Source: Lachnospiraceae bacterium
GTDB taxonomy: Bacteria > Bacillota > Clostridia > Lachnospirales > Lachnospiraceae
DNA: 57,435 nucleotides
Reading direction: 5' to 3'
NCBI GenBank assembly: GCA_017622875.1
Contig: JAGAQG010000043.1
Span: forward strand, 1-57,435
The position numbers and the translations under genes are program-made. Positions within the stretch are counted from its first letter, which is position 1. The number at the start of each line of letters is the position of its first letter. Shown one piece after another: positions 1 to 57,435 of the stretch. Under the pieces are notes generated by a model. It worked only from the letters and a program-made list of their open reading frames with translations. It did not search any database and had not been told where the DNA came from.

Positions 1-3
1 AGC

Positions 4-138
4 ATTATACACTATTTTCAGGCATAGCAACAGTTATGTCTTTTTCTCGTACCCATTTTTCTTTAATTTCGATAATATTTACTTTTCAAAGTTCATTGCC
101 AAAGTTGCTGGCTATAATCACTCAGGATTCCGAGAGAT
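4..138. repeat. Left copy of a 135-bp inverted repeat at the window ends
   Basis: These bases are the reverse complement of 57299-57433 with four mismatches, at positions 93 and 102-104. The similarity stops sharply after position 138, where the flanking sequences diverge. It looks like the same end of a repeated mobile element present at both sides of the window in opposite orientation. Reading from the boundary into the element, the right copy ends in a TATAAT-like box, as an element's own promoter might. No transposase is inside the window, so the family cannot be named. Confidence 0.85.
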
Positions 139-1370
139 CATCTAATAAGAACATTATACTACACGACAAGAATATAGTCCACTTATTTAAAAACATCTAT
201 AATAGGAAAGATGGAAGAATCCGAATTTCTGATAAAGACCAGAATGTTTTATATGATAATACAGAATCTGCAGAAAATCAGGAACTTTTAGATACCATTA
301 CTGCCAACCTGCGGGGATATTGCTTAAGGAAAACTGGAAACAGATATGAACTGCAGACTGCCAGTATGATCCAAATGGAGGAGGAAGAGATTCTTTACAT
401 TGAGACCATTCGTGACGTAACTGCAATTTTTGAGGAACGTGACGAACAATACCGCATCTATCAGTGGTGGATGATGGGAATACTTCTGATAGAAAGCCTT
501 TGCTGTTATGTGATGGCAATGTGGCTGCTGCGTCCTTTGAAACATTTGACCAAAACTACGGGAAGAATTGCGGAAGGAAACTTAAGTGTCAGAGCACAGG
601 TAACTACGAAGGATGAATTTGGGGAACTGTCGGTTTCTTTCAATGAGATGGCGGATAGTTTAGAAAAACAAGTACAGGAACTGGAGATGGCAGCGAAACG
701 TCAGGAGGATTTTATCGGAAGCTTTGCGCATGAGTTAAAGACACCATTGACTTCCATGATCGGTTATGCGGATATGTTAAGAAGCCAGGAATTAAAGCCG
801 GAAGAACGGTTTGAGGCGGCAAATTATATTTTCAAGGAAGGAAAACGTTTAGAAGCATTGTCTTTTAAACTGCTGGAGCTTCTGGTGGTTCAAAAAGAAG
901 AGCTTGAGAAAAAATGGGTGCCGATTCAGTGGCTTTCAGAGGACATCGAAGGAATTTTAAAGCCTTCTTTAGAGAAAGTCGGGATTCACTTAAATGTAAT
1001 GATGGAAAAGGCAAGACTTTTTATAGAGCCGGATCTGATGAAAACAGTGCTGTTAAATCTGCTGGATAATGGAAGAAAAGCCATTGAGGCAAAAGGAGAA
1101 CTGCATCTGCTTGGACGAAAGGAAGAAGGCGGATATGCGATCTATGTAAAGGACAGCGGAAAAGGGATGCCCAAGAAGGAGATTTCCAGAATTACAGAGG
1201 CATTTTATATGATTGATAAATCCAGAGCAAGAGAACAGGGCGGTGCCGGTCTGGGACTTTCCATCTGTGCGGAAATTGTTAAGAGACATCAGGGAACCCT
1301 GCAATTCCAAAGCATTGAAGGACAGGGGACCATTGTGCGTATCTTTTTACCGAAGGAGGCTGTGAAATGA
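36..1370 (+). CDS. Sensor histidine kinase, 5' end replaced by repeat (truncated)
   Basis: This is a membrane sensor kinase of a two-component system. Visible parts are one transmembrane segment near residues 143-163, a HAMP linker near 165-218, the HisKA box with phospho-accepting His232 followed by ELKTP, the N box near LLNLLDN, and the G boxes DSGKGMP and GGAGLGLS. The family normally has a second, N-terminal membrane helix before the extracellular part. Here the first 34 or so codons lie inside the repeat at 4-138, so the apparent start is probably not native and the gene is 5'-truncated by an element or by the end of an assembly. The stop overlaps the next start (ATGA), so the two genes are coupled. 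The partner response regulator would be expected upstream, outside the window. Confidence 0.75.
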   Translation: MSFSRTHFSLISIIFTFQSSLPKLLAIITQDSERSSNKNIILHDKNIVHLFKNIYNRKDGRIRISDKDQNVLYDNTESAENQELLDTITANLRGYCLRKTGNRYELQTASMIQMEEEEILYIETIRDVTAIFEERDEQYRIYQWWMMGILLIESLCCYVMAMWLLRPLKHLTKTTGRIAEGNLSVRAQVTTKDEFGELSVSFNEMADSLEKQVQELEMAAKRQEDFIGSFAHELKTPLTSMIGYADMLRSQELKPEERFEAANYIFKEGKRLEALSFKLLELLVVQKEELEKKWVPIQWLSEDIEGILKPSLEKVGIHLNVMMEKARLFIEPDLMKTVLLNLLDNGRKAIEAKGELHLLGRKEEGGYAIYVKDSGKGMPKKEISRITEAFYMIDKSRAREQGGAGLGLSICAEIVKRHQGTLQFQSIEGQGTIVRIFLPKEAVK

Positions 1371-2137
1371 AGCGATATGTAATTACTGCATTGATTCTGA
1401 TCATTACAGCGGCTGCTGGATTTACAATTCCGCCGAATTTGCTGAAGTGGCAGGATGAGAAGCGATTGGAGCAGAGTCACACAGAAACCGCAGAGGAAGT
1501 CATTGTGACTGCCACGACGGATATGACGCTGGTAGAAAAATTGCAGCTGATGAAAAAAGATACGATCACTACGATGCCACTGGAAACCGGAAAAAAATAT
1601 AATCAGTATTCGATTAAAGTGAAAGTACAGGAAGAGGTAAAGAAGCTCTACTCATTGTCACTTTCTGATTTGCGCCAGGATCATAATATTTCTTATGAAG
1701 TAGCAGACGTTTATTTTGTGCTGGATCGGGAAGATGGGAAAAAGTCTATGATTTTCTGGGAAGTGTATGTGAGTACAGATGATTATGAGGCATGGCTTAT
1801 AGTGGATGATGAGACAGGAAAGATTTTACAGTTCTCTGAAATGACGCTTTATGATACCAGTGCTGTGGTCGGCGAAGAGCAGGTTAGCGAAAGTGATCTG
1901 AAGGCTCTGGAAATCCTTGCCGAAAAGTGGGGAGAGTATTTGGGATGCGAGCTTTTGGAGACAAGAGGCGGAAGTCAGGATGTTGTCGTTGATAAAGAAA
2001 AAGCAATTACAGAAAAGGAGGTTATCTGGGGACACCAGATCATTGCGAAGTATCAGGATGATGGAGGCAGCGTAGAGTGTTCTATTTGGAAGTATCTGGA
2101 TAATGTGAAATTTGCGTTTTCAACTTATGGGAATTAA
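1367..2137 (+). CDS. Exported protein of unknown function, PepSY-like
   Basis: A 256-residue protein begins with a single hydrophobic helix (about residues 5-22), with no lipobox, so it is probably membrane-anchored with the rest outside the cell. The C-terminal half, with WEVYVSTDDYEAWLIVDDETGKIL, resembles the strand-helix pattern and the D-x-x-TG-x-I/L ending of PepSY-type domains, which often sit near envelope proteases and sensor kinases. The start overlaps the stop of the kinase gene, so it is probably translated with it and may modulate the kinase or the peptidase encoded next. The specific function is not recognisable. Confidence 0.6.
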   Translation: MKRYVITALILIITAAAGFTIPPNLLKWQDEKRLEQSHTETAEEVIVTATTDMTLVEKLQLMKKDTITTMPLETGKKYNQYSIKVKVQEEVKKLYSLSLSDLRQDHNISYEVADVYFVLDREDGKKSMIFWEVYVSTDDYEAWLIVDDETGKILQFSEMTLYDTSAVVGEEQVSESDLKALEILAEKWGEYLGCELLETRGGSQDVVVDKEKAITEKEVIWGHQIIAKYQDDGGSVECSIWKYLDNVKFAFSTYGN

Positions 2138-2220
2138 TTTGAAATTGAGTTAAATTGGATGCCGAAATGATGCTTTTTTGATGCATGTATTTCATAAGCT
2201 TGTATCAAGAGGTGATCAGA

Positions 2221-3042
2221 ATGCAGGAAGTTCATAAAAAGGAGAATGCAGTAAGGCGTAAAAAGAGACAGCAGAAACAGAAAGAAATGAAGAAAAGAGT
2301 CATGCTTTTGTGTATGGTGATGTTTTTGCTGGGGGTCTTTTGTGGAAAAATCGTGTTTGCGAAGGAAGATGCAGAAAGCGTATCTGTTTCGGAGGTCGTA
2401 AGTTCCAAAGTAAGAGAATCAGATGAGGACAGAGTGAATATTAATGACGGAAGGGTAGTTTTAGCAGAAGACGAAGAAGACTGGAAGCTTGTACTTGTGA
2501 ACAGTACCCATTTTATGGAGGATGGGTATACACCGCAGCTTGCAGAAATCGAGAACAATTATTATGTGGATGCAAGGATTGTGGAAGATCTGCAGGATAT
2601 GTTAGCTGCCGGCAGAGCAGCCGGGTTAGATTTCTGGATCTGTTCCGCTTATCGTACGATGGAAAAGCAGACTTCTCTATATGAAAACAAGGTACAGCGG
2701 CTTATGCAGGAAAAGGGTATCAGCTATGAAAAAGCTTACGAGGAAGCGGGAAATACCGTGGCTTATCCGGGGACAAGTGAGCATCAGCTGGGACTGGCTG
2801 TGGATATTGTAGCAAAGGATTATCAGCAGCTGGATGACAAACAGGCAAATACCGAGGAAGCAAAGTGGCTGAAGGAACATTGTGCGGAGTATGGATTTAT
2901 CTTGCGTTACCCACTGGACAAGACAGAAGAGACTGGAATCATTTTCGAGCCATGGCATTATCGATATGTGGGAAAAGAGGCTGCAAAGGAAATCATGGAG
3001 CAGGGAATCTGTTTAGAGGAATATTTAGAGACATTGAATTAG
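2221..3042 (+). CDS. VanY-like D-alanyl-D-alanine carboxypeptidase (M15 family)
   Basis: A 273-residue, membrane-anchored peptidoglycan peptidase expected to remove the terminal D-Ala of stem peptides. The N-terminus is very basic and followed by one hydrophobic helix (about residues 26-45). The M15B zinc and catalytic motifs are present in order: SAYRT, then YPGTSEHQLGLAVDIV (His and Asp ligands), then FEPWHYRYVG (catalytic Glu region and last His). The start at 2221 is chosen because AGAGGTG lies 6-7 bases upstream; an in-frame ATG at 2185 has no ribosome site. It follows the kinase and exported protein and may belong to the same envelope-stress unit. It need not imply vancomycin resistance, since such carboxypeptidases are common in clostridia. 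Confidence 0.85.
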   Translation: MQEVHKKENAVRRKKRQQKQKEMKKRVMLLCMVMFLLGVFCGKIVFAKEDAESVSVSEVVSSKVRESDEDRVNINDGRVVLAEDEEDWKLVLVNSTHFMEDGYTPQLAEIENNYYVDARIVEDLQDMLAAGRAAGLDFWICSAYRTMEKQTSLYENKVQRLMQEKGISYEKAYEEAGNTVAYPGTSEHQLGLAVDIVAKDYQQLDDKQANTEEAKWLKEHCAEYGFILRYPLDKTEETGIIFEPWHYRYVGKEAAKEIMEQGICLEEYLETLN

Positions 3043-3084
3043 GAGGAAACAAAAGTATTTTAGTACATTAAATTCAAAAAGTCC

Positions 3085-3113
3085 TTTACAAATCAAACTA
3101 AATCGTATACACT
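3085..3113 (+). promoter_or_regulatory. Candidate promoter of the dapL-pyrG-gltBD operon
   Basis: TTTACA at 3085-3090 is followed after 17 bases by TACACT (3108-3113). The -10 box is weak; TATACA at 3106 is an alternative. It is the only plausible promoter between the carboxypeptidase gene and the leader hairpin, because the 20 bases between the hairpin and the dapL ribosome site cannot hold one. Confidence 0.35.
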
Positions 3114-3139
3114 ATCTGGCATAGAAAATATGTGATAAA

Positions 3140-3194
3140 TGACAAGGGTGTCAAATAGCCTGCTATTGCGGGCTGATTTGACACCCTTTTTTTC
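3140..3194 (+). terminator. Leader terminator (likely attenuator) before dapL
   Basis: A strong stem pairs 3146-3160 with 3171-3185 (one bulged base) and is followed by seven or more T residues ending near 3193. It lies only about 30 bases before the dapL start, with no room for a promoter in between, so the operon must be read through it. An alternative small hairpin at 3140-3153 (TGAC, six-base loop AAGGGT, GTCA) uses part of the same 5' arm and cannot form at the same time. That arrangement fits regulated antitermination. A plain terminator for the upstream gene, with leaky read-through, is the other reading. Confidence 0.75.
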
Positions 3195-3224
3195 GTGAAT
3201 ACCGCGAAAAAGTCAGGAGGAATT

Positions 3225-4439
3225 ATGTTTAGGGTAAATGAAAACTATCAGAAGCTGCCGGGAAGCTATCTTTTCAGCACCATCGGAAAGAAAGTAGCTG
3301 CATATCAGAATGCGAATCCCGAAAAACAGATTATTCGATTAGGAATCGGTGACGTGACACAGCCAATCGCCCCGGTGATTGTCGAAGCAATGCATAAAGC
3401 AGTCGACGAAATGGGAAATGCAGCAACCTTCCATGGTTATGCCCCAGATCTTGGCTATGAATTCTTACGAAATGCCATCGCAAAAAATGATTATGCAGCA
3501 AGAGGCTGCGATATCAGCGCAGATGAAATTTTCGTATCTGACGGAGCAAAAAGCGATTCAGGAAACATTCAGGAAATCTTCGCACCAGACAACAAAATTG
3601 CAGTGTGCGATCCGGTCTATCCGGTCTATGTAGACTCCAATGTTATGGCAGGAAGAACAGGAATCTACGATGCACAGACAGGAATGTGGAGCAATGTCAT
3701 CTACATGCCATGCACCAAAGAAAACAATTTTGTGCCGGAGTTCCCAAAAAAAGTACCGGATATGATCTATCTTTGCCTGCCAAACAATCCAACAGGAACA
3801 ACAATTACAAAAGCTCAGTTACAGGAATGGGTCGATTATGCGAACAAAAATGGCTCAGTCATCATTTATGATGCAGCCTATGAAGCGTATATCACAGAAG
3901 ATGATGTGGCTCATTCCATTTATGAATGTGAAGGTGCAAAAACCTGTGCCATCGAGCTTAAGAGCTTTTCAAAAAATGCAGGATTTACAGGAGTTCGTCT
4001 TGGCTACACTGTAGTTCCAAAAGACTTAAAATGCGGAGATGTTTCCCTTCACGGCATGTGGGCAAGACGTCATGGAACAAAGTTTAATGGTGCTCCATAC
4101 ATTCAGCAGAGAGCCGGAGAAGCGGTTTATACAGAAGCCGGCAAGGCGCAGTTAAGAGAACAGATTGATTATTATATGAGAAATGCAAAAGCGATCAAAG
4201 AAGGGCTCGCAGATGCAGGCTTTGAAGTATTTGGCGGCGTCAATGCCCCGTACATCTGGTTAAAAACACCGGATCAAATGACTTCCTGGGAATTCTTTGA
4301 TTACTTATTAGAAAAAGCAAATGTGGTCGGAACTCCAGGCTCAGGATTTGGGCCAAGCGGTGAAGGGTATTTCAGACTGACTGCATTTGGAAGTTATGAA
4401 AATACGGTGGCTGCACTGGAGCGCATCCGCCATCTGTAA
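3225..4439 (+). CDS. dapL: LL-diaminopimelate aminotransferase
   Basis: A PLP enzyme that converts tetrahydrodipicolinate and glutamate directly to LL-diaminopimelate and 2-oxoglutarate, the short route to lysine and cell-wall diaminopimelate. The 404 residues match the family length. The N-terminus ([17 protein letters not shown]) and the PLP-lysine motif [15 protein letters not shown] are typical of DapL. The start at 3225 has AGGAGG at 3215-3220. It is the first gene of the operon and is followed after 24 bases by pyrG. Its amino donor is glutamate, which fits the glutamate synthase genes downstream. A terminator-like leader precedes it. Confidence 0.93.
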
Positions 4440-4463
4440 GCAGATAAGAACGAGGAGAATATT

Positions 4464-6065
4464 ATGGTAAAGTACGTATTTGTAACAGGCGGTGTGGTAT
4501 CCGGCCTTGGAAAAGGAATTACAGCAGCATCTTTGGGGCGCCTCTTAAAAGCCAGAGGCTACCGTGTCACCATGCAGAAATTTGACCCCTACATCAATGT
4601 AGACCCGGGAACCATGAACCCCATCCAGCATGGAGAAGTCTTCGTAACCGATGACGGTACGGAAACAGACCTGGATCTTGGTCATTATGAAAGATTTATT
4701 GACGAAAGTCTGAACTATAATTCGAACATTACAACAGGCAAAATCTACTGGTCGGTACTGAATAAAGAACGTCATGGGGACTATGGCGGCGGTACCGTCC
4801 AGGTCATCCCTCACATTACCAATGAGATTAAGGATCGTTTCTACAAAGCAAAAAGCGAAGAGGAAGAAACCATTTCCATCATTGAAGTGGGCGGTACAGT
4901 CGGAGATATTGAAAGCCAGCCATTCCTCGAAGCCATCAGACAGTTTCAGGCAGAGGTGGGAAGAGAAAATGCAATCCTTATTCAGGTAACACTTATTCCT
5001 TATTTAAAGGCATCCGGTGAAATGAAAACAAAACCGACCCAGATGAGTGTCAAACAGCTTCAGAGCATGGGAATCTGGCCGGACATCTTAGTATGCCGTT
5101 CCGATTACCCTGTAGATGATGCCATGAAAGCCAAAATTGCACAGTTTTGCAATGTAAAGAAGGAACACGTTTTACAGAATCTTGACGCACCATCTCTCTA
5201 CGAAGTTCCCCTGATGATGGAAGAAGAAAGGTTAGCTCAGGCAGTTTGTGACTGTCTGCACATCCCGTGCCCGGAACCGGATTTAGCTGACTGGAAACAG
5301 ATGGTAGCAAATTTACATGCTTCGAAGAGAACAGTTACAATCGCCATTGTAGGCAAATACGTAGCACTCCATGATGCATACCTGAGCGTAGCAGAAGCAT
5401 TAAAACATGGAGGCATTGAAAATAAAGCAAATGTAAATATTCGCTGGATTGATTCGGAAGAACTGACACCGGAAAATTTAGAGGAATATTTATCAGACGT
5501 TCACGGTATTTTAGTACCGGGTGGTTTTGGTCAGAGAGGTACGGAAGGAAAGATCCTCGCCATCGAATATGCCAGAACAAAGAAGATTCCATTCCTTGGC
5601 ATCTGTCTTGGAATGCAGCTTGCAATCGTTGAATTTGCAAGAAATGTGCTGGGACTTAAAGGGGCCGCAAGCATTGAGCTGGAGCCGGAAACACCAGACC
5701 CTGTCATTGCTCTCATGCCTGAACAAAATGGTGTGGAAAACCTTGGCGGAACCTTACGACTTGGTGCATATCCTTGTATTTTGGGAGATGACACCCTTGC
5801 AAAAGAGCTTTACGGAACAAAAGAGATTTCCGAAAGACACAGACATCGCTATGAAGTGAATAATGATTATAGAGAACAGCTTACGAAAAACGGTATGGTA
5901 CTTTCCGGATTATCACCGGATGGAAGAATCGTTGAAATGATCGAACTTGCAGACCATCCATTTTTTGTAGCTACACAGGCGCATCCGGAATTTAAATCCA
6001 GACCGAATCACGCACATCCATTATTTGCCGGTCTGATTCGTGCAGCGCTTTTAGAGGAGGAATAA
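4464..6065 (+). CDS. pyrG: CTP synthase (glutamine-hydrolysing)
   Basis: Converts UTP to CTP with ATP and glutamine ammonia. The 533 residues comprise an N-terminal synthetase domain beginning with the [10 protein letters not shown] loop (residues 8-17) and a C-terminal class I glutamine amidotransferase domain with nucleophile Cys381 in FLGICLGMQ and the late His and Glu in QAHPEF. The ribosome site GAGGAG lies just before the start. It sits 24 bases after dapL and 3 bases before gltB, so it belongs to the same transcript. There is no GGGC transcription start of the kind that controls pyrG in Bacillus subtilis, and the gene has no leader of its own. Confidence 0.97.
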
Positions 6066-6068
6066 GTT

Positions 6069-9000
6069 ATGGATAACCAGAATAGAAATACATTGTATCA
6101 TCCAAGCTTTGAACATGATAACTGCGGTATCGGTGCAGTTGTCAATATCAATGGCACAAAAAGCCATGCAGTCGTAGCAGATGCTTTAAAAATCGTAGAA
6201 CATCTGGAACACCGTGCAGGAAAAGACGCCAAAGGAGAGACTGGTGACGGTGTGGGTATCCTCACTCAGATTTCCCACAAATTCTTCAAAAAGATTTGTC
6301 TGATGGAAGGCATCGAGATTGGAAACGAAAGAGAATACGGTGTTGGAATGTTCTTCTTCCCGCAGAATGAATTGAAACGCAGTCAGGCAATGAAAATGTT
6401 TGAGATCATTGTCAAAAAAGAAGGCATGAAATTCCTTGGCTGGAGAATGGTACCTACTGCTCCGGAGGTTTTAGGAAACAAAGCGAGAGAATGTATGCCG
6501 GTCATCTGTCAGGCATTTATCGAAAAGCCGGAAAATATTTCCGCAGGACTTGATTTCGACCGCAAATTATACGTTGTCAGACGTGTTTTTGAACAGAGCA
6601 ATGACAATACTTACGTTCCGTCGCTTTCCAGCAGAACCATCGTATATAAAGGAATGTTCTTAGTTGGACAGCTTCGTACATTTTTCCTTGATCTTCAGGA
6701 TGAAGACTACGATTCCGCCATTGCCATGGTACATTCCCGTTTCTCTACCAACACCAATCCAAGCTGGGAGAGAGCACATCCAAACCGTTTTATCGTACAT
6801 AACGGTGAAATCAATACAATCAAAGGCAACGCAGACAAGATGCTTGCAAGAGAAGAGACCATGGACAGCAAAAAGCTTTCCGCTGATGACATGACAAAGG
6901 TATTCCCTGTTGTCAATGTGAATGGCTCAGACTCTGCAATGCTTGACAACACATTGGAATTCCTTGTGATGAGCGGCATGGAATTACCACTGGCGGCTAT
7001 GATTACGGTGCCGGAACCGTGGACACACAATGATACGATCTCTCAGGAAGGCAGGGATTTCTATCAGTATTATGCAACCATGATGGAACCATGGGACGGT
7101 CCGGCATCCATCCTTTTCTCCGATGGAGATGTAATGGGCGCGATCTTAGACAGAAACGGACTTCGTCCATCCAGATACTATATTATGGATGACGGAAGAC
7201 TCATTTTATCTTCCGAAGTAGGTGTTTTGGAATTAGATGAAGCACACATTGTAAAGAAGGAAAGACTTCATCCGGGAAAAATGCTTCTCGTGGATACTGT
7301 AAAGAATCATGTATATTCTGACGGGGAGATCAAAGAGCTTTACGCTCATAAAGAGCCTTACGGAGAATGGCTGGACAGCAATCTTGTGACATTAAAGGAA
7401 TTAAAGATTCCAAATGAAAAGGTTCCTGGATTTACAAAGGAAGAGAGAGCAAGATTACAGAAGGCATTCGGATACAGTTATGAAGAATACAGAAGCAGTA
7501 TCTGTACGATGGCATTAAAAGGTGCAGAGGAAATCGGTTCCATGGGTATCGATACTCCGATTGCAGCGCTTTCCAAAGAATACCAGCCATTATTCTACTA
7601 CTTCAAACAGTTGTTTGCTCAGGTTACGAACCCACCAATTGATGCGGTGCGTGAAAAAATCGTGACCTCCACAACCGTTTATGTAGGAAAGAACGGTAAT
7701 CTTCTGGAAGAAAAACCGGAAAACTGTCAGGTATTAAAGATTAACAACCCAATCTTAACAGACCTTGATATGTTAAAGATCAAGACTATGCATAAACCGG
7801 GATTCCAGGTAGCACAGGTGCCAATTACTTACTTTAAGAGCACTCCGATGGACCGCGTCTTAGACCATCTGTTCATCGAAGTCGATAAAGCATACCGTAA
7901 TGGGGCCAATATTCTCGTATTATCTGACCGTGGAGTAGATGAAAATCATGTGGCAATCCCATCTCTTTTAGCGGTAGCAGCAGTCCATAAGCATCTGGTT
8001 CAGACAAAGAAATGTACAGCCATGTCTTTGATCCTGGAATCAGGAGAGCCAAGAGAAGTACATCACTTTGCTACATTGTTAGGCTATGGCGCAAGCGCAG
8101 TCAATCCATACCTTGCACATGCAACCATCGCTGAACTGATCGACGAGGGACTTCTGGATAAGGATTATTATGCAGCAGTGGAAGATTATGATCATGCAAT
8201 CTTACACGGTATCGTAAAAATTGCTTCGAAAATGGGTATTTCCACAATTCAGTCTTACCAGGGCAGCAAGATTTTCGAAGCAATCGGTATTTCTGAAAAA
8301 GTAATTAATCAATATTTTACAGGTACAGTCAGCAGAATCGGCGGTATCACATTGGAAGACATTGCAGCGCAGACAGATGCACAGCATTCCAAGGCATTCG
8401 ATCCTCTGGGACTGGAAACCGACCTGACTTTAAAATCCATCGGACGTCACAAACGTCGTGCCCAGGGTGAAGAGCATCGTTATAATCCGCAGACCATCCA
8501 TATGCTGCAGATGGCCACAAGAGAAGGAAACTACGACAAGTTCGTACAATATACAAAGATGATCGACGGAGAAAACTCAGGCTATTTACGAAGCCTGATG
8601 GATTTTAACTTCCCGGAACAGGGAATTGATATTTCTGAAGTCGAAAGTGAAGAAGAAATCGTAAAACGCTTTAAGACAGGTGCCATGTCCTACGGTTCTA
8701 TTTCCGAAGAAGCCCATGAGGCACTTGCCATCGCCATGAATCATTTGCATGGCAAATCAAACAGCGGTGAAGGCGGTGAAAGTGATGAAAGACTGTTATC
8801 TGCCGGAACCGATCATGACAGAAGTTCTGCAATCAAACAGGTTGCCAGTGGTAGATTTGGTGTAACGAGCCGTTATCTGGTCAGCGCGAAAGAAATCCAG
8901 ATCAAGATGGCTCAGGGCGCAAAACCGGGTGAAGGCGGACACCTCCCGGCAAAGAAAGTGTATCCTTGGATCGCAAAGACAAGACATTCTACACCGGGCG

Positions 9001-10622
9001 TGAGCTTAATTTCCCCGCCGCCGCACCATGACATTTATTCCATCGAGGATTTGGCGCAGTTGATCTATGACCTGAAAAATGCCAACAAAAATGCGCGAAT
9101 CTCCGTAAAACTGGTATCTGAGGCCGGTGTTGGAACGGTTGCAGCCGGTGTTGCAAAAGCAGGTGCGCAGGTCATCCTTGTATCCGGTTATGACGGTGGT
9201 ACAGGTGCTGCACCCCTTAGTTCCATTCACAATGCAGGACTTCCGTGGGAACTTGGCCTTGCGGAAACACATCAGACACTGCTTGCCAACGGTCTTCGTA
9301 ATCGTGTGGTAATCGAGACAGACGGTAAGTTAATGAGTGGACGTGACGTTGCGATCGCAGCTCTTCTTGGTGCTGAGGAGTTTGGCTTCGCGACAGCGCC
9401 GCTGGTAACCTTAGGCTGTGTTATGATGCGTGTCTGCAACCTGGATACCTGTCCGATGGGTGTTGCTACACAGAATCCGGAACTTCGCAAACGTTTTATG
9501 GGTAAACCGGAATATGTGGAAAACTTCATGCTGTTCATCGCACGTCAGCTGAGAGAATATATGGCAAAACTTGGTGTTCGTACTGTCAGCGAGATGGTAG
9601 GACGCACGGATCTTTTAAAGAAGAAAGAACAGTTATCTGAACGTGAAGCAAAAATTGATTTGAGTCGTATTCTTGCCGGAGCACAGAACACTGATCGCAC
9701 ACAGTGTGTATTTGATCCGGAAGCTGTTTACGATTTCAAACTGGAGGAAACAAAGGACGAAGCAGTTCTTTTAAAGAAAAAAGATATTCAGACAGCCATT
9801 TCCCGCGGTACCAAAAAGACAGCCAGTGTTCAATTGACAAATATCGACAGAACCTTTGGTACATTGCTTGGTGCAGAGATTACAAGAAAGCATCCGGAAG
9901 GTCTGGAAGATGATACCATCACCATCGAATGTACAGGTGCAGGTGGGCAGAGCTTCGGCGCGTTCATTCCAAAAGGACTGACCCTTTCTCTCTGCGGTGA
10001 TAGCAATGACTATTTCGGAAAAGGCTTATCAGGCGGTAAACTGGCAGTTTACGCACCGAAAGAAGCAAAATACAATCCGGAAGAAAACATTATCATTGGT
10101 AACGTGGCACTTTATGGTGCAACTTCCGGTGAAGCTTACATTGCAGGTATGGCAGGAGAACGTTTCTGCGTACGTAATTCCGGTGCAACAGCAGTTGTAG
10201 AAGGTGTTGGCGAGCATGGATGTGAATATATGACAGGCGGACGTGTGGTAGTTCTTGGTCCAACAGGAAAGAACTTTGCAGCCGGCATGAGCGGCGGTAT
10301 CGTTTATGTGCTGGATGAACAGAATCATCTGTATCGTCATCTGAACAAGGAAATGATCCTTATGGAAAAGGTAGAGAACAAGTTCGATCAGGAAGAGCTT
10401 CGTTCCATCCTCGAAAAGCATGTGAAATATACAGACTCTGCAAGAGCGAAGGAAGTACTTGAACATTTCGCAGATTATCTGCCGAAATTTAAAAAGCTCA
10501 TTCCTGGAGATTACAAGAAGCTTCTGACCTTATCTGCACAGTTCGAGGAACAGGGCATGAGCAAGGAAGATGCACAGATTGAAGCCTTTTACGCAAGTCT
10601 GGACGCAGCGGGCGCAGAGTAA
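6069..10622 (+). CDS. gltB: Glutamate synthase large subunit
   Basis: Catalyses glutamine plus 2-oxoglutarate to two glutamates. The 1517-residue chain has the family order: N-terminal Ntn amidotransferase domain with nucleophile Cys19 in DNCGIG (a short propeptide of 18 residues would be removed), central domain, FMN-binding synthase domain with the QGAKPGEGG motif, the 3Fe-4S cysteines at 1117, 1123 and 1128, and the C-terminal GXGXG beta-helix repeats near GGQSFGAF and ATSGEAYIAG. Its ribosome site overlaps the end of pyrG, implying coupled translation. It pairs with gltD, 17 bases downstream. Confidence 0.97.
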   Translation: MDNQNRNTLYHPSFEHDNCGIGAVVNINGTKSHAVVADALKIVEHLEHRAGKDAKGETGDGVGILTQISHKFFKKICLMEGIEIGNEREYGVGMFFFPQNELKRSQAMKMFEIIVKKEGMKFLGWRMVPTAPEVLGNKARECMPVICQAFIEKPENISAGLDFDRKLYVVRRVFEQSNDNTYVPSLSSRTIVYKGMFLVGQLRTFFLDLQDEDYDSAIAMVHSRFSTNTNPSWERAHPNRFIVHNGEINTIKGNADKMLAREETMDSKKLSADDMTKVFPVVNVNGSDSAMLDNTLEFLVMSGMELPLAAMITVPEPWTHNDTISQEGRDFYQYYATMMEPWDGPASILFSDGDVMGAILDRNGLRPSRYYIMDDGRLILSSEVGVLELDEAHIVKKERLHPGKMLLVDTVKNHVYSDGEIKELYAHKEPYGEWLDSNLVTLKELKIPNEKVPGFTKEERARLQKAFGYSYEEYRSSICTMALKGAEEIGSMGIDTPIAALSKEYQPLFYYFKQLFAQVTNPPIDAVREKIVTSTTVYVGKNGNLLEEKPENCQVLKINNPILTDLDMLKIKTMHKPGFQVAQVPITYFKSTPMDRVLDHLFIEVDKAYRNGANILVLSDRGVDENHVAIPSLLAVAAVHKHLVQTKKCTAMSLILESGEPREVHHFATLLGYGASAVNPYLAHATIAELIDEGLLDKDYYAAVEDYDHAILHGIVKIASKMGISTIQSYQGSKIFEAIGISEKVINQYFTGTVSRIGGITLEDIAAQTDAQHSKAFDPLGLETDLTLKSIGRHKRRAQGEEHRYNPQTIHMLQMATREGNYDKFVQYTKMIDGENSGYLRSLMDFNFPEQGIDISEVESEEEIVKRFKTGAMSYGSISEEAHEALAIAMNHLHGKSNSGEGGESDERLLSAGTDHDRSSAIKQVASGRFGVTSRYLVSAKEIQIKMAQGAKPGEGGHLPAKKVYPWIAKTRHSTPGVSLISPPPHHDIYSIEDLAQLIYDLKNANKNARISVKLVSEAGVGTVAAGVAKAGAQVILVSGYDGGTGAAPLSSIHNAGLPWELGLAETHQTLLANGLRNRVVIETDGKLMSGRDVAIAALLGAEEFGFATAPLVTLGCVMMRVCNLDTCPMGVATQNPELRKRFMGKPEYVENFMLFIARQLREYMAKLGVRTVSEMVGRTDLLKKKEQLSEREAKIDLSRILAGAQNTDRTQCVFDPEAVYDFKLEETKDEAVLLKKKDIQTAISRGTKKTASVQLTNIDRTFGTLLGAEITRKHPEGLEDDTITIECTGAGGQSFGAFIPKGLTLSLCGDSNDYFGKGLSGGKLAVYAPKEAKYNPEENIIIGNVALYGATSGEAYIAGMAGERFCVRNSGATAVVEGVGEHGCEYMTGGRVVVLGPTGKNFAAGMSGGIVYVLDEQNHLYRHLNKEMILMEKVENKFDQEELRSILEKHVKYTDSARAKEVLEHFADYLPKFKKLIPGDYKKLLTLSAQFEEQGMSKEDAQIEAFYASLDAAGAE

Positions 10623-10639
10623 AAGGAGGGAGAAACATT

Positions 10640-12124
10640 ATGGGAAAACCAACTGGATTTTTAGAATATGAACGCGTGAATGGGCCTGTAACAGAGCCCT
10701 CAGAGCGAGTGAAGAACTTTAAAGAGTTCCATGGAGCATTAAAGATCGAAGAGCAGAGACAGCAGGCAGCCAGATGTATGGAATGTGGAGTGCCATTCTG
10801 TCAGGCAGGTACCATGATTGCAGGGATGGCTTCCGGCTGTCCTCTGCACAATCTGGTGCCGGAAATCAATGATTTAGTTTACAAAGGCAACTGGGAGCAG
10901 GCCTATACGAGACTTTCCAAAACCCACTGCTTCCCGGAATTTACCTCCAGAGTGTGTCCTGCACTCTGTGAGGCAGCCTGTACCTGCGGGCTTATGGATG
11001 CCCCGGTAACGACAAAGGCAAATGAGAGAGCAATCATCGAATATGCTTATGCCAATGACCTTGTAAAGCCGGAGGTACCAAAGGTACGTACTGGCAAAAA
11101 AATTGCAGTGATTGGCAGCGGTCCATCCGGGCTTGCGGCAGCAATGCAGTTAAACAAGCGTGGCCATTCTGTGACTGTTTATGAAAGAAATGACCGGGTG
11201 GGCGGACTTTTGCGTTACGGCATTCCAAATATGAAGCTTGATAAGAGCATCATTGACCGTCGCGTGGAAGTGATGAAAGCATCGGGCATTGAATTTATCT
11301 GCAATGTAAATGTTGGAAAAGACATTACAGGGGAAGAATTATTACAGCAGTACGACCGCATTGTACTGGCCTGCGGTGCTTCCAATCCAAGAAATATCAA
11401 TGTGCCGGGAAGAGATGCGGAAGGAATTTACTTTGCAGTAGATTTCTTAAAACAGGTAACAAAGACATTATTAGATACAAACTTTACAAAATTCCCTTAT
11501 GAGCTTGCCAAAGAGAAACATGTGCTTGTCATCGGCGGCGGTGACACAGGAAATGACTGTGTGGGCACTTCCATCCGTCTGGGTGCTAAAAGCGTGACTC
11601 AGCTGGAAATGATGCCAATGCCACCAAAAGAGAGAACAGCAGCCAATCCATGGCCGGAATGGCCGAAGGTCTTAAAGACAGACTATGGCCAGGAAGAAGC
11701 CATTATGAAATTCGGACACGACCCGCGTGTATATCAGACAACAGTAACTGAATTTATGAAAAATGAAGAAGGTAAGGTATGCGGCGCGAAAATCATCAGT
11801 CTGGCTCCGAAGAAGGACGAAAAGAGCGGCCGTATGATGATGGTACCGGTGGAAGGCACAGAAAAAGAGATTCCGGTAGATTTGGTATTGATTGCAGCAG
11901 GATTTTTAGGCTGTGAGGGTTACGTTGCAGAGACATTTGGTGTAGAATGTAACGAGAGAACCAATATTAAGACTGCACCGGGTGCTTATGAGACTACTGT
12001 GGAACGGGTATTTACAGCCGGAGACATGCACAGAGGACAGTCATTGGTGGTATGGGCTATTGCAGAGGGAAGAGCAGCAGCAAAGGCTGTGGATGAATCT
12101 CTGATGGGCTATACAAACCTTTAG
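10640..12124 (+). CDS. gltD: Glutamate synthase small subunit
   Basis: The NADPH-oxidising, electron-transferring subunit of glutamate synthase. The 494 residues show the N-terminal Fe-S cysteine set (CMECGVPFC and RVCPALCEAACTCG), the FAD-binding loop GSGPSGLAAA near residue 156, and the NADPH-binding loop GGGDTGNDC near residue 298. It is preceded by AGGAGGG and lies 17 bases after gltB. The 43 bases before the next gene contain no promoter or terminator that I can see, so the operon continues. Confidence 0.96.
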   Translation: MGKPTGFLEYERVNGPVTEPSERVKNFKEFHGALKIEEQRQQAARCMECGVPFCQAGTMIAGMASGCPLHNLVPEINDLVYKGNWEQAYTRLSKTHCFPEFTSRVCPALCEAACTCGLMDAPVTTKANERAIIEYAYANDLVKPEVPKVRTGKKIAVIGSGPSGLAAAMQLNKRGHSVTVYERNDRVGGLLRYGIPNMKLDKSIIDRRVEVMKASGIEFICNVNVGKDITGEELLQQYDRIVLACGASNPRNINVPGRDAEGIYFAVDFLKQVTKTLLDTNFTKFPYELAKEKHVLVIGGGDTGNDCVGTSIRLGAKSVTQLEMMPMPPKERTAANPWPEWPKVLKTDYGQEEAIMKFGHDPRVYQTTVTEFMKNEEGKVCGAKIISLAPKKDEKSGRMMMVPVEGTEKEIPVDLVLIAAGFLGCEGYVAETFGVECNERTNIKTAPGAYETTVERVFTAGDMHRGQSLVVWAIAEGRAAAKAVDESLMGYTNL

Positions 12125-12167
12125 GATACAATAGGAATTAGGATAAGTTTGATAAGAGAGGGCATGT

Positions 12168-13466
12168 ATGAGAACAAAAAGAGAAATTCTGGAGCTGCTG
12201 GAAGAAGAGGATGTGAAATTCATCCGTCTGCAGTTCACAGACATGTTTGGTAACTTAAAAAACATTGCGGTAACGGAAAGCCAGTTGATGAGAGTTCTGG
12301 ACAATCGCTTTTCGATGTCCAGCAAAGCGCTGTTTGGAGATGAGAACTTCTGTCAGGATGATTTATATCTGCGTCCGGACTTAGACAGCTTTGTAATCCT
12401 GCCTTGGCGACCACAGCATGGAAAGGTCGCACGTTTTTTGTGTGACATTTATAGGGAGGATGGAACTCCATTTGAGCTGAGTTCTCGTACAATTTTGAAA
12501 AATGTCATTAAATCCGCAGAAGAGAAGGGCTACACCTTCTATGTGGATCCGGATTGTGAATTTTTCTTATTTCACACCGATGAAAACGGGATTCCGACAA
12601 CAGTGACCCATGAAAAAGCGGGCTACATGGATGTGGGACCGATGGATTTGGGGGAAAATCCGAGACGTGACATTGTGCTTGCTTTAGAAGAAATGGGCTT
12701 TGAGGTGGAATCTTCCCACCATGAAAAAGCGCCTGCCCAGCATGAAATTGACTTTAAGGAAGCAGAACCGCTGCAGATCGCAGACTCCATGACGACCTTT
12801 AAATTTGCGGTACGTTCCACAGCAAGACGTTTTGGGCTTCACGCTACCTTTATGCCAAAGCCAAAGAATGGAATCCCGGGAAGCGGACTGCATTTGAATA
12901 TTTCTGTTTATAAGGATGGAAAAAATCTGTTCAATGAAAAGAATGGAGAAATCCGTGAAGAGACCAAATGGTTCATCGGCGGCATCATGGAGCATGTAGA
13001 TGCCATGTGTGCCATCACAAATCCGCTGGTAAATTCCTATAAACGCCTGATGTCCGGCTATTCCGCGCCGAAGGATAAGGTCTGGACAAGAAAGAATGTG
13101 AATGCCCTGGTGAAGGTGCGTCACAGACTTGGAGAAGATACGAAGGTGGATTTAAGATTCCCTGACCCGTCTGCAAACCCATATCTGGCAATTGCAGTAT
13201 GCTTGGCAGCTGGGATTGATGGATTGGAGAGAAAACTTGATTCGGGTATGGAAGCACCAGGATGCTATGAAACCGAAAATGAGATTGAGCAGCTTCCGGG
13301 AACTCTTCGTGAGGCAGTTGCATGGATGAACGGTGATTCTTTCATCGAAGGTGTTCTGGGTAAAGAATTCTGCGAAATCTATGCCGATGCAAAAATGGAA
13401 GAATGGGATAACTATATGGAACAGGTTTCCCAGTGGGAGCTTGATGAGTATTTGTATAGAATTTAA
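12168..13466 (+). CDS. Glutamine synthetase (GlnA) family protein with degenerate active site
   Basis: A 432-residue protein with the whole fold of class I glutamine synthetase, colinear from FIRLQFTDMFG to RFPDPSANPYLA. Key residues differ from the enzyme. The FDGSS signature with the ammonium-site Asp50 is absent (residues 48-56 read FSMSSKALF). The catalytic flap Glu327 is Ser299 (GYSAP instead of GYEAP). Arg339 is Val311 and Arg344 is Lys316. Metal ligands Glu129 and Glu357 are Asp129 and Asp328. Kept are Glu131, Glu186, Glu193, His242, Arg293 and Arg330. The gene lies between gltD and an ANTAR regulator. It may bind nucleotide or glutamine without making glutamine, and a sensor role is my inference. 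An automated pipeline would call it glnA. Confidence 0.88.
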   Translation: MRTKREILELLEEEDVKFIRLQFTDMFGNLKNIAVTESQLMRVLDNRFSMSSKALFGDENFCQDDLYLRPDLDSFVILPWRPQHGKVARFLCDIYREDGTPFELSSRTILKNVIKSAEEKGYTFYVDPDCEFFLFHTDENGIPTTVTHEKAGYMDVGPMDLGENPRRDIVLALEEMGFEVESSHHEKAPAQHEIDFKEAEPLQIADSMTTFKFAVRSTARRFGLHATFMPKPKNGIPGSGLHLNISVYKDGKNLFNEKNGEIREETKWFIGGIMEHVDAMCAITNPLVNSYKRLMSGYSAPKDKVWTRKNVNALVKVRHRLGEDTKVDLRFPDPSANPYLAIAVCLAAGIDGLERKLDSGMEAPGCYETENEIEQLPGTLREAVAWMNGDSFIEGVLGKEFCEIYADAKMEEWDNYMEQVSQWELDEYLYRI

Positions 13467-13478
13467 GAGGTAGTGCGA

Positions 13479-14033
13479 ATGGGCAGCATTCTGATCGCTT
13501 TGCCCAAAATCGAGGATGCCAAACATATCAGCGATTTATTGAAACGCCGGGGACTGGAATCAATCGTTTGCACCAGCGGTGCAAAGGTGCTTTCCATGGT
13601 GCATGAGCTGGACAGTGGTGTGGTAATCTGCGGCCGCCGTTTAACGGATATGCACTATACTCAGTTAGCAGAGTATTTGCCGGAATTTTTTGAAATGCTT
13701 TTGATTGCTTCGCAGAATGCCATTGGGGAATGTACGCCGGGAATTCAGACACTTGGAATTCCATTTCGTGCATCGGAATTGACGGGAACTGTGGAAATGA
13801 TGCTGGCGCAGCAGGTAAGGCTTTTAAAGAAGCAGAAATCTGCGCCGAAGAAAAGATCGGAGCGTGAACAGAATTATATCAATAATGCCAAGTGGGTATT
13901 GATGGAGAGAAACCAGATGACGGAGACAGAGGCATTTCGCTATATACAGAAGTGCAGTATGGATTCCGGAACCAATATGGTGGAGACCGCGCAGAAAATT
14001 TTGCTGTTGATATATGAGCAGGAGCAGCCTTGA
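13479..14033 (+). CDS. ANTAR-domain RNA-binding antiterminator with pseudo-receiver domain
   Basis: A 184-residue regulator. Residues 1-110 resemble a response-regulator receiver, but where the phosphorylated Asp should stand the strand reads VVICGRRL, so phosphorylation is unlikely. Residues 120-180 form the three-helix ANTAR domain (NNAKWVLMERNQMTETEAFRYIQ), which binds tandem hairpins in nascent RNA and prevents termination. ATG at 13479 is preferred over GTG at 13473 because AAGAGG ends 8 bases before it. It lies 12 bases after the synthetase-like gene and closes the operon. Clostridial relatives encoded next to glnA (NitR type) control nitrogen genes. No histidine kinase is nearby, so its signal may come from a protein partner. 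Confidence 0.9.
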   Translation: MGSILIALPKIEDAKHISDLLKRRGLESIVCTSGAKVLSMVHELDSGVVICGRRLTDMHYTQLAEYLPEFFEMLLIASQNAIGECTPGIQTLGIPFRASELTGTVEMMLAQQVRLLKKQKSAPKKRSEREQNYINNAKWVLMERNQMTETEAFRYIQKCSMDSGTNMVETAQKILLLIYEQEQP

Positions 14034-14063
14034 TAAGGCAAATTTGAATAAGTAAGAAAATGT

Positions 14064-14103
14064 ATCCTGGTATAGTAAAAAAGCTATACCGGGATGTTTT
14101 TTT
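14064..14103 (+). terminator. Terminator ending the dapL-to-ANTAR operon
   Basis: A perfect 12-bp stem (14064-14075 with 14084-14095), an 8-base loop and seven T residues follow the ANTAR gene. The next gene starts only 30 bases later. The sequence TGGTATAGT inside the 5' arm also matches an extended -10 promoter element, so yitT transcription may begin within this hairpin. Confidence 0.9.
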
Positions 14104-14132
14104 ATGATAAGATACTGGCTGAGGTGAAAAAT

Positions 14133-14996
14133 ATGAAAAAAAATTTGGGATATGAAATCAAAAATCTGCTTATGATCGCAGCAGCAGCATTGATCTATGC
14201 GGTGGGTATCAGCCTGTTTCTGGATCCGAACCAGCTGGCTCCAGGCGGTGTAACAGGTATTGCAGTTATTCTGAACCGTTTGACAAATATAGAAACCGGT
14301 ACCTTATATTTCCTGCTGAATGTACCAATCGTACTTTTGGGCATTTGGAAATTTGGTGTGCGCTTTATTGCAAAAACGTTTTATGCGATTACGATGGTAT
14401 CTGTTTTTACGAATCTGCTGGGTAATTATGGAGCATTGACAGATGATCTGCTGATTGCAGGCGCTGCGGGCGGTGTTTTGATTGCGGTAGGAATTGGTCT
14501 GATCTTTAAAGCGGGTGCGACGACAGGCGGCACGGATATTCTTATCAAAATTCTTCGTCAGAAATATCGTCATTTAAAGACGGGATTTTTATTTCTGGTA
14601 ACAGATATTATCATTGTCAGCATTTCTGGACTTGTATTTAAAAATTTAAATATTGTATTTTACGCGTTGATGACGGTAGTCATTAGTGGAAAAGCGTTAG
14701 ACTATGTACTTTATGGTGGGGATGAAGCGAAAATGATGTTCATTATGACTGATGAACCGAAGAAGATCAGTGACCGTTTGATGAAAGAACTGGAAGTTGG
14801 CGTTACTTATCTGCATGGTGAAGGCGGTTGGACAGGAAACGAAAAGAAAGTTGTGTTTACCATGGTACCGAATCGTCTTGGCGCAGAGGTGCAGGATATT
14901 GTCAAGCATGAAGACCCTTCCGCATTTATGGTCGTTACAAGTGCAAATGAAATTTATGGCGAAGGATATAAAAATCTATTTGAAGAAGTGATCTAA
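14133..14996 (+). CDS. YitT family membrane protein (DUF161/DUF2179)
   Basis: A 287-residue integral membrane protein. About five hydrophobic helices occupy residues 10-190, including the family motif PNQLAPGGVTGIA and KAGATTGGTDIL. A soluble C-terminal DUF2179 domain follows (GVTYLHGEGGWTG near residue 225). The substrate is unknown; YitT proteins are sometimes suggested to be transporters. The start at 14133 follows GAGGTG by six bases; an upstream ATG at 14094 lies in the terminator and is rejected. It is a single gene, convergent with glmS. Confidence 0.88.
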   Translation: MKKNLGYEIKNLLMIAAAALIYAVGISLFLDPNQLAPGGVTGIAVILNRLTNIETGTLYFLLNVPIVLLGIWKFGVRFIAKTFYAITMVSVFTNLLGNYGALTDDLLIAGAAGGVLIAVGIGLIFKAGATTGGTDILIKILRQKYRHLKTGFLFLVTDIIIVSISGLVFKNLNIVFYALMTVVISGKALDYVLYGGDEAKMMFIMTDEPKKISDRLMKELEVGVTYLHGEGGWTGNEKKVVFTMVPNRLGAEVQDIVKHEDPSAFMVVTSANEIYGEGYKNLFEEVI

Positions 14997-15067
14997 ATAG
15001 GAAGCAGCAGATTGCATTTCCGATATTAAATCAGGCATAAAAAATCCTAATCAGAGGAGATAAGTTA

Positions 15068-15110
15068 GAAATGGGCGCTTAGAAATGCAGTATTTCCAAG
15101 CGCCCATTTC
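15068..15110. terminator. Long hairpin between convergent yitT and glmS
   Basis: A perfect 13-bp outer stem (15068-15080 with 15098-15110) continues into a 5-bp inner stem (15082-15086 with 15092-15096). It sits between two convergent genes and could stop transcription from both sides, but neither strand has a T tract after it. It may act as a Rho-type or 3'-end stabilising structure. Confidence 0.5.
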
Positions 15111-15136
15111 AAGTAGTGCTAAAACAGCAAGTAAAG

Positions 15137-16975
15137 CTATTCAACTGTCACCGATTTCGCCAGATTTCTTGGTTTATCTACATCAAGCCCTTTGGCCACA
15201 CTGACATAGTATCCCATCAGCTGCAGCGGAATGATCGCGAGGCTGGTAGTGAAATATTTCTCTGTTTTTGGCACATACACAGAGAAATCGGCAGTATCTT
15301 CGATGCAATAATTGCCATAAGTGGTAAGTCCCATCAGATAGGCTCCACGGCTTTTAGCCTCGATCATATTACTGAGAGTCTTTTCAAAAAGTTCCGGCTG
15401 AGTCACAACACCCACGAGCAGAGTTCCATCTTCAATGAGAGAAATCGTACCATGCTTTAATTCTCCTGCAGCATAGCTTTCAGAATGAATGTAACTGATT
15501 TCTTTCATTTTCAGGCTGCCCTCTAAGCTCGTCGCATAGTCAATACCGCGACCAATAAAGAAAATATCCTTTGCAGCGGCATATTTGCTTGCGAACCACT
15601 GAATACGCTCCTTATCTTCCAAAATACGCTGAATCTTATCTGGAAGTGCCTGTAAAGCTGCGATAAGCTCAGCCGTGCGTTCTGCCTGAATTACCTCATG
15701 AATGCCCGCCAATTTAACTGCAAGCAGATAAAGGGCAATTAACTGAGCGCTGTAAGCCTTCGTGGTAGCAACAGAGATTTCAGGACCTGCATAGGTGTAC
15801 ATCACATAATCACTTTCTCTTGCAATCCCGGAACCTAAAACGTTTACAATCCCAAGCACAGGAACATTCTTTTCCTTAGCAAGCCGAAGAGCAGCGAGAC
15901 TATCTGCAGTTTCCCCAGACTGGGAAATCACGATTACCAGAGAATTTTTTACAAGCTTCGGGTTGCGGTAACGGAACTCACTTGCCAGATCAACTTCCAC
16001 AGGAATATCGGCCAGCTCTTCAATGACATATTTCCCAACCACACCTGCATGATAAGCAGAACCACAGGCAACGATATAAATACGTTCCAGAGAATGCAAA
16101 AGCTCATCCGTAAGCCCGGTTTCCGTTAAGTCAATTGCCTGTTCTTTGATATAAGAACCTAAGGTATCTCTGACAGCCTTTGGCTGTTCATGGATCTCCT
16201 TCAGCATAAAATGCTCATAACCACCTTTTTCTGCAGCCTTTGCATCCCATTTAACCTCTGTAGATTCTTTTTTCAGCTCTTCACGGTCAATATTGTAAAA
16301 ATGGATTTCCTCGCGGCTAAGTTCTGCGATTTCCATATTTTCAATGTAATAAACTGTTCTCGTCTGATCTAAAATCGCCGGAACATCTGAAGCAATAAAA
16401 CATCCGGTCTCATTTTTACCAATGATGAGCGGACTGTGATTTCGTACCGCATACAATTTGTCAGGACAATCCTTAAAAATAATTCCAAATGCATAGGAGC
16501 CGCGCATACGAAGCATTGCATGAGAGATAGCCACCAAAGGATGACCGTCTTTCTGATAATAATAGTGGATCAGCTTGACTGCGGCTTCCGTATCTGTCTG
16601 AGAATAGAAATGATAGCCGTGCCTTGTCAGCTTATCCTTGATTTCCTGATAATTTTCAATGATCCCATTATGCACCAGCAAAATGGAATGATCTTCTGAA
16701 TAATGTGGATGGGCATTAATTTCAGAAGGCTCCCCGTGGGTTGCCCATCTGGTATGTCCGATTCCACAGCTTCCATGGACGCTGCGTCCCTCATCTGTCT
16801 TTTCGATGAGGGACTTTAAGCGTCCCTTTGCCTTTACGGTTTCAACCGTCTGGCTTATCTCGTTATAAACAGCGATTCCCGCCGAGTCATAGCCCCTGTA
16901 TTCCAATTTTTCAAGACCGGAAAGCAGGACAGGAGCTGCCTGCATATTTCCGATATACCCTACAATTCCGCACAT
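15137..16975 (-). CDS. glmS: Glutamine--fructose-6-phosphate aminotransferase (isomerising)
   Basis: Makes glucosamine-6-phosphate from fructose-6-phosphate and glutamine, the entry to cell-wall amino sugars. The 612 residues start MCGIVGYIG with Cys2 as the Ntn nucleophile, followed by two SIS sugar-isomerase domains (CGSAYHAGVVGKY, SQSGETADS, RGIDYATSLEG) and end in KSVTVE, as expected. It lies 20 bases downstream of carB on the same strand, with AAAGG as ribosome site. The usual Firmicute glmS ribozyme cannot fit in that gap, so it appears to be transcribed with carAB. Confidence 0.97.
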   Translation of the reverse strand: MCGIVGYIGNMQAAPVLLSGLEKLEYRGYDSAGIAVYNEISQTVETVKAKGRLKSLIEKTDEGRSVHGSCGIGHTRWATHGEPSEINAHPHYSEDHSILLVHNGIIENYQEIKDKLTRHGYHFYSQTDTEAAVKLIHYYYQKDGHPLVAISHAMLRMRGSYAFGIIFKDCPDKLYAVRNHSPLIIGKNETGCFIASDVPAILDQTRTVYYIENMEIAELSREEIHFYNIDREELKKESTEVKWDAKAAEKGGYEHFMLKEIHEQPKAVRDTLGSYIKEQAIDLTETGLTDELLHSLERIYIVACGSAYHAGVVGKYVIEELADIPVEVDLASEFRYRNPKLVKNSLVIVISQSGETADSLAALRLAKEKNVPVLGIVNVLGSGIARESDYVMYTYAGPEISVATTKAYSAQLIALYLLAVKLAGIHEVIQAERTAELIAALQALPDKIQRILEDKERIQWFASKYAAAKDIFFIGRGIDYATSLEGSLKMKEISYIHSESYAAGELKHGTISLIEDGTLLVGVVTQPELFEKTLSNMIEAKSRGAYLMGLTTYGNYCIEDTADFSVYVPKTEKYFTTSLAIIPLQLMGYYVSVAKGLDVDKPRNLAKSVTVE

Positions 16976-16995
16976 TCTCTCTAAAACCTTTCGAA

Positions 16996-19900
16996 TTAAT
17001 GCTGTAATTTACAAATATCTACCAGCGAAGCATTTTCCGGATGGAATCCGCATTTTAAGGTTTCTGCCAGCGCCACTGCCGCATCAAGACTGGTGAGACA
17101 TGGGATACCAAGCTCTACACTTCTTCGGCGTACCTTGACACTGCCGCGAAGCGGGGAACGTCCCTTGGCAGAAGTGGAAATAATATAGTTGATCTTTCCA
17201 CTTTCTAAAATTGACAATGTATTCTGTTCTGATTCATGAATTTTGTGAACCAGTGTAACAGATAATCCGGCATCACGCAGCGCTTTTGTAGTTCCTTCTG
17301 TTGCATAGAGGTGGAATCCCAGATCCGCATATTCTTTGGCAATGCCGATAATTTCCTGCTTATCAGTATCTCTGACAGTGATTAAAACACCGCCCTTGTT
17401 TGTAAAATTGTAACCAGCACCTAAAAGTCCTTTGTAAAGTGCTTCAGACATTGTCGGCGCAATGCCTAAAACTTCACCAGTAGATTTCATTTCAGGTCCC
17501 AGCATTGTATCAAGTCCTGAAAGCTTCTCGAAAGAGAATACAGGAACTTTGATTGCTGTATATGGAGCAGAAGGATATAATCCTGTTCCATAAGGCATCT
17601 CTTTTAATTTCCTTCCAAGCATGACATCGGTAGCAATATCAATCATTGGGATGCCTGTTACTTTGCTTAAATACGGTACGGTTCTTGAAGAACGTGGATT
17701 TACTTCGATGACATATACCTGATCATTGCTGATGACGTACTGGATATTGATCAGTCCTTTGGTATGCAGAGAAATCGCCAGTTTTGTGGAATAATCCACC
17801 AGTTTTTCTTTCTGTTCCTCTGTGATGCTCCATGCAGGATAAACTGCGATGGAGTCACCGGAGTGGATTCCCGCACGGTCAATGTGCTGCATGATACCAG
17901 GAATGAGTACATCTTCACCGTCACAGATTGCATCGACCTCAAGTTCTGTCCCCATCATATATTTATCAATCAGGACAAGGTTTCCTTCCATATGAGAAAG
18001 AATAATGTCCATATATTCTGAAACGTCTGCATCGGAGAATGCAATGATCATATTCTGACCGCCAAGAACGTAGGATGGACGCAAAAGAACAGGATATCCA
18101 AGGGTGTTTGCAGCGACCAGTGCTTCAGCACGGGTATGTACGGTGGTTCCCTTTGGCTGTTCAATGTGAAGATCTTTTAATAATGCTTCAAAACGACCTC
18201 GATCTTCCGCAGCATCAATGCTGTCAGCAGGTGTTCCAAGGATTGGAATATGATTATCAGAGAGCCACTTTGTCAAACGAATCGCAGTCTGTCCGCCGAA
18301 TGCCACAACAGTACCTACCGGTTTTTCGATGCGGATAATGTCAGCCACATCTTCCGGTGTTAACGGCTCAAAATATAATCTGTCTGCGGTATTAAAGTCT
18401 GTAGAAACTGTTTCCGGGTTATTATTTACGATCACCACTTCGTAGCCTGCATTTTTCAGCGCCCATACACAATGTACGGAAGCATAGTCGAACTCGATAC
18501 CCTGACCGATACGGATTGGGCCGGAGCCAAATACGATGACAACAGGTTTCTTTCCTGCGTGCTCTTCAATGAAAGATGCAGCCTCATCTTCCTCATCATA
18601 AGCAGAATAGAAGTAAGGGGTCTGCGCATCAAATTCTGCGCCGCAGGTATCGACCATTTTATAGGAATATGGAAGACGTTTGATACTTTTTGCACCGCTT
18701 AATCGGCAGATTGTTTTATCCGTAAATCCATTCTGTTTTAATATACGAATAAAATCGCTGTCCAATTCCCCTTTTGCTAATTTCTTTTCCATATTACATA
18801 AGTTCACGAGCTTTGCCAGGAACCATTCATCTACCATCGTCAGTTCATGAAGCTTTTTAATGGAATAACCTCTGTATAATGCTTCATAGATTGCGAAAAT
18901 TCTCTCATCATCTTTTGCAAGAATCTTTTCAGTAAGAGATGCATCACTCATTGCGCGCATTTTTGCATCATCCAGATAGTCATGGGAAATTTCAGCACCA
19001 CGCACTGCTTTTAAAAGTGCCTGTTCAAAGCTTCGTCCGATGGACATGACCTCACCGGTTGCTTTCATCTGTGTACCGAGCTGTCTTGCAGCATAAACGA
19101 ATTTATCGAAAGGCCATTTCGGGAATTTTACGACCACATAATCAAGAGTTGGTTCAAAACATGCCTTTGTTTTGCCGGTAATTTCATTAGCAATTTCGTC
19201 CATACGGTATCCGATGGCAATTTTCGCCGCAACGCGGGCGATTGGATAACCTGTTGCCTTACTTGCAAGGGCAGAAGAACGGGAAACACGCGGGTTTACC
19301 TCGATGACTGCATATTCAAAGCTTTCGGGATTTAAGGCAAACTGTACATTACAGCCACCTTCAATACTCATGGCATCAATGATATGCAAAGCTGCACTTC
19401 GAAGCATCTGATATTCCTTATCGGCCAGTGTGAGAGCAGGCGCAACAACGATAGAGTCCCCAGTGTGGATACCTACCGGGTCAAAGTTTTCCATGGAACA
19501 GATCGTAATTACATTGCCTGCACTATCGCGCATGACTTCAAATTCGATTTCTTTCCAGCCTGAGATACATTTTTCTACGAGAATTTGATGAATTGGAGAC
19601 TGACGAAGTCCGGAAGATGCAATTTCACGGAGTTCCTCTTCAGATTCAGCAATACCGCCTCCTGTACCGCCAAGTGTGTAAGCAGGGCGTACAATGACCG
19701 GATATTTTACTGTATGGGCAAATTTTAAAGCACCATCCAGTGTATTTGTGACAACAGAAGGAATGATAGGTTCTCTGATCGCCTCCATTGTATCCTTAAA
19801 AATCTGACGGTCTTCAGCTTTTGCAATCGTTTCAGGATTTGCACCAAGCAGGATAACGCCCTGTTCCTCTAAAAATCCTTCCTTTGCAAGCTGCATAGAA

Positions 19901-20193
19901 AGAGTCAGACCAGTCTGACCGCCGAGGGTAGACAAGATACCATCCGGTTTTTCTTTTTTGATGATCTTTTTTAAGAAATCTAAAGTAAGCGGTTCGATAT
20001 AAACGTGATCTGCCATGGCAGCATCTGTCATAATGGTAGCAGGGTTGGAGTTTGCAAGAACAACTTCCAGACCTTCCTCTTTTAATGCACGACAGGCCTG
20101 AGTACCTGCATAGTCAAATTCAGCAGCCTGACCGATAACGATTGGCCCGGAGCCAATGACGAGAACTTTTTTAAGCTTTGGATTTAATGGCAT
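16996..20193 (-). CDS. carB: Carbamoyl-phosphate synthase large subunit
   Basis: Makes carbamoyl phosphate from bicarbonate, ammonia and two ATP for pyrimidine and arginine synthesis. The 1065 residues contain the two homologous ATP-grasp halves, each opening with a GSGPI-IGQ-EFDYAG/S motif, and a C-terminal MGS-like regulatory domain. The start codon directly abuts the stop of carA. The order carA-carB-glmS forms one minus-strand operon. Confidence 0.97.
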   Translation of the reverse strand: MPLNPKLKKVLVIGSGPIVIGQAAEFDYAGTQACRALKEEGLEVVLANSNPATIMTDAAMADHVYIEPLTLDFLKKIIKKEKPDGILSTLGGQTGLTLSMQLAKEGFLEEQGVILLGANPETIAKAEDRQIFKDTMEAIREPIIPSVVTNTLDGALKFAHTVKYPVIVRPAYTLGGTGGGIAESEEELREIASSGLRQSPIHQILVEKCISGWKEIEFEVMRDSAGNVITICSMENFDPVGIHTGDSIVVAPALTLADKEYQMLRSAALHIIDAMSIEGGCNVQFALNPESFEYAVIEVNPRVSRSSALASKATGYPIARVAAKIAIGYRMDEIANEITGKTKACFEPTLDYVVVKFPKWPFDKFVYAARQLGTQMKATGEVMSIGRSFEQALLKAVRGAEISHDYLDDAKMRAMSDASLTEKILAKDDERIFAIYEALYRGYSIKKLHELTMVDEWFLAKLVNLCNMEKKLAKGELDSDFIRILKQNGFTDKTICRLSGAKSIKRLPYSYKMVDTCGAEFDAQTPYFYSAYDEEDEAASFIEEHAGKKPVVIVFGSGPIRIGQGIEFDYASVHCVWALKNAGYEVVIVNNNPETVSTDFNTADRLYFEPLTPEDVADIIRIEKPVGTVVAFGGQTAIRLTKWLSDNHIPILGTPADSIDAAEDRGRFEALLKDLHIEQPKGTTVHTRAEALVAANTLGYPVLLRPSYVLGGQNMIIAFSDADVSEYMDIILSHMEGNLVLIDKYMMGTELEVDAICDGEDVLIPGIMQHIDRAGIHSGDSIAVYPAWSITEEQKEKLVDYSTKLAISLHTKGLINIQYVISNDQVYVIEVNPRSSRTVPYLSKVTGIPMIDIATDVMLGRKLKEMPYGTGLYPSAPYTAIKVPVFSFEKLSGLDTMLGPEMKSTGEVLGIAPTMSEALYKGLLGAGYNFTNKGGVLITVRDTDKQEIIGIAKEYADLGFHLYATEGTTKALRDAGLSVTLVHKIHESEQNTLSILESGKINYIISTSAKGRSPLRGSVKVRRRSVELGIPCLTSLDAAVALAETLKCGFHPENASLVDICKLQH

Positions 20194-21279
20194 TTAAAAT
20201 TCCCTCCCTTCCATAAGGTCAATAAATTTCTGGAATAAATATTCTGTATCGTGTGGACCGCCGCAGGCTTCCGGATGGAACTGAACGGAAAATCCAGGAA
20301 ATGACTGATAGGAAATACCTTCGCAGGTATCATCATTTAAATTGGTAAAGGTAAGCTTTGCGCATTCCGGAAGAGAATCGGTTTTTACAGCATAACCGTG
20401 ATTCTGACTTGTGATGTAAATCTTCTTTGTAGAATGCTCTAATACCGGCTGGTTCGCACCTCGATGTCCGTATTTTAATTTTTCTGTGTCAGCACCGTTT
20501 GCCAGAGCTAATAGCTGATGTCCAAGGCAAATGCCGAAAATCGGAATCTTGTGAGTACAAAGCTTTTTCAGCTCTTCAACAATCGCAAGATTTTCTTTTG
20601 GGTTTCCTGGACCATTGCTCAACATAATTCCGTCCGGCTTTAGGCTAAGAATCTCTTCACAGGTCGTATGGGCAGGAACTACAGTGACCTGACATCCAAG
20701 TGCATGAAGTTTTCTTGCGATATTCTGTTTTGCACCGAAATCCCAGAGTACTACATGGTGTTCTGTAACTCCGACAGGAATTTCATAAGATTCTTTGCAG
20801 GTTACGGAACGCACTGCATTTTTGATGGACCAGTCAGAAAGCATTTTTGCATCCTCCGGCTTTGGCTCTGTCATGGTAAGACGTCCGTTCATGACACCTT
20901 CCTGCCTGATCTTCTTTGTCAGTGCTCTTGTATCTATATGACAAATGCCCGGTATTCCTTCTTTCTTTAACCAGGAGTCTAAGTCCATCTGGCATCGAAA
21001 GTTGGACGGGGCATTGCAAAATTCTTTCGTTATGTAGGCACTCATATGAATCCCATTGCTTTCAAAGTCACCTGTGTTCACACCATAGTTCCCAATCAAC
21101 GGGAAAGTCTGAACGACCATCTGACCATAATAGCTAGGGTCAGTTAATGTTTCTGTATAACCTGTCATAGCGGTCGTGAAAACGACCTCAGCGATGATGT
21201 CATCGACGAGCGGTGCACCAAAGTGAGTTCCTTTATAACAGGTTCCGTCTGCAAGCTGCAAATAAATCGCTTTTTCCAT
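20194..21279 (-). CDS. carA: Carbamoyl-phosphate synthase small subunit
   Basis: Glutaminase subunit that feeds ammonia to CarB. The 361 residues show the N-terminal CPSase domain (GTHFGAP, TAMTGYTETLTDPSYYGQ) and a C-terminal class I amidotransferase domain with the nucleophile in FGICLGHQ and the His-Glu pair in QFHPEACGG. The ribosome site GAGGTGG is 6 bases upstream of the start. It is the first gene of the carA-carB-glmS operon and is preceded by a consensus-like promoter and a leader terminator. Confidence 0.96.
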   Translation of the reverse strand: MEKAIYLQLADGTCYKGTHFGAPLVDDIIAEVVFTTAMTGYTETLTDPSYYGQMVVQTFPLIGNYGVNTGDFESNGIHMSAYITKEFCNAPSNFRCQMDLDSWLKKEGIPGICHIDTRALTKKIRQEGVMNGRLTMTEPKPEDAKMLSDWSIKNAVRSVTCKESYEIPVGVTEHHVVLWDFGAKQNIARKLHALGCQVTVVPAHTTCEEILSLKPDGIMLSNGPGNPKENLAIVEELKKLCTHKIPIFGICLGHQLLALANGADTEKLKYGHRGANQPVLEHSTKKIYITSQNHGYAVKTDSLPECAKLTFTNLNDDTCEGISYQSFPGFSVQFHPEACGGPHDTEYLFQKFIDLMEGREF

Positions 21280-21315
21280 AAATCCACCTCATTTGTGTTG
21301 ACTTGTTGATTCCTA

Positions 21316-21384
21316 AACAAAAAAAGAAAAGGCGTCCATGAACTAAATGCGAAAAAATTTCGCACTTAGCTCGTGAACGCCTTT
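21316..21384 (-). terminator. Leader terminator between the carA promoter and carA
   Basis: On the minus strand an 8-bp base (21328-21335 with 21377-21384) and further paired blocks inside give a hairpin of about 57 bases, followed by a T-rich run at 21316-21327. The promoter at 21397-21425 points into it, so carA-carB-glmS transcripts must pass it. I see no PyrR-binding loop, T-box or obvious leader peptide. Confidence 0.75.
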
Positions 21385-21396
21385 GTTCTTCCCGCT

Positions 21397-21425
21397 ATTC
21401 TAGCATTATGAAATCCATTCGTCAA
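21397..21425 (-). promoter_or_regulatory. Promoter of carA-carB-glmS
   Basis: On the minus strand TTGACG (21420-21425) and TAGAAT (21397-21402) are separated by exactly 17 bases. The predicted start, near 21390-21392, lies in a GGG run a few bases before the leader terminator stem. Confidence 0.8.
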
Positions 21426-21452
21426 GAACAAATATAAACACGTATCTCTTTC

Positions 21453-21481
21453 TTGACACAGCTGGGAAGATGTGGTATTTA
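21453..21481 (+). promoter_or_regulatory. Promoter of asnB-purC-purA-purB
   Basis: TTGACA at 21453-21458 is a perfect -35 box; TATTTA follows after 17 bases at 21476-21481. Transcription would begin near 21488, giving a leader of about 165 bases with several hairpins before asnB. Confidence 0.7.
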
Positions 21482-21495
21482 TTGAATAGATATTG

Positions 21496-21605
21496 GCGAT
21501 TGAGTTCGCAAAAAAGGGGTCGCACAACGGGGTGCGGCAAATAGGTATGACACGGATAGCAGATATTCGTCCTATGCAAGGGACGAGTGTCTGTTTTTTT
21601 GTTTT
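21496..21605 (+). promoter_or_regulatory. asnB leader: tandem six-base-loop hairpins and antiterminator/terminator switch
   Basis: Four structures can be drawn. Hairpin A (21496-21509) has a 4-bp stem and loop TTGAGT. Hairpin B (21519-21538) has a 7-bp stem and six-base loop AACGGG, with A at position 1 and G at position 4 as in ANTAR target loops. An antiterminator pairs 21541-21545 with 21571-21575 and 21552-21558 with 21564-21570. A terminator pairs 21560-21572 with 21580/81-21593 and ends in a T run to 21605. The last two share 21560-21575 and exclude each other. The ligand could be the ANTAR protein encoded at 13479-14033. T-box features are absent. Confidence 0.65.
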
Positions 21606-21654
21606 TGGAAATGATTGGAAACATCGTTCATACCGGGAATGAGGAGGAAAACTT

Positions 21655-23238
21655 ATGTGTTCGATTATGTGTTATGCAGGAAAAGATATTTCAAAAGAAC
21701 AAATGCAAGAACTTCTGCTCCGTACAGAAATGCGTGGTCCAGACGCTAACGAAGTAGTAGAGACCGAGTTCGGCTACCTTGGCTTTGCTCGCCTTGCCAT
21801 CATGGGGCTTACACCGGAAGGCATGCAGCCGTTTGAACGCGAAGGATGCTACGTAGTCTGTAATGGAGAAATCTACGGTTTCAGAACCTTAAAAGAAGAA
21901 TTACAGCAGAAAGGCTACGAATTCGTCAGCGGTTCCGACTGTGAAATTTTACTTCCTTTATATAAGGAATACGGGACAGAAATGTTCTCCCATCTGGACG
22001 CAGAATATGCCTGCGTCATCTACGATGCAGAAACTGGCAAGCTTCTCGCTGCCAGAGACCCAATCGGTATCCGTCCATTATTCTATGGATATTCAAAAAG
22101 CGGTCACATCGCTTTCGCAAGTGAACCAAAGAGCTTAATAGGACTTGTAGAAGAAGTATTCCCATTCCCTCCGGGATATTATTACTGCGATGGCGAATTC
22201 GTTCAGTACGAAGATATCGCTGCAGTTCATGGCTATATTCACGAAGATTTAGATACAATTACAAAGAACATTCATGATAAACTGGTAAAAGGTGTTGAAA
22301 AACGTTTGGATGCAGATGCACCATTAGGTTTCTTATTATCAGGCGGTCTTGATTCCAGTCTGGTGTGTGCCATTGCGGCAAATATTTTAAGAAAACCGAT
22401 TCGTACCTTTGCAATTGGCATGGATAAAGACGCAATTGACTTAAAATATGCAAAAAAGGTTGCAGATTTCATCGGAGCGTTCCATACTGAAGTTATCATG
22501 ACAAAGGAAGAAGTTTTAGAAAGTCTGGAAACTGTTATCAAAGCATTGGCTACTTATGACATTACAACAATCCGTGCCAGCATGGGGATGTACCTTGTAT
22601 GTAAAGCAATCAATGACAATACGGACTTAAAGGTACTTCTGACAGGAGAAATCTCCGACGAGCTATTCGGCTATAAGTATACTGACTTTGCGCCAAATGC
22701 AGCAGAATTCCAGAAAGAAGCTCAGAAGAGAATCCGTGAATTACATTATTATGATGTACTTCGTGCAGACAGATGCCTTGCAGCAAACAGCTTAGAAGCA
22801 AGGGTTCCATTTGGTGATCTTGACTTTGTACGTTATGTCATGGCAATCGACCCGCAGAAGAAAATGAACACCTATGGAAAAGGAAAATATCTTCTTAGAA
22901 AGGCTTTTGAAGCAGACCATATTTTACCGGAAGAAATCTTATGGCGTGAAAAAGCAGCCTTCAGTGATGCGGTAGGTCACAGTATGGTGGATGATTTAAA
23001 GGAATATGCAAATGCTTATTATACAGACGAAGAATACGAATCTTTAAGAAGCAAATATGACTTTGCAGCCCCATTTACGAAAGAGAGTCTTCTCTATCGT
23101 GAAATTTTTGAAAAATATTATCCTGGCCAGGCCAAAATGGTACCGGATTTCTGGATGCCAAACAAGGAATGGGAAGGATGCAATGTAAACGATCCAAGCG
23201 CCAGAGTGCTTGCAAACTATGGAGATAGTGGTAAATAG
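21655..23238 (+). CDS. asnB: Asparagine synthase B (glutamine-hydrolysing)
   Basis: Makes asparagine from aspartate, ATP and glutamine. The 527 residues start MCSIMCYAG with Cys2 as amidotransferase nucleophile. The C-terminal synthetase domain carries the pyrophosphate loop LSGGLDSS near residue 229 and the [10 protein letters not shown] motif. GAGGAGG precedes the start. It is the first gene of an operon with purC, purA and purB and is preceded by a switch-like leader. PurA and PurB together recycle aspartate nitrogen, which gives a loose metabolic link. Confidence 0.95.
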
Positions 23239-23254
23239 GAAGGAGACAAAAGAA

Positions 23255-23968
23255 ATGGAAAAAAAGGAACAGCTTTATGAAGGAAAAGCAAAAAAGGTAT
23301 TTTTAACAGATGACCCGGAACTGCTCATCGTAGATTACAAGGATGATGCGACTGCATTTAATGGGCTCAAAAAGGGAACGATTGTAGGAAAAGGTGTCAT
23401 TAACAACAAAATGAGCAATCTTTTGATGCAGCGATTAGAAAAAGCTGGCATTCCGACACATTTTGTGAGAGAATTAAGTGATCGCGAGACATTGGTAAAG
23501 AAAGTATCAATCGTGCCGCTGGAAGTAATCATCAGAAATATTGCTGCCGGTTCTTTCTCAAAAAGATATGGCGTAGAAGAAGGCAAGGTGTTTGCCTGCC
23601 CTACAATTGAGTTTTCTTACAAAAACGATGATCTTGGCGATCCACTCATCAACAGCTATCATGCCGCTGCATTAGAGCTTGCAACAGAGGAAGAAATCGA
23701 AACAATTAAAAAATATGCTTTTGGAATCAATGAACAGTTAAAAGCATTCTGGAGTGAATGCGGTGTTACATTAGTAGACTTTAAGGTAGAATTTGGCCGT
23801 CTGTCAGATGGAACCATCGTTCTTGCAGACGAAATCAGCCCGGATACCTGCCGTCTGTGGGATTCCGAAACAGGAATGAAGCTTGATAAAGACCGCTTCC
23901 GTAGAGATTTAGGAAATGTTGAAGACGCTTATACAGAAGTAATGAATAGACTGATGCAGCATATCTAA
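23255..23968 (+). CDS. purC: Phosphoribosylaminoimidazole-succinocarboxamide synthase
   Basis: SAICAR synthetase, joining CAIR and aspartate with ATP in purine synthesis. The 237 residues match the bacterial family; [10 protein letters not shown] at the N-terminus and [17 protein letters not shown] and [12 protein letters not shown] later are signature segments. ATG at 23255 is preceded by AAGGAGA at the right distance; a more upstream in-frame start would overlap asnB and lacks a ribosome site. It lies 16 bases after asnB. Confidence 0.96.
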
Positions 23969-23996
23969 TATCTAAAGGATCAATGGAGGGTAAATT

Positions 23997-25274
23997 ATGT
24001 CGAATAGTGCGATTGTAGGAATTAACTGGGGAGATGAAGGCAAAGGCCGAATGGTCGATCTGATGACAGAAGATTATGATGTGGTAGTCCGCTATCAGGG
24101 CGGTGGAAATGCCGGCCATACAGTCATCAACGAGTTTGGTAAATTTGCTTTGCACTTACTCCCATCAGGAATTTTCAGAAAAGGCGTTGTAAATATTTTA
24201 GGAAATGGAGTTGCACTGGATCCGGAAAATTTATGGATCGAAATGCAGCAGGTCATGGATCAGGGGGTTGCATTAACTCCTGAAAATTTAAAGATCAGTG
24301 ACAGAGCATCCCTTTTACTACCTTGGCATCGCGACCTGGATGAGCTTGAAGAAGCGCGTCTCAAAGATAAAAAATTTGGCTCAACAAAACAGGGGATTGC
24401 CCCATTTTACTCAGATAAATATCAGAAGAAGACAGTTCTTGCAGGAGAGCTGTTCTATCCGGAAGAATTAAAGGCCCATTTAGCAGATTTAATGGAATGG
24501 AAGAACCTGACTTTGACAAAGGTTTATGGGGCGGAAGCCTACACAATGGAAAAGTTAGAACAGTGGATCGATGAATACTGTGCAAAGATCAAACCATACA
24601 TCTGCGATACAGGTACATTCTTAAGAAATGCACAGAAAGATGGAAAAAATATTTTATTTGAAGCACAGTTAGGTTCTCTTAGGGACCTGGATTATGGTAT
24701 TCACCCGTATACGACCTCTTCTAATACAACAGCAGCTTTTGCACCAATTGGTTCAGGTCTTCCATCAGCGAAGCTTGATGATGTGGTGGGTGTTGTAAAG
24801 GCATACTCTACCTGCGTTGGCGAAGGCCCATTTGTATGCGAAATGTTCGGTGATGAAGCAGAAGAACTTCGAAAAGCCGGATTTGAATATGGCGCAAAAA
24901 CAGGACGTCCAAGAAGAGTTGGACCACTTGATATCGTGGCAACACGTTATGGTGTGGAAGTTCAGGCTGCGACAGAAATCGCACTTACCAAACTGGATGT
25001 TTTAAGCTATATGGATAAGATTCCTGTATGTACTCATTACTTACTGGATGGAGAACAAATCGATGATTTCCCATTCCCGGTAGCATTAAACAAAGCAAAA
25101 CCAGTGGTTGAATATTTCGATGGCTGGAAATGTGATATTTCCGGTGTGCGTACATGGGAAGACCTTCCAAAAGCGGCACAGGACTATGTAATGTTCATTG
25201 AAAAAGAAATCGGCTGTCCAATCACTTATGTTTCCGTAGGACCGGAAAGAGACAGTATCATTATCAGAAAGTAG
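23997..25274 (+). CDS. purA: Adenylosuccinate synthase
   Basis: Joins IMP and aspartate with GTP to give adenylosuccinate. The 425 residues carry the GTP loop NWGDEGKGR (residues 10-18), the GGGNAGHTV block and the TGRPRRVGPLD segment. GGAGGG lies 7-8 bases before the start. It is spaced 28 bases after purC and 10 bases before purB, whose product performs the next step. Confidence 0.96.
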   Translation: MSNSAIVGINWGDEGKGRMVDLMTEDYDVVVRYQGGGNAGHTVINEFGKFALHLLPSGIFRKGVVNILGNGVALDPENLWIEMQQVMDQGVALTPENLKISDRASLLLPWHRDLDELEEARLKDKKFGSTKQGIAPFYSDKYQKKTVLAGELFYPEELKAHLADLMEWKNLTLTKVYGAEAYTMEKLEQWIDEYCAKIKPYICDTGTFLRNAQKDGKNILFEAQLGSLRDLDYGIHPYTTSSNTTAAFAPIGSGLPSAKLDDVVGVVKAYSTCVGEGPFVCEMFGDEAEELRKAGFEYGAKTGRPRRVGPLDIVATRYGVEVQAATEIALTKLDVLSYMDKIPVCTHYLLDGEQIDDFPFPVALNKAKPVVEYFDGWKCDISGVRTWEDLPKAAQDYVMFIEKEIGCPITYVSVGPERDSIIIRK

Positions 25275-25284
25275 GAGAGTTACG

Positions 25285-26700
25285 ATGACAGAAACTTACG
25301 AATCCCCGTTATCCTCACGTTATGCTTCCGGCTATATGCTGAATTTATTTTCTTCCGATACAAGATATCAGACATGGCGTAAACTGTGGGTAGCACTTGC
25401 AAAAGCAGAAATGAAATTAGGGCTTCCGATTACGGAAGAACAGGTAAAAGAACTGGAAGCTCATGTGACAGATATCGATTATGAATGTGTAAAACAGCGT
25501 GAAAAGGAAGTACGTCACGATGTTATGGCACATGTTTACGCATATGGAAAAGTTGCTCCAAGTGCCGCAGGAATCATCCATCTGGGAGCTACCAGCTGCT
25601 ATGTAACAGACAACGCAGACCTTGTAATTTACCGTGATGGATTAAAATATCTTCGGGGAGAACTTTTGAAGGTGATTGCGAACCTTGCAGATTTTGCAGA
25701 AGAGTATAAAGCGTTGCCAACGCTTGGCTATACCCATTATCAGCCTGCACAGTTGGTAACAGTCGGAAAGAGAGCATCTTTGTGGATGCAGGATTTCTTA
25801 TCCGATTTATCAGAACTTGATTATGTGATCGGAAGCATGAAATTTTTAGGCTGTCGCGGAACGACAGGAACAGAAGCAAGCTTTGTAGAATTATTTGAGG
25901 GAGACTCTCAGAAAATCGATGAAATGAATCAGATGCTCTGCAAAGAATTTGATTTTGAAGAATGTTTCGATGTCTGCGGACAGACTTATCCTAGAAAAGT
26001 GGATTCCAGAATCTTAAACTGTTTATCATCGATTGCGCAGAGCTGTTACCGTATGGCGAACGATATTCGTCTGCTGCAGCATGACCGTCAGGTGGAAGAG
26101 CCATTTGAAAAGAATCAGATCGGTTCCTCAGCTATGGCATATAAACGTAATCCGATGAGAAGTGAAAGAATCTGTTCCCTTTCAAGATATTTAATGGCAG
26201 ACGCATTAAATGCACCGATGACAGCTTCTACGCAGTGGCTGGAAAGAACATTGGATGACTCTGCAAACCGCCGAATTTCCATGCCGGAAGGCTTCTTATG
26301 TGCGGACGCAGTTTTAAGACTTGCCCAGAACGTGACAGACGGACTCCATGTAAATGAAAAGATCGTGGAAAAGACCGTCAGAGAATACCTCCCATTTATC
26401 GCTACAGAAAATCTGATGATGGAAGCGGTAAAACGCGGTGGTGACCGTCAGGAAATCCACGAGATTATCCGTAAATGTTCTATGGAAGCAACTGCGAAGA
26501 TGAAGAACGGGGAAGAATGTGACCTCTTATCCCGTCTGGCAGCTGAAAAGGAATTTGGACTGACAGAAGCAGAAATGAACGAGCTTTTGAGTCCTGAACT
26601 TTATATCGGACGTTGCCCTGAACAGGTACAGGCACTGGTAGACAAAGTCAGACCACTGCTTACAAATGTTTCAAAAGAATCAGCAGAAATTAATTTATAA
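25285..26700 (+). CDS. purB: Adenylosuccinate lyase
   Basis: Cleaves SAICAR and adenylosuccinate, releasing fumarate, so it serves both PurC and PurA products. The 471 residues contain the fumarase/lyase signature SSAMAYKRNPMRSE near residue 281, the TLGYTHYQPAQ histidine segment and the HLGATSCYVTDNAD block. It is the last gene of the asnB-pur operon, followed within 50 bases by a strong terminator. Confidence 0.96.
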   Translation: MTETYESPLSSRYASGYMLNLFSSDTRYQTWRKLWVALAKAEMKLGLPITEEQVKELEAHVTDIDYECVKQREKEVRHDVMAHVYAYGKVAPSAAGIIHLGATSCYVTDNADLVIYRDGLKYLRGELLKVIANLADFAEEYKALPTLGYTHYQPAQLVTVGKRASLWMQDFLSDLSELDYVIGSMKFLGCRGTTGTEASFVELFEGDSQKIDEMNQMLCKEFDFEECFDVCGQTYPRKVDSRILNCLSSIAQSCYRMANDIRLLQHDRQVEEPFEKNQIGSSAMAYKRNPMRSERICSLSRYLMADALNAPMTASTQWLERTLDDSANRRISMPEGFLCADAVLRLAQNVTDGLHVNEKIVEKTVREYLPFIATENLMMEAVKRGGDRQEIHEIIRKCSMEATAKMKNGEECDLLSRLAAEKEFGLTEAEMNELLSPELYIGRCPEQVQALVDKVRPLLTNVSKESAEINL

Positions 26701-26711
26701 TCAGGCTAAAG

Positions 26712-26746
26712 AAAAACCCCTGCGTTTGATGCGCAGGGGCCTTTTT
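26712..26746 (+). terminator. Terminator of asnB-purCAB
   Basis: An 8-bp GC-rich stem (26717-26724 with 26732-26739) is flanked by five A residues before and five T residues after, a standard intrinsic terminator. The A run means it could also stop minus-strand transcription of the HPr-like gene, which ends 4 bases later. Confidence 0.93.
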
Positions 26747-26749
26747 GTC

Positions 26750-26983
26750 TTACTGTCCTAACATGAAAGCAATTAATTTATCGATATCTTCTTTTTCGTA
26801 AGCGATAATTTCAAGTTCAGGAATTTCTCCGTTAGAGAAAATGTTTGCCATAGAAACATACTGGCATAATTTAGATTTTAAGTTTAATCTGTCTCCTTCA
26901 CCTGTTACGAGTTCAACTTTGCCTGAGCAAGAGTCAACTACTTTAAAGAATTTGTCGATGTCTGTAATGTTCTGAATTTTCAT
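26750..26983 (-). CDS. HPr-like small protein without the active-site histidine
   Basis: A 77-residue protein whose second half matches the fold pattern of the PTS phosphocarrier HPr (KVELVTGEGDRLNLKSKLC corresponds to the strand and the NLKS block around HPr Ser46). The HPr segment around His15 (GxHARPA) is missing and reads DIDKFFKVVDSCSG, so it cannot act as a normal phosphocarrier. The Ser of LKS is kept. It has its own promoter and a good ribosome site (AAGGAG). It may be a regulatory HPr relative; the role is unknown. Confidence 0.7.
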   Translation of the reverse strand: MKIQNITDIDKFFKVVDSCSGKVELVTGEGDRLNLKSKLCQYVSMANIFSNGEIPELEIIAYEKEDIDKLIAFMLGQ

Positions 26984-27023
26984 AGTACCTTCTCCTTTAA
27001 AATATGAAATTTACATCAATCTT

Positions 27024-27052
27024 ATTATATTGAAATCCCGTAAAAAAGTCTA
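27024..27052 (-). promoter_or_regulatory. Promoter of the HPr-like gene
   Basis: On the minus strand TAGACT (27047-27052) and a perfect TATAAT (27024-27029) are separated by 17 bases, about 40 bases before the start codon. Confidence 0.7.
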
Positions 27053-27093
27053 TCTAAAAAATGTAAATGATTCTTTAATTTTCTGAAAATTTT

Positions 27094-27121
27094 CTCACAT
27101 TCAATTTACCAAAACTTAACA
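27094..27121 (+). promoter_or_regulatory. Pho box upstream of pstS
   Basis: Three hexamers, CTCACA (27094), TTTACC (27105) and TTAACA (27116), start exactly 11 bases apart, the helical spacing of PhoP/PhoB half-sites. A further TTTACA lies at 27139. They stand about 120 bases before pstS, and phoP is encoded in this window. Confidence 0.7.
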
Positions 27122-27237
27122 AAGAAAGGGTGTTGCATTTTACATTCGGGTCTTATCCTTGAACATGTCAGGAGGACCTGATACGACGATCGTTTTGGAA
27201 AACACTTTTAAACAAAACAAGGAGATTGAAAAGAATT

Positions 27238-28173
27238 ATGAAAAAGAAAATTGTAACATTATTTATGGTAGCTGCACTTGCAATGGCAGCACTCGTAGGA
27301 TGCGGCGGAAAAGAAGAAACAACAGAAGCACCTGCAGCAGAAACAGTTGAAACAGAAGTAGAAGAAACAGCAGAAGCTTCAGACTTTGATTATGACAACG
27401 ATATCGCAGTCATCTCTCGTGAAGATGGTTCAGGTACAAGAGGAGCATTTATTGAACTCTTCGGTGTAGAACAGAAAAATGAAGCTGGCGAAAAAATCGA
27501 CTACACAACAGTAGAAGCAACAGTAACAAACAACACATCTGTTATGATGACAACAGTAGCAAATGATGAATATGCAATCGGTTACATTTCACTTGGCTCT
27601 TTAAACGACACAGTAAAAGCAGTGAAGATCGACGGCGTAGATGCAAGCGTAGAAAACATCAAAAACGGTACATACACAGTAAACAGACCATTCAACCTTG
27701 CAGTAAAAGGTGAACTTAGTGATGCGGCTCAGGACTTCTTAAACTACATCATGAGTGCTGAAGGCCAGACAGTCATTGAAGAAAATGGTTACATCAAAAT
27801 TGATGATGCAGCAGCTGCATATGAAAGCAACGGTGCAGAAGGTAAAGTTGTTGTAGCTGGTTCTTCTTCTGTAACACCAGTGATGGAAAAATTGAAAGAA
27901 GCTTATGCAGCAGTTAATGCAAACGTAGAAATTGAAATCAATACAAGCGATTCTTCTACAGGTGTTTCTTCAGCAATCGAAGGTACATGTGACATCGGTA
28001 TGGCTTCCAGAGCATTAAAAGATACTGAAACAGCAGAAGGTGTAAACGAAGTAACAATCGCTAAAGATGGTATCGCAGTCATCGTAAACAACGACAATCC
28101 AGTAGAAGACTTAACAACAGAAACAGTAAAAAACATTTACGTAGGTGACATCTTAACATGGTCAGAAATCTAA
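27238..28173 (+). CDS. pstS: Phosphate ABC transporter substrate-binding lipoprotein, circularly permuted
   Basis: Extracellular phosphate-binding lipoprotein of the Pst importer, 311 residues. The signal peptide ends in the lipobox LVGC (Cys22), followed by an acidic Glu/Thr linker. The order of the halves is swapped against classical PstS. Residues 55-195 correspond to the usual C-terminal half (AVISREDGSGTRGAF at 57-71, then GYISLG and NRPFNL). Residues 203-311 correspond to the usual N-terminal half (AGSSSVTP at 207-214, DIGMASR at 252-258) and end TWSEI. All phosphate-contact loops remain. ATG at 27238 is used; a TTG at 27226 sits on the ribosome site. The gene overlaps pstC by 16 bases. 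Confidence 0.9.
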   Translation: MKKKIVTLFMVAALAMAALVGCGGKEETTEAPAAETVETEVEETAEASDFDYDNDIAVISREDGSGTRGAFIELFGVEQKNEAGEKIDYTTVEATVTNNTSVMMTTVANDEYAIGYISLGSLNDTVKAVKIDGVDASVENIKNGTYTVNRPFNLAVKGELSDAAQDFLNYIMSAEGQTVIEENGYIKIDDAAAAYESNGAEGKVVVAGSSSVTPVMEKLKEAYAAVNANVEIEINTSDSSTGVSSAIEGTCDIGMASRALKDTETAEGVNEVTIAKDGIAVIVNNDNPVEDLTTETVKNIYVGDILTWSEI

Positions 28174-29030
28174 AAGAAAAAGTTATGGAAATTGTATTTC
28201 TGATAGCAGCGCTCGCTTCTATCGTAGCAGTTGCTCTGATCTGCATTTTCCTTTTTCAAAGTGGTTTGCCTGCAATGAAGGAAATCGGCTTAGCCGATTT
28301 CCTTTTTGGACAAGAATGGCGACCGGGAAATAATTTGTTTGGTATCTTCCCAATGATCGTGGGAAGCATTTATGTAACCGCAGGTGCAATCCTCATCGGT
28401 GTACCGATCGGCCTTTTTATGGCAGTTTATTTGGCAATGTACTGTCCTGCAAAAGTTTACAAAGTATTAAAACCGGCAGTTGATCTGCTGGCAGGCATTC
28501 CGTCCATTGTGTATGGATTTTTCGGAATGGTAGTCATCGTACCGGCAGTCCGTTATTTCTTTAATGAAGTCATTGACTTAAACGGAAAAGGTGACAGCAT
28601 TTTAACAGCCTCCATTGTTCTTGGAATCATGATTCTTCCAACAATCATCGGGGCAGCAGAACCAGCAATTCGTGCAGTACCAAAAATGTACTATGAAGGT
28701 GCGTTAGCACTTGGTGCAGACCATGAAAGAAGCACTTTCTCAGTGGTATTCCCGGCAGCACAGTCAGGAATCCTGGCAAGTGTGATCTTAGGTATCGGCC
28801 GAGCAGTTGGTGAAACTATGGCAGTGGTCATGATTGCAGGAAATCAGCCACGTATGCCGCAGAGCATTTTAAAGGGTGTTCGAACCATGACAGCGAACAT
28901 CGTATTGGAAATGGGTTACGCAACAGACCTTCACAGGGAAGCGCTCATTGCAACGGGCGTTGTGCTGTTCGTATTCATTTTGATCATTAACTTGTCATTC
29001 TCAGCACTGAAGAGAAAGGGGAAATATTAA
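28158..29030 (+). CDS. pstC: Phosphate ABC transporter permease PstC
   Basis: Inner-membrane permease of the phosphate importer, 290 residues with six predicted helices. The conserved segments LLAGIPSIVYGFFGM and EGALALGADHERSTFSVVFPAA (the EAA loop that contacts PstB) are clear. The start at 28158 overlaps the end of pstS by 16 bases, suggesting coupled translation; an in-frame ATG at 28185 is a less likely alternative. pstA follows without any gap. Confidence 0.95.
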   Translation: MVRNLKEKVMEIVFLIAALASIVAVALICIFLFQSGLPAMKEIGLADFLFGQEWRPGNNLFGIFPMIVGSIYVTAGAILIGVPIGLFMAVYLAMYCPAKVYKVLKPAVDLLAGIPSIVYGFFGMVVIVPAVRYFFNEVIDLNGKGDSILTASIVLGIMILPTIIGAAEPAIRAVPKMYYEGALALGADHERSTFSVVFPAAQSGILASVILGIGRAVGETMAVVMIAGNQPRMPQSILKGVRTMTANIVLEMGYATDLHREALIATGVVLFVFILIINLSFSALKRKGKY

Positions 29031-29861
29031 ATGAAGATCGCAGGCAGAAAACCACTCTCTTTTGTACTTAGATGTTTCGTCTATTTATCCGCAGCCCTTA
29101 CCGTAGGAGCTTTGGGATTTTTAATTGCATATATTTTGATCAAGGGTGTTCCGCATCTTTCGCTGGATCTGTTTGCATGGGAATATACTTCCGATAACTG
29201 TTCCATGATGCCGGCAATCATTAACACTCTGGAAATGACATTTTTAGCACTTCTGATCGCAGTACCATTTGGAATCGGTTCTGCCATCTATCTGGTAGAA
29301 TACGCAAAACGTGGTAACAAACTGGTGGAAGTGGTACGTATCACAACGGAAACACTGACAGGAATTCCGTCCATCGTCTACGGACTTTTCGGAATGCTGT
29401 TTTTTGTAAATAAATTACAGTGGCGACTGTCCATTATGGCAGGTGCCTGTACGCTGGCAATCATGGTATTGCCGGTCATCATGAGAACAACGGAAGAAGC
29501 ACTGATCGCAGTACCGGATTCCTACAGAGAAGGAAGCTTCGGACTTGGTGCAGGAAAGCTCCGCACCGTATTCCAGATCGTACTTCCTTCTGCAATGCCT
29601 GGTATTTTATCCGGTGTGATCCTGGCGGTAGGACGTATTGTTGGAGAAACAGCAGCATTGATCTACACAGCAGGTACGGTGGCAGGTGTCGCAACAGATC
29701 TGTTCTCATCAGGAAGGACTTTAGCAATTCATATGTATTGTCTCTCAAGCGAGGGGATGCACATAGATCAGGCATATGCAACCGCAGTCGTTCTTCTGGT
29801 AGTTGTTATTTTTATCAATTTGCTTTCTTCACAGATTGCAAAACGTGTATCGAAAGGTTAG
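29031..29861 (+). CDS. pstA: Phosphate ABC transporter permease PstA
   Basis: Second permease of the phosphate importer, 276 residues and six predicted helices. TETLTGIPSIVYGLFG and the EAA-type loop YREGSFGLGAGKLRTVFQIVL mark it as PstA, paired with PstC. It begins directly after the pstC stop and is followed after six bases by pstB. Confidence 0.95.
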   Translation: MKIAGRKPLSFVLRCFVYLSAALTVGALGFLIAYILIKGVPHLSLDLFAWEYTSDNCSMMPAIINTLEMTFLALLIAVPFGIGSAIYLVEYAKRGNKLVEVVRITTETLTGIPSIVYGLFGMLFFVNKLQWRLSIMAGACTLAIMVLPVIMRTTEEALIAVPDSYREGSFGLGAGKLRTVFQIVLPSAMPGILSGVILAVGRIVGETAALIYTAGTVAGVATDLFSSGRTLAIHMYCLSSEGMHIDQAYATAVVLLVVVIFINLLSSQIAKRVSKG

Positions 29862-29867
29862 AAATTT

Positions 29868-30617
29868 ATGAATAAATTTACAGTCGAAAATCTGAATTTA
29901 CATTATGGGGATTTTCACGCATTGAAAGGAATCTCCATGAATATTCCTGCAAATGAAATTACAGCCTTTATCGGACCATCCGGATGCGGAAAGTCTACTT
30001 TTTTAAAGACTTTGAACCGTATGAACGACCTGGTAGAAGGATGTAAGATTACAGGAGATATCCGTCTGGACGGAGAAGACATTTATGGACCGATGGATGT
30101 CAACCTTCTTAGAAAGAGAGTTGGTATGGTGTTCCAGAAACCAAATCCATTCCCAATGAGCGTTTATGACAATATTGCATTCGGCCCAAGAACTCACGGA
30201 ATCCATTCCAAAGCAAAACTGGATGAAATTGTGGAAAAATCTTTAAGAGATGCAGCTATTTGGGATGAATTAAAGGATCGTTTAAAGAAAAGTGCCCTTG
30301 GCTTATCAGGTGGACAGCAGCAGCGTCTCTGTATCGCCAGAGCACTGGCAGTACAGCCGGAAGTTATTTTAATGGATGAACCAACCTCTGCACTGGATCC
30401 AATCTCTACAAACAAGATTGAAGACCTGGTACTGGATTTAAAGAAAGATTACACCATTATCATGGTAACACATAACATGCAGCAGGCAACCCGAGTGTCC
30501 GATAACACTGCTTTCTTCTTATTAGGAGAGGTTATCGAATACGACAAAACAGAAAAGCTCTTCTCTATGCCGTCAGACAAGAGAACAGAAGACTATATCA
30601 CAGGAAGGTTTGGTTAA
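29868..30617 (+). CDS. pstB: Phosphate ABC transporter ATP-binding protein
   Basis: Cytoplasmic ATPase driving phosphate import. The 249 residues contain Walker [10 protein letters not shown] near residue 35, the Q-loop segment [15 protein letters not shown] typical of PstB, the signature LSGGQQQR, Walker [14 protein letters not shown] and the switch His in MVTHNM. phoU follows after eight bases. Confidence 0.97.
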
Positions 30618-30625
30618 TAGATCAT

Positions 30626-31303
30626 ATGAGAAATCGATTTGACAGACAATTAAAACAGTTAAATGATGAGCTCATCGAAATGGGCAGCATGATTGAAAAG
30701 TCCATTGAAAAATCGGTGGTGGCACTGGTTACCCAAAATGTGGAAAAAGCAAAAGACGTGATTGCTTTTGATGCAGAGATTGACAGACAGGAGAGAGAAA
30801 TCGAAAGCCTGTGTATGAAGCTTCTTCTTCAGCAGCAGCCGGTAGCAAGAGATTTACGTCTCATTTCTTCTGCTCTGAAAATGATTACAGATATGGAACG
30901 TATCGGAGATCAGTCAGCAGATATTGCAGAGTTGGCACTGATGATGGCTGACAAACCATACATCAAAGATTTAAAACACATCAGTCAGATGGGACAGGAA
31001 ACCATGGTCATGGTGGTCTCCAGTGTAGATGCCTTTGTAGAAAAGGATCTTGAAAAGGCAAAAGAAGTTCTCGCTCATGATGATTTGGTAGATGACCTGT
31101 TTGATGAGGTAAAAAAAGAACTCATTGAACTGATTCACCAGAATATGGAAAATGGAGAACAGGCAACAGATCTTTTAATGATTGCAAAATATTTTGAACG
31201 AATCGGGGATCACGCTACCAATATTGCAGAATGGGTTATTTATTCCATTACAGGAGAACATGACTTTTCATTGAAAAGTAAAGAAAACGAAAAAGTAATG
31301 TAA
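30626..31303 (+). CDS. phoU: Phosphate signalling protein PhoU
   Basis: Peripheral regulator that links Pst transport activity to the PhoR kinase and keeps the Pho response off when phosphate is ample. The 225 residues form two PhoU repeats, each with the metal-binding E/DxxxD motif (MERIGDQSADIAE and FERIGDHATNIAE). It is the last gene of the pst operon. No terminator is visible before the next Pho box, so read-through to the cotransporter gene is possible. Confidence 0.95.
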   Translation: MRNRFDRQLKQLNDELIEMGSMIEKSIEKSVVALVTQNVEKAKDVIAFDAEIDRQEREIESLCMKLLLQQQPVARDLRLISSALKMITDMERIGDQSADIAELALMMADKPYIKDLKHISQMGQETMVMVVSSVDAFVEKDLEKAKEVLAHDDLVDDLFDEVKKELIELIHQNMENGEQATDLLMIAKYFERIGDHATNIAEWVIYSITGEHDFSLKSKENEKVM

Positions 31304-31308
31304 AATAT

Positions 31309-31348
31309 TTTACATGGATTTTACATAGATTACCTCTTTAATTTTACT
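31309..31348 (+). promoter_or_regulatory. Pho box upstream of the Na/Pi cotransporter-phoPR operon
   Basis: TTTACA occurs at 31309 and again at 31320, exactly 11 bases apart. Degenerate copies follow (ATTACC at 31329, TTTACT at 31343). A promoter with TTGTTT, 17 bases and GATAAA lies about 20 bases downstream. The site suggests that PhoP controls its own operon. Confidence 0.65.
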
Positions 31349-31425
31349 TGGGTACTATATTGTTGTTTGTACAAACTAACATTTGGATAAAATTTACACA
31401 AGAAAATGATTAAGAGGTAAAGATT

Positions 31426-33093
31426 ATGGACTTTTTTGGAATCTTGAAAATGGTCGGAGGACTTGCACTCTTCCTCTATGGTATGGAACTGATGGGAGAA
31501 GGACTTGCGAAAGCATCCGGCGGAAAACTTGAAAAAATCTTAGAAAGACTTACATCCAATCCGATCAAAGCAGTACTTTTAGGAGCGGGTGTTACAGCAG
31601 TGATTCAGAGTTCTTCTGCTACAACCGTTATCGTTGTAGGTTTCGTTAACTCTGGAATTATGAAATTAGAGCAGGCAGTAGGCCTTATCATGGGTGCAAA
31701 TATCGGTACGACTGTAACCTCCTGGCTGCTTAGTTTGGCAGGAATCGAGAGCGGTAATTTCTTTATCAATTTATTAAAACCGTCATCTTTCTCGCCGATC
31801 CTTGCGATCATCGGTGTTGTTTTCCTTCAGTTTTTAAAAAGCGACAAGAAGAAAAACATTGGTATGATCATGGTAGGTTTTGCAATCCTCATGACAGGTA
31901 TGGATACCATGAGTGCTGCAGTAAAACCTTTGGCAAATGTACCCGAATTTACAAACATTTTATTAATGTTCTCTAACCCGGTCTTAGGACTTTTAGCAGG
32001 TGCGATTCTTACGGCAATCATTCAGAGCTCTTCAGCTTCTGTAGGTATCTTACAGGCACTTTGTATGACAGGTGCGGTAACTTATGGTACAGCCCTTCCA
32101 ATTATCATGGGTCAGAACATTGGTACTTGTGTGACTGCAATGATCTCTGGTATCGGTGCAAGCAAAAATGCCAGAAGAACAGCGCTGATTCATTTATACT
32201 TTAACATTATCGGAACGACGATATTTTTAGTTATATTCTATACGATCAATGCTTTTGTGGACTTTGCGTTCTTAGATACAGCAGCAAACGCTGCAGGTAT
32301 TGCAGTAATCCACAGTGTATTTAATATCACAGCTACAATTGTTTTATTACCATTCTCTAAAGTGCTTGTAAAACTTGCATGTCTTACAATCAGAGACGAC
32401 AAAGTGGAAGAAGAATTACCAGACAATGCAGGCAGAGTAGTCAGCATTCTGGAACCGCGTTTCTTAGAAATGCCGGCATATGCTACAGAAGTATGTATGG
32501 AAGCTTCAGAAAAAATGGCTTATCTCAGCGTAAAAGCAGTTGTAAAAGCCATGGACCTTTTAAAGAAATATGATGAAACAGAAGCCCAGAAAGTGATCGA
32601 TTTAGAAGAAGAAGTTGATTCTTATGAAGACGAACTGGGTGCATATATGGTACAATTAAGCAGAAAAGATTTAGCAGTACAGGAAAGCCAGACACTTTCC
32701 ATGATGCTCCACAGTCTTGGAGATTTCGAACGCCTTTCTGACCATGCAGTAACCATTAGGAATGCAGCAGAAGAAATGTCTAAGAAAGGCATGAAATTCT
32801 CTGAACATGCTCAGCAGGAGCTGGATGAATATATGATTCAGGTACGCAAGATCATGGACGCAACGATCAGCAGCTTTAAGAACAGAGATCTTGTGGCAGC
32901 AGGAAGTATTTTCCCTATGGAAGAGGTTGCTGAAAAGCAAAGTGCAGACGCAAAAAAGAATCATATCAGACGTTTAAGAGAAGGAAAATGTACGATCGAA
33001 CTTGGTTTCGTACAGTCTGATCTTTTAACAAGCATGGAAAGTATCGTGGATCATTGCTCTAATGTGGCTGAAACAGTAATTAGTTATCGTTAA
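31426..33093 (+). CDS. Na+/phosphate cotransporter with C-terminal PhoU-like domain
   Basis: A NptA/PNaS family transporter of 555 residues. The N-terminal 310 residues hold two inverted repeats of hydrophobic helices, each with the QSSSA motif (AVIQSSSATT and AIIQSSSASV) that binds sodium and phosphate. Residues from about 345 on form a soluble, helical PhoU-like domain (LGDFERLSDHAVTI). It gives a second, low-affinity phosphate route next to the Pst importer. It starts a unit with phoP 12 bases downstream and has its own Pho box. Confidence 0.92.
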   Translation: MDFFGILKMVGGLALFLYGMELMGEGLAKASGGKLEKILERLTSNPIKAVLLGAGVTAVIQSSSATTVIVVGFVNSGIMKLEQAVGLIMGANIGTTVTSWLLSLAGIESGNFFINLLKPSSFSPILAIIGVVFLQFLKSDKKKNIGMIMVGFAILMTGMDTMSAAVKPLANVPEFTNILLMFSNPVLGLLAGAILTAIIQSSSASVGILQALCMTGAVTYGTALPIIMGQNIGTCVTAMISGIGASKNARRTALIHLYFNIIGTTIFLVIFYTINAFVDFAFLDTAANAAGIAVIHSVFNITATIVLLPFSKVLVKLACLTIRDDKVEEELPDNAGRVVSILEPRFLEMPAYATEVCMEASEKMAYLSVKAVVKAMDLLKKYDETEAQKVIDLEEEVDSYEDELGAYMVQLSRKDLAVQESQTLSMMLHSLGDFERLSDHAVTIRNAAEEMSKKGMKFSEHAQQELDEYMIQVRKIMDATISSFKNRDLVAAGSIFPMEEVAEKQSADAKKNHIRRLREGKCTIELGFVQSDLLTSMESIVDHCSNVAETVISYR

Positions 33094-33105
33094 GGAGGCA
33101 GCTTT

Positions 33106-33777
33106 ATGGCACTCATTTACATCGTGGAAGATGATCAGAATATTCGTGAAATTGAAAGTTTTGCATTAAAGAACAGTGGTTATCAGATTCAGGATTTTTC
33201 AAATGCAAAGGATTTTCATCGTGCAGTGAAGGAAAAAAGGCCTGATCTGGCACTTTTAGATATCATGCTTCCGGATGAAGATGGTATGGAAATCTTACAA
33301 AAGCTTCGCAAGAATCCGGAGACAAAACGTCTGCCAATCATTATGGTAACGGCGAAGTCTACAGAGCTTGACAGAGTCAAAGGGTTAGATAATGGTGCAG
33401 ATGATTATATTGTGAAGCCATTTGGTGTTATGGAGCTGATTTCCAGAGTGAAAGCACTTCTTAGAAGAAGTATGGGTGAAGAGCAGGAAAAAATACTAAA
33501 GGTGGATGAAATTCTTTTAGATGATGAAAGACATTTAGTATTTGCAGGAGATAAGCAATGTGATTTAACATATAAGGAGTACGAACTGTTAAGACTGTTG
33601 ATGCAGAATCGCGGGATCGTTCTTTCAAGAGATGTCATTATGGACAGAATCTGGGATATGAACTGTGATGTGGAGTCCAGAACTCTGGACGTTCACTTGA
33701 AAACACTTCGTGCAAAGCTTGGCGACAGCGCTCATCACATTAAGACCATCCGAAATGTCGGATATCGTATGGAGTAA
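33106..33777 (+). CDS. phoP: Phosphate-responsive response regulator (PhoP/PhoB type)
   Basis: OmpR/PhoB-family transcription factor of 223 residues. The receiver has the acidic pair EDD near residue 7, phospho-acceptor Asp52 in LLDIMLPDEDG and the late Lys in YIVKPFG. The C-terminal winged helix includes LTYKEYELLRLL and RTLDVHLKTLRAKLG. It lies between the phosphate cotransporter and its kinase and is the likely reader of the two Pho boxes in this window. The name phoB would serve equally well. Confidence 0.9.
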   Translation: MALIYIVEDDQNIREIESFALKNSGYQIQDFSNAKDFHRAVKEKRPDLALLDIMLPDEDGMEILQKLRKNPETKRLPIIMVTAKSTELDRVKGLDNGADDYIVKPFGVMELISRVKALLRRSMGEEQEKILKVDEILLDDERHLVFAGDKQCDLTYKEYELLRLLMQNRGIVLSRDVIMDRIWDMNCDVESRTLDVHLKTLRAKLGDSAHHIKTIRNVGYRME

Positions 33778-33783
33778 TTTGAT

Positions 33784-35112
33784 ATGAGAAAAAAGATTAA
33801 CACGGAACTTGTGTTAATTGCTGCTGTGGCGATTATACTGACCAGTATTTTCGCCACATTTACGTATTATCGCATTTTCCAGACAGAAGTATTTGGCAGT
33901 TTAAGAACATGCGCCCATGTATTGGCACAAACCATACCGGATGAAACCTCGGATTTAGGGGATTATCAGCTGGTAGACGAGGCTCTTCGTATTACGGTCA
34001 TTGCAGAAGACGGAACTGTTATGATGGACAGCAATGCAGACATTGGAGAAATGTCGAACCACAGAGCAAGGCCGGAAATCAAAGAGGCCTTTTTAGAAGG
34101 GGAAGGGCAGGATGTGCGAAAGTCCGAGACCCTGGAGAAAAGTACGTTTTACTATGCAATGCGTTTAAATGACGGAAATGTATTGCGAGTGGCAAAAGAG
34201 ACTGGAAGTATTTACAGTATGTTTTTAGATGTTATTCCATCCCTGATGCTGATCGCATGTATTTTATTTGCGTTCTGTGTGGCATTGGCATATTTTATGA
34301 CCAAAAGTTTTATCGCGCCAATTGAAAAGGTGGCAGAGAATTTAGACAGACAGGTGGATGTTGGCTCGTATAAGGAACTGACCCCGTTTCTTGTGACCAT
34401 TCAGGAACAGCATAAAAATATTATTAAAAGTGCAAAAATGCGTCAGGATTTCACCGCAAATGTAACTCATGAGTTAAAGACGCCGCTGACTGCTATTTCC
34501 GGGTATGCGGAGCTGATTGAAAGCGGCATGACGGGAGAAAAGGAAACGAGACGTTTCGCAAAAGAGATTCACAGGGGGGCCAATCGGCTGCTTCACCTGA
34601 TCAATGATATTTTGCAGCTTTCAGAGTTGGATACAAGAGAAACAGCGCTGGAAACAGAACGTTTAAATCTCTATGGAATGGCGTATACCTGTGTAGAAAT
34701 GTTAAGAGTCAATGCAGAGGCTCAGAAGATTACATTAAAGATGACCGGAGATTTTGCATGGATTGATGGAAACAGAGGAATGATCGATGAAGTAATCTAT
34801 AATCTCTGCTCTAATGCAATTCGCTATAATAAAGAAAATGGAAGTGTAGAGGTTCATGTAGAGGAAACGCCGGAGGGTGCGCTGCTTCGTGTCAGCGATA
34901 CAGGAATTGGTATTCCAAAGAAGCATCAGGAACGTATTTTTGAGCGTTTCTATCGTGTAGACAAAAGCCGCTCGAAGGAACGTGGCGGTACCGGGCTTGG
35001 ACTTGCTATTGTAAAACATATTGTTGCAGAGCACCACGCACAGATTTCTCTGGAAAGTGAAGAGGGTGTCGGTACGACAATCACTGTTTTATTTCCAAAA
35101 GTAAATAATTAA
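33784..35112 (+). CDS. phoR: Phosphate-regulon sensor histidine kinase PhoR
   Basis: Membrane sensor kinase of 442 residues: first helix at about 8-28, an extracytoplasmic domain, second helix at about 147-172, a HAMP-like linker, then HisKA with phospho-accepting His229 in NVTHELKTPLTAISGY and the ATPase boxes (NLCSNAIRYN, DTGIGIPKKH, GGTGLGLAIV). It follows phoP by six bases. Phosphate sensing is expected through PhoU and the Pst complex rather than through its external domain, which is known for the family and not shown here. Confidence 0.9.
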   Translation: MRKKINTELVLIAAVAIILTSIFATFTYYRIFQTEVFGSLRTCAHVLAQTIPDETSDLGDYQLVDEALRITVIAEDGTVMMDSNADIGEMSNHRARPEIKEAFLEGEGQDVRKSETLEKSTFYYAMRLNDGNVLRVAKETGSIYSMFLDVIPSLMLIACILFAFCVALAYFMTKSFIAPIEKVAENLDRQVDVGSYKELTPFLVTIQEQHKNIIKSAKMRQDFTANVTHELKTPLTAISGYAELIESGMTGEKETRRFAKEIHRGANRLLHLINDILQLSELDTRETALETERLNLYGMAYTCVEMLRVNAEAQKITLKMTGDFAWIDGNRGMIDEVIYNLCSNAIRYNKENGSVEVHVEETPEGALLRVSDTGIGIPKKHQERIFERFYRVDKSRSKERGGTGLGLAIVKHIVAEHHAQISLESEEGVGTTITVLFPKVNN

Positions 35113-35116
35113 GTTT

Positions 35117-35169
35117 AAAAATCCTTTTTCCAAGAGATTCGTCATAGAATACAGAAAAAGGATTTTTTT
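35117..35169 (+). terminator. phoPR terminator whose 3' arm holds the next ribosome site
   Basis: A 14-bp stem pairs 35117-35130 with 35154-35167 and ends in a T run. The start codon of the next gene is at 35170, immediately after the T run, and its only ribosome site (AAGGA, 35158-35162) is inside the 3' arm. The hairpin could therefore limit translation as well as end transcription. Confidence 0.85.
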
Positions 35170-35979
35170 ATGAAGAAATTAGAGAAAAGCCAGTTATTGA
35201 TCGCTGTTTTAAGCGTCGTTCTTTTGAGTTTGGTGCTGCAGCTTGCACTGAATCATAAAGGTGAGATAAAGAGCGTATTTTCTGAAAATGAGGAAAATAA
35301 TTATTATCCGGCATTGATGGCTCCCCGAAGAACTGTGAAGCCTTTGGCAGAGGGAGAGAGAATCTGTTATCTGACCTTTGATGACGGACCGAGCGAAAAT
35401 ACAGAGAAAATACTGGATATTTTGGCAAAATATGATATTAAAGCTACATTTTTTGTGATTGGAGAGGCACTTACGGAAGATCGAAAAGCGACTGTAGAGA
35501 GAGCTATTGAGGAAGGCCATGCCATCGGAATGCATGCCAATGTCCATGTATATGAAAAACTTTATGCGAATCTGGACAGCTTTTTAAATGATTATGAAAC
35601 ATTGTATGAAAAGCTGAAGGAAGATTATGGAATTGAGACTGCGTTATTCAGGTTTCCGGGGGGAAGTGTCTGTACCTGTTTGAATGGTCAGGGAAAAACT
35701 TACCTTCATGAAATGGAAAAGAGGGGATTTTCCTGCTTCGACTGGAATGTCAGCGGTGAGGATTCTGTGGGAAGTCCCACCGTCAGCTCTATTCAAAAAA
35801 ATGTGCTGAAAAAAGGACTGGACTGCCGCAGGGCAATTGTACTGCTGCATGATTCAGGCTCGGCAGCAAAAACAGTAGAGGCTTTGCCGGAAATTATCGA
35901 GCAGTTCAAAGAAGAAGGGTTTGAATTTCAATCGTTGGAAAATGCGGAAAGTTATGTATTTCCTGCCAGCAGAGAATGA
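35170..35979 (+). CDS. Polysaccharide deacetylase (NodB/PdaA-like, CE4)
   Basis: A 269-residue exported or membrane-anchored esterase with an N-terminal hydrophobic helix (about residues 8-27). The CE4 motifs are visible: TFDDGPSENT near residue 72 (catalytic and metal Asp), HANVH (HxxxH-type metal ligands, residues 121-125), RFPGG and the final LLHD. It probably removes N-acetyl groups from peptidoglycan or another glycan. The start lies directly behind the phoR terminator, with the ribosome site in the stem, so its expression may be low or conditional. Confidence 0.88.
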   Translation: MKKLEKSQLLIAVLSVVLLSLVLQLALNHKGEIKSVFSENEENNYYPALMAPRRTVKPLAEGERICYLTFDDGPSENTEKILDILAKYDIKATFFVIGEALTEDRKATVERAIEEGHAIGMHANVHVYEKLYANLDSFLNDYETLYEKLKEDYGIETALFRFPGGSVCTCLNGQGKTYLHEMEKRGFSCFDWNVSGEDSVGSPTVSSIQKNVLKKGLDCRRAIVLLHDSGSAAKTVEALPEIIEQFKEEGFEFQSLENAESYVFPASRE

Positions 35980-36008
35980 AAAAGGCGTGGGACATTGAAC
36001 CTCACGCC
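35977..36008 (-). terminator. Terminator of folT
   Basis: A stem of eight pairs (35984-35991 with 36000/36001-36008) is followed on the minus strand by five T residues. It lies between convergent folT and the deacetylase gene and is oriented for folT. Confidence 0.75.
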
Positions 36009-36021
36009 GATGTATTTCTAT

Positions 36022-36582
36022 TTATTTTTTATGTCCTAATGGCTGACGAATCAGGTGGATTGCACCGGATTTTTCAAGCGCCTTATAAATTGCCATGAAG
36101 ATCAATGCTTCTAATGGAATTAATACAACGTTCTTAAATAATCTGGTCGGGAGCAGAGCCATAAATCCTTTGCCGTACATGATGTTAAGCCAAAGGGTAC
36201 CGAAGAATACATTTACGACTAAGGAGTTAATAAGTCGTACAATACAAACTCTGATATATGTAATTTTCTTTTTGTAGAGACCAAGACCTACGATCAGACC
36301 TGCAAGACCTGCATTAAATGTCCAGCCCCAGAAAAAAGCTCCATCCGGTTTGATCAGGTACTTTAATACATCCATACCTGCTCCGAAAATAGCACCTGCA
36401 ACTGGTCCGAAGAGACAGTCTACCAGGTAGTTGCATTCGGAAGAAAAACCGATTTTTAATGAGTTACCTACCGGGATCGCAAAGCTGCTTAAGATAATGG
36501 AAAGCGCGCCTAACATACCGATGACACAAAGTGTCTTAATGTGTTTGAATTCCTTTAAGGAATCTGAAAAAATTTTTTGCAT
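36022..36582 (-). CDS. folT: Folate ECF transporter S component
   Basis: A 186-residue membrane protein with about five or six hydrophobic helices, including GMLGALSIILSSFAIPVG and LVDCLFGPVAGAIFGAGMDVLKY, typical of FolT-type substrate-binding components of energy-coupling-factor transporters. It would bind folates and use a shared EcfAAT module encoded elsewhere. GGAGGTG precedes the start. The THF riboswitch and promoter upstream support the folate assignment. Confidence 0.9.
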   Translation of the reverse strand: MQKIFSDSLKEFKHIKTLCVIGMLGALSIILSSFAIPVGNSLKIGFSSECNYLVDCLFGPVAGAIFGAGMDVLKYLIKPDGAFFWGWTFNAGLAGLIVGLGLYKKKITYIRVCIVRLINSLVVNVFFGTLWLNIMYGKGFMALLPTRLFKNVVLIPLEALIFMAIYKALEKSGAIHLIRQPLGHKK

Positions 36583-36669
36583 AAAAAATACACCTCCGTA
36601 TTATGCAGTGATAATAGTAGATAATAATAAATTCCCACACAAATAAAAGCTTTTTGTGCTTCACTACAA

Positions 36670-36790
36670 TATGAGATGTACTCATCTGCAGCAACGGGTG
36701 CGAGACCATATCGTAAGAATCATAGATTCTTTTCGTTTCGGGGCAACTCCCCAGCCATCCGAACACTTGACGCATGAATCTCTACTTCGC
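36670..36790 (-). promoter_or_regulatory. Tetrahydrofolate (THF) riboswitch of folT
   Basis: On the minus strand the leader contains, in order, the conserved THF aptamer blocks AGUAGAGAU, UGCGUCAAGUG, GGAUGG, GGGGAGUUGCCCC and CGAAACGAAAAG, followed by a AAGAAUC/GAUUCUU hairpin and a distal CACCCGUUGC block. AUCUC near the 3' end can close P1 with GAGAU. Location directly before folT is the classic context. Exact ends are approximate, and I did not fold the sequence. Confidence 0.8.
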
Positions 36791-36809
36791 TTATTATTAA
36801 ATTACCATG

Positions 36810-36837
36810 ATTATAGCATAAATTTCATGGATAGCAA
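36810..36837 (-). promoter_or_regulatory. Promoter of the folT riboswitch transcript
   Basis: On the minus strand TTGCTA (36832-36837) and a perfect TATAAT (36810-36815) are 16 bases apart, placing the start about 10-15 bases before the aptamer. Confidence 0.75.
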
Positions 36838-36879
36838 GTACTAATCACTAAAATATGGAAAAACCAATATAAAAAATAG

Positions 36880-36908
36880 TTGAAATCTCGTCTGTCTTAT
36901 TATAAAAT
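36880..36908 (+). promoter_or_regulatory. Promoter of efp
   Basis: TTGAAA (36880-36885), 17 bases, TAAAAT (36903-36908). It lies about 70 bases before the efp start and is divergent from the folT promoter. Confidence 0.7.
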
Positions 36909-36976
36909 AACATAAGGTATGAGGTAATTGGATGAAAAAAGACCTCACACATTGATCTTAAGGAGGAAACTTTAGA

Positions 36977-37534
36977 ATGATTTCAGCAGGTGATTTCAGA
37001 AATGGCATTACATTAGAAATTGAAGGTAATGTTGTTCAGATTTTAGAATTCCAGCACGTAAAACCAGGTAAAGGTGCTGCTTTCGTTAGAACAAAATTAA
37101 AAAACATCATCAGTGGTGGTGTAATTGAAAAAACATTCAGACCTACAGAAAAATTCCCAGCAGCTCGTATCGACCGCCAGGAAATGCAGTATCTGTACTC
37201 TGATGGTGATTTATGGCACTTCATGAATACAGAAACTTATGATCAGATCGCATTAAACAGCGATGATATCGGTGATTCTTTAAAATTCGTAAAAGAAAAC
37301 GAAATGGTTAAAGTATGTTCACACAACGGAAAAGTATTCGCAGTTGAACCACCATTATTCGTAGAACTTGAAATCACAGATACAGAACCAGGTTTCAAAG
37401 GTGATACAGCTACAGGTGCTACAAAACCAGCTACAGTTGAAACTGGAGCAGTTGTATACGTTCCATTATTCATCGAACAGGGTGAAAGAATCAAAATTGA
37501 TACAAGAAGCGGAGAATATCTCTCAAGAGCTTAA
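36977..37534 (+). CDS. efp: Translation elongation factor P
   Basis: Ribosome-bound factor that relieves stalling at proline stretches. The 185 residues match the family, with the three beta-barrel domains and the loop KPGKGAAF near residue 29, where Lys32 occupies the functional tip. The AAGGAGG site precedes the start. Codon use is strongly biased to A/T-ending preferred codons, as in highly expressed genes. A terminator follows directly, so it is a single-gene unit. Confidence 0.97.
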
Positions 37535-37549
37535 GGACAAGCAGATTTA

Positions 37550-37580
37550 CGGGTTCCGCAAGAGCGGAACCCGATTTTTT
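37550..37580 (+). terminator. Terminator of efp
   Basis: A perfect 10-bp GC-rich stem (37550-37559 with 37564-37573), a four-base AAGA loop and six T residues. Confidence 0.95.
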
Positions 37581-37729
37581 CTATAACATCTATTATTGAT
37601 TATTTGGATGCAGTCGCATCAGGATTTCCGTAATTTACAAAATTAAATAGAACCGACGATCATTAAGACTTAAGAATGCATTTTAGAGGGGTTGGCATTT
37701 TTAGGAATATATAAAACAAGAGGTGTTCT

Positions 37730-38596
37730 ATGAATTACGAACAATTTACTGCTGCCATCTTTGAATGTGCAAAAAAGAAGCTGTCAGAATCAGCGCTTGT
37801 GGAAAAACAGAAGATTCTGAAAAATAACGGGGTAATGGCAATCGGGATTTCCATTCGAAAAAAGGGAGAGAATGCAGCACCGATCATTTATCTGGAGGAG
37901 TATTTCAAAAAATATTGTCTTGGAGCGGATCTCGAAACATTGACGGAGCATCTGATTGAAAGAAGCAAAAGCGCCCCGCCTGCGCCGCTGTGGGAATATG
38001 AGGATTTTCTGGATTTTCGGAAGATCAGACATCAGGTCATCTATAAACTGGTCAATGCGAAGAAAAATGAAAAGCTTTTAAAAGAAGTTCCAAATCTGCC
38101 GATGTTTGATCTGGCCATTGTCTTTTGTGTAATGATTCCGGTAAATGAGGGGGAATACTGTTCTATTTTAATCAGGAATGTGCATATGGATTACTGGGAG
38201 CTGCCGATTTCTTTGCTGTACCAGTGTGCAAAGGAAAACACCAGGAGATTATGTCCGTATGTATTTCGTCCGATGGAAGTGTATGTAAAAGAACATACGG
38301 GAGTATGTGTACCGGAAAGCCCGCTGCTGGTTCTTAGTAATGAAAGCGGCGTTAATGGCGCTTCTGTGCTTTTATATCCGGGGATGCCAAAGTACCTGTA
38401 TGAGTCCATTGGAAAAAATTACTATTTGCTTCCTTCAAGCATACATGAATTCTTGATCGTTCCGGAGGAAGAGGGTGTATTTTCGGTGCATTTAAAGGAA
38501 ATCGTTAAGGAAGTCAATGAAAATCACATTGCGGAAGAAGAGTTTTTATCAGACAGTGTCTATTACTTTGACGGCAATATTATTACGAAAATGTAA
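37730..38596 (+). CDS. DUF5688 family protein
   Basis: A 288-residue soluble protein without signal peptide or membrane helix. It resembles the DUF5688 proteins common in Lachnospiraceae, often present in several copies per genome and of unknown role. Visible blocks are the N-terminal NNGVMAIGISIRKKGENAAPIIYLEEYF and the central FCVMIPVNEGEYCSILIRN. A GAGGTG site precedes the start. The 195 bases between efp and this gene hold the efp terminator and otherwise nothing I recognise. Confidence 0.75.
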   Translation: MNYEQFTAAIFECAKKKLSESALVEKQKILKNNGVMAIGISIRKKGENAAPIIYLEEYFKKYCLGADLETLTEHLIERSKSAPPAPLWEYEDFLDFRKIRHQVIYKLVNAKKNEKLLKEVPNLPMFDLAIVFCVMIPVNEGEYCSILIRNVHMDYWELPISLLYQCAKENTRRLCPYVFRPMEVYVKEHTGVCVPESPLLVLSNESGVNGASVLLYPGMPKYLYESIGKNYYLLPSSIHEFLIVPEEEGVFSVHLKEIVKEVNENHIAEEEFLSDSVYYFDGNIITKM

Positions 38597-38625
38597 CAAA
38601 ATTGTGACAAATTGTTGTGCGGGGC

Positions 38626-38654
38626 TTGCAAGTCCCGCGCATTTAGTGTATGAT
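38626..38654 (+). promoter_or_regulatory. Promoter of the tRNA-Arg / SH3 protein unit
   Basis: TTGCAA (38626-38631), 17 bases, TATGAT (38649-38654). It overlaps an inverted repeat around 38617-38638 that may end the preceding transcript. Confidence 0.7.
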
Positions 38655-38688
38655 AGGTAAGGTCTTTTGGTTTAGACAAAAAAGATTG

Positions 38689-38762
38689 GCACTTGTAGCT
38701 CAGTTGGATAGAGCACTGGCCTCCGACGCCAGGTGTCGCTGGTTCGAATCCAGTCAGGTGCA
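38689..38762 (+). tRNA. tRNA-Arg (anticodon CCG)
   Basis: A complete 74-base cloverleaf. The acceptor is GCACTTG paired with CAGGTGC, the D arm GCTC/GAGC, the anticodon stem CTGGC/GCCAG with loop CTCCGAC (anticodon CCG at 38723-38725, reading CGG), and the T arm contains TTCGAAT. The discriminator is A and CCA is not encoded. It probably shares a transcript with the SH3 protein gene downstream. Confidence 0.97.
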
Positions 38763-38799
38763 TTTATGTTGGAAACAAAGCAGAATTAAGGAGGATTAC

Positions 38800-40059
38800 A
38801 TGAGCTTTCAAAAAAAAATAAAAAAAGCGTTGAAGAGTATTTTCGGTGACCTTTCAGCAATTAAATGGAAGGACCTTGATCATAAAAAAGTATATATGGC
38901 ATTGGCAGTTCTGGCAGCAGTTGTGATTTTAATCATTGTGTTGATCTCATCAGATGTTTCAGGTAACAAAGATAAGACAGAACAAGGAACAGTGGAAACC
39001 CAGCCTGTTGCGGAAGAAGCAGCAGAAGAAACCGTGGACGAAAATCCACTGGAAGTAGATGCCTATGAAGATATCAATGAATTGTTACTAATCTATTTCC
39101 ATGGACTTTCTACCGGGGATATTCCAATGGTAGAAGAAGTTGTAGATGTTCTGACCGATGAAGAAAAGCAGACCATCGAGAAAAAGAAGGATTATATCGA
39201 GTCTTATAACGATATTACCTGCTATACCAAAAAAGGTCTGGAAGAAGGTTCTTACGTAGTATTTGCTTCTTATGAAATGAAGATTTACAATATTGATACT
39301 CCTGCACCGGGCATTATGGCATTGTATGTAATGACAAATGAAGATGGAAATCTCTATATCTTTAATGGAGAAGCACCGGAAGAACTGACAAATTATGTAT
39401 TAGAGCTGGCAGCTGAAGAAGAGGTAGCAGCGGTAATCGCAGATGTAGATGCCCGCTATCAGCAGCTTGTTGCAGCGGATGAAGATTTGGGTAAATTTGC
39501 TCAGACAATGTTAGAGTCTCAGCAGCAGAAAGAAGAAAGCGACGAACCGGAAGAACCAGCAGAAGGCAATGATGAAGAGACAGCAGAGCTTGATGAGCCG
39601 GTTTCTACAGCGGTCACAGACAATATCCGTATTCGCGAAGGACGTTCTACAGACAGCAGAATGCTTGGAACCCTTGCATCTGGTACAGCGGTCAATGTTT
39701 ATGCAAACTACAGCGATGGCTGGAGTAAGATTGAATATGGCGGACTGACAGGCTACTGTAAGACAGAATTCTTAGAAAGTACAGAAGGCGTTCCAATGGC
39801 TGGAGAAGAATCTGAGGATGCTGAAGCTGAAGAAGCAGCTGCAGAAGAAGCAACTGCAGAAGCAGTAAATAAGAAAATGAAGCTGACGGATGCAGTGCGT
39901 ATCAGGGCTGATCGTTCTACAGACAGTGAAATTCTGAAAAATGCTTATACAAGTGAAATCGTGACAGTTCTTGAAAACTACAGCGATGGCTGGAGCAAGG
40001 TTGACTACAGCGGAACTGTAGGCTATTGTAAGACAGAATATCTGGCAGAAGCAGAATAA
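38800..40059 (+). CDS. Membrane-anchored protein with two bacterial SH3 domains
   Basis: A 419-residue protein with one transmembrane helix (about residues 32-52), an acidic extracellular region and two C-terminal SH3b domains of the form DNIRIREGRSTDSRMLGT...NYSDGWSKIEYGGLTGYCKTEFL. SH3b domains usually bind peptidoglycan, so a cell-envelope role is likely. Acidic Glu/Ala linkers separate the domains. The start at 38800 follows AAGGAGG; longer readings from 38650 would run through the tRNA and are wrong. Confidence 0.85.
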   Translation: MSFQKKIKKALKSIFGDLSAIKWKDLDHKKVYMALAVLAAVVILIIVLISSDVSGNKDKTEQGTVETQPVAEEAAEETVDENPLEVDAYEDINELLLIYFHGLSTGDIPMVEEVVDVLTDEEKQTIEKKKDYIESYNDITCYTKKGLEEGSYVVFASYEMKIYNIDTPAPGIMALYVMTNEDGNLYIFNGEAPEELTNYVLELAAEEEVAAVIADVDARYQQLVAADEDLGKFAQTMLESQQQKEESDEPEEPAEGNDEETAELDEPVSTAVTDNIRIREGRSTDSRMLGTLASGTAVNVYANYSDGWSKIEYGGLTGYCKTEFLESTEGVPMAGEESEDAEAEEAAAEEATAEAVNKKMKLTDAVRIRADRSTDSEILKNAYTSEIVTVLENYSDGWSKVDYSGTVGYCKTEYLAEAE

Positions 40060-40080
40060 AATTGAATGAATATTTATTGG

Positions 40081-40129
40081 TAAATCTCCGTACCCTACTC
40101 TTGAATGAAAGCGTAGGGAAGGAGATTTA
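40081..40129 (+). terminator. Hairpin that ends the SH3 gene and holds the next ribosome site
   Basis: A 9-bp stem (40081-40089 with 40121-40129) plus a 6-bp inner stem (40093-40098 with 40113-40118) closes a 14-base loop. The ribosome site AAGGAG of the following gene is in the 3' arm. The T run after it is weak (TTATTT), so it may work mainly at translation. Confidence 0.65.
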
Positions 40130-40132
40130 TTT

Positions 40133-40567
40133 ATGTTAATGGAAAGTGACAGAGCAGTGCTGGATGAGACTTATCGTTCCTGCACTATGGGAGTGGAAGC
40201 CATCAATACGATCATCCATAAGGTAGCAGATGAAAAACTGGCACTGGATTTGAATCGTCAGGCATGCAAATATACCAGCTTTGCCAGAAAGGCGGCGGAG
40301 AAGCTGGCCATGCAGTATGAAGCACCAAAAGGGCAGATGACAGGAAAAGCCATGCTTTGGGCTGGAATCCAGATGAATACGCTGGCAGATACCAGCACAG
40401 AACATGTGGCAGAGCTGATGATCCGGGGAAATACCATGGCGATTACAGATATGATGAAAGTGTTGAAGGCGAATAAAAATGCGAAGAAGGAATATTGTGA
40501 GTTTGCAAATGATCTGATGGATTTTGAAGAAAAATGCATTGAAACATTGAAGGCTTACTTGAAGTAA
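40133..40567 (+). CDS. Small helical protein of unknown function
   Basis: A 144-residue, nearly all-helical cytoplasmic protein without signal peptide. The pattern of long amphipathic helices recalls ferritin-like or DUF2383-type four-helix bundles, but I do not see a convincing ExxH metal motif. It starts with MLMESD after an AAGGAG site sequestered in a hairpin. No function is assigned. Confidence 0.65.
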   Translation: MLMESDRAVLDETYRSCTMGVEAINTIIHKVADEKLALDLNRQACKYTSFARKAAEKLAMQYEAPKGQMTGKAMLWAGIQMNTLADTSTEHVAELMIRGNTMAITDMMKVLKANKNAKKEYCEFANDLMDFEEKCIETLKAYLK

Positions 40568-40619
40568 AAAAATTCCTTTGTTATACTTGCATAGAGACTA
40601 AAACAGGCAGAGTAAGAAC

Positions 40620-41351
40620 ATGAGATTAAACAAATATTTAAGTGATATCGGTTATTGCTCCAGAAGAGAAGCAGACCGACTGATTGAGGCCGGAAAGGTC
40701 TTTGTAGATGGTGTACAGGCTGGTCTTGGCGTGCAGGTAGAGGAAGGCCAGGAAGTGCGTGTGGGGAAAAAGGTAGTTACCAAAACTGATCGCCCGGTGC
40801 TTCTGGCATTACATAAGCCAAGAGGAATTGAATGCACCACCAGTAAACAGGTAAAAAATAATATTGTAGACTTTATCAATTACCCTTGCAGAGTCTATCC
40901 GGTGGGAAGACTGGATAAAGATTCGGAAGGGCTGATTCTGATGACAAATCAGGGTGATTTAGTAAATAAAATGATGCGTTCAGGAAACCGTCACGAAAAG
41001 GAATATCTGGTGACGGTGGACAAACCGGTAAACGAAGGATTTTTAAAAGGAATAGCAGCACCAGTTTATTTAAAAGAGCTGGACGTGACTACCAGACCCT
41101 GCGAGGTAGAGCAGACAGGAAAATGTTCTTTCCGTATCATTCTTACCCAGGGGTATAACCGGCAGATTCGAAGAATGTGCGAGACGTTTGGCTTTAAGGT
41201 AACGAAGCTGAAGAGAATTCGCATTATGAATATTTATTTGGACAATTTAAAGGTGGGAACCTACAGAGAAGTAACACCGCGGGAAATGAAAGAGCTTCTG
41301 GAGATGATCAAGGATTCTTCCAGTGAGACAGTGAGGGAAATTCATGAATAA
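40620..41351 (+). CDS. rluF: 23S rRNA pseudouridine synthase, RluF/RsuA family
   Basis: Modifies uridine in ribosomal RNA. The 243 residues have an N-terminal S4 RNA-binding domain (MRLNKYLSDIGYCSRREADR) and the pseudouridine synthase domain with the catalytic Asp in YPVGRLDKDSEGLIL and the C-terminal GYNRQIRRMCETFG motif. Short RsuA-type length and the KPRGIECTTSK block fit RluF, although RluB or RsuA specificity cannot be excluded. The ligA start overlaps its end by eight bases. Confidence 0.85.
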   Translation: MRLNKYLSDIGYCSRREADRLIEAGKVFVDGVQAGLGVQVEEGQEVRVGKKVVTKTDRPVLLALHKPRGIECTTSKQVKNNIVDFINYPCRVYPVGRLDKDSEGLILMTNQGDLVNKMMRSGNRHEKEYLVTVDKPVNEGFLKGIAAPVYLKELDVTTRPCEVEQTGKCSFRIILTQGYNRQIRRMCETFGFKVTKLKRIRIMNIYLDNLKVGTYREVTPREMKELLEMIKDSSSETVREIHE

Positions 41352-43299
41352 AAAGATTGAAAGAATTAATGAGCTTGTAAAGAAATTAAATGAAGCGGCG
41401 AAGGCATATTATCAGGAGGCGTCAGAGATCATGAGTAATTATGAGTATGATGCATTATATGATGAGCTGGTTGCCTTGGAAAAAGAAACAGGCATCGTTC
41501 TGGCTTCCAGTCCGACAGTCAATGTGGGATATGAAGTGCTGACAGAGCTTCCCAAAGAACGCCATGAAAGACCAATGCTGTCTTTGGATAAGACAAAAGA
41601 TGTACAGGTTTTAAAAGAATGGATCGGAAATCAGAAGACGATACTGTCCTGGAAACTGGATGGTCTTACGATTGTACTTACCTATCATGACGGAAAACTG
41701 GTAAAAGCAGTAACCAGAGGAAACGGAGAAATCGGTGAGGTCATTACAAATAATGCAAAAGTATTTAAGAATGTACCGTTATCCATCACATATCAGGGAG
41801 AACTGGTGCTTCGTGGAGAGGCGGTCATCACATACTCCGATTTCTATAAGATCAATGATGAAATCGTGGATGCGGATGCAAAATATAAAAATCCGAGAAA
41901 TCTTTGCAGCGGTTCTGTGCGTCAGTTGAATAATGAGATCACAGCAAAGAGAAATGTTAATTTTTTTGCATTTTCTCTTGTAAAAGCAGATGGGGTGGAT
42001 TTTGAAAATTCCCATGAAAAACAGATGCTCTGGTTAAAGAGTCAGGGATTTGACATTGTAGAATATGAAGTAGTAACAGCAGATACCTTAGAAGAGAGTG
42101 TACAGCGATTTGCAGCAAAGATCGAGACGAATGATTTTCCTTCGGATGGGCTTGTAGTGCTCTATGATGATATTGCCTATGGGGAAAGTCTTGGAAGAAC
42201 TGCAAAGTTTCCTAGAAATTCCATGGCATTTAAGTGGGCGGATGAAATCCGTGAAACTACGCTTTTGGAAATCGAATGGAGTCCTTCAAGAACAGGCTTG
42301 ATCAATCCGGTAGCGATCTTTGAACCTGTAGAGCTTGAGGGAACCACAGTATCCCGTGCTTCTGTACACAATATCAGTGTCATGGAAGGGCTGGAACTTG
42401 GTATCGGTGATACCATTGAAGTTTATAAGGCAAATATGATCATTCCTCAGATTGCGGAAAATAAAACACGCAGTGGTCTTGTAGAGCTGCCGAAGCAGTG
42501 TCCGACCTGCGGCGGAGCTACAGAGGTTCGCCAGATTGCGGATGCAAAAGCATTGTACTGTACAAACCCGGAATGTCAGGCAAAGAAAATTAAGGCATTT
42601 ACTCTATTTGTAAGCCGGGATGCCATGAATATGGACGGGCTTTCAGAAGCAACTTTAGAAAAATTTATCGCAAAGGGATTTATCCATGAATTTGCAGATA
42701 TGTTCAAGCTGGAACGATTTGCAGAAGAAATCAAGGAAATGGAAGGATTTGGTGAAAAATCCTGTAAGAATCTGCTGGAAAGCATCGAAAAGGCGAGAAA
42801 TACAACATTGCCTCGTTTGATCTATGCGTTAGGCATTCAGAACATTGGCGTGGCGAATGCGAAAATGCTGGCAAAACAGTACCATTACAATATCGATGAA
42901 CTGCAGAAGGCATCTGCGGAAGAACTTTCCGCCATTGATGGTATCGGTGAAGTCATTGCAAAGTCTATTGAAGAATATTTCAGGGATGGAAAGAAGCAGC
43001 AGGCCCTGAGCAATCTTCTGGCAGAGGTTCATCTGGAAAAACCAGAGGAAAATAAAGGCGCTCAGATTTTTGAGGGCATGAATTTTGTCATTACAGGGAG
43101 CGTAGAACATTTTGCAAACCGTAATGAAGTAAAGGCTGTTATCGAAGCAAGGGGAGGCAAAGTGACAGGCAGTGTAACGAGCAAGACGAATTATCTGATC
43201 AACAATGATACGACCTCCAATTCGTCCAAAAACAAAAAGGCGAAGGAGTTGAATATTCCAATCATTTCAGAGGGAGAGTTTCTTGAAATGCTGAAGTAA
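41344..43299 (+). CDS. ligA: NAD-dependent DNA ligase
   Basis: Seals nicks using NAD. The 651 residues show domain Ia (YYQEASEIMSNYEYD), the nucleotidyl-transferase domain with Lys104 in WKLDG, the OB fold, a Cys4 zinc finger (CPTCGG and CTNPEC), helix-hairpin-helix repeats and a C-terminal BRCT domain. The usual TRGDG motif reads TRGNG and GEDVT reads GEVIT, so this is a somewhat divergent LigA. It overlaps rluF and is followed after 16 bases by mscS. Confidence 0.93.
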   Translation: MNKKIERINELVKKLNEAAKAYYQEASEIMSNYEYDALYDELVALEKETGIVLASSPTVNVGYEVLTELPKERHERPMLSLDKTKDVQVLKEWIGNQKTILSWKLDGLTIVLTYHDGKLVKAVTRGNGEIGEVITNNAKVFKNVPLSITYQGELVLRGEAVITYSDFYKINDEIVDADAKYKNPRNLCSGSVRQLNNEITAKRNVNFFAFSLVKADGVDFENSHEKQMLWLKSQGFDIVEYEVVTADTLEESVQRFAAKIETNDFPSDGLVVLYDDIAYGESLGRTAKFPRNSMAFKWADEIRETTLLEIEWSPSRTGLINPVAIFEPVELEGTTVSRASVHNISVMEGLELGIGDTIEVYKANMIIPQIAENKTRSGLVELPKQCPTCGGATEVRQIADAKALYCTNPECQAKKIKAFTLFVSRDAMNMDGLSEATLEKFIAKGFIHEFADMFKLERFAEEIKEMEGFGEKSCKNLLESIEKARNTTLPRLIYALGIQNIGVANAKMLAKQYHYNIDELQKASAEELSAIDGIGEVIAKSIEEYFRDGKKQQALSNLLAEVHLEKPEENKGAQIFEGMNFVITGSVEHFANRNEVKAVIEARGGKVTGSVTSKTNYLINNDTTSNSSKNKKAKELNIPIISEGEFLEMLK

Positions 43300-43315
43300 G
43301 ATCAAGGAGGAAGAA

Positions 43316-44206
43316 ATGAAAAACTTAATTTGTGCTTCTGAAGTCACATTGAACATTACTGACGTGGCAGAGGCGAAGGAAGAACTTGGAAGATTTGCCC
43401 AGTGGCTGGAGGATCTGTTTCCAAAACTGCTTGACTTTATTCTGCAGGTCGCACTGGCATTTGTAGTTATTGTCATTGGGATGAAGGTCATTGGCTGGGT
43501 TCGAAAGATTTTAAGAAAATCGTTAGAAAGAAGTGAAGCGGACACAGGACTCATTCAGTTTTTGGATTCGCTGGTAAAATATGCACTGTATCTGGTTCTG
43601 GGACTTAGCGTTTTGCAGAAATTCGGAGTGCAGACCACATCCATTGTAGCTGCCATCGGTTCTCTGGGGGTAGCCATTGGTCTGGCACTGCAGGGAAGTT
43701 TATCAAACTTTGCAGGCGGCGTGATCATTTTACTGCTGAAACCGTTCAAGGCGGGAGACTACATAGTTCAGGGAAGTCTGGAAGGATCAGTTAGCGAAAT
43801 TCAGTTATTCTATACGACGCTTTTAACCGGAGATAATCGCAAAGTGGTAATTCCAAACGGACAGCTGGCAGATAACAGTCTGATCAATGTGACTTCTTCG
43901 GACACAAGACGACTGGATATCAAGGTGGGAATTTCTTATAATGCAGATATTAAGCTTGCGAAAGAAATTTTGTTAAACCTTGCAAACAGCGATGCGGATG
44001 TATTGCAGGAAGAAGGAAAAGCACCTATGGCAGTGGTGGAGAATCTTGGGGAAAGCTCTGTTGATATGATGCTCCGTGTGTGGACACCAACTGACAAATA
44101 TTGGGATGTGAAATTTCGTTTAAATGAGGCAGTGAAGCTGTCCTATGATGAAGCAGGTATTGAAATCCCATTCAATCAGTTAGATGTTCATTTAATAAAT
44201 TCTTAA
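43316..44206 (+). CDS. mscS: Small-conductance mechanosensitive channel
   Basis: A 296-residue MscS family channel that releases solutes on osmotic downshock. Three hydrophobic helices lie between about residues 38 and 138; the pore helix includes AIGLALQGSLSNFAGGVIILL, and the beta-domain starts with KPFKAGDYI. AAGGAGG precedes the start. It closes the rluF-ligA-mscS unit. Confidence 0.92.
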   Translation: MKNLICASEVTLNITDVAEAKEELGRFAQWLEDLFPKLLDFILQVALAFVVIVIGMKVIGWVRKILRKSLERSEADTGLIQFLDSLVKYALYLVLGLSVLQKFGVQTTSIVAAIGSLGVAIGLALQGSLSNFAGGVIILLLKPFKAGDYIVQGSLEGSVSEIQLFYTTLLTGDNRKVVIPNGQLADNSLINVTSSDTRRLDIKVGISYNADIKLAKEILLNLANSDADVLQEEGKAPMAVVENLGESSVDMMLRVWTPTDKYWDVKFRLNEAVKLSYDEAGIEIPFNQLDVHLINS

Positions 44207-44217
44207 AAATATGACGC

Positions 44218-44246
44218 TTGTCAAAAAAGCGAAAATAGTGTATTCT
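44218..44246 (+). promoter_or_regulatory. Promoter of pyrBI
   Basis: TTGTCA (44218-44223), 17 bases, TATTCT (44241-44246). The leader to pyrB is only about 30 bases, so no PyrR attenuator or leader peptide is present. Confidence 0.75.
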
Positions 44247-44282
44247 AAATAGTTGAAAATAAATGAATATTAGGAGGTACGA

Positions 44283-45200
44283 ATGAGACATTTAATGACT
44301 CCTTTGGACTTGTCAGTGGAAGAACTGGACAAGTTATTAGATCTTGGGAACGACATTGAAAAGCATCCTGAGAAATATGCACATGCCTGTGCAGGAAAGA
44401 AGCTTGCGACTCTGTTTTATGAGCCAAGTACAAGAACAAGACTCAGCTTTGAAGCTGCGATGATGAACCTTGGCGGTAATGTACTTGGATTTTCATCCGC
44501 AGCAAGCAGTTCGGCAGCAAAGGGAGAAAGCGTATCTGATACGATTCGTATGATTTCCTGCTATGCAGATATCTGTGCAATGCGTCATCCAAAAGAAGGT
44601 GCACCAATGGTAGCAAGCCGTGTATCTTCCATTCCTGTGATCAATGCAGGGGATGGTGGACATCAGCATCCGACACAGACATTAACCGACCTTCTGACGA
44701 TACGTTCTTTAAAAGGTCGTCTTGACAATCTGGTAATCGGTCTTTGCGGAGACTTGAAATTTGGACGTACTGTTCACTCTTTGATCAAAGCACTGGCACG
44801 TTATGAAGGCATCTCATTTGTACTGATTTCACCGGAAGAATTAAGAATTCCGGAATACATCCGAGAAGATGTTTTAGATGCACAGGGAATTCCTTATAAA
44901 GAAGTAGAGCATATTGAAGATGTTATGCCGGATCTGGATATTCTCTATATGACACGTGTTCAGAGAGAACGTTTCTTTAATGAAGAAGATTACATTCGAT
45001 TAAAAGACTTCTATGTGTTAGATAAGAAGAAAATGGAACTTGCAAAAGAAGATATGCTGGTTCTTCATCCGCTTCCACGTGTAAATGAAATTTCTGTTGA
45101 AGTGGATAATGACCCTAGAGCAGCATATTTCAGACAGGTACAGTATGGAGTTTACGTGCGTATGGCACTGATCCTCACATTACTGGGAATCGAGGTGTAG
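44283..45200 (+). CDS. pyrB: Aspartate carbamoyltransferase catalytic subunit
   Basis: Joins carbamoyl phosphate and aspartate in pyrimidine synthesis, using the product of CarAB encoded at 17-21 kb. The 305 residues carry the carbamoyl-phosphate loop [13 protein letters not shown], the HPTQTL motif and the late HPLPRVNEI aspartate site. AGGAGG lies just before the start. The gene is followed one base later by pyrI. Confidence 0.96.
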
Positions 45201-45201
45201 G

Positions 45202-45645
45202 ATGTTAAACGTAGGTACAATTCAGGAAGGCTTTGTTCTGGACCATATTCCGGCCGGAAAGAGCATGGATATTTACAAATATCTGCATTTGGATCAGCTG
45301 GATTGCTGTGTTGCCATCATTAAAAATGCAAGAAGCAATAAAATGGGCAAAAAAGATATTATGAAGATCGAATGTCCGATTGATTTCATTGATATGAATG
45401 TCCTTGGATTTATTGATCACACAATTACAGTGAATATTATCAAAGATGCAGAAATCGTTGAAAAGAAAGCATTGCAGCTTCCGAAAGAAGTAGTCAATGT
45501 GGTAAAATGTAAAAATCCTCGCTGTATTACATCTATTGAACAGGAGCTGGAACATATTTTTGTGTTGACAGATCCGCGCAAGGAAGTTTACAGATGTAAA
45601 TGGTGTGAAGAAAAATACAGAGGAAGATTAAGAAGAAAACTTTAA
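45202..45645 (+). CDS. pyrI: Aspartate carbamoyltransferase regulatory subunit
   Basis: Regulatory chain that gives the enzyme nucleotide control (ATP up, CTP down). The 147 residues include the nucleotide-binding alpha/beta domain and a C-terminal zinc domain with Cys103, Cys108, Cys132 and Cys135. Start and pyrB stop are one base apart. Confidence 0.96.
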   Translation: MLNVGTIQEGFVLDHIPAGKSMDIYKYLHLDQLDCCVAIIKNARSNKMGKKDIMKIECPIDFIDMNVLGFIDHTITVNIIKDAEIVEKKALQLPKEVVNVVKCKNPRCITSIEQELEHIFVLTDPRKEVYRCKWCEEKYRGRLRRKL

Positions 45646-45651
45646 TTTTCA

Positions 45652-45679
45652 GGCAGGTCCTAAGGGACCTGCCTTTTTT
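45652..45679 (+). terminator. Terminator of pyrBI
   Basis: A perfect 9-bp stem (45652-45660 with 45665-45673), a four-base loop and six T residues, seven bases after pyrI. Confidence 0.95.
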
Positions 45680-45685
45680 GGTACT

Positions 45686-46081
45686 TCAGCTGTTTCTGCG
45701 CTGGCGTTTGAAAAGTGCCTCATAGAAAAGCCCCAGCCCGAACCATAAGGGAGCGTAGTCTAAACGGATGACCCCGTCTACATTAAATGGGGTTCCGGAA
45801 TAATCCCATGGACAGATGCCAAATTTCTTTAAGATACTTCCGGATACAAATTCTGCGAAAAAAATGTGTACCATATAGATAAAGCCCCGGAAAAAAGTGT
45901 TGAACCTGCGATATATGCGGGATAAAGGTTCTATGAGTGCTGCACAGCCATAGATTGGGAACATCCAGAGGGAGGAGTGTCCCATAAGATTAAAATGTCC
46001 GGTAACAAGTGAATTGAGGCCGGTCCAGAGAATTTCGACGCACCAGCCAATGGCGCCGCAAAGGATAAATCTGTTTTTCAT
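45686..46081 (-). CDS. CmpB-like membrane protein (putative ABC transporter permease family)
   Basis: A 131-residue membrane protein with three to four hydrophobic segments. Motifs GWCVEILWTG, SLWMFPIYG and CPWDYSGTPFNVDGVIRLDYAPLWFGLGL are typical of the ABC_trans_CmpB family found widely in clostridia. Despite the family name, no ATPase partner is nearby and the function is unknown. It is convergent with pyrI. Confidence 0.8.
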   Translation of the reverse strand: MKNRFILCGAIGWCVEILWTGLNSLVTGHFNLMGHSSLWMFPIYGCAALIEPLSRIYRRFNTFFRGFIYMVHIFFAEFVSGSILKKFGICPWDYSGTPFNVDGVIRLDYAPLWFGLGLFYEALFKRQRRNS

Positions 46082-46116
46082 AATAGAAAGTATGTCCCTG
46101 TTTTAAAAGAATATGT

Positions 46117-46145
46117 TTGAAAAAAAAGGTAAATCGAGTTATACT
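46117..46145 (+). promoter_or_regulatory. Promoter of pheA
   Basis: TTGAAA (46117-46122), 17 bases, TATACT (46140-46145). The leader to the chosen start is about 68 bases and shows no terminator or T-box. Confidence 0.75.
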
Positions 46146-46219
46146 GTTACCATTCACCGTGTCAAAGTGTTTGGCTGGGCGCGATGAAGCTTAAGGATTG
46201 TGAAATGAGGAAGAATGAA

Positions 46220-47350
46220 ATGACAGATTTACTGGTCTTAAGAGATGAGATTGATAAGATTGACAGACAGATGGTGGAGCTTTTTGAAAAGCGAATGGAA
46301 ATCTGCGCAGAGGTGGCAGAATATAAGATCAGTACCGGAAAAAAGGTATTGGACAGAGAGCGTGAGGTCAGCAAATTAAATACTTTAGGTGCGCTGGCAC
46401 ATTCGGACTTTAATAAGCATGGAGTGAAAGAACTTTTTCAGCAGATTATGGCAATGAGCCGTAAATTACAGTATCAGCTTCTGGAAAAGAATGGAGTAAA
46501 AGGAAAACTTGATTTTACCGGTGTTGAGAAGCTTGATATGGATGGTGTACGCGTGGTCTATCAGGGGCTGGAGGGTGCTTATGCCCATCAGGCGGCTTTG
46601 GAATATTTTGGAGGAGATGTAAATTGTTTCCATGTGGAACGTTGGAGAGATGCGATGGAAGCGATCAAAGAGGGAAGTGCGGATTATGCAGTGCTTCCGT
46701 TAGAAAACTCTACAGCGGGAATTGTCAGCGATAATTATGATCTGTTAAATGAGTACAGCAATTATATTGTAGGCGAAAAGGTAATTTACGTGGACCATGT
46801 GCTGATGGGATTGCCGGATGCAGAGATGGAAGATATTGAAGAGGTATATTCTCATCCGCAGGCTTTGATGCAGTGTTCCAGATTCCTGGAAGAACACAGC
46901 GGATGGAAGCAGAGAAGCATTGGAAACACCGCAGTTGCAGTGAAGACGGTAAAAGATTTTGGAGATAAGACAAAGGCAGCCATCGGAAGCAGACAGGCGG
47001 CAGAATACTATGGCATGAAGGTGTTGAAAGAAGGCATCTGTCATGGTAAATCCAACTCTACAAGATTTATCATTGTGACAAATCAGAAGATTTTTGAGAA
47101 GGACGCGAAGAAGATCAGTATCTGCTTTGAAGTACCGCATGTCAGTGGTAGTCTTTACAATATTCTGTCTCATTTCATTTATAATGATCTGAATATGAAT
47201 AAGATCGAGTCCAGACCGATTCCTGACAAACAGTGGGAATATCACTTCTTTGTGGATTTTGATGGAAACTTAAATGATTCTGCAGTGAAGAACGCGCTGA
47301 GAGGAATCAAGGAAGAGACGACGAATTTTAAGATTCTTGGAAATTATTAA
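46220..47350 (+). CDS. pheA: Bifunctional chorismate mutase / prephenate dehydratase
   Basis: Converts chorismate to prephenate and then phenylpyruvate for phenylalanine. The 376-residue chain has an AroQ-type mutase at about 1-85 (LRDEIDKIDRQMVELFEKRM), the dehydratase at about 105-285 with GAYAHQAAL and the STRF catalytic block, and a C-terminal ACT domain with ESRPIP for phenylalanine feedback. ATG at 46220 is preferred because GAGGAAG lies about eight bases before it and the mutase fold begins right there; in-frame starts at 46205 and 46184 are possible. Confidence 0.92.
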   Translation: MTDLLVLRDEIDKIDRQMVELFEKRMEICAEVAEYKISTGKKVLDREREVSKLNTLGALAHSDFNKHGVKELFQQIMAMSRKLQYQLLEKNGVKGKLDFTGVEKLDMDGVRVVYQGLEGAYAHQAALEYFGGDVNCFHVERWRDAMEAIKEGSADYAVLPLENSTAGIVSDNYDLLNEYSNYIVGEKVIYVDHVLMGLPDAEMEDIEEVYSHPQALMQCSRFLEEHSGWKQRSIGNTAVAVKTVKDFGDKTKAAIGSRQAAEYYGMKVLKEGICHGKSNSTRFIIVTNQKIFEKDAKKISICFEVPHVSGSLYNILSHFIYNDLNMNKIESRPIPDKQWEYHFFVDFDGNLNDSAVKNALRGIKEETTNFKILGNY

Positions 47351-47356
47351 AAATAA

Positions 47357-47385
47357 TTGACATTTCGAAAATGAGATGCTATTAT
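47357..47385 (+). promoter_or_regulatory. Promoter of tRNA-Thr
   Basis: A perfect TTGACA (47357-47362), 17 bases and TATTAT (47380-47385), 22 bases before the tRNA. Confidence 0.8.
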
Positions 47386-47406
47386 ATTTTGGCATGATAA
47401 ATGCAA

Positions 47407-47479
47407 GCTGCTATGGCACAGGTGGTAGCGCACCTCATTGGTAGTGAGGAGGTCACGAGTTCAACTCTCGTTAGCAGCT
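47407..47479 (+). tRNA. tRNA-Thr (anticodon GGT)
   Basis: A 73-base cloverleaf. Acceptor GCTGCTA pairs with TAGCAGC; the anticodon stem CCTCA/TGAGG encloses TTGGTAG (anticodon GGT at 47440-47442, reading ACC); the T arm is ACGAG/CTCGT with loop TTCAACT. The D stem GCAC/GCGC has one A-C mismatch. The discriminator is T and CCA is not encoded. Confidence 0.9.
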
Positions 47480-47521
47480 TTGAAAATCAAAATTGAAGAC
47501 TCGAAGAGACACGATAAGAAG

Positions 47522-47546
47522 GCACTTTTTCGGAAGTGCTTTTTTG
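47522..47546 (+). terminator. Terminator after tRNA-Thr
   Basis: A 6-bp stem (47522-47527 with 47534-47539) with a six-base loop and at least six T residues, about 40 bases behind the tRNA. Confidence 0.85.
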
Positions 47547-47626
47547 TTTTTCATTTTATGCATGAAAACTTTCCATCCTTTTTGTGAATTTTGTGGACTT
47601 TTTGCTGGAAATAAAAGAGAAAAAAC

Positions 47627-47694
47627 TTGCAAAATAAAGATTATTCGTGTATAATTATGCAAGTATATTACTTTATCAGGTTGAAGTGATAAAG
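47627..47694 (+). promoter_or_regulatory. Promoter and 5' hairpin of the DUF3798 lipoprotein gene
   Basis: TTGCAA (47627-47632), 17 bases and a perfect TATAAT (47650-47655). Just after the expected start, a perfect 8-bp hairpin (47671-47678 with 47687-47694) lies near the 5' end, a structure that often stabilises abundant mRNAs. It is followed by AGGAGG before the gene. Confidence 0.75.
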
Positions 47695-47733
47695 GAGAAA
47701 TATATTAAAGAAAAAAAGTAGGAGGATGAAGAA

Positions 47734-48933
47734 ATGAAAAAGATTATTTCTTTATTACTTGCGCTTACAATGACTGTATCTTTAGTAGCATGCAGCAGCG
47801 CAAGCACATCAACTGAAGAAGCTGCTCCAGCTGCAACAGAAGAAACAGCAACAGAAGAAACAGCAACAGAAGAAGCAGCAACAGAATCTACAGCTGATTA
47901 CAAAATCGGTATCGTAACAGGTACTGTATCTCAGGGTGAAGAAGAATATCAGGCAGCTCAGAACATGAAAGCTAAATATGGCGACATGATCGTAACAGCT
48001 ACATATCCAGATAACTTCTCTACAGAAACAGAACAGACAATTGCTACAGTAACAAACATGGCAGCTGACCCAGACGTTAAAGTTATCGTTTTCGTACAGG
48101 CAGTTCCAGGTGCTACAGCAGCTATCAACAAAGTAAAAGAAACACGTGATGATATCCTTTTCATCTGCGGTGTTTGTGCTGAAGACCCAGGCGTTATCGC
48201 AGCAGCTTCTGATATCTGTATGTTAGTAGATGAAATCTCTATGGGTACAACAATCATCGACGAAGCAGCTAAAATGGGTGCTAAGACATTCGTTCACATT
48301 TCTTTCGAACGTCACTTAGGATACGCTACAATTGCTGGTCGTCAGGCTCTCTTCAAAGAAAGATGTGCTGAACTCGGCATCGAATACGTTGAAGCTACAG
48401 CTCCAGACCCAACAGGTGATGCAGGTGTTACAGGTGCTCAGGCATGGGTAACAGAAAACATCAAAGTTTACGTTGATCAGTATGGCAAAGATACAGCATT
48501 CTTCTGTACAAACTGCTCTATGCAGGTTCCATTGATTCAGCAGGTAGCTGAACTTGGAGCAATCTATCCACAGCAGTGCTGCCCATCTCCATACCATGCA
48601 TATCCTTCAGCATTCAACATCTCTACAGAAGGTCATGAAGGCGATGTACCATACATGTTAGATCAGATCACAGCGAAAGTTGCTGAATATGGCAACACAG
48701 GCCGTATGGCTACATGGGAAGTACCTATCAACATGATGATGATCGAAGCTGGTGTTGAATACGGTATCAAGTGGTGTGAAGGCGAAATCACAGATCGTTG
48801 TGATGAAGAAGCTTTATTAGCTGAAATGAAAGCTATCGCAGGTGATGCTACAACAGTTACACATTACTCTGATGATGCTACAGGCGAACTTGACAACTTC
48901 TTCATGATCCTTTGCCCATTCTATGAATTCTAG
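47734..48933 (+). CDS. DUF3798 lipoprotein, probable ABC substrate-binding protein
   Basis: A 399-residue exported lipoprotein. The signal peptide ends at Cys20 (LVACSS); a Glu/Ala/Thr linker with a 15-base tandem repeat follows. The body starts YKIGIVTGTVSQGEEEY and matches DUF3798, with a periplasmic-binding-protein-like fold of two alpha/beta lobes (IGIVTG, VKVIVFVQAVPG, TFVHISFERHLGY). Four genes in a row (binding protein, double ATPase, two permeases) define an importer. The substrate is unknown. Codon use is that of a highly expressed gene, and its own promoter with a hairpin downstream would give excess binding protein. Confidence 0.85.
   Translation: MKKIISLLLALTMTVSLVACSSASTSTEEAAPAATEETATEETATEEAATESTADYKIGIVTGTVSQGEEEYQAAQNMKAKYGDMIVTATYPDNFSTETEQTIATVTNMAADPDVKVIVFVQAVPGATAAINKVKETRDDILFICGVCAEDPGVIAAASDICMLVDEISMGTTIIDEAAKMGAKTFVHISFERHLGYATIAGRQALFKERCAELGIEYVEATAPDPTGDAGVTGAQAWVTENIKVYVDQYGKDTAFFCTNCSMQVPLIQQVAELGAIYPQQCCPSPYHAYPSAFNISTEGHEGDVPYMLDQITAKVAEYGNTGRMATWEVPINMMMIEAGVEYGIKWCEGEITDRCDEEALLAEMKAIAGDATTVTHYSDDATGELDNFFMILCPFYEF
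47833..47886 (+). repeat. 15-bp tandem repeat in the lipoprotein linker
   Basis: Three and a half copies of GCAACAGAAGAAACA (one base changed in copy three) encode the ATEET repeats of the disordered linker. Being a multiple of three, gain or loss of units would change linker length without a frameshift. Confidence 0.85.
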
Positions 48934-48980
48934 GATTTGGCAATTGCTTAATTAAAGGATTGAAGTATTAATGATAGTTG

Positions 48981-49013
48981 ATGCGTTCATCGCTTTTATA
49001 ACGATGAACGCAT
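48981..49013 (+). terminator. Intercistronic hairpin between binding protein and ATPase genes
   Basis: A perfect 12-bp stem (48981-48992 with 49002-49013) with a nine-base loop and a poor T run (TGCTATGTTTTT). Two smaller hairpins follow, at 49026-49048 and 49141-49160. Such structures between a binding protein gene and its transporter genes usually lower downstream expression or protect the upstream mRNA. The 242 bases here contain no gene that I can see. Confidence 0.7.
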
Positions 49014-49175
49014 TGCTATGTTTTTACGCTGTGAGGATTTTGCAGCGTATGTCTGAAATGTATTTGCACATAAAGACACACTGTAATAGCACTGTGAGCG
49101 CTGAACAGTTTGCACGCAGCAGTGTAGTATTAGATGTCGCGTAAAGCGTTCAACGCTTACAAAAGGGGTAAGGAA

Positions 49176-50771
49176 ATGGAAACTAAGTATTTATTAAAGA
49201 TGGACAACATCTCCAAAGAGTATTTTGGTAACAAAGTACTGAAAAATGTTCAGCTCCATGTTGCACCAGGTGAAATCCACGCACTCATGGGGGAAAACGG
49301 TGCTGGTAAATCAACATTGATGAACATCCTGTTTGGTATGCCGGTCATCCACAATACAGGCGGTTTCGAAGGAACAATTCAGTTCGACGGACAGACTGTA
49401 AATATCGATAGCCCACAGAAGGCTATGGAACTTGGTATCGGTATGGTACATCAGGAATTCATGTTAATCCCAGGTTTTACAGTTACAGAAAATGTAAAGC
49501 TGGGCCGTGAAATTACTACACCAACAATTGCCAGCGGAGTATTTGGCAAATCATTGGAAAAATTAGACAGACCAGCCATGGCATCAGATGCCCGTAAAGC
49601 ACTTGATACCATTGGACTTAACATTCCGGAAACAGACACAGTTGGCGGTATGCCGGTAGGTTATATGCAGTTTATCGAAATCGCCCGCGAAATTGATAAA
49701 ACAGGCATGAAGCTGTTGATCTTCGACGAACCAACAGCCGTTTTAACAGAAAGTGAAGCGCAGAAGCTTCTTGAAACAATGCAGGTACTGACTTCCAAAG
49801 GTATCTCCATTATCTTCATCACACACCGTATCGATGAAGTGATTCAGGTTGCGAACAGCATGACAGTTCTTCGTGATGGTACATTTGTACAGCACGTAGA
49901 AACAAAAGGTACAACCGCAGCAGAAATCGCTGAAATGATGGTTGGACGTAAAGTAGAAAAATTAGTAGATGATGCAGGGAAAGATACACGTACCATCAGC
50001 GATGATGACATCTTACTGCGTCTGAAAGACTTCCATGTAGATATGCCGGGAGAAAAGGTTCGTGGTGTTGATCTCGATATCCGCCGCGGCGAAATCCTTG
50101 GTATCGGTGGTCTTGCAGGTCAGGGTAAAGTTGGTATTCCAAATGGTATCCTTGGACTGTACAAGAGCACAGGAACTGTGAAATTTGAAGGTGAAGTCAT
50201 TGAAACAGAAAAACTTGGCGCTGCCTTAAAGAAACACATTGCGTTCGTTTCTGAAGACCGTCGAGGTGTAGGTCTTCTTCTGGAAGAATCTATTGAAAAT
50301 AATATTACATTTACTGCAATGCAGATTGATGGCAAGTTCTTAAAGAATTATGGTCCATTAAAACTGTTTGACAGTAAAAAAGCACGTGAACATGCACTTG
50401 ATATGATCAAACAGCTGGATATCCGCTGTACAGGTCCTGAACAGTATGCAGGCAGATTATCCGGTGGTAACCAGCAGAAAGTTTGTCTTGCACGTGCCAT
50501 TACAATGGAACCAAAACTTCTCATCGTATCTGAACCAACTCGTGGTATCGATATCGGTGCAAAGAAGCTTGTTCTTGAATTATTAGCAAAAATGAACCGC
50601 GAAGAAGGAATGACCATTATCATGGTAAGTTCCGAATTAAACGAACTTCGCAGCTTATGTGATCGTATCGCAATCGTATCTGACGGACAGTTAACAGGAA
50701 TCTTTGCTCCTGATGCTTCTGATGCAGAATACGGTATGGCGATGTCAGGCGTGAAAGGAGGAAACAAGTAA
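49176..50771 (+). CDS. ABC importer ATPase, RbsA-type with two nucleotide-binding domains
   Basis: A 531-residue double ATPase. The first half has Walker A GENGAGKST near residue 40 and Walker B LLIFDEPTAVL, but its signature reads MPVGYMQ instead of LSGGQ. The second half has a degenerate Walker A (GLAGQGKVG) and a good LSGGNQQK signature; Walker B reads LLIVSEPTRGID, with Ser for Asp. One competent composite site is therefore expected, as in other RbsA or nucleoside-type ATPases. The start at 49176 has AAAAGGGG upstream; an in-frame ATG at 49134 lies in a hairpin without a ribosome site. The permease gene pair follows directly. Confidence 0.9.
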   Translation: METKYLLKMDNISKEYFGNKVLKNVQLHVAPGEIHALMGENGAGKSTLMNILFGMPVIHNTGGFEGTIQFDGQTVNIDSPQKAMELGIGMVHQEFMLIPGFTVTENVKLGREITTPTIASGVFGKSLEKLDRPAMASDARKALDTIGLNIPETDTVGGMPVGYMQFIEIAREIDKTGMKLLIFDEPTAVLTESEAQKLLETMQVLTSKGISIIFITHRIDEVIQVANSMTVLRDGTFVQHVETKGTTAAEIAEMMVGRKVEKLVDDAGKDTRTISDDDILLRLKDFHVDMPGEKVRGVDLDIRRGEILGIGGLAGQGKVGIPNGILGLYKSTGTVKFEGEVIETEKLGAALKKHIAFVSEDRRGVGLLLEESIENNITFTAMQIDGKFLKNYGPLKLFDSKKAREHALDMIKQLDIRCTGPEQYAGRLSGGNQQKVCLARAITMEPKLLIVSEPTRGIDIGAKKLVLELLAKMNREEGMTIIMVSSELNELRSLCDRIAIVSDGQLTGIFAPDASDAEYGMAMSGVKGGNK

Positions 50772-51859
50772 TGACGAAAGAAAAATTCAAAAAAGCACTT
50801 GATGTCATCGGTATTCCTCGTTTGATCGTATTTTGCTTCTTATTAGCAATTGTTATCGTAGCATACGTAAATGGAATCGATGTTAAATCATACCTTACTT
50901 CTACCATGAAATATTGGGGAATGTGGGTTATCCTTGTACTTGCAATGATACCAACTATCAAATGTGGTATCGGACCAAACTACGGTGTCAGCTTAGGTAT
51001 CGTAGCAGGTTTACTTGGACCACTGCTTTCAATCCAGTTCAATATTGCACCAGCAGTGAACGCAGTGCTTCCGGGCTTTGGCCCATGGGCAGCGATGTTC
51101 TTCGCAATGATCGTATCTGGTGTACTTGCATGGCTTGTAGGTATTGTCTATGGTAAGATCTTAAACCTTGTAAAAGGTTCCGAAATGACAGTTACAACTT
51201 ATATCGGTTATTCTGTTATTTATTTAATGTGTATCGTATGGTTCCGCGCACCATTCTCCAGTGGTGAAATTACATGGCCATTAGGTGGTGTGGGTGTACG
51301 TAACTCCGTATCTATGGAAACAAGCTTTGGCGGATTATTAAATGACGTACTTAGCTTCAGCATCTTCGGAGTAGAAATCCCTACAGGACTCATTCTGTTC
51401 TGTCTGTTAATCTGCTTCGTTGTATACTTATTCTTCCGCACAAAGACAGGTCTTGCAATCCAGGCAACTGGTGCAAACCCAACATTTGCACGTGCATCAG
51501 GTATCGATGTTGACAAAATGCGTGTCAAAGGTGTTGCATTATCAACACTGCTCGGTGCTCTTGGTATTGTAATTTATACACAGGGCTTCGGTTACTTACA
51601 GGCTTATACAGCACCTCTTCAGATGGGCTTTATCTGTGTAGCTTCCGTACTTATCGGTGGTGCTACCATGAACAAAGCAACAATCATGAACGTAATCATC
51701 GGTACATTCCTGTATCAGGGTCTTGTTATCTTTACACCGCCAGTATCTAACCAGTTACTTGCAGGTACAGATATCTCTGATACAATGCGTCAGATCATCC
51801 AGAACGGTGTAATTCTGTACGCTCTTGTAAAATCGAAAGGAGGTTCTTCAAATGAATAA
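50771..51859 (+). CDS. ABC importer permease 1 (BPD_transp_2 family)
   Basis: A 362-residue permease of the branched-chain amino acid/sugar/nucleoside class with about eight to ten helices. The cytoplasmic coupling segment FRTKTGLAIQATGANPTFARASGIDVDKMRV contacts the ATPase. The start overlaps the ATPase stop by one base and its end overlaps the next start, so all three are translated together. Confidence 0.9.
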   Translation: MTKEKFKKALDVIGIPRLIVFCFLLAIVIVAYVNGIDVKSYLTSTMKYWGMWVILVLAMIPTIKCGIGPNYGVSLGIVAGLLGPLLSIQFNIAPAVNAVLPGFGPWAAMFFAMIVSGVLAWLVGIVYGKILNLVKGSEMTVTTYIGYSVIYLMCIVWFRAPFSSGEITWPLGGVGVRNSVSMETSFGGLLNDVLSFSIFGVEIPTGLILFCLLICFVVYLFFRTKTGLAIQATGANPTFARASGIDVDKMRVKGVALSTLLGALGIVIYTQGFGYLQAYTAPLQMGFICVASVLIGGATMNKATIMNVIIGTFLYQGLVIFTPPVSNQLLAGTDISDTMRQIIQNGVILYALVKSKGGSSNE

Positions 51860-53300
51860 ATTACTGAATAGCCTCAAAAAAGCAATTTTTGATAACAAAG
51901 TTATTGCATTATTCGTTGTTCTCTGCGTTGCATGTATGGCTATCGCAGAAACATCCGTATCATACATTGCAGCAGAAGTATTTTCACGATTCAGTCGTAA
52001 TGCCTGCCTCGTTCTTTCCCTGATCATCCCATGTCTGGCTGGTCTTGGTATGAACTTCGGTATCGTTGTAGGTGCCATTGCAGCTCAGATTTCTATTTTC
52101 TTTGTTGTACACTTTGGCTTTACAGGTCTTGGCGGATTTATGCTCTGCGTACTCATAAGTACACCTTTAGCAATCTTTTTTGGATGGTTAGTAGGAAAAC
52201 TTTACAACAACACAAAAGGCGCTGAAATGATCGCTGGTCTGATCTTAGGCTTCTTCGCAGCTGGTTTATATCGTCTGTTCGTACTTTACATCCTTGGTGG
52301 TGTCATTCCATTCGATGATCCAAACCTTCTTCCACGTGGATTTGGTCTTCGTAATGCGTACGACTTAACAGGCAGCTTAAAATATGCACTGGATGATATC
52401 AGCTTCTTGAATGTATGCGTTGTGATCGGTATCATTGCTATCGTTGCAGCTGTTGTAACAAGTGCTTATGCGAAAAAGAAAGGCCAGACAGTTGATAAGA
52501 ATGGCGCAATGAAAAAAGTGGTCATCGGTGCTGCAGCTCTGGTATTCGGTATCGTTGGACGTTTCATTCCAATGGTAAATCTGCTTTTCGGAAGCTCCAG
52601 ACTGATTCTTACAGACGTTGCATTATTTGGCGGTCTTGCATTGATCGTATATGCGGTGATCAAAATTCTTTTAAGCCTCAAAAAAGGCGAAAAGAAACTT
52701 GGCAAGCTGATTGCAATGGCAGTTGCAGGTGTTCTCTTAATGGCAGGTACAGTGATTCCGGCAGTCAGAGAAATCTATCAGGCAGTACAGCTTCCATCAG
52801 CAGCTTACGGTGTAATTGTATTGTTCTGTTTCTTTAACAACTGGATCATGGAAACACGTCTTGGACAGAACATGCGTACAGTAGGTCAGAACCGTGGTGT
52901 TGCTACCTCAGCTGGTATTAATGTAGATAAGACACGTATCATCGCTACATGTATTTCCACAGTGTTAGCTGCATGGGGCCAGTTGATCTTCCTCCAGAAC
53001 TTAGGTACATTCAATACAGTACAGCAGCAGGATAACGTAGGTCTTTACTCCATCGCTGCCATTCTGGTTGGCGGTGCAACAGTGCAGAAGGCAACTAACA
53101 GACACGCAGTCATCGGTGTTATTTTATTCCATACACTGTTCGTAGTAGCTCCACTTGCTGCTACAAAAATCGTTGGTGACTCTGCAATCAGTGAATATAT
53201 CCGTATGTTCATCTCTTACGGCGTTATTGCAGTTTCTCTTGCATTACATGCATGGAAAACTGTTGCTAAAAAAGACGATAAGAAAGCAAACGCAGAATAA
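51852..53300 (+). CDS. ABC importer permease 2 with an extra membrane insertion
   Basis: A 482-residue permease of the same class. The coupling segment TRLGQNMRTVGQNRGVATSAGINVDK corresponds to that of permease 1. Between about residues 210 and 330 there is extra sequence: a charged loop (AYAKKKGQTVDKNGAMKK) and three further hydrophobic segments not present in permease 1. That makes the protein about 120 residues longer than usual. It forms the heterodimeric channel with permease 1. A terminator follows within 30 bases. Confidence 0.88.
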   Translation: MNKLLNSLKKAIFDNKVIALFVVLCVACMAIAETSVSYIAAEVFSRFSRNACLVLSLIIPCLAGLGMNFGIVVGAIAAQISIFFVVHFGFTGLGGFMLCVLISTPLAIFFGWLVGKLYNNTKGAEMIAGLILGFFAAGLYRLFVLYILGGVIPFDDPNLLPRGFGLRNAYDLTGSLKYALDDISFLNVCVVIGIIAIVAAVVTSAYAKKKGQTVDKNGAMKKVVIGAAALVFGIVGRFIPMVNLLFGSSRLILTDVALFGGLALIVYAVIKILLSLKKGEKKLGKLIAMAVAGVLLMAGTVIPAVREIYQAVQLPSAAYGVIVLFCFFNNWIMETRLGQNMRTVGQNRGVATSAGINVDKTRIIATCISTVLAAWGQLIFLQNLGTFNTVQQQDNVGLYSIAAILVGGATVQKATNRHAVIGVILFHTLFVVAPLAATKIVGDSAISEYIRMFISYGVIAVSLALHAWKTVAKKDDKKANAE

Positions 53301-53325
53301 TCTGAAAACAGCTTTAAATTTTTTG

Positions 53326-53357
53326 ACTGTCATGGCGAAAGCCATGGCAGTTTTTTT
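53326..53357 (+). terminator. Terminator of the DUF3798 transporter operon
   Basis: A 10-bp stem (53327-53336 with 53341-53350, one G-U pair), a GAAA tetraloop and seven T residues. Confidence 0.93.
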
Positions 53358-53391
53358 GTGCTGTTAATACTTGTATTTTTGTATACAACCA

Positions 53392-53420
53392 TTGATTTTA
53401 TGTCGAAAAGTGTATATACT
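53392..53420 (+). promoter_or_regulatory. Promoter of the peptidase pair
   Basis: TTGATT (53392-53397), 17 bases, TATACT (53415-53420), about 40 bases before the M18 gene start. Confidence 0.7.
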
Positions 53421-53465
53421 AGAGAAAGTGTGTGCAGCTTCGCACAAAAGAAGGAGAAACAATCT

Positions 53466-54860
53466 ATGGAAAGAAAAAATATCTGGATGACCTACGGTGA
53501 AGGGGAACTGCAGGAACTCCACAAAATTACTGAAAAGTACAAAGAATGCCTTGATAAAGGAAAAACAGAAAGAGAATGTGTGACTCTGACTGTGGAAATG
53601 GCAGAGGCAGCTGGCTATCGAAGTCTTGAAGCTGTATTAGAGGAAGGAAAAGCACTTGTGGTGGGCGATAAAGTCTATGCGGTCTGCATGGGAAAGACCA
53701 TTGCATTATTCCAGATGGGACAGGAACCGATCTCAAAAGGAATGAACATCTTAGGTGCACATATTGACTCTCCACGTATTGATATTAAACAGAATCCATT
53801 ATATGAAAATGAAGATTTTGCATACCTTGATACCCATTACTATGGCGGTATCAAAAAATACCAGTGGGTAGCACAGCCAATGGCACTCCACGGAGTTGTA
53901 GCGAAAAAAGATGGTACAGTTGTAAATGTGGTAGTCGGTGAAAAGGACACAGACCCGGTTATGGTAATCACAGATCTGTTACCGCATCTTGGTGCAAAAC
54001 AGATGGACCAGAAAGCAAGCGTTGTGATTACTGGAGAAAATCTGGATATCCTCGTCGGAAACAGACCGATGGAAAAAAGCGAAGATGAGGAAGACATCAA
54101 AGAAGCTGTAAAGGCGAACATCTTAAAAATCTTAAAAGATGCATATGATATGGAAGAAGAAGACTTCTTATCTGCAGAATTAGAACTGGTACCAGCAGGA
54201 AAAGCAAGAGACTGCGGTCTTGACAGAAGTATGATTCTTTCCTATGGACAGGATGACAGAGTTTGTGCGTTTACCTCTCTTTTTGCAATGCTGGATGTGG
54301 AAAACACAGCAAAAACAACCTGCTGTCTGTTAGTTGATAAGGAAGAAATCGGAAGCGTGGGCGCTACAGGTATGCAGTCCCGTTTCTTTGAAAATGTAGT
54401 GGCAGAACTGGTTGCATTAAATGAAGGCGAATCTGAATTAAAGACACGCCGCGCGTTACAGAATTCCAGAATGCTTTCTTCAGACGTTAGCGCAGGCTAT
54501 GATCCATTGTTCGCAGACGTATTTGAAAAGAGAAGTGCAGCACTTCTGGCAAGAGGAATTTCCTTTAATAAGTTTACAGGAAGCCGTGGTAAAGGCGGTT
54601 CCAATGATGCAAACGCAGAGTATATCGCAAAGCTTCGTAAAGTATTTGATGATGCAAACGTAGCATACCAGATTACAGAGCTTGGAAAAGTAGATGCAGG
54701 CGGCGGCGGAACCATCGCTTACATTATGGCGAATTATGGTATGGAAGTCATCGACAGTGGTGTGGCAGTCTTAAATATGCATGCACCATATGAAGTGAGC
54801 AGTAAAGCGGATGTATATGAAGCAGTGAAGGGCTACAGAGCATTCCTGCGTATGGAATAA
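53466..54860 (+). CDS. M18 family aminopeptidase
   Basis: A 464-residue zinc aminopeptidase of the ApeB/aspartyl aminopeptidase family, cytoplasmic, trimming peptides. Metal and catalytic segments are AHIDSPR (His99), LVDKEEIGS (general base and metal Glu), SSDVSAGYDP (metal Asp) and VLNMHAPYE (last His). The start at 53466 follows AAGGAG by nine bases; an earlier in-frame ATG at 53358 would overlap the terminator and promoter. It is co-transcribed with the M3 peptidase 28 bases downstream. Confidence 0.92.
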   Translation: MERKNIWMTYGEGELQELHKITEKYKECLDKGKTERECVTLTVEMAEAAGYRSLEAVLEEGKALVVGDKVYAVCMGKTIALFQMGQEPISKGMNILGAHIDSPRIDIKQNPLYENEDFAYLDTHYYGGIKKYQWVAQPMALHGVVAKKDGTVVNVVVGEKDTDPVMVITDLLPHLGAKQMDQKASVVITGENLDILVGNRPMEKSEDEEDIKEAVKANILKILKDAYDMEEEDFLSAELELVPAGKARDCGLDRSMILSYGQDDRVCAFTSLFAMLDVENTAKTTCCLLVDKEEIGSVGATGMQSRFFENVVAELVALNEGESELKTRRALQNSRMLSSDVSAGYDPLFADVFEKRSAALLARGISFNKFTGSRGKGGSNDANAEYIAKLRKVFDDANVAYQITELGKVDAGGGGTIAYIMANYGMEVIDSGVAVLNMHAPYEVSSKADVYEAVKGYRAFLRME

Positions 54861-54888
54861 TTATTATAGAAGAAAAGGAGTTCATAGA

Positions 54889-56592
54889 ATGAAATTTTCG
54901 CAGATGGCCTATGAAAGACCGGATATGGAACTGGCAAAGCAGCAGCTGACAGAGTTAACTGCGCGTATGCAAACAGCAGATAGCTACGAAGAAGCCAAAA
55001 AAGCATTTATCGAAGAAGATAATTTGGAACGACATCTGGAAACAGTGATGACACTGGTACACATTCGTCATTCCATTGATACAACAGATACTTTTTATGA
55101 TGAAGAAATGAAATTTGTCAATGCAGCAATGCCTGTGTTGACTGAATACACACAGAAATGGACAGAAGCATTGCTTGCAAGTCCTTTCCGTGCGGAATTT
55201 GAAGAAGAATTTGGAAAACTCACATTTTTAAATGCGGAAATCGCACAGAAGACCTTTTCTCCGGAAATCATTCCGATGCTTCAGGAAGAAAATGAGTTAA
55301 AAACAAATTATGAAAAACTGCTTGCGTCTGCACAGATTCCATTTGAAGGAGAAACTTATACTCTTTCTCAGATCACACCATTTAAAAATGATGCGGATGA
55401 TGAGAAGAGACTTGCTGCGTGGAAAGCGGAAGGACAGTGGTATAAAGATCATCAGGCAGAACTGGACGATTTATATGACAAACTGGTTCATGTACGTGAT
55501 GCCATCGGAAGAAAGTTAGGCTATGACGGATATACAGAGCTTGGCTACTACCGTATGACAAGAAACTGCTATACAAAAGAGGATGTGGAAAAATTCCGTG
55601 CAGCAGTGGTAAAATACCTCGTTCCTGTAGCAAATGAAATTTACAAAGAACAGGCAAAACGTCTTGGAAAAGAATATCCGATGAGCTTTGCTGACAATGC
55701 ACTGGAATTCCGTTCAGGAAATCCAAAGCCATACGGTACACCGGATGAAATTCTTGCTCAGGGTAAGAAGTTTTATGATGAACTTTCACCGGAAACAAGT
55801 GAATTTTTCAATATGATGCTGGATAACGAGCTGTTAGATGTACTTTCCACAAAAGGAAAAGCCGGCGGCGGATACTGCACAAGCCTTCCTGATTATGAAG
55901 TACCATTTATTTTTGCAAACTTCAATGGTACTCAGCATGACGTGGAGGTAGTTACCCATGAAGCGGGACATGCCTTTGCGGCATGGATGAACCGCAAACG
56001 TGTACCACTTGCGACTGTATGGCCGAGCCTGGAAGCCTGTGAGGTACATTCCATGTCTATGGAATTCTTTGCATGGCCATGGGCAGAAGAATTTTTCGGT
56101 GATGATACAAAGAAATTCTATTACAGCCATTTATCAGGGGCATTGACATTTATTCCATATGGAACCATGGTTGACCATTTCCAGCATATCGTATATGAAA
56201 AGCCGGATATGACTCCGAAGGAACGCCACGGTGTATGGAAAGAGTTGTTGGGTGTTTACATGCCATGGATGAAACTGGACGGAGAAATCCCATTCTACAG
56301 TGAAGGGGAAGGCTGGCAGAGACAGCACCACATTTACTCCAGCCCATTCTACTACATTGATTACTGTCTTGCACAGACGGTCGCATTACAGTTCTGGGCA
56401 ATGCTTCAGAAAGACCAGAAAAATGCATGGGAACACTACATGGCTTATACAAAGCAGGGCGGAAGCTGTGTATTTACAGAACTTCTTGCCAATGCAGGCA
56501 TGGAAAGTCCATTTGAAGAAGAAACCTTAAAGGGTGTCTGCGAGACCGCAAGACAGTGGCTTTCTTCATTTGACATGGAAGGAATTGCTTAA
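54889..56592 (+). CDS. M3 family oligoendopeptidase (PepF-like)
   Basis: A 567-residue cytoplasmic zinc endopeptidase that degrades short peptides. The catalytic HEAGH motif is at residues 357-361, followed by the second-helix segment LEACEVHSMSMEFF with the third metal ligand Glu. The long helical N-terminal part (KAFIEEDNLERHLETVMTLVHIRHSIDT) is typical of this subfamily. An AAGGAG site precedes the start. It pairs functionally with the M18 exopeptidase. Confidence 0.93.
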   Translation: MKFSQMAYERPDMELAKQQLTELTARMQTADSYEEAKKAFIEEDNLERHLETVMTLVHIRHSIDTTDTFYDEEMKFVNAAMPVLTEYTQKWTEALLASPFRAEFEEEFGKLTFLNAEIAQKTFSPEIIPMLQEENELKTNYEKLLASAQIPFEGETYTLSQITPFKNDADDEKRLAAWKAEGQWYKDHQAELDDLYDKLVHVRDAIGRKLGYDGYTELGYYRMTRNCYTKEDVEKFRAAVVKYLVPVANEIYKEQAKRLGKEYPMSFADNALEFRSGNPKPYGTPDEILAQGKKFYDELSPETSEFFNMMLDNELLDVLSTKGKAGGGYCTSLPDYEVPFIFANFNGTQHDVEVVTHEAGHAFAAWMNRKRVPLATVWPSLEACEVHSMSMEFFAWPWAEEFFGDDTKKFYYSHLSGALTFIPYGTMVDHFQHIVYEKPDMTPKERHGVWKELLGVYMPWMKLDGEIPFYSEGEGWQRQHHIYSSPFYYIDYCLAQTVALQFWAMLQKDQKNAWEHYMAYTKQGGSCVFTELLANAGMESPFEEETLKGVCETARQWLSSFDMEGIA

Positions 56593-56593
56593 G

Positions 56594-57136
56594 ATGGCTG
56601 AGAAGAAACGGAAAGGCCGCAAAGCTTACCTGAATGATTTCCATAAGAATGCCCGTGGTGAGTATGAATATCAGGGGGCAGTCTATGAATGGAAAGGAGA
56701 AAAAGGAGGACTTTGTAAGGAACTGATCCTTCTCTGGATTCTCTGCATCTCCATGCTTATTGTACTGATCGCGGCAGGTTGCCTGGATGCACCGGGAGCA
56801 ACGAACAGATTCTATGTGGTGCTTCCGTATACGATCAGCTTTGTGTTTGGAATCAGTACAGTTTGGGGCGTGTGGAGACTTTTCTCAGGTGGAAATCCGC
56901 TTCGTTCCTATATTTATGATGCGAGTATTGCACAGATTCCGCTTCGCTGTATTGGTACCATGGTGTGTGCAGGAGCAGCAATTCTGGGAGAAGTCATTTA
57001 TCTTTTCAAAAATGGTTTTGAAGGAAAGACGGCAGGAATTCTCGGATTCCTTTTTCTGGAAGCAATTGCACTTGTTTTGTCAGGAATTTTGAGAAAACGC
57101 GTTCAAAAGATGCCATGGGAAAAGAAACAGCAGTAA
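56594..57136 (+). CDS. Four-helix membrane protein of unknown function
   Basis: A 180-residue protein with a basic N-terminus (MAEKKRKGRKAYLND), a soluble stretch with YEYQGAVYEWKG, and about four hydrophobic helices from residue 43 to 170. I do not recognise the family. It starts one base after the M3 peptidase stop, with AAGGAA as ribosome site, so it is probably translated with it. A longer reading from 56534 would overlap the peptidase gene and is rejected. Confidence 0.75.
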   Translation: MAEKKRKGRKAYLNDFHKNARGEYEYQGAVYEWKGEKGGLCKELILLWILCISMLIVLIAAGCLDAPGATNRFYVVLPYTISFVFGISTVWGVWRLFSGGNPLRSYIYDASIAQIPLRCIGTMVCAGAAILGEVIYLFKNGFEGKTAGILGFLFLEAIALVLSGILRKRVQKMPWEKKQQ

Positions 57137-57144
57137 CGCAGGAA

Positions 57145-57173
57145 TTGACAAAAAAAACTGGAGCATATATAAT
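57145..57173 (+). promoter_or_regulatory. Perfect consensus promoter near the right end
   Basis: TTGACA (57145-57150), exactly 17 bases and TATAAT (57168-57173), a full match to the housekeeping consensus. Transcription would start near 57180 and meet a terminator after about 65 bases. No coding gene is served within the window. Confidence 0.85.
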
Positions 57174-57183
57174 ATTTATTACG

Positions 57184-57250
57184 TATGCTTTCAATTAAAT
57201 TCACAGGGAATTTAAAAAGCATAAAAAGGGGGATTCCCCTTTTTATGTAT
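57184..57250 (+). ncRNA. Candidate short structured transcript ending in a terminator
   Basis: Downstream of the consensus promoter, hairpin 1 pairs 57184-57191 with 57216-57223 (8 bp), with an inner AAATT/AATTT stem at 57197-57201 and 57209-57213. Hairpin 2 pairs 57221-57231 with 57236-57246 (11 bp, loop GATT), with five T residues in its 3' arm, and acts like a terminator. The two overlap by three bases. It is either a small RNA of about 65-70 bases or the leader of a gene now cut off by the repeat element. Confidence 0.45.
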
Positions 57251-57271
57251 ACATCGATAGATGTATACATA
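57244..57271. repeat. Perfect 12-bp palindrome, possible operator
   Basis: TATGTATACATC and its exact inverse (57260-57271) flank the four bases GATA. TGTATACA cores occur in both arms. It lies between the terminator-like hairpin and the repeated element. It could be a dimeric regulator site or part of an element's target; the sequence does not decide. Confidence 0.6.
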
Positions 57272-57298
57272 TAGAGATTGTCTTTTTCACAAAAAATA

Positions 57299-57433
57299 AT
57301 CTCTCGGAATCCTGAGTGATTATAGCCAGCAATGCTGGCAATGGACTTTGAAAAGTAAATATTATCGAAATTAAAGAAAAATGGGTACGAGAAAAAGACA
57401 TAACTGTTGCTATGCCTGAAAATAGTGTATAAT
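57299..57433. repeat. Right copy of the 135-bp inverted repeat
   Basis: Inverse of 4-138, 131 of 135 positions identical. Three of the four differences fall in a small palindrome that is perfect here (GCCAGC, three bases, GCTGGC at 57325-57339) and broken in the left copy. The outer boundary is just before 57299. It is the edge of an unidentified repeated element continuing beyond the window. Confidence 0.85.
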
Positions 57434-57435
57434 AC

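Follow-up and report, generated by a model that had tools for sequence, protein, structure and literature searches.

A glutamine synthetase homologue with an eroded active site as a candidate sensor partner of an ANTAR antiterminator in Lachnospiraceae

Pairing of a glutamine synthetase (GS) gene with a gene for an ANTAR antiterminator has a close precedent in Clostridium saccharobutylicum, where the two genes stand together with those of glutamate synthase and where the GS is the assimilating enzyme. NitR acts there by ANTAR antitermination of the GS/GOGAT genes and induces nitrogen genes under nitrogen limitation, and the sections considered describe no sensing role of the GS toward NitR (PMC6316151). 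In Bacillus, GS reads the amide of glutamine by Glu304 (E327), steadied by Arg62, and docks GlnR at the E flap, the D50 loop and Arg316 (R339) (PMC9249791). Two further precedents are the AmiC-AmiR and NasS-NasT systems, in which a ligand-binding partner holds the ANTAR protein until ligand changes the complex (PMC3795266), and the ANTAR leaders with a dual-hexaloop motif that precede nitrogen genes of Firmicutes (PMC3369931). The GS-ANTAR pairing (NitR), ANTAR leaders at nitrogen genes and sensing by Bacillus GS are thus all known. Repeated erosion of an ANTAR-linked GS, by contrast, appears to be new: in the open-licence literature we found no report of catalytic erosion of such an enzyme, nor of a glutamine regulon of attenuator leaders in Lachnospiraceae. 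Lengsin, a vertebrate lens protein of the GS fold (2j9i) that is among the solved relatives of the protein described below, is reported to lack synthetase activity and is not known to have a regulator partner; here synthetase activity has probably been lost as well, but a regulator gene adjoins.

The window, by which we mean the whole 57,435-nt stretch of DNA analysed here, holds an operon with short gaps between its genes in the order aminotransferase-pyrG-gltB-gltD-GS-ANTAR (Table 1). As in the GlnA-NitR locus, GS and ANTAR genes stand together with glutamate synthase; unlike that locus, the window encodes a GS with an eroded active site, and the genome has type III GSs besides. The scan for promoter-like sites around the operon leader returned three, two of them on the opposite strand, against 0.5 expected.

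Table 1. Coordinates of the features discussed, numbered from the first letter of the window.
Feature	Coordinates	Strand	Remarks
Promoter-like TTTACA-17-TACACT ahead of the operon leader	3085..3113	+	9/12 consensus letters; weak
ANTAR-type attenuator leader, hexaloop AAGGGT hairpin	3138..3193	+	Heads whole operon; model R1 24.6 bits (itself a seed)
LL-diaminopimelate aminotransferase, first operon gene	3225..4439	+	TIGR03542, 615 bits, above cut-off
pyrG, glutamine-hydrolysing CTP synthase	4464..6065	+	TIGR00337
gltB, glutamate synthase large subunit	6069..10622	+	Domain/family profile matches
gltD, glutamate synthase small subunit	10640..12124	+	TIGR01317
Eroded GS I-alpha homologue, proposed sensor pseudoenzyme	12168..13466	+	Single intact ORF, 432 aa
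ANTAR antiterminator with pseudo-receiver, NitR-like	13473..14033	+	PF03861, 60.7 bits vs cut-off 27.3
Terminator-like hairpin at operon end	14062..14097	+	15 pairs, T tail; pattern match only
carB, carbamoyl-phosphate synthase large subunit, putative target	16996..20193	-	
carA, glutamine-hydrolysing carbamoyl-phosphate synthase small subunit, putative target	20194..21279	-	
Second attenuator leader, before carA-carB (glmS next)	21325..21390	-	R1 29.0 bits, not a seed

A first-pass annotation of the sequence had described the GS product as colinear with class I GS, and this is borne out: the closest solved structures are Gram-positive GSI-alpha enzymes (7tdp and 4lnf, E about 1e-129, near full length), Pfam Gln-synt_C scores 353 bits, and the protein has the fold and length of class I-alpha without the insertion of GSI-beta. 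Against TIGR00653 (GlnA), however, it reaches 382.5 bits, under the curated cut-off of 429.15, and so falls outside the GlnA equivalog. Residues follow the Salmonella GS numbering. In GS, D50 and E327 make up the ammonium site, R339, R344 and R355 are the ATP/phosphate arginines, and E131, G265, R321 and R359 grip the amino-acid head group. Alignment with B. subtilis GS places replacements at 7 of 13 core active-site residues (D50 to S, E129 to D, E327 to S299, R339 to V311, R344 to K316, R355 to K and E357 to D), so that every member of the catalytic set of D50, E327, the three arginines and the n2-metal ligands E129 and E357 is changed (7/7), whereas E131, E212, E220, G265, H269, R321 and R359 are retained, the n1 metal ligands among the residues kept. 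The six substitutions listed beforehand, at D50, E129, E327, R339, R344 and E357, are all confirmed by this alignment, but the list had overlooked R355 to K and N264 to P; both changes of n2 ligands are real, yet they are conservative exchanges of Glu for Asp, and H269 is still in place. The position equivalent to B. subtilis Arg62 is altered too. We left N264 and Arg62 out of the loss count because both vary in enzymes with an intact core (across the 201 tree rows described below, N264 in 130 and Arg62 in 103, relatives with the core intact included).

Could such a protein still be a slow but working GS that serves supply beside glutamate synthase and acts as a regulator only secondarily, as in Bacillus? 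The exchanges E129D, E357D, R344K and R355K are conservative, the gene shares its operon with glutamate synthase, and the closest relative (L005/L094) keeps 12 of the 13 core residues, with R339P its only loss, and scores above the GlnA cut-off. We nevertheless consider a slow enzyme unlikely, given that D50, E327 and R339 have become Ser, Ser and Val, that metal ligands are also lost in other GSs of the family, and that the genome carries two type III GSs besides.

Linkage of GS to ANTAR is the rule in the family. Among 100 family genomes, 89 have a GS match at E<=1e-30 and 89 an ANTAR protein above the cut-off, the GS match in two genomes (G064 and G096) being distant only, at about 33% identity. 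From the family search 90 GS matches were read out and 10 weaker, distant ones (29-38% identity) left aside. As one would find for the partner gene of a ligand-gated ANTAR pair, ANTAR lies on the same strand downstream of GS in 87 of these 90 loci, the spacing, taken from stop-to-stop frames, running from -214 to 332 nt. Of the remaining three, L035 lies at a contig end, L071 is an additional copy that is not linked and L093 is broken. Adding the class search (69 of 80 GS matches other than the window's) and the named set (best 80 of 588 matches) brings the GS ORFs to 241, with 208 linked to ANTAR, and these reduce to 231 distinct sequences. Of these, 200 are linked and 24 are unlinked, with a view of at least 600 nt downstream; the 7 left out comprise six that lie at contig ends, among them the eroded L098, and L093, which is unlinked and broken and has three losses. 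A second, more distant group of ANTAR-linked GSs (L078-L093, about 390-440 aa, 33-41% identity to the window GS) includes many members without E327, and in a further ANTAR-linked GS (L218, genome G236) the E327 flap position is a gap, accompanied by R344K, R355K and R359C.

All 13 core residues are present in 103 of the 200 linked GSs, 34 have one loss and 63 two or more, up to a maximum of eight; two or more losses occur in 36 of 87 linked GSs in the family sample and 8 of 45 in the class sample. Any core loss is found in 97/200 linked against 0/24 unlinked intact GSs (Fisher p 7e-7, a value that ignores relatedness). Losses in the 63 fall unevenly: D50, E327, R339, R344 and R355 are gone in 177 of 315 cells, whereas E131, R321 and R359 are gone in 9 of 189, and G265 and R321 in none. 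On a quick maximum-likelihood tree of 201 rows (B. subtilis plus the 200 GSs that remained after removal of rows more than 85% identical with the same any-loss state), built without the scored columns, the state of two or more losses needs at least 25 changes. The individual positions change 15 (D50), 25 (E327), 26 (R339), 14 (R344) and 17 (R355) times, against 0 for R321 and G265, 2 for E131 and 5 for R359. The window GS belongs to a clade of 16 (support 99 on this quick tree) in which every member has at least one loss, R339 and R355 are each lost in 15, and ANTAR is adjacent in 15, the remaining member lying at a contig edge. Whether a clade beside ANTAR genes would share the substitutions had been raised as a check; it does, so that chance is an unlikely source of them, and losses next to ANTAR recur elsewhere. 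Since every member of the clade has losses and the tree needs at least 25 changes, erosion is clade-wide around the window GS and repeated elsewhere. It is also graded and wider than one clade, with about half of the linked GSs keeping the full core, which means that sensing, if that is the job, does not need erosion. We do not claim that linkage causes loss, because the phylogenetically independent contrast between linked and unlinked GSs (7 pairs) does not establish such an effect and because, in G053, G141 and G197, which each carry copies of both kinds, core loss is confined to the linked copy of G053.

The same distribution bears on two further alternatives. First, the gene could be a pseudogene in decay next to an ANTAR gene that still works, a reading that would accommodate the graded loss of the active site across the family as well as L093, the one copy, dropped from the unlinked set, that is both broken and eroded. 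It is nonetheless highly improbable, because the intact frame of the window GS is shared by relatives at 57-65% identity (dN 0.27-0.38, dS saturated or 2.6), the 63 eroded linked genes are likewise single frames, of 390-444 aa, and the amino-acid-site residues and the linkage to ANTAR persist. No pair of GSs with three or more losses has a dS below 1.5. Second, the ammonium site could have been rebuilt for another amine or acid, as in gamma-glutamylmethylamide or gamma-glutamylputrescine synthetases. We regard a ligase of this kind as very unlikely: losses at R339, R344 and R355 are as frequent as those at the ammonium residues, the protein scores 306 bits against a cut-off of 470 for type III glutamate-ammonia ligase and 245 against one of 650 for gamma-glutamylputrescine synthetase, and its neighbours are glutamate synthase and ANTAR rather than genes of amine catabolism.

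A search for another GS in the same genome, suggested along with the original reading, turned up the two type III GSs already mentioned, one of which has an attenuator leader; the 698-aa enzyme matches the solved GSIII structure 3o6x end to end. The second type III GS (L183 2663-4774, G000:C10) has no match to the leader model, so that the two isoenzymes may be regulated differently. Of the 100 family genomes, 98 carry a type III GS. The two that do not are G020, which is incomplete and has no GS of any kind, and G083, where an intact, ANTAR-linked GlnA is the sole GS; G085 is one of the 98, but its type III gene is fragmented and contains stops. In both G083 and G085 the linked GlnA keeps all 13 core residues. 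This fits a situation in which erosion is tolerated only where another GS works, although two cases of gene content can be no more than suggestive.

That an RNA-binding regulator adjoins the GS gene, as had been noted from the letters, is confirmed by the PF03861 match, and the product is the sole ANTAR protein above the Pfam cut-off in the genome. Its N-terminus is modelled as a receiver-like fold (AF2 pLDDT 95; best Foldseek matches Rv1626 and EutV, with FixJ and AmiR further down). Alignment to Rv1626 puts Gly54 at the phospho-acceptor position, in place of the phospho-Asp of an EutV-type protein, and the acceptor Asp is present in 7 of 209 GS-linked ANTAR proteins. With the receiver degenerate in this way, phosphorylation is unlikely to be the signal.

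A strict dual-hexaloop scan gave no match in the window; over all related loci it gave 35 matches, compared with 9 in shuffled sequence. Many of the 35 looked spurious by eye, and the scan led to a single-hexaloop leader motif, in which a hairpin with the hexaloop A[AG][AG]GG[CT] and then a T-tailed terminator stand before GS and other genes. The two structures are mutually exclusive because the loop and 3' arm of the hairpin are complementary to the 3' arm of the terminator. The leader that heads the operon reaches -33.3 kcal/mol (z -7.9) in its terminator form, and its 5' part by itself folds into two hairpins at -16.8 kcal/mol. Both leaders of the window have the first hairpin of an ANTAR target, with A1 and G4 in its hexaloop, and an exclusive terminator. 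A downstream second hairpin does fold at the leader, but by eye its loop is variable and not a conserved A1-G4 hexaloop, and a second A1-G4 hexaloop upstream was found in 1 of 46 cases against 1.9 expected. Published ANTAR leaders share with ours the A1/G4 hexaloop, the antitermination geometry and the nitrogen genes downstream; unlike the dual hexaloop described there, ours have one conserved hexaloop hairpin, which overlaps the terminator itself, and a variable second hairpin (PMC3369931). A TTGACA/TATAAT-like promoter lies closely upstream of the leader in many loci (by eye), and the leader hairpin can therefore sit near the 5' end of the mRNA. We built the covariance model R1 from 38 seed sequences, the operon leader included. 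Covariation in the first stem is strong but biased, and we do not use it as evidence because the seed regex demanded at least 5 pairs. No Rfam family matches the leaders at gathering score; at permissive settings the two leader regions gave sub-gathering matches only, mostly to microRNA or unrelated small-RNA families.

A search of the 2.74 Mb genome with R1 returned six matches at E<=1, and all six stand before nitrogen or glutamine genes: the GS-ANTAR operon, carA-carB, a type III GS whose start lies 41 nt beyond the leader, an amtB-PII fusion, purF and a glnQ-type amino-acid ABC transporter. Their whole-genome E-values are modest (0.01-0.3), and five of the six are not seeds. Immediately upstream of the carA-carB leader lies a promoter-like TTGACG-17-TAGAAT. 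Twelve chosen family genomes with the GS-ANTAR pair, several of which had supplied R1 seeds, gave 32 matches in 11 genomes. Thirty of these leaders were located, and 24 precede nitrogen or glutamine genes (type III GS 7, asnB 4, GS 3, gltB 3, purF 2, carA 2, amtB 2 and pyrG 1); the other six comprise one each before purA, eutA, a transposase and an unidentified gene, and two that look spurious. Of 10 ANTAR-less family genomes, by comparison, eight have no R1 match and two have three weak ones (E 0.17-0.33); at E<=0.1 there are 23 matches in the 12 ANTAR genomes versus 0 in the 10 without ANTAR. Genome G010, whose GS with eight losses is among the most eroded, gave no R1 match. In the glnQ-type transporter operon, R1-type leaders stand in tandem, one of them weaker (L174 1448-1548; G000:C10 about 67527-67627). 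In G083, the genome without type III GS, the only R1 match (E 0.17; L263, G083:C64:2126-2168) is the one before eutA, which hints that its ANTAR protein may serve ethanolamine use.

Eroded catalytic residues, linkage to ANTAR and leaders before glutamine genes together look like an enzyme turned sensor. Our preferred reading, which we hold with a probability of roughly 0.6, is that the GS homologue no longer assimilates ammonium for the cell and reads a ligand as the partner of the adjacent ANTAR protein; the readings as a slow enzyme, a new ligase or a pseudogene rank below it. The first-pass annotation had proposed a non-catalytic sensor, and sequence comparison supports this in part. Because the residues for ammonium, ATP and phosphate are lost and those for the amino acid are kept, we infer continued binding of an amino acid in the pocket and a new role for the loops in serving the ANTAR partner. 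In Bacillus, the residues eroded here (D50 loop, E flap and R339) are contacts to GlnR (PMC9249791), so that the eroded surface would be the regulator-docking surface. The old substrate pocket would then bind glutamine or glutamate, probably glutamine, in a changed manner. With glutamine plentiful, GS would hold the ANTAR protein through the E flap, the D50 loop and the R339 region of its ring interface, and terminators would form; with glutamine low, the freed ANTAR protein would bind the 5'-terminal hexaloop hairpin of the leader and block the terminator. Supply of glutamine would fall to the two type III GSs, one with a leader of its own. Sequestration under plentiful nitrogen is the simplest scheme, drawn by analogy, and we infer its direction, ligand and contact alike. 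For the family as a whole we suggest more tentatively, at somewhat less than even odds, that GS has repeatedly been converted to a non-catalytic nitrogen receptor that retains its amino-acid pocket and whose catalytic loops, which dock regulators in Bacillus, have been rebuilt for ANTAR, the pair controlling uptake, synthesis and use of glutamine via a family of hexaloop attenuators and catalysis being left to type III enzymes.

How does this compare with the known sensors? Bacillus GlnA is likewise a GSI-alpha and signals nitrogen excess by binding GlnR or TnrA at its active-site pore (PMC9249791); unlike here, however, GlnR and TnrA bind DNA and the GS is a full enzyme, whereas our ANTAR partner binds RNA and catalysis has probably been lost. 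The analogy with the Bacillus sensor drawn at the outset calls for caution, as the glutamine-reading residues Glu304 and Arg62 are both absent here. With the E327 and Arg62 contacts gone, glutamine would be held differently or the ligand would be another. The protein might, for instance, sense a non-amino-acid such as 2-oxoglutarate, ATP/ADP or AMP, or act as nothing more than a scaffold for its ANTAR partner; for a methanogen GS, a structure with 2-oxoglutarate is available (8ooq). We think this quite unlikely, since all 200 linked GSs keep R321 and G265 and 198 of them keep E131, which suggests that an amino acid is held, although structural constraint could also explain it. As for the preferred reading of an amino-acid-binding sensor, it resembles AmiC-AmiR and NasS-NasT in that a putative sensor is encoded with the ANTAR protein, and the receiver-like fold of AmiR matches our ANTAR model. 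It differs in that the sensors of those systems are binding-protein-like receptors for amide or nitrate, not synthetase homologues, and in that their ligand releases the ANTAR protein, whereas abundance is proposed to hold it here.

That GS can also act as a nitrogen sensor is long established, and evolution may have split the two jobs repeatedly; the spectrum from intact to strongly eroded GSs lets one ask what the sensor needs and the enzyme does not. For Lachnospiraceae-type gut bacteria the result is a testable glutamine regulon with attenuator leaders, one ANTAR protein and one candidate sensor, and for metabolic models it is a warning not to take glnA annotations beside ANTAR genes automatically for ammonium-assimilating enzymes.

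Some features of the surrounding sequence deserve mention. Window positions 14094-26700 hold glutamine users and purine genes (glmS, carB, carA, asnB and purC-, purA- and purB-like genes, the last three by eye). The asnB of the window has no R1-type leader and is preceded by a different terminator-like hairpin (21547-21605, +); an asnB-like gene with an R1-type leader occurs in four relatives (G051, G011, G058 and G039). Farther along, a THF riboswitch (36690-36791, -) precedes a gene for a 186-aa membrane protein that by eye resembles a folate transporter component.
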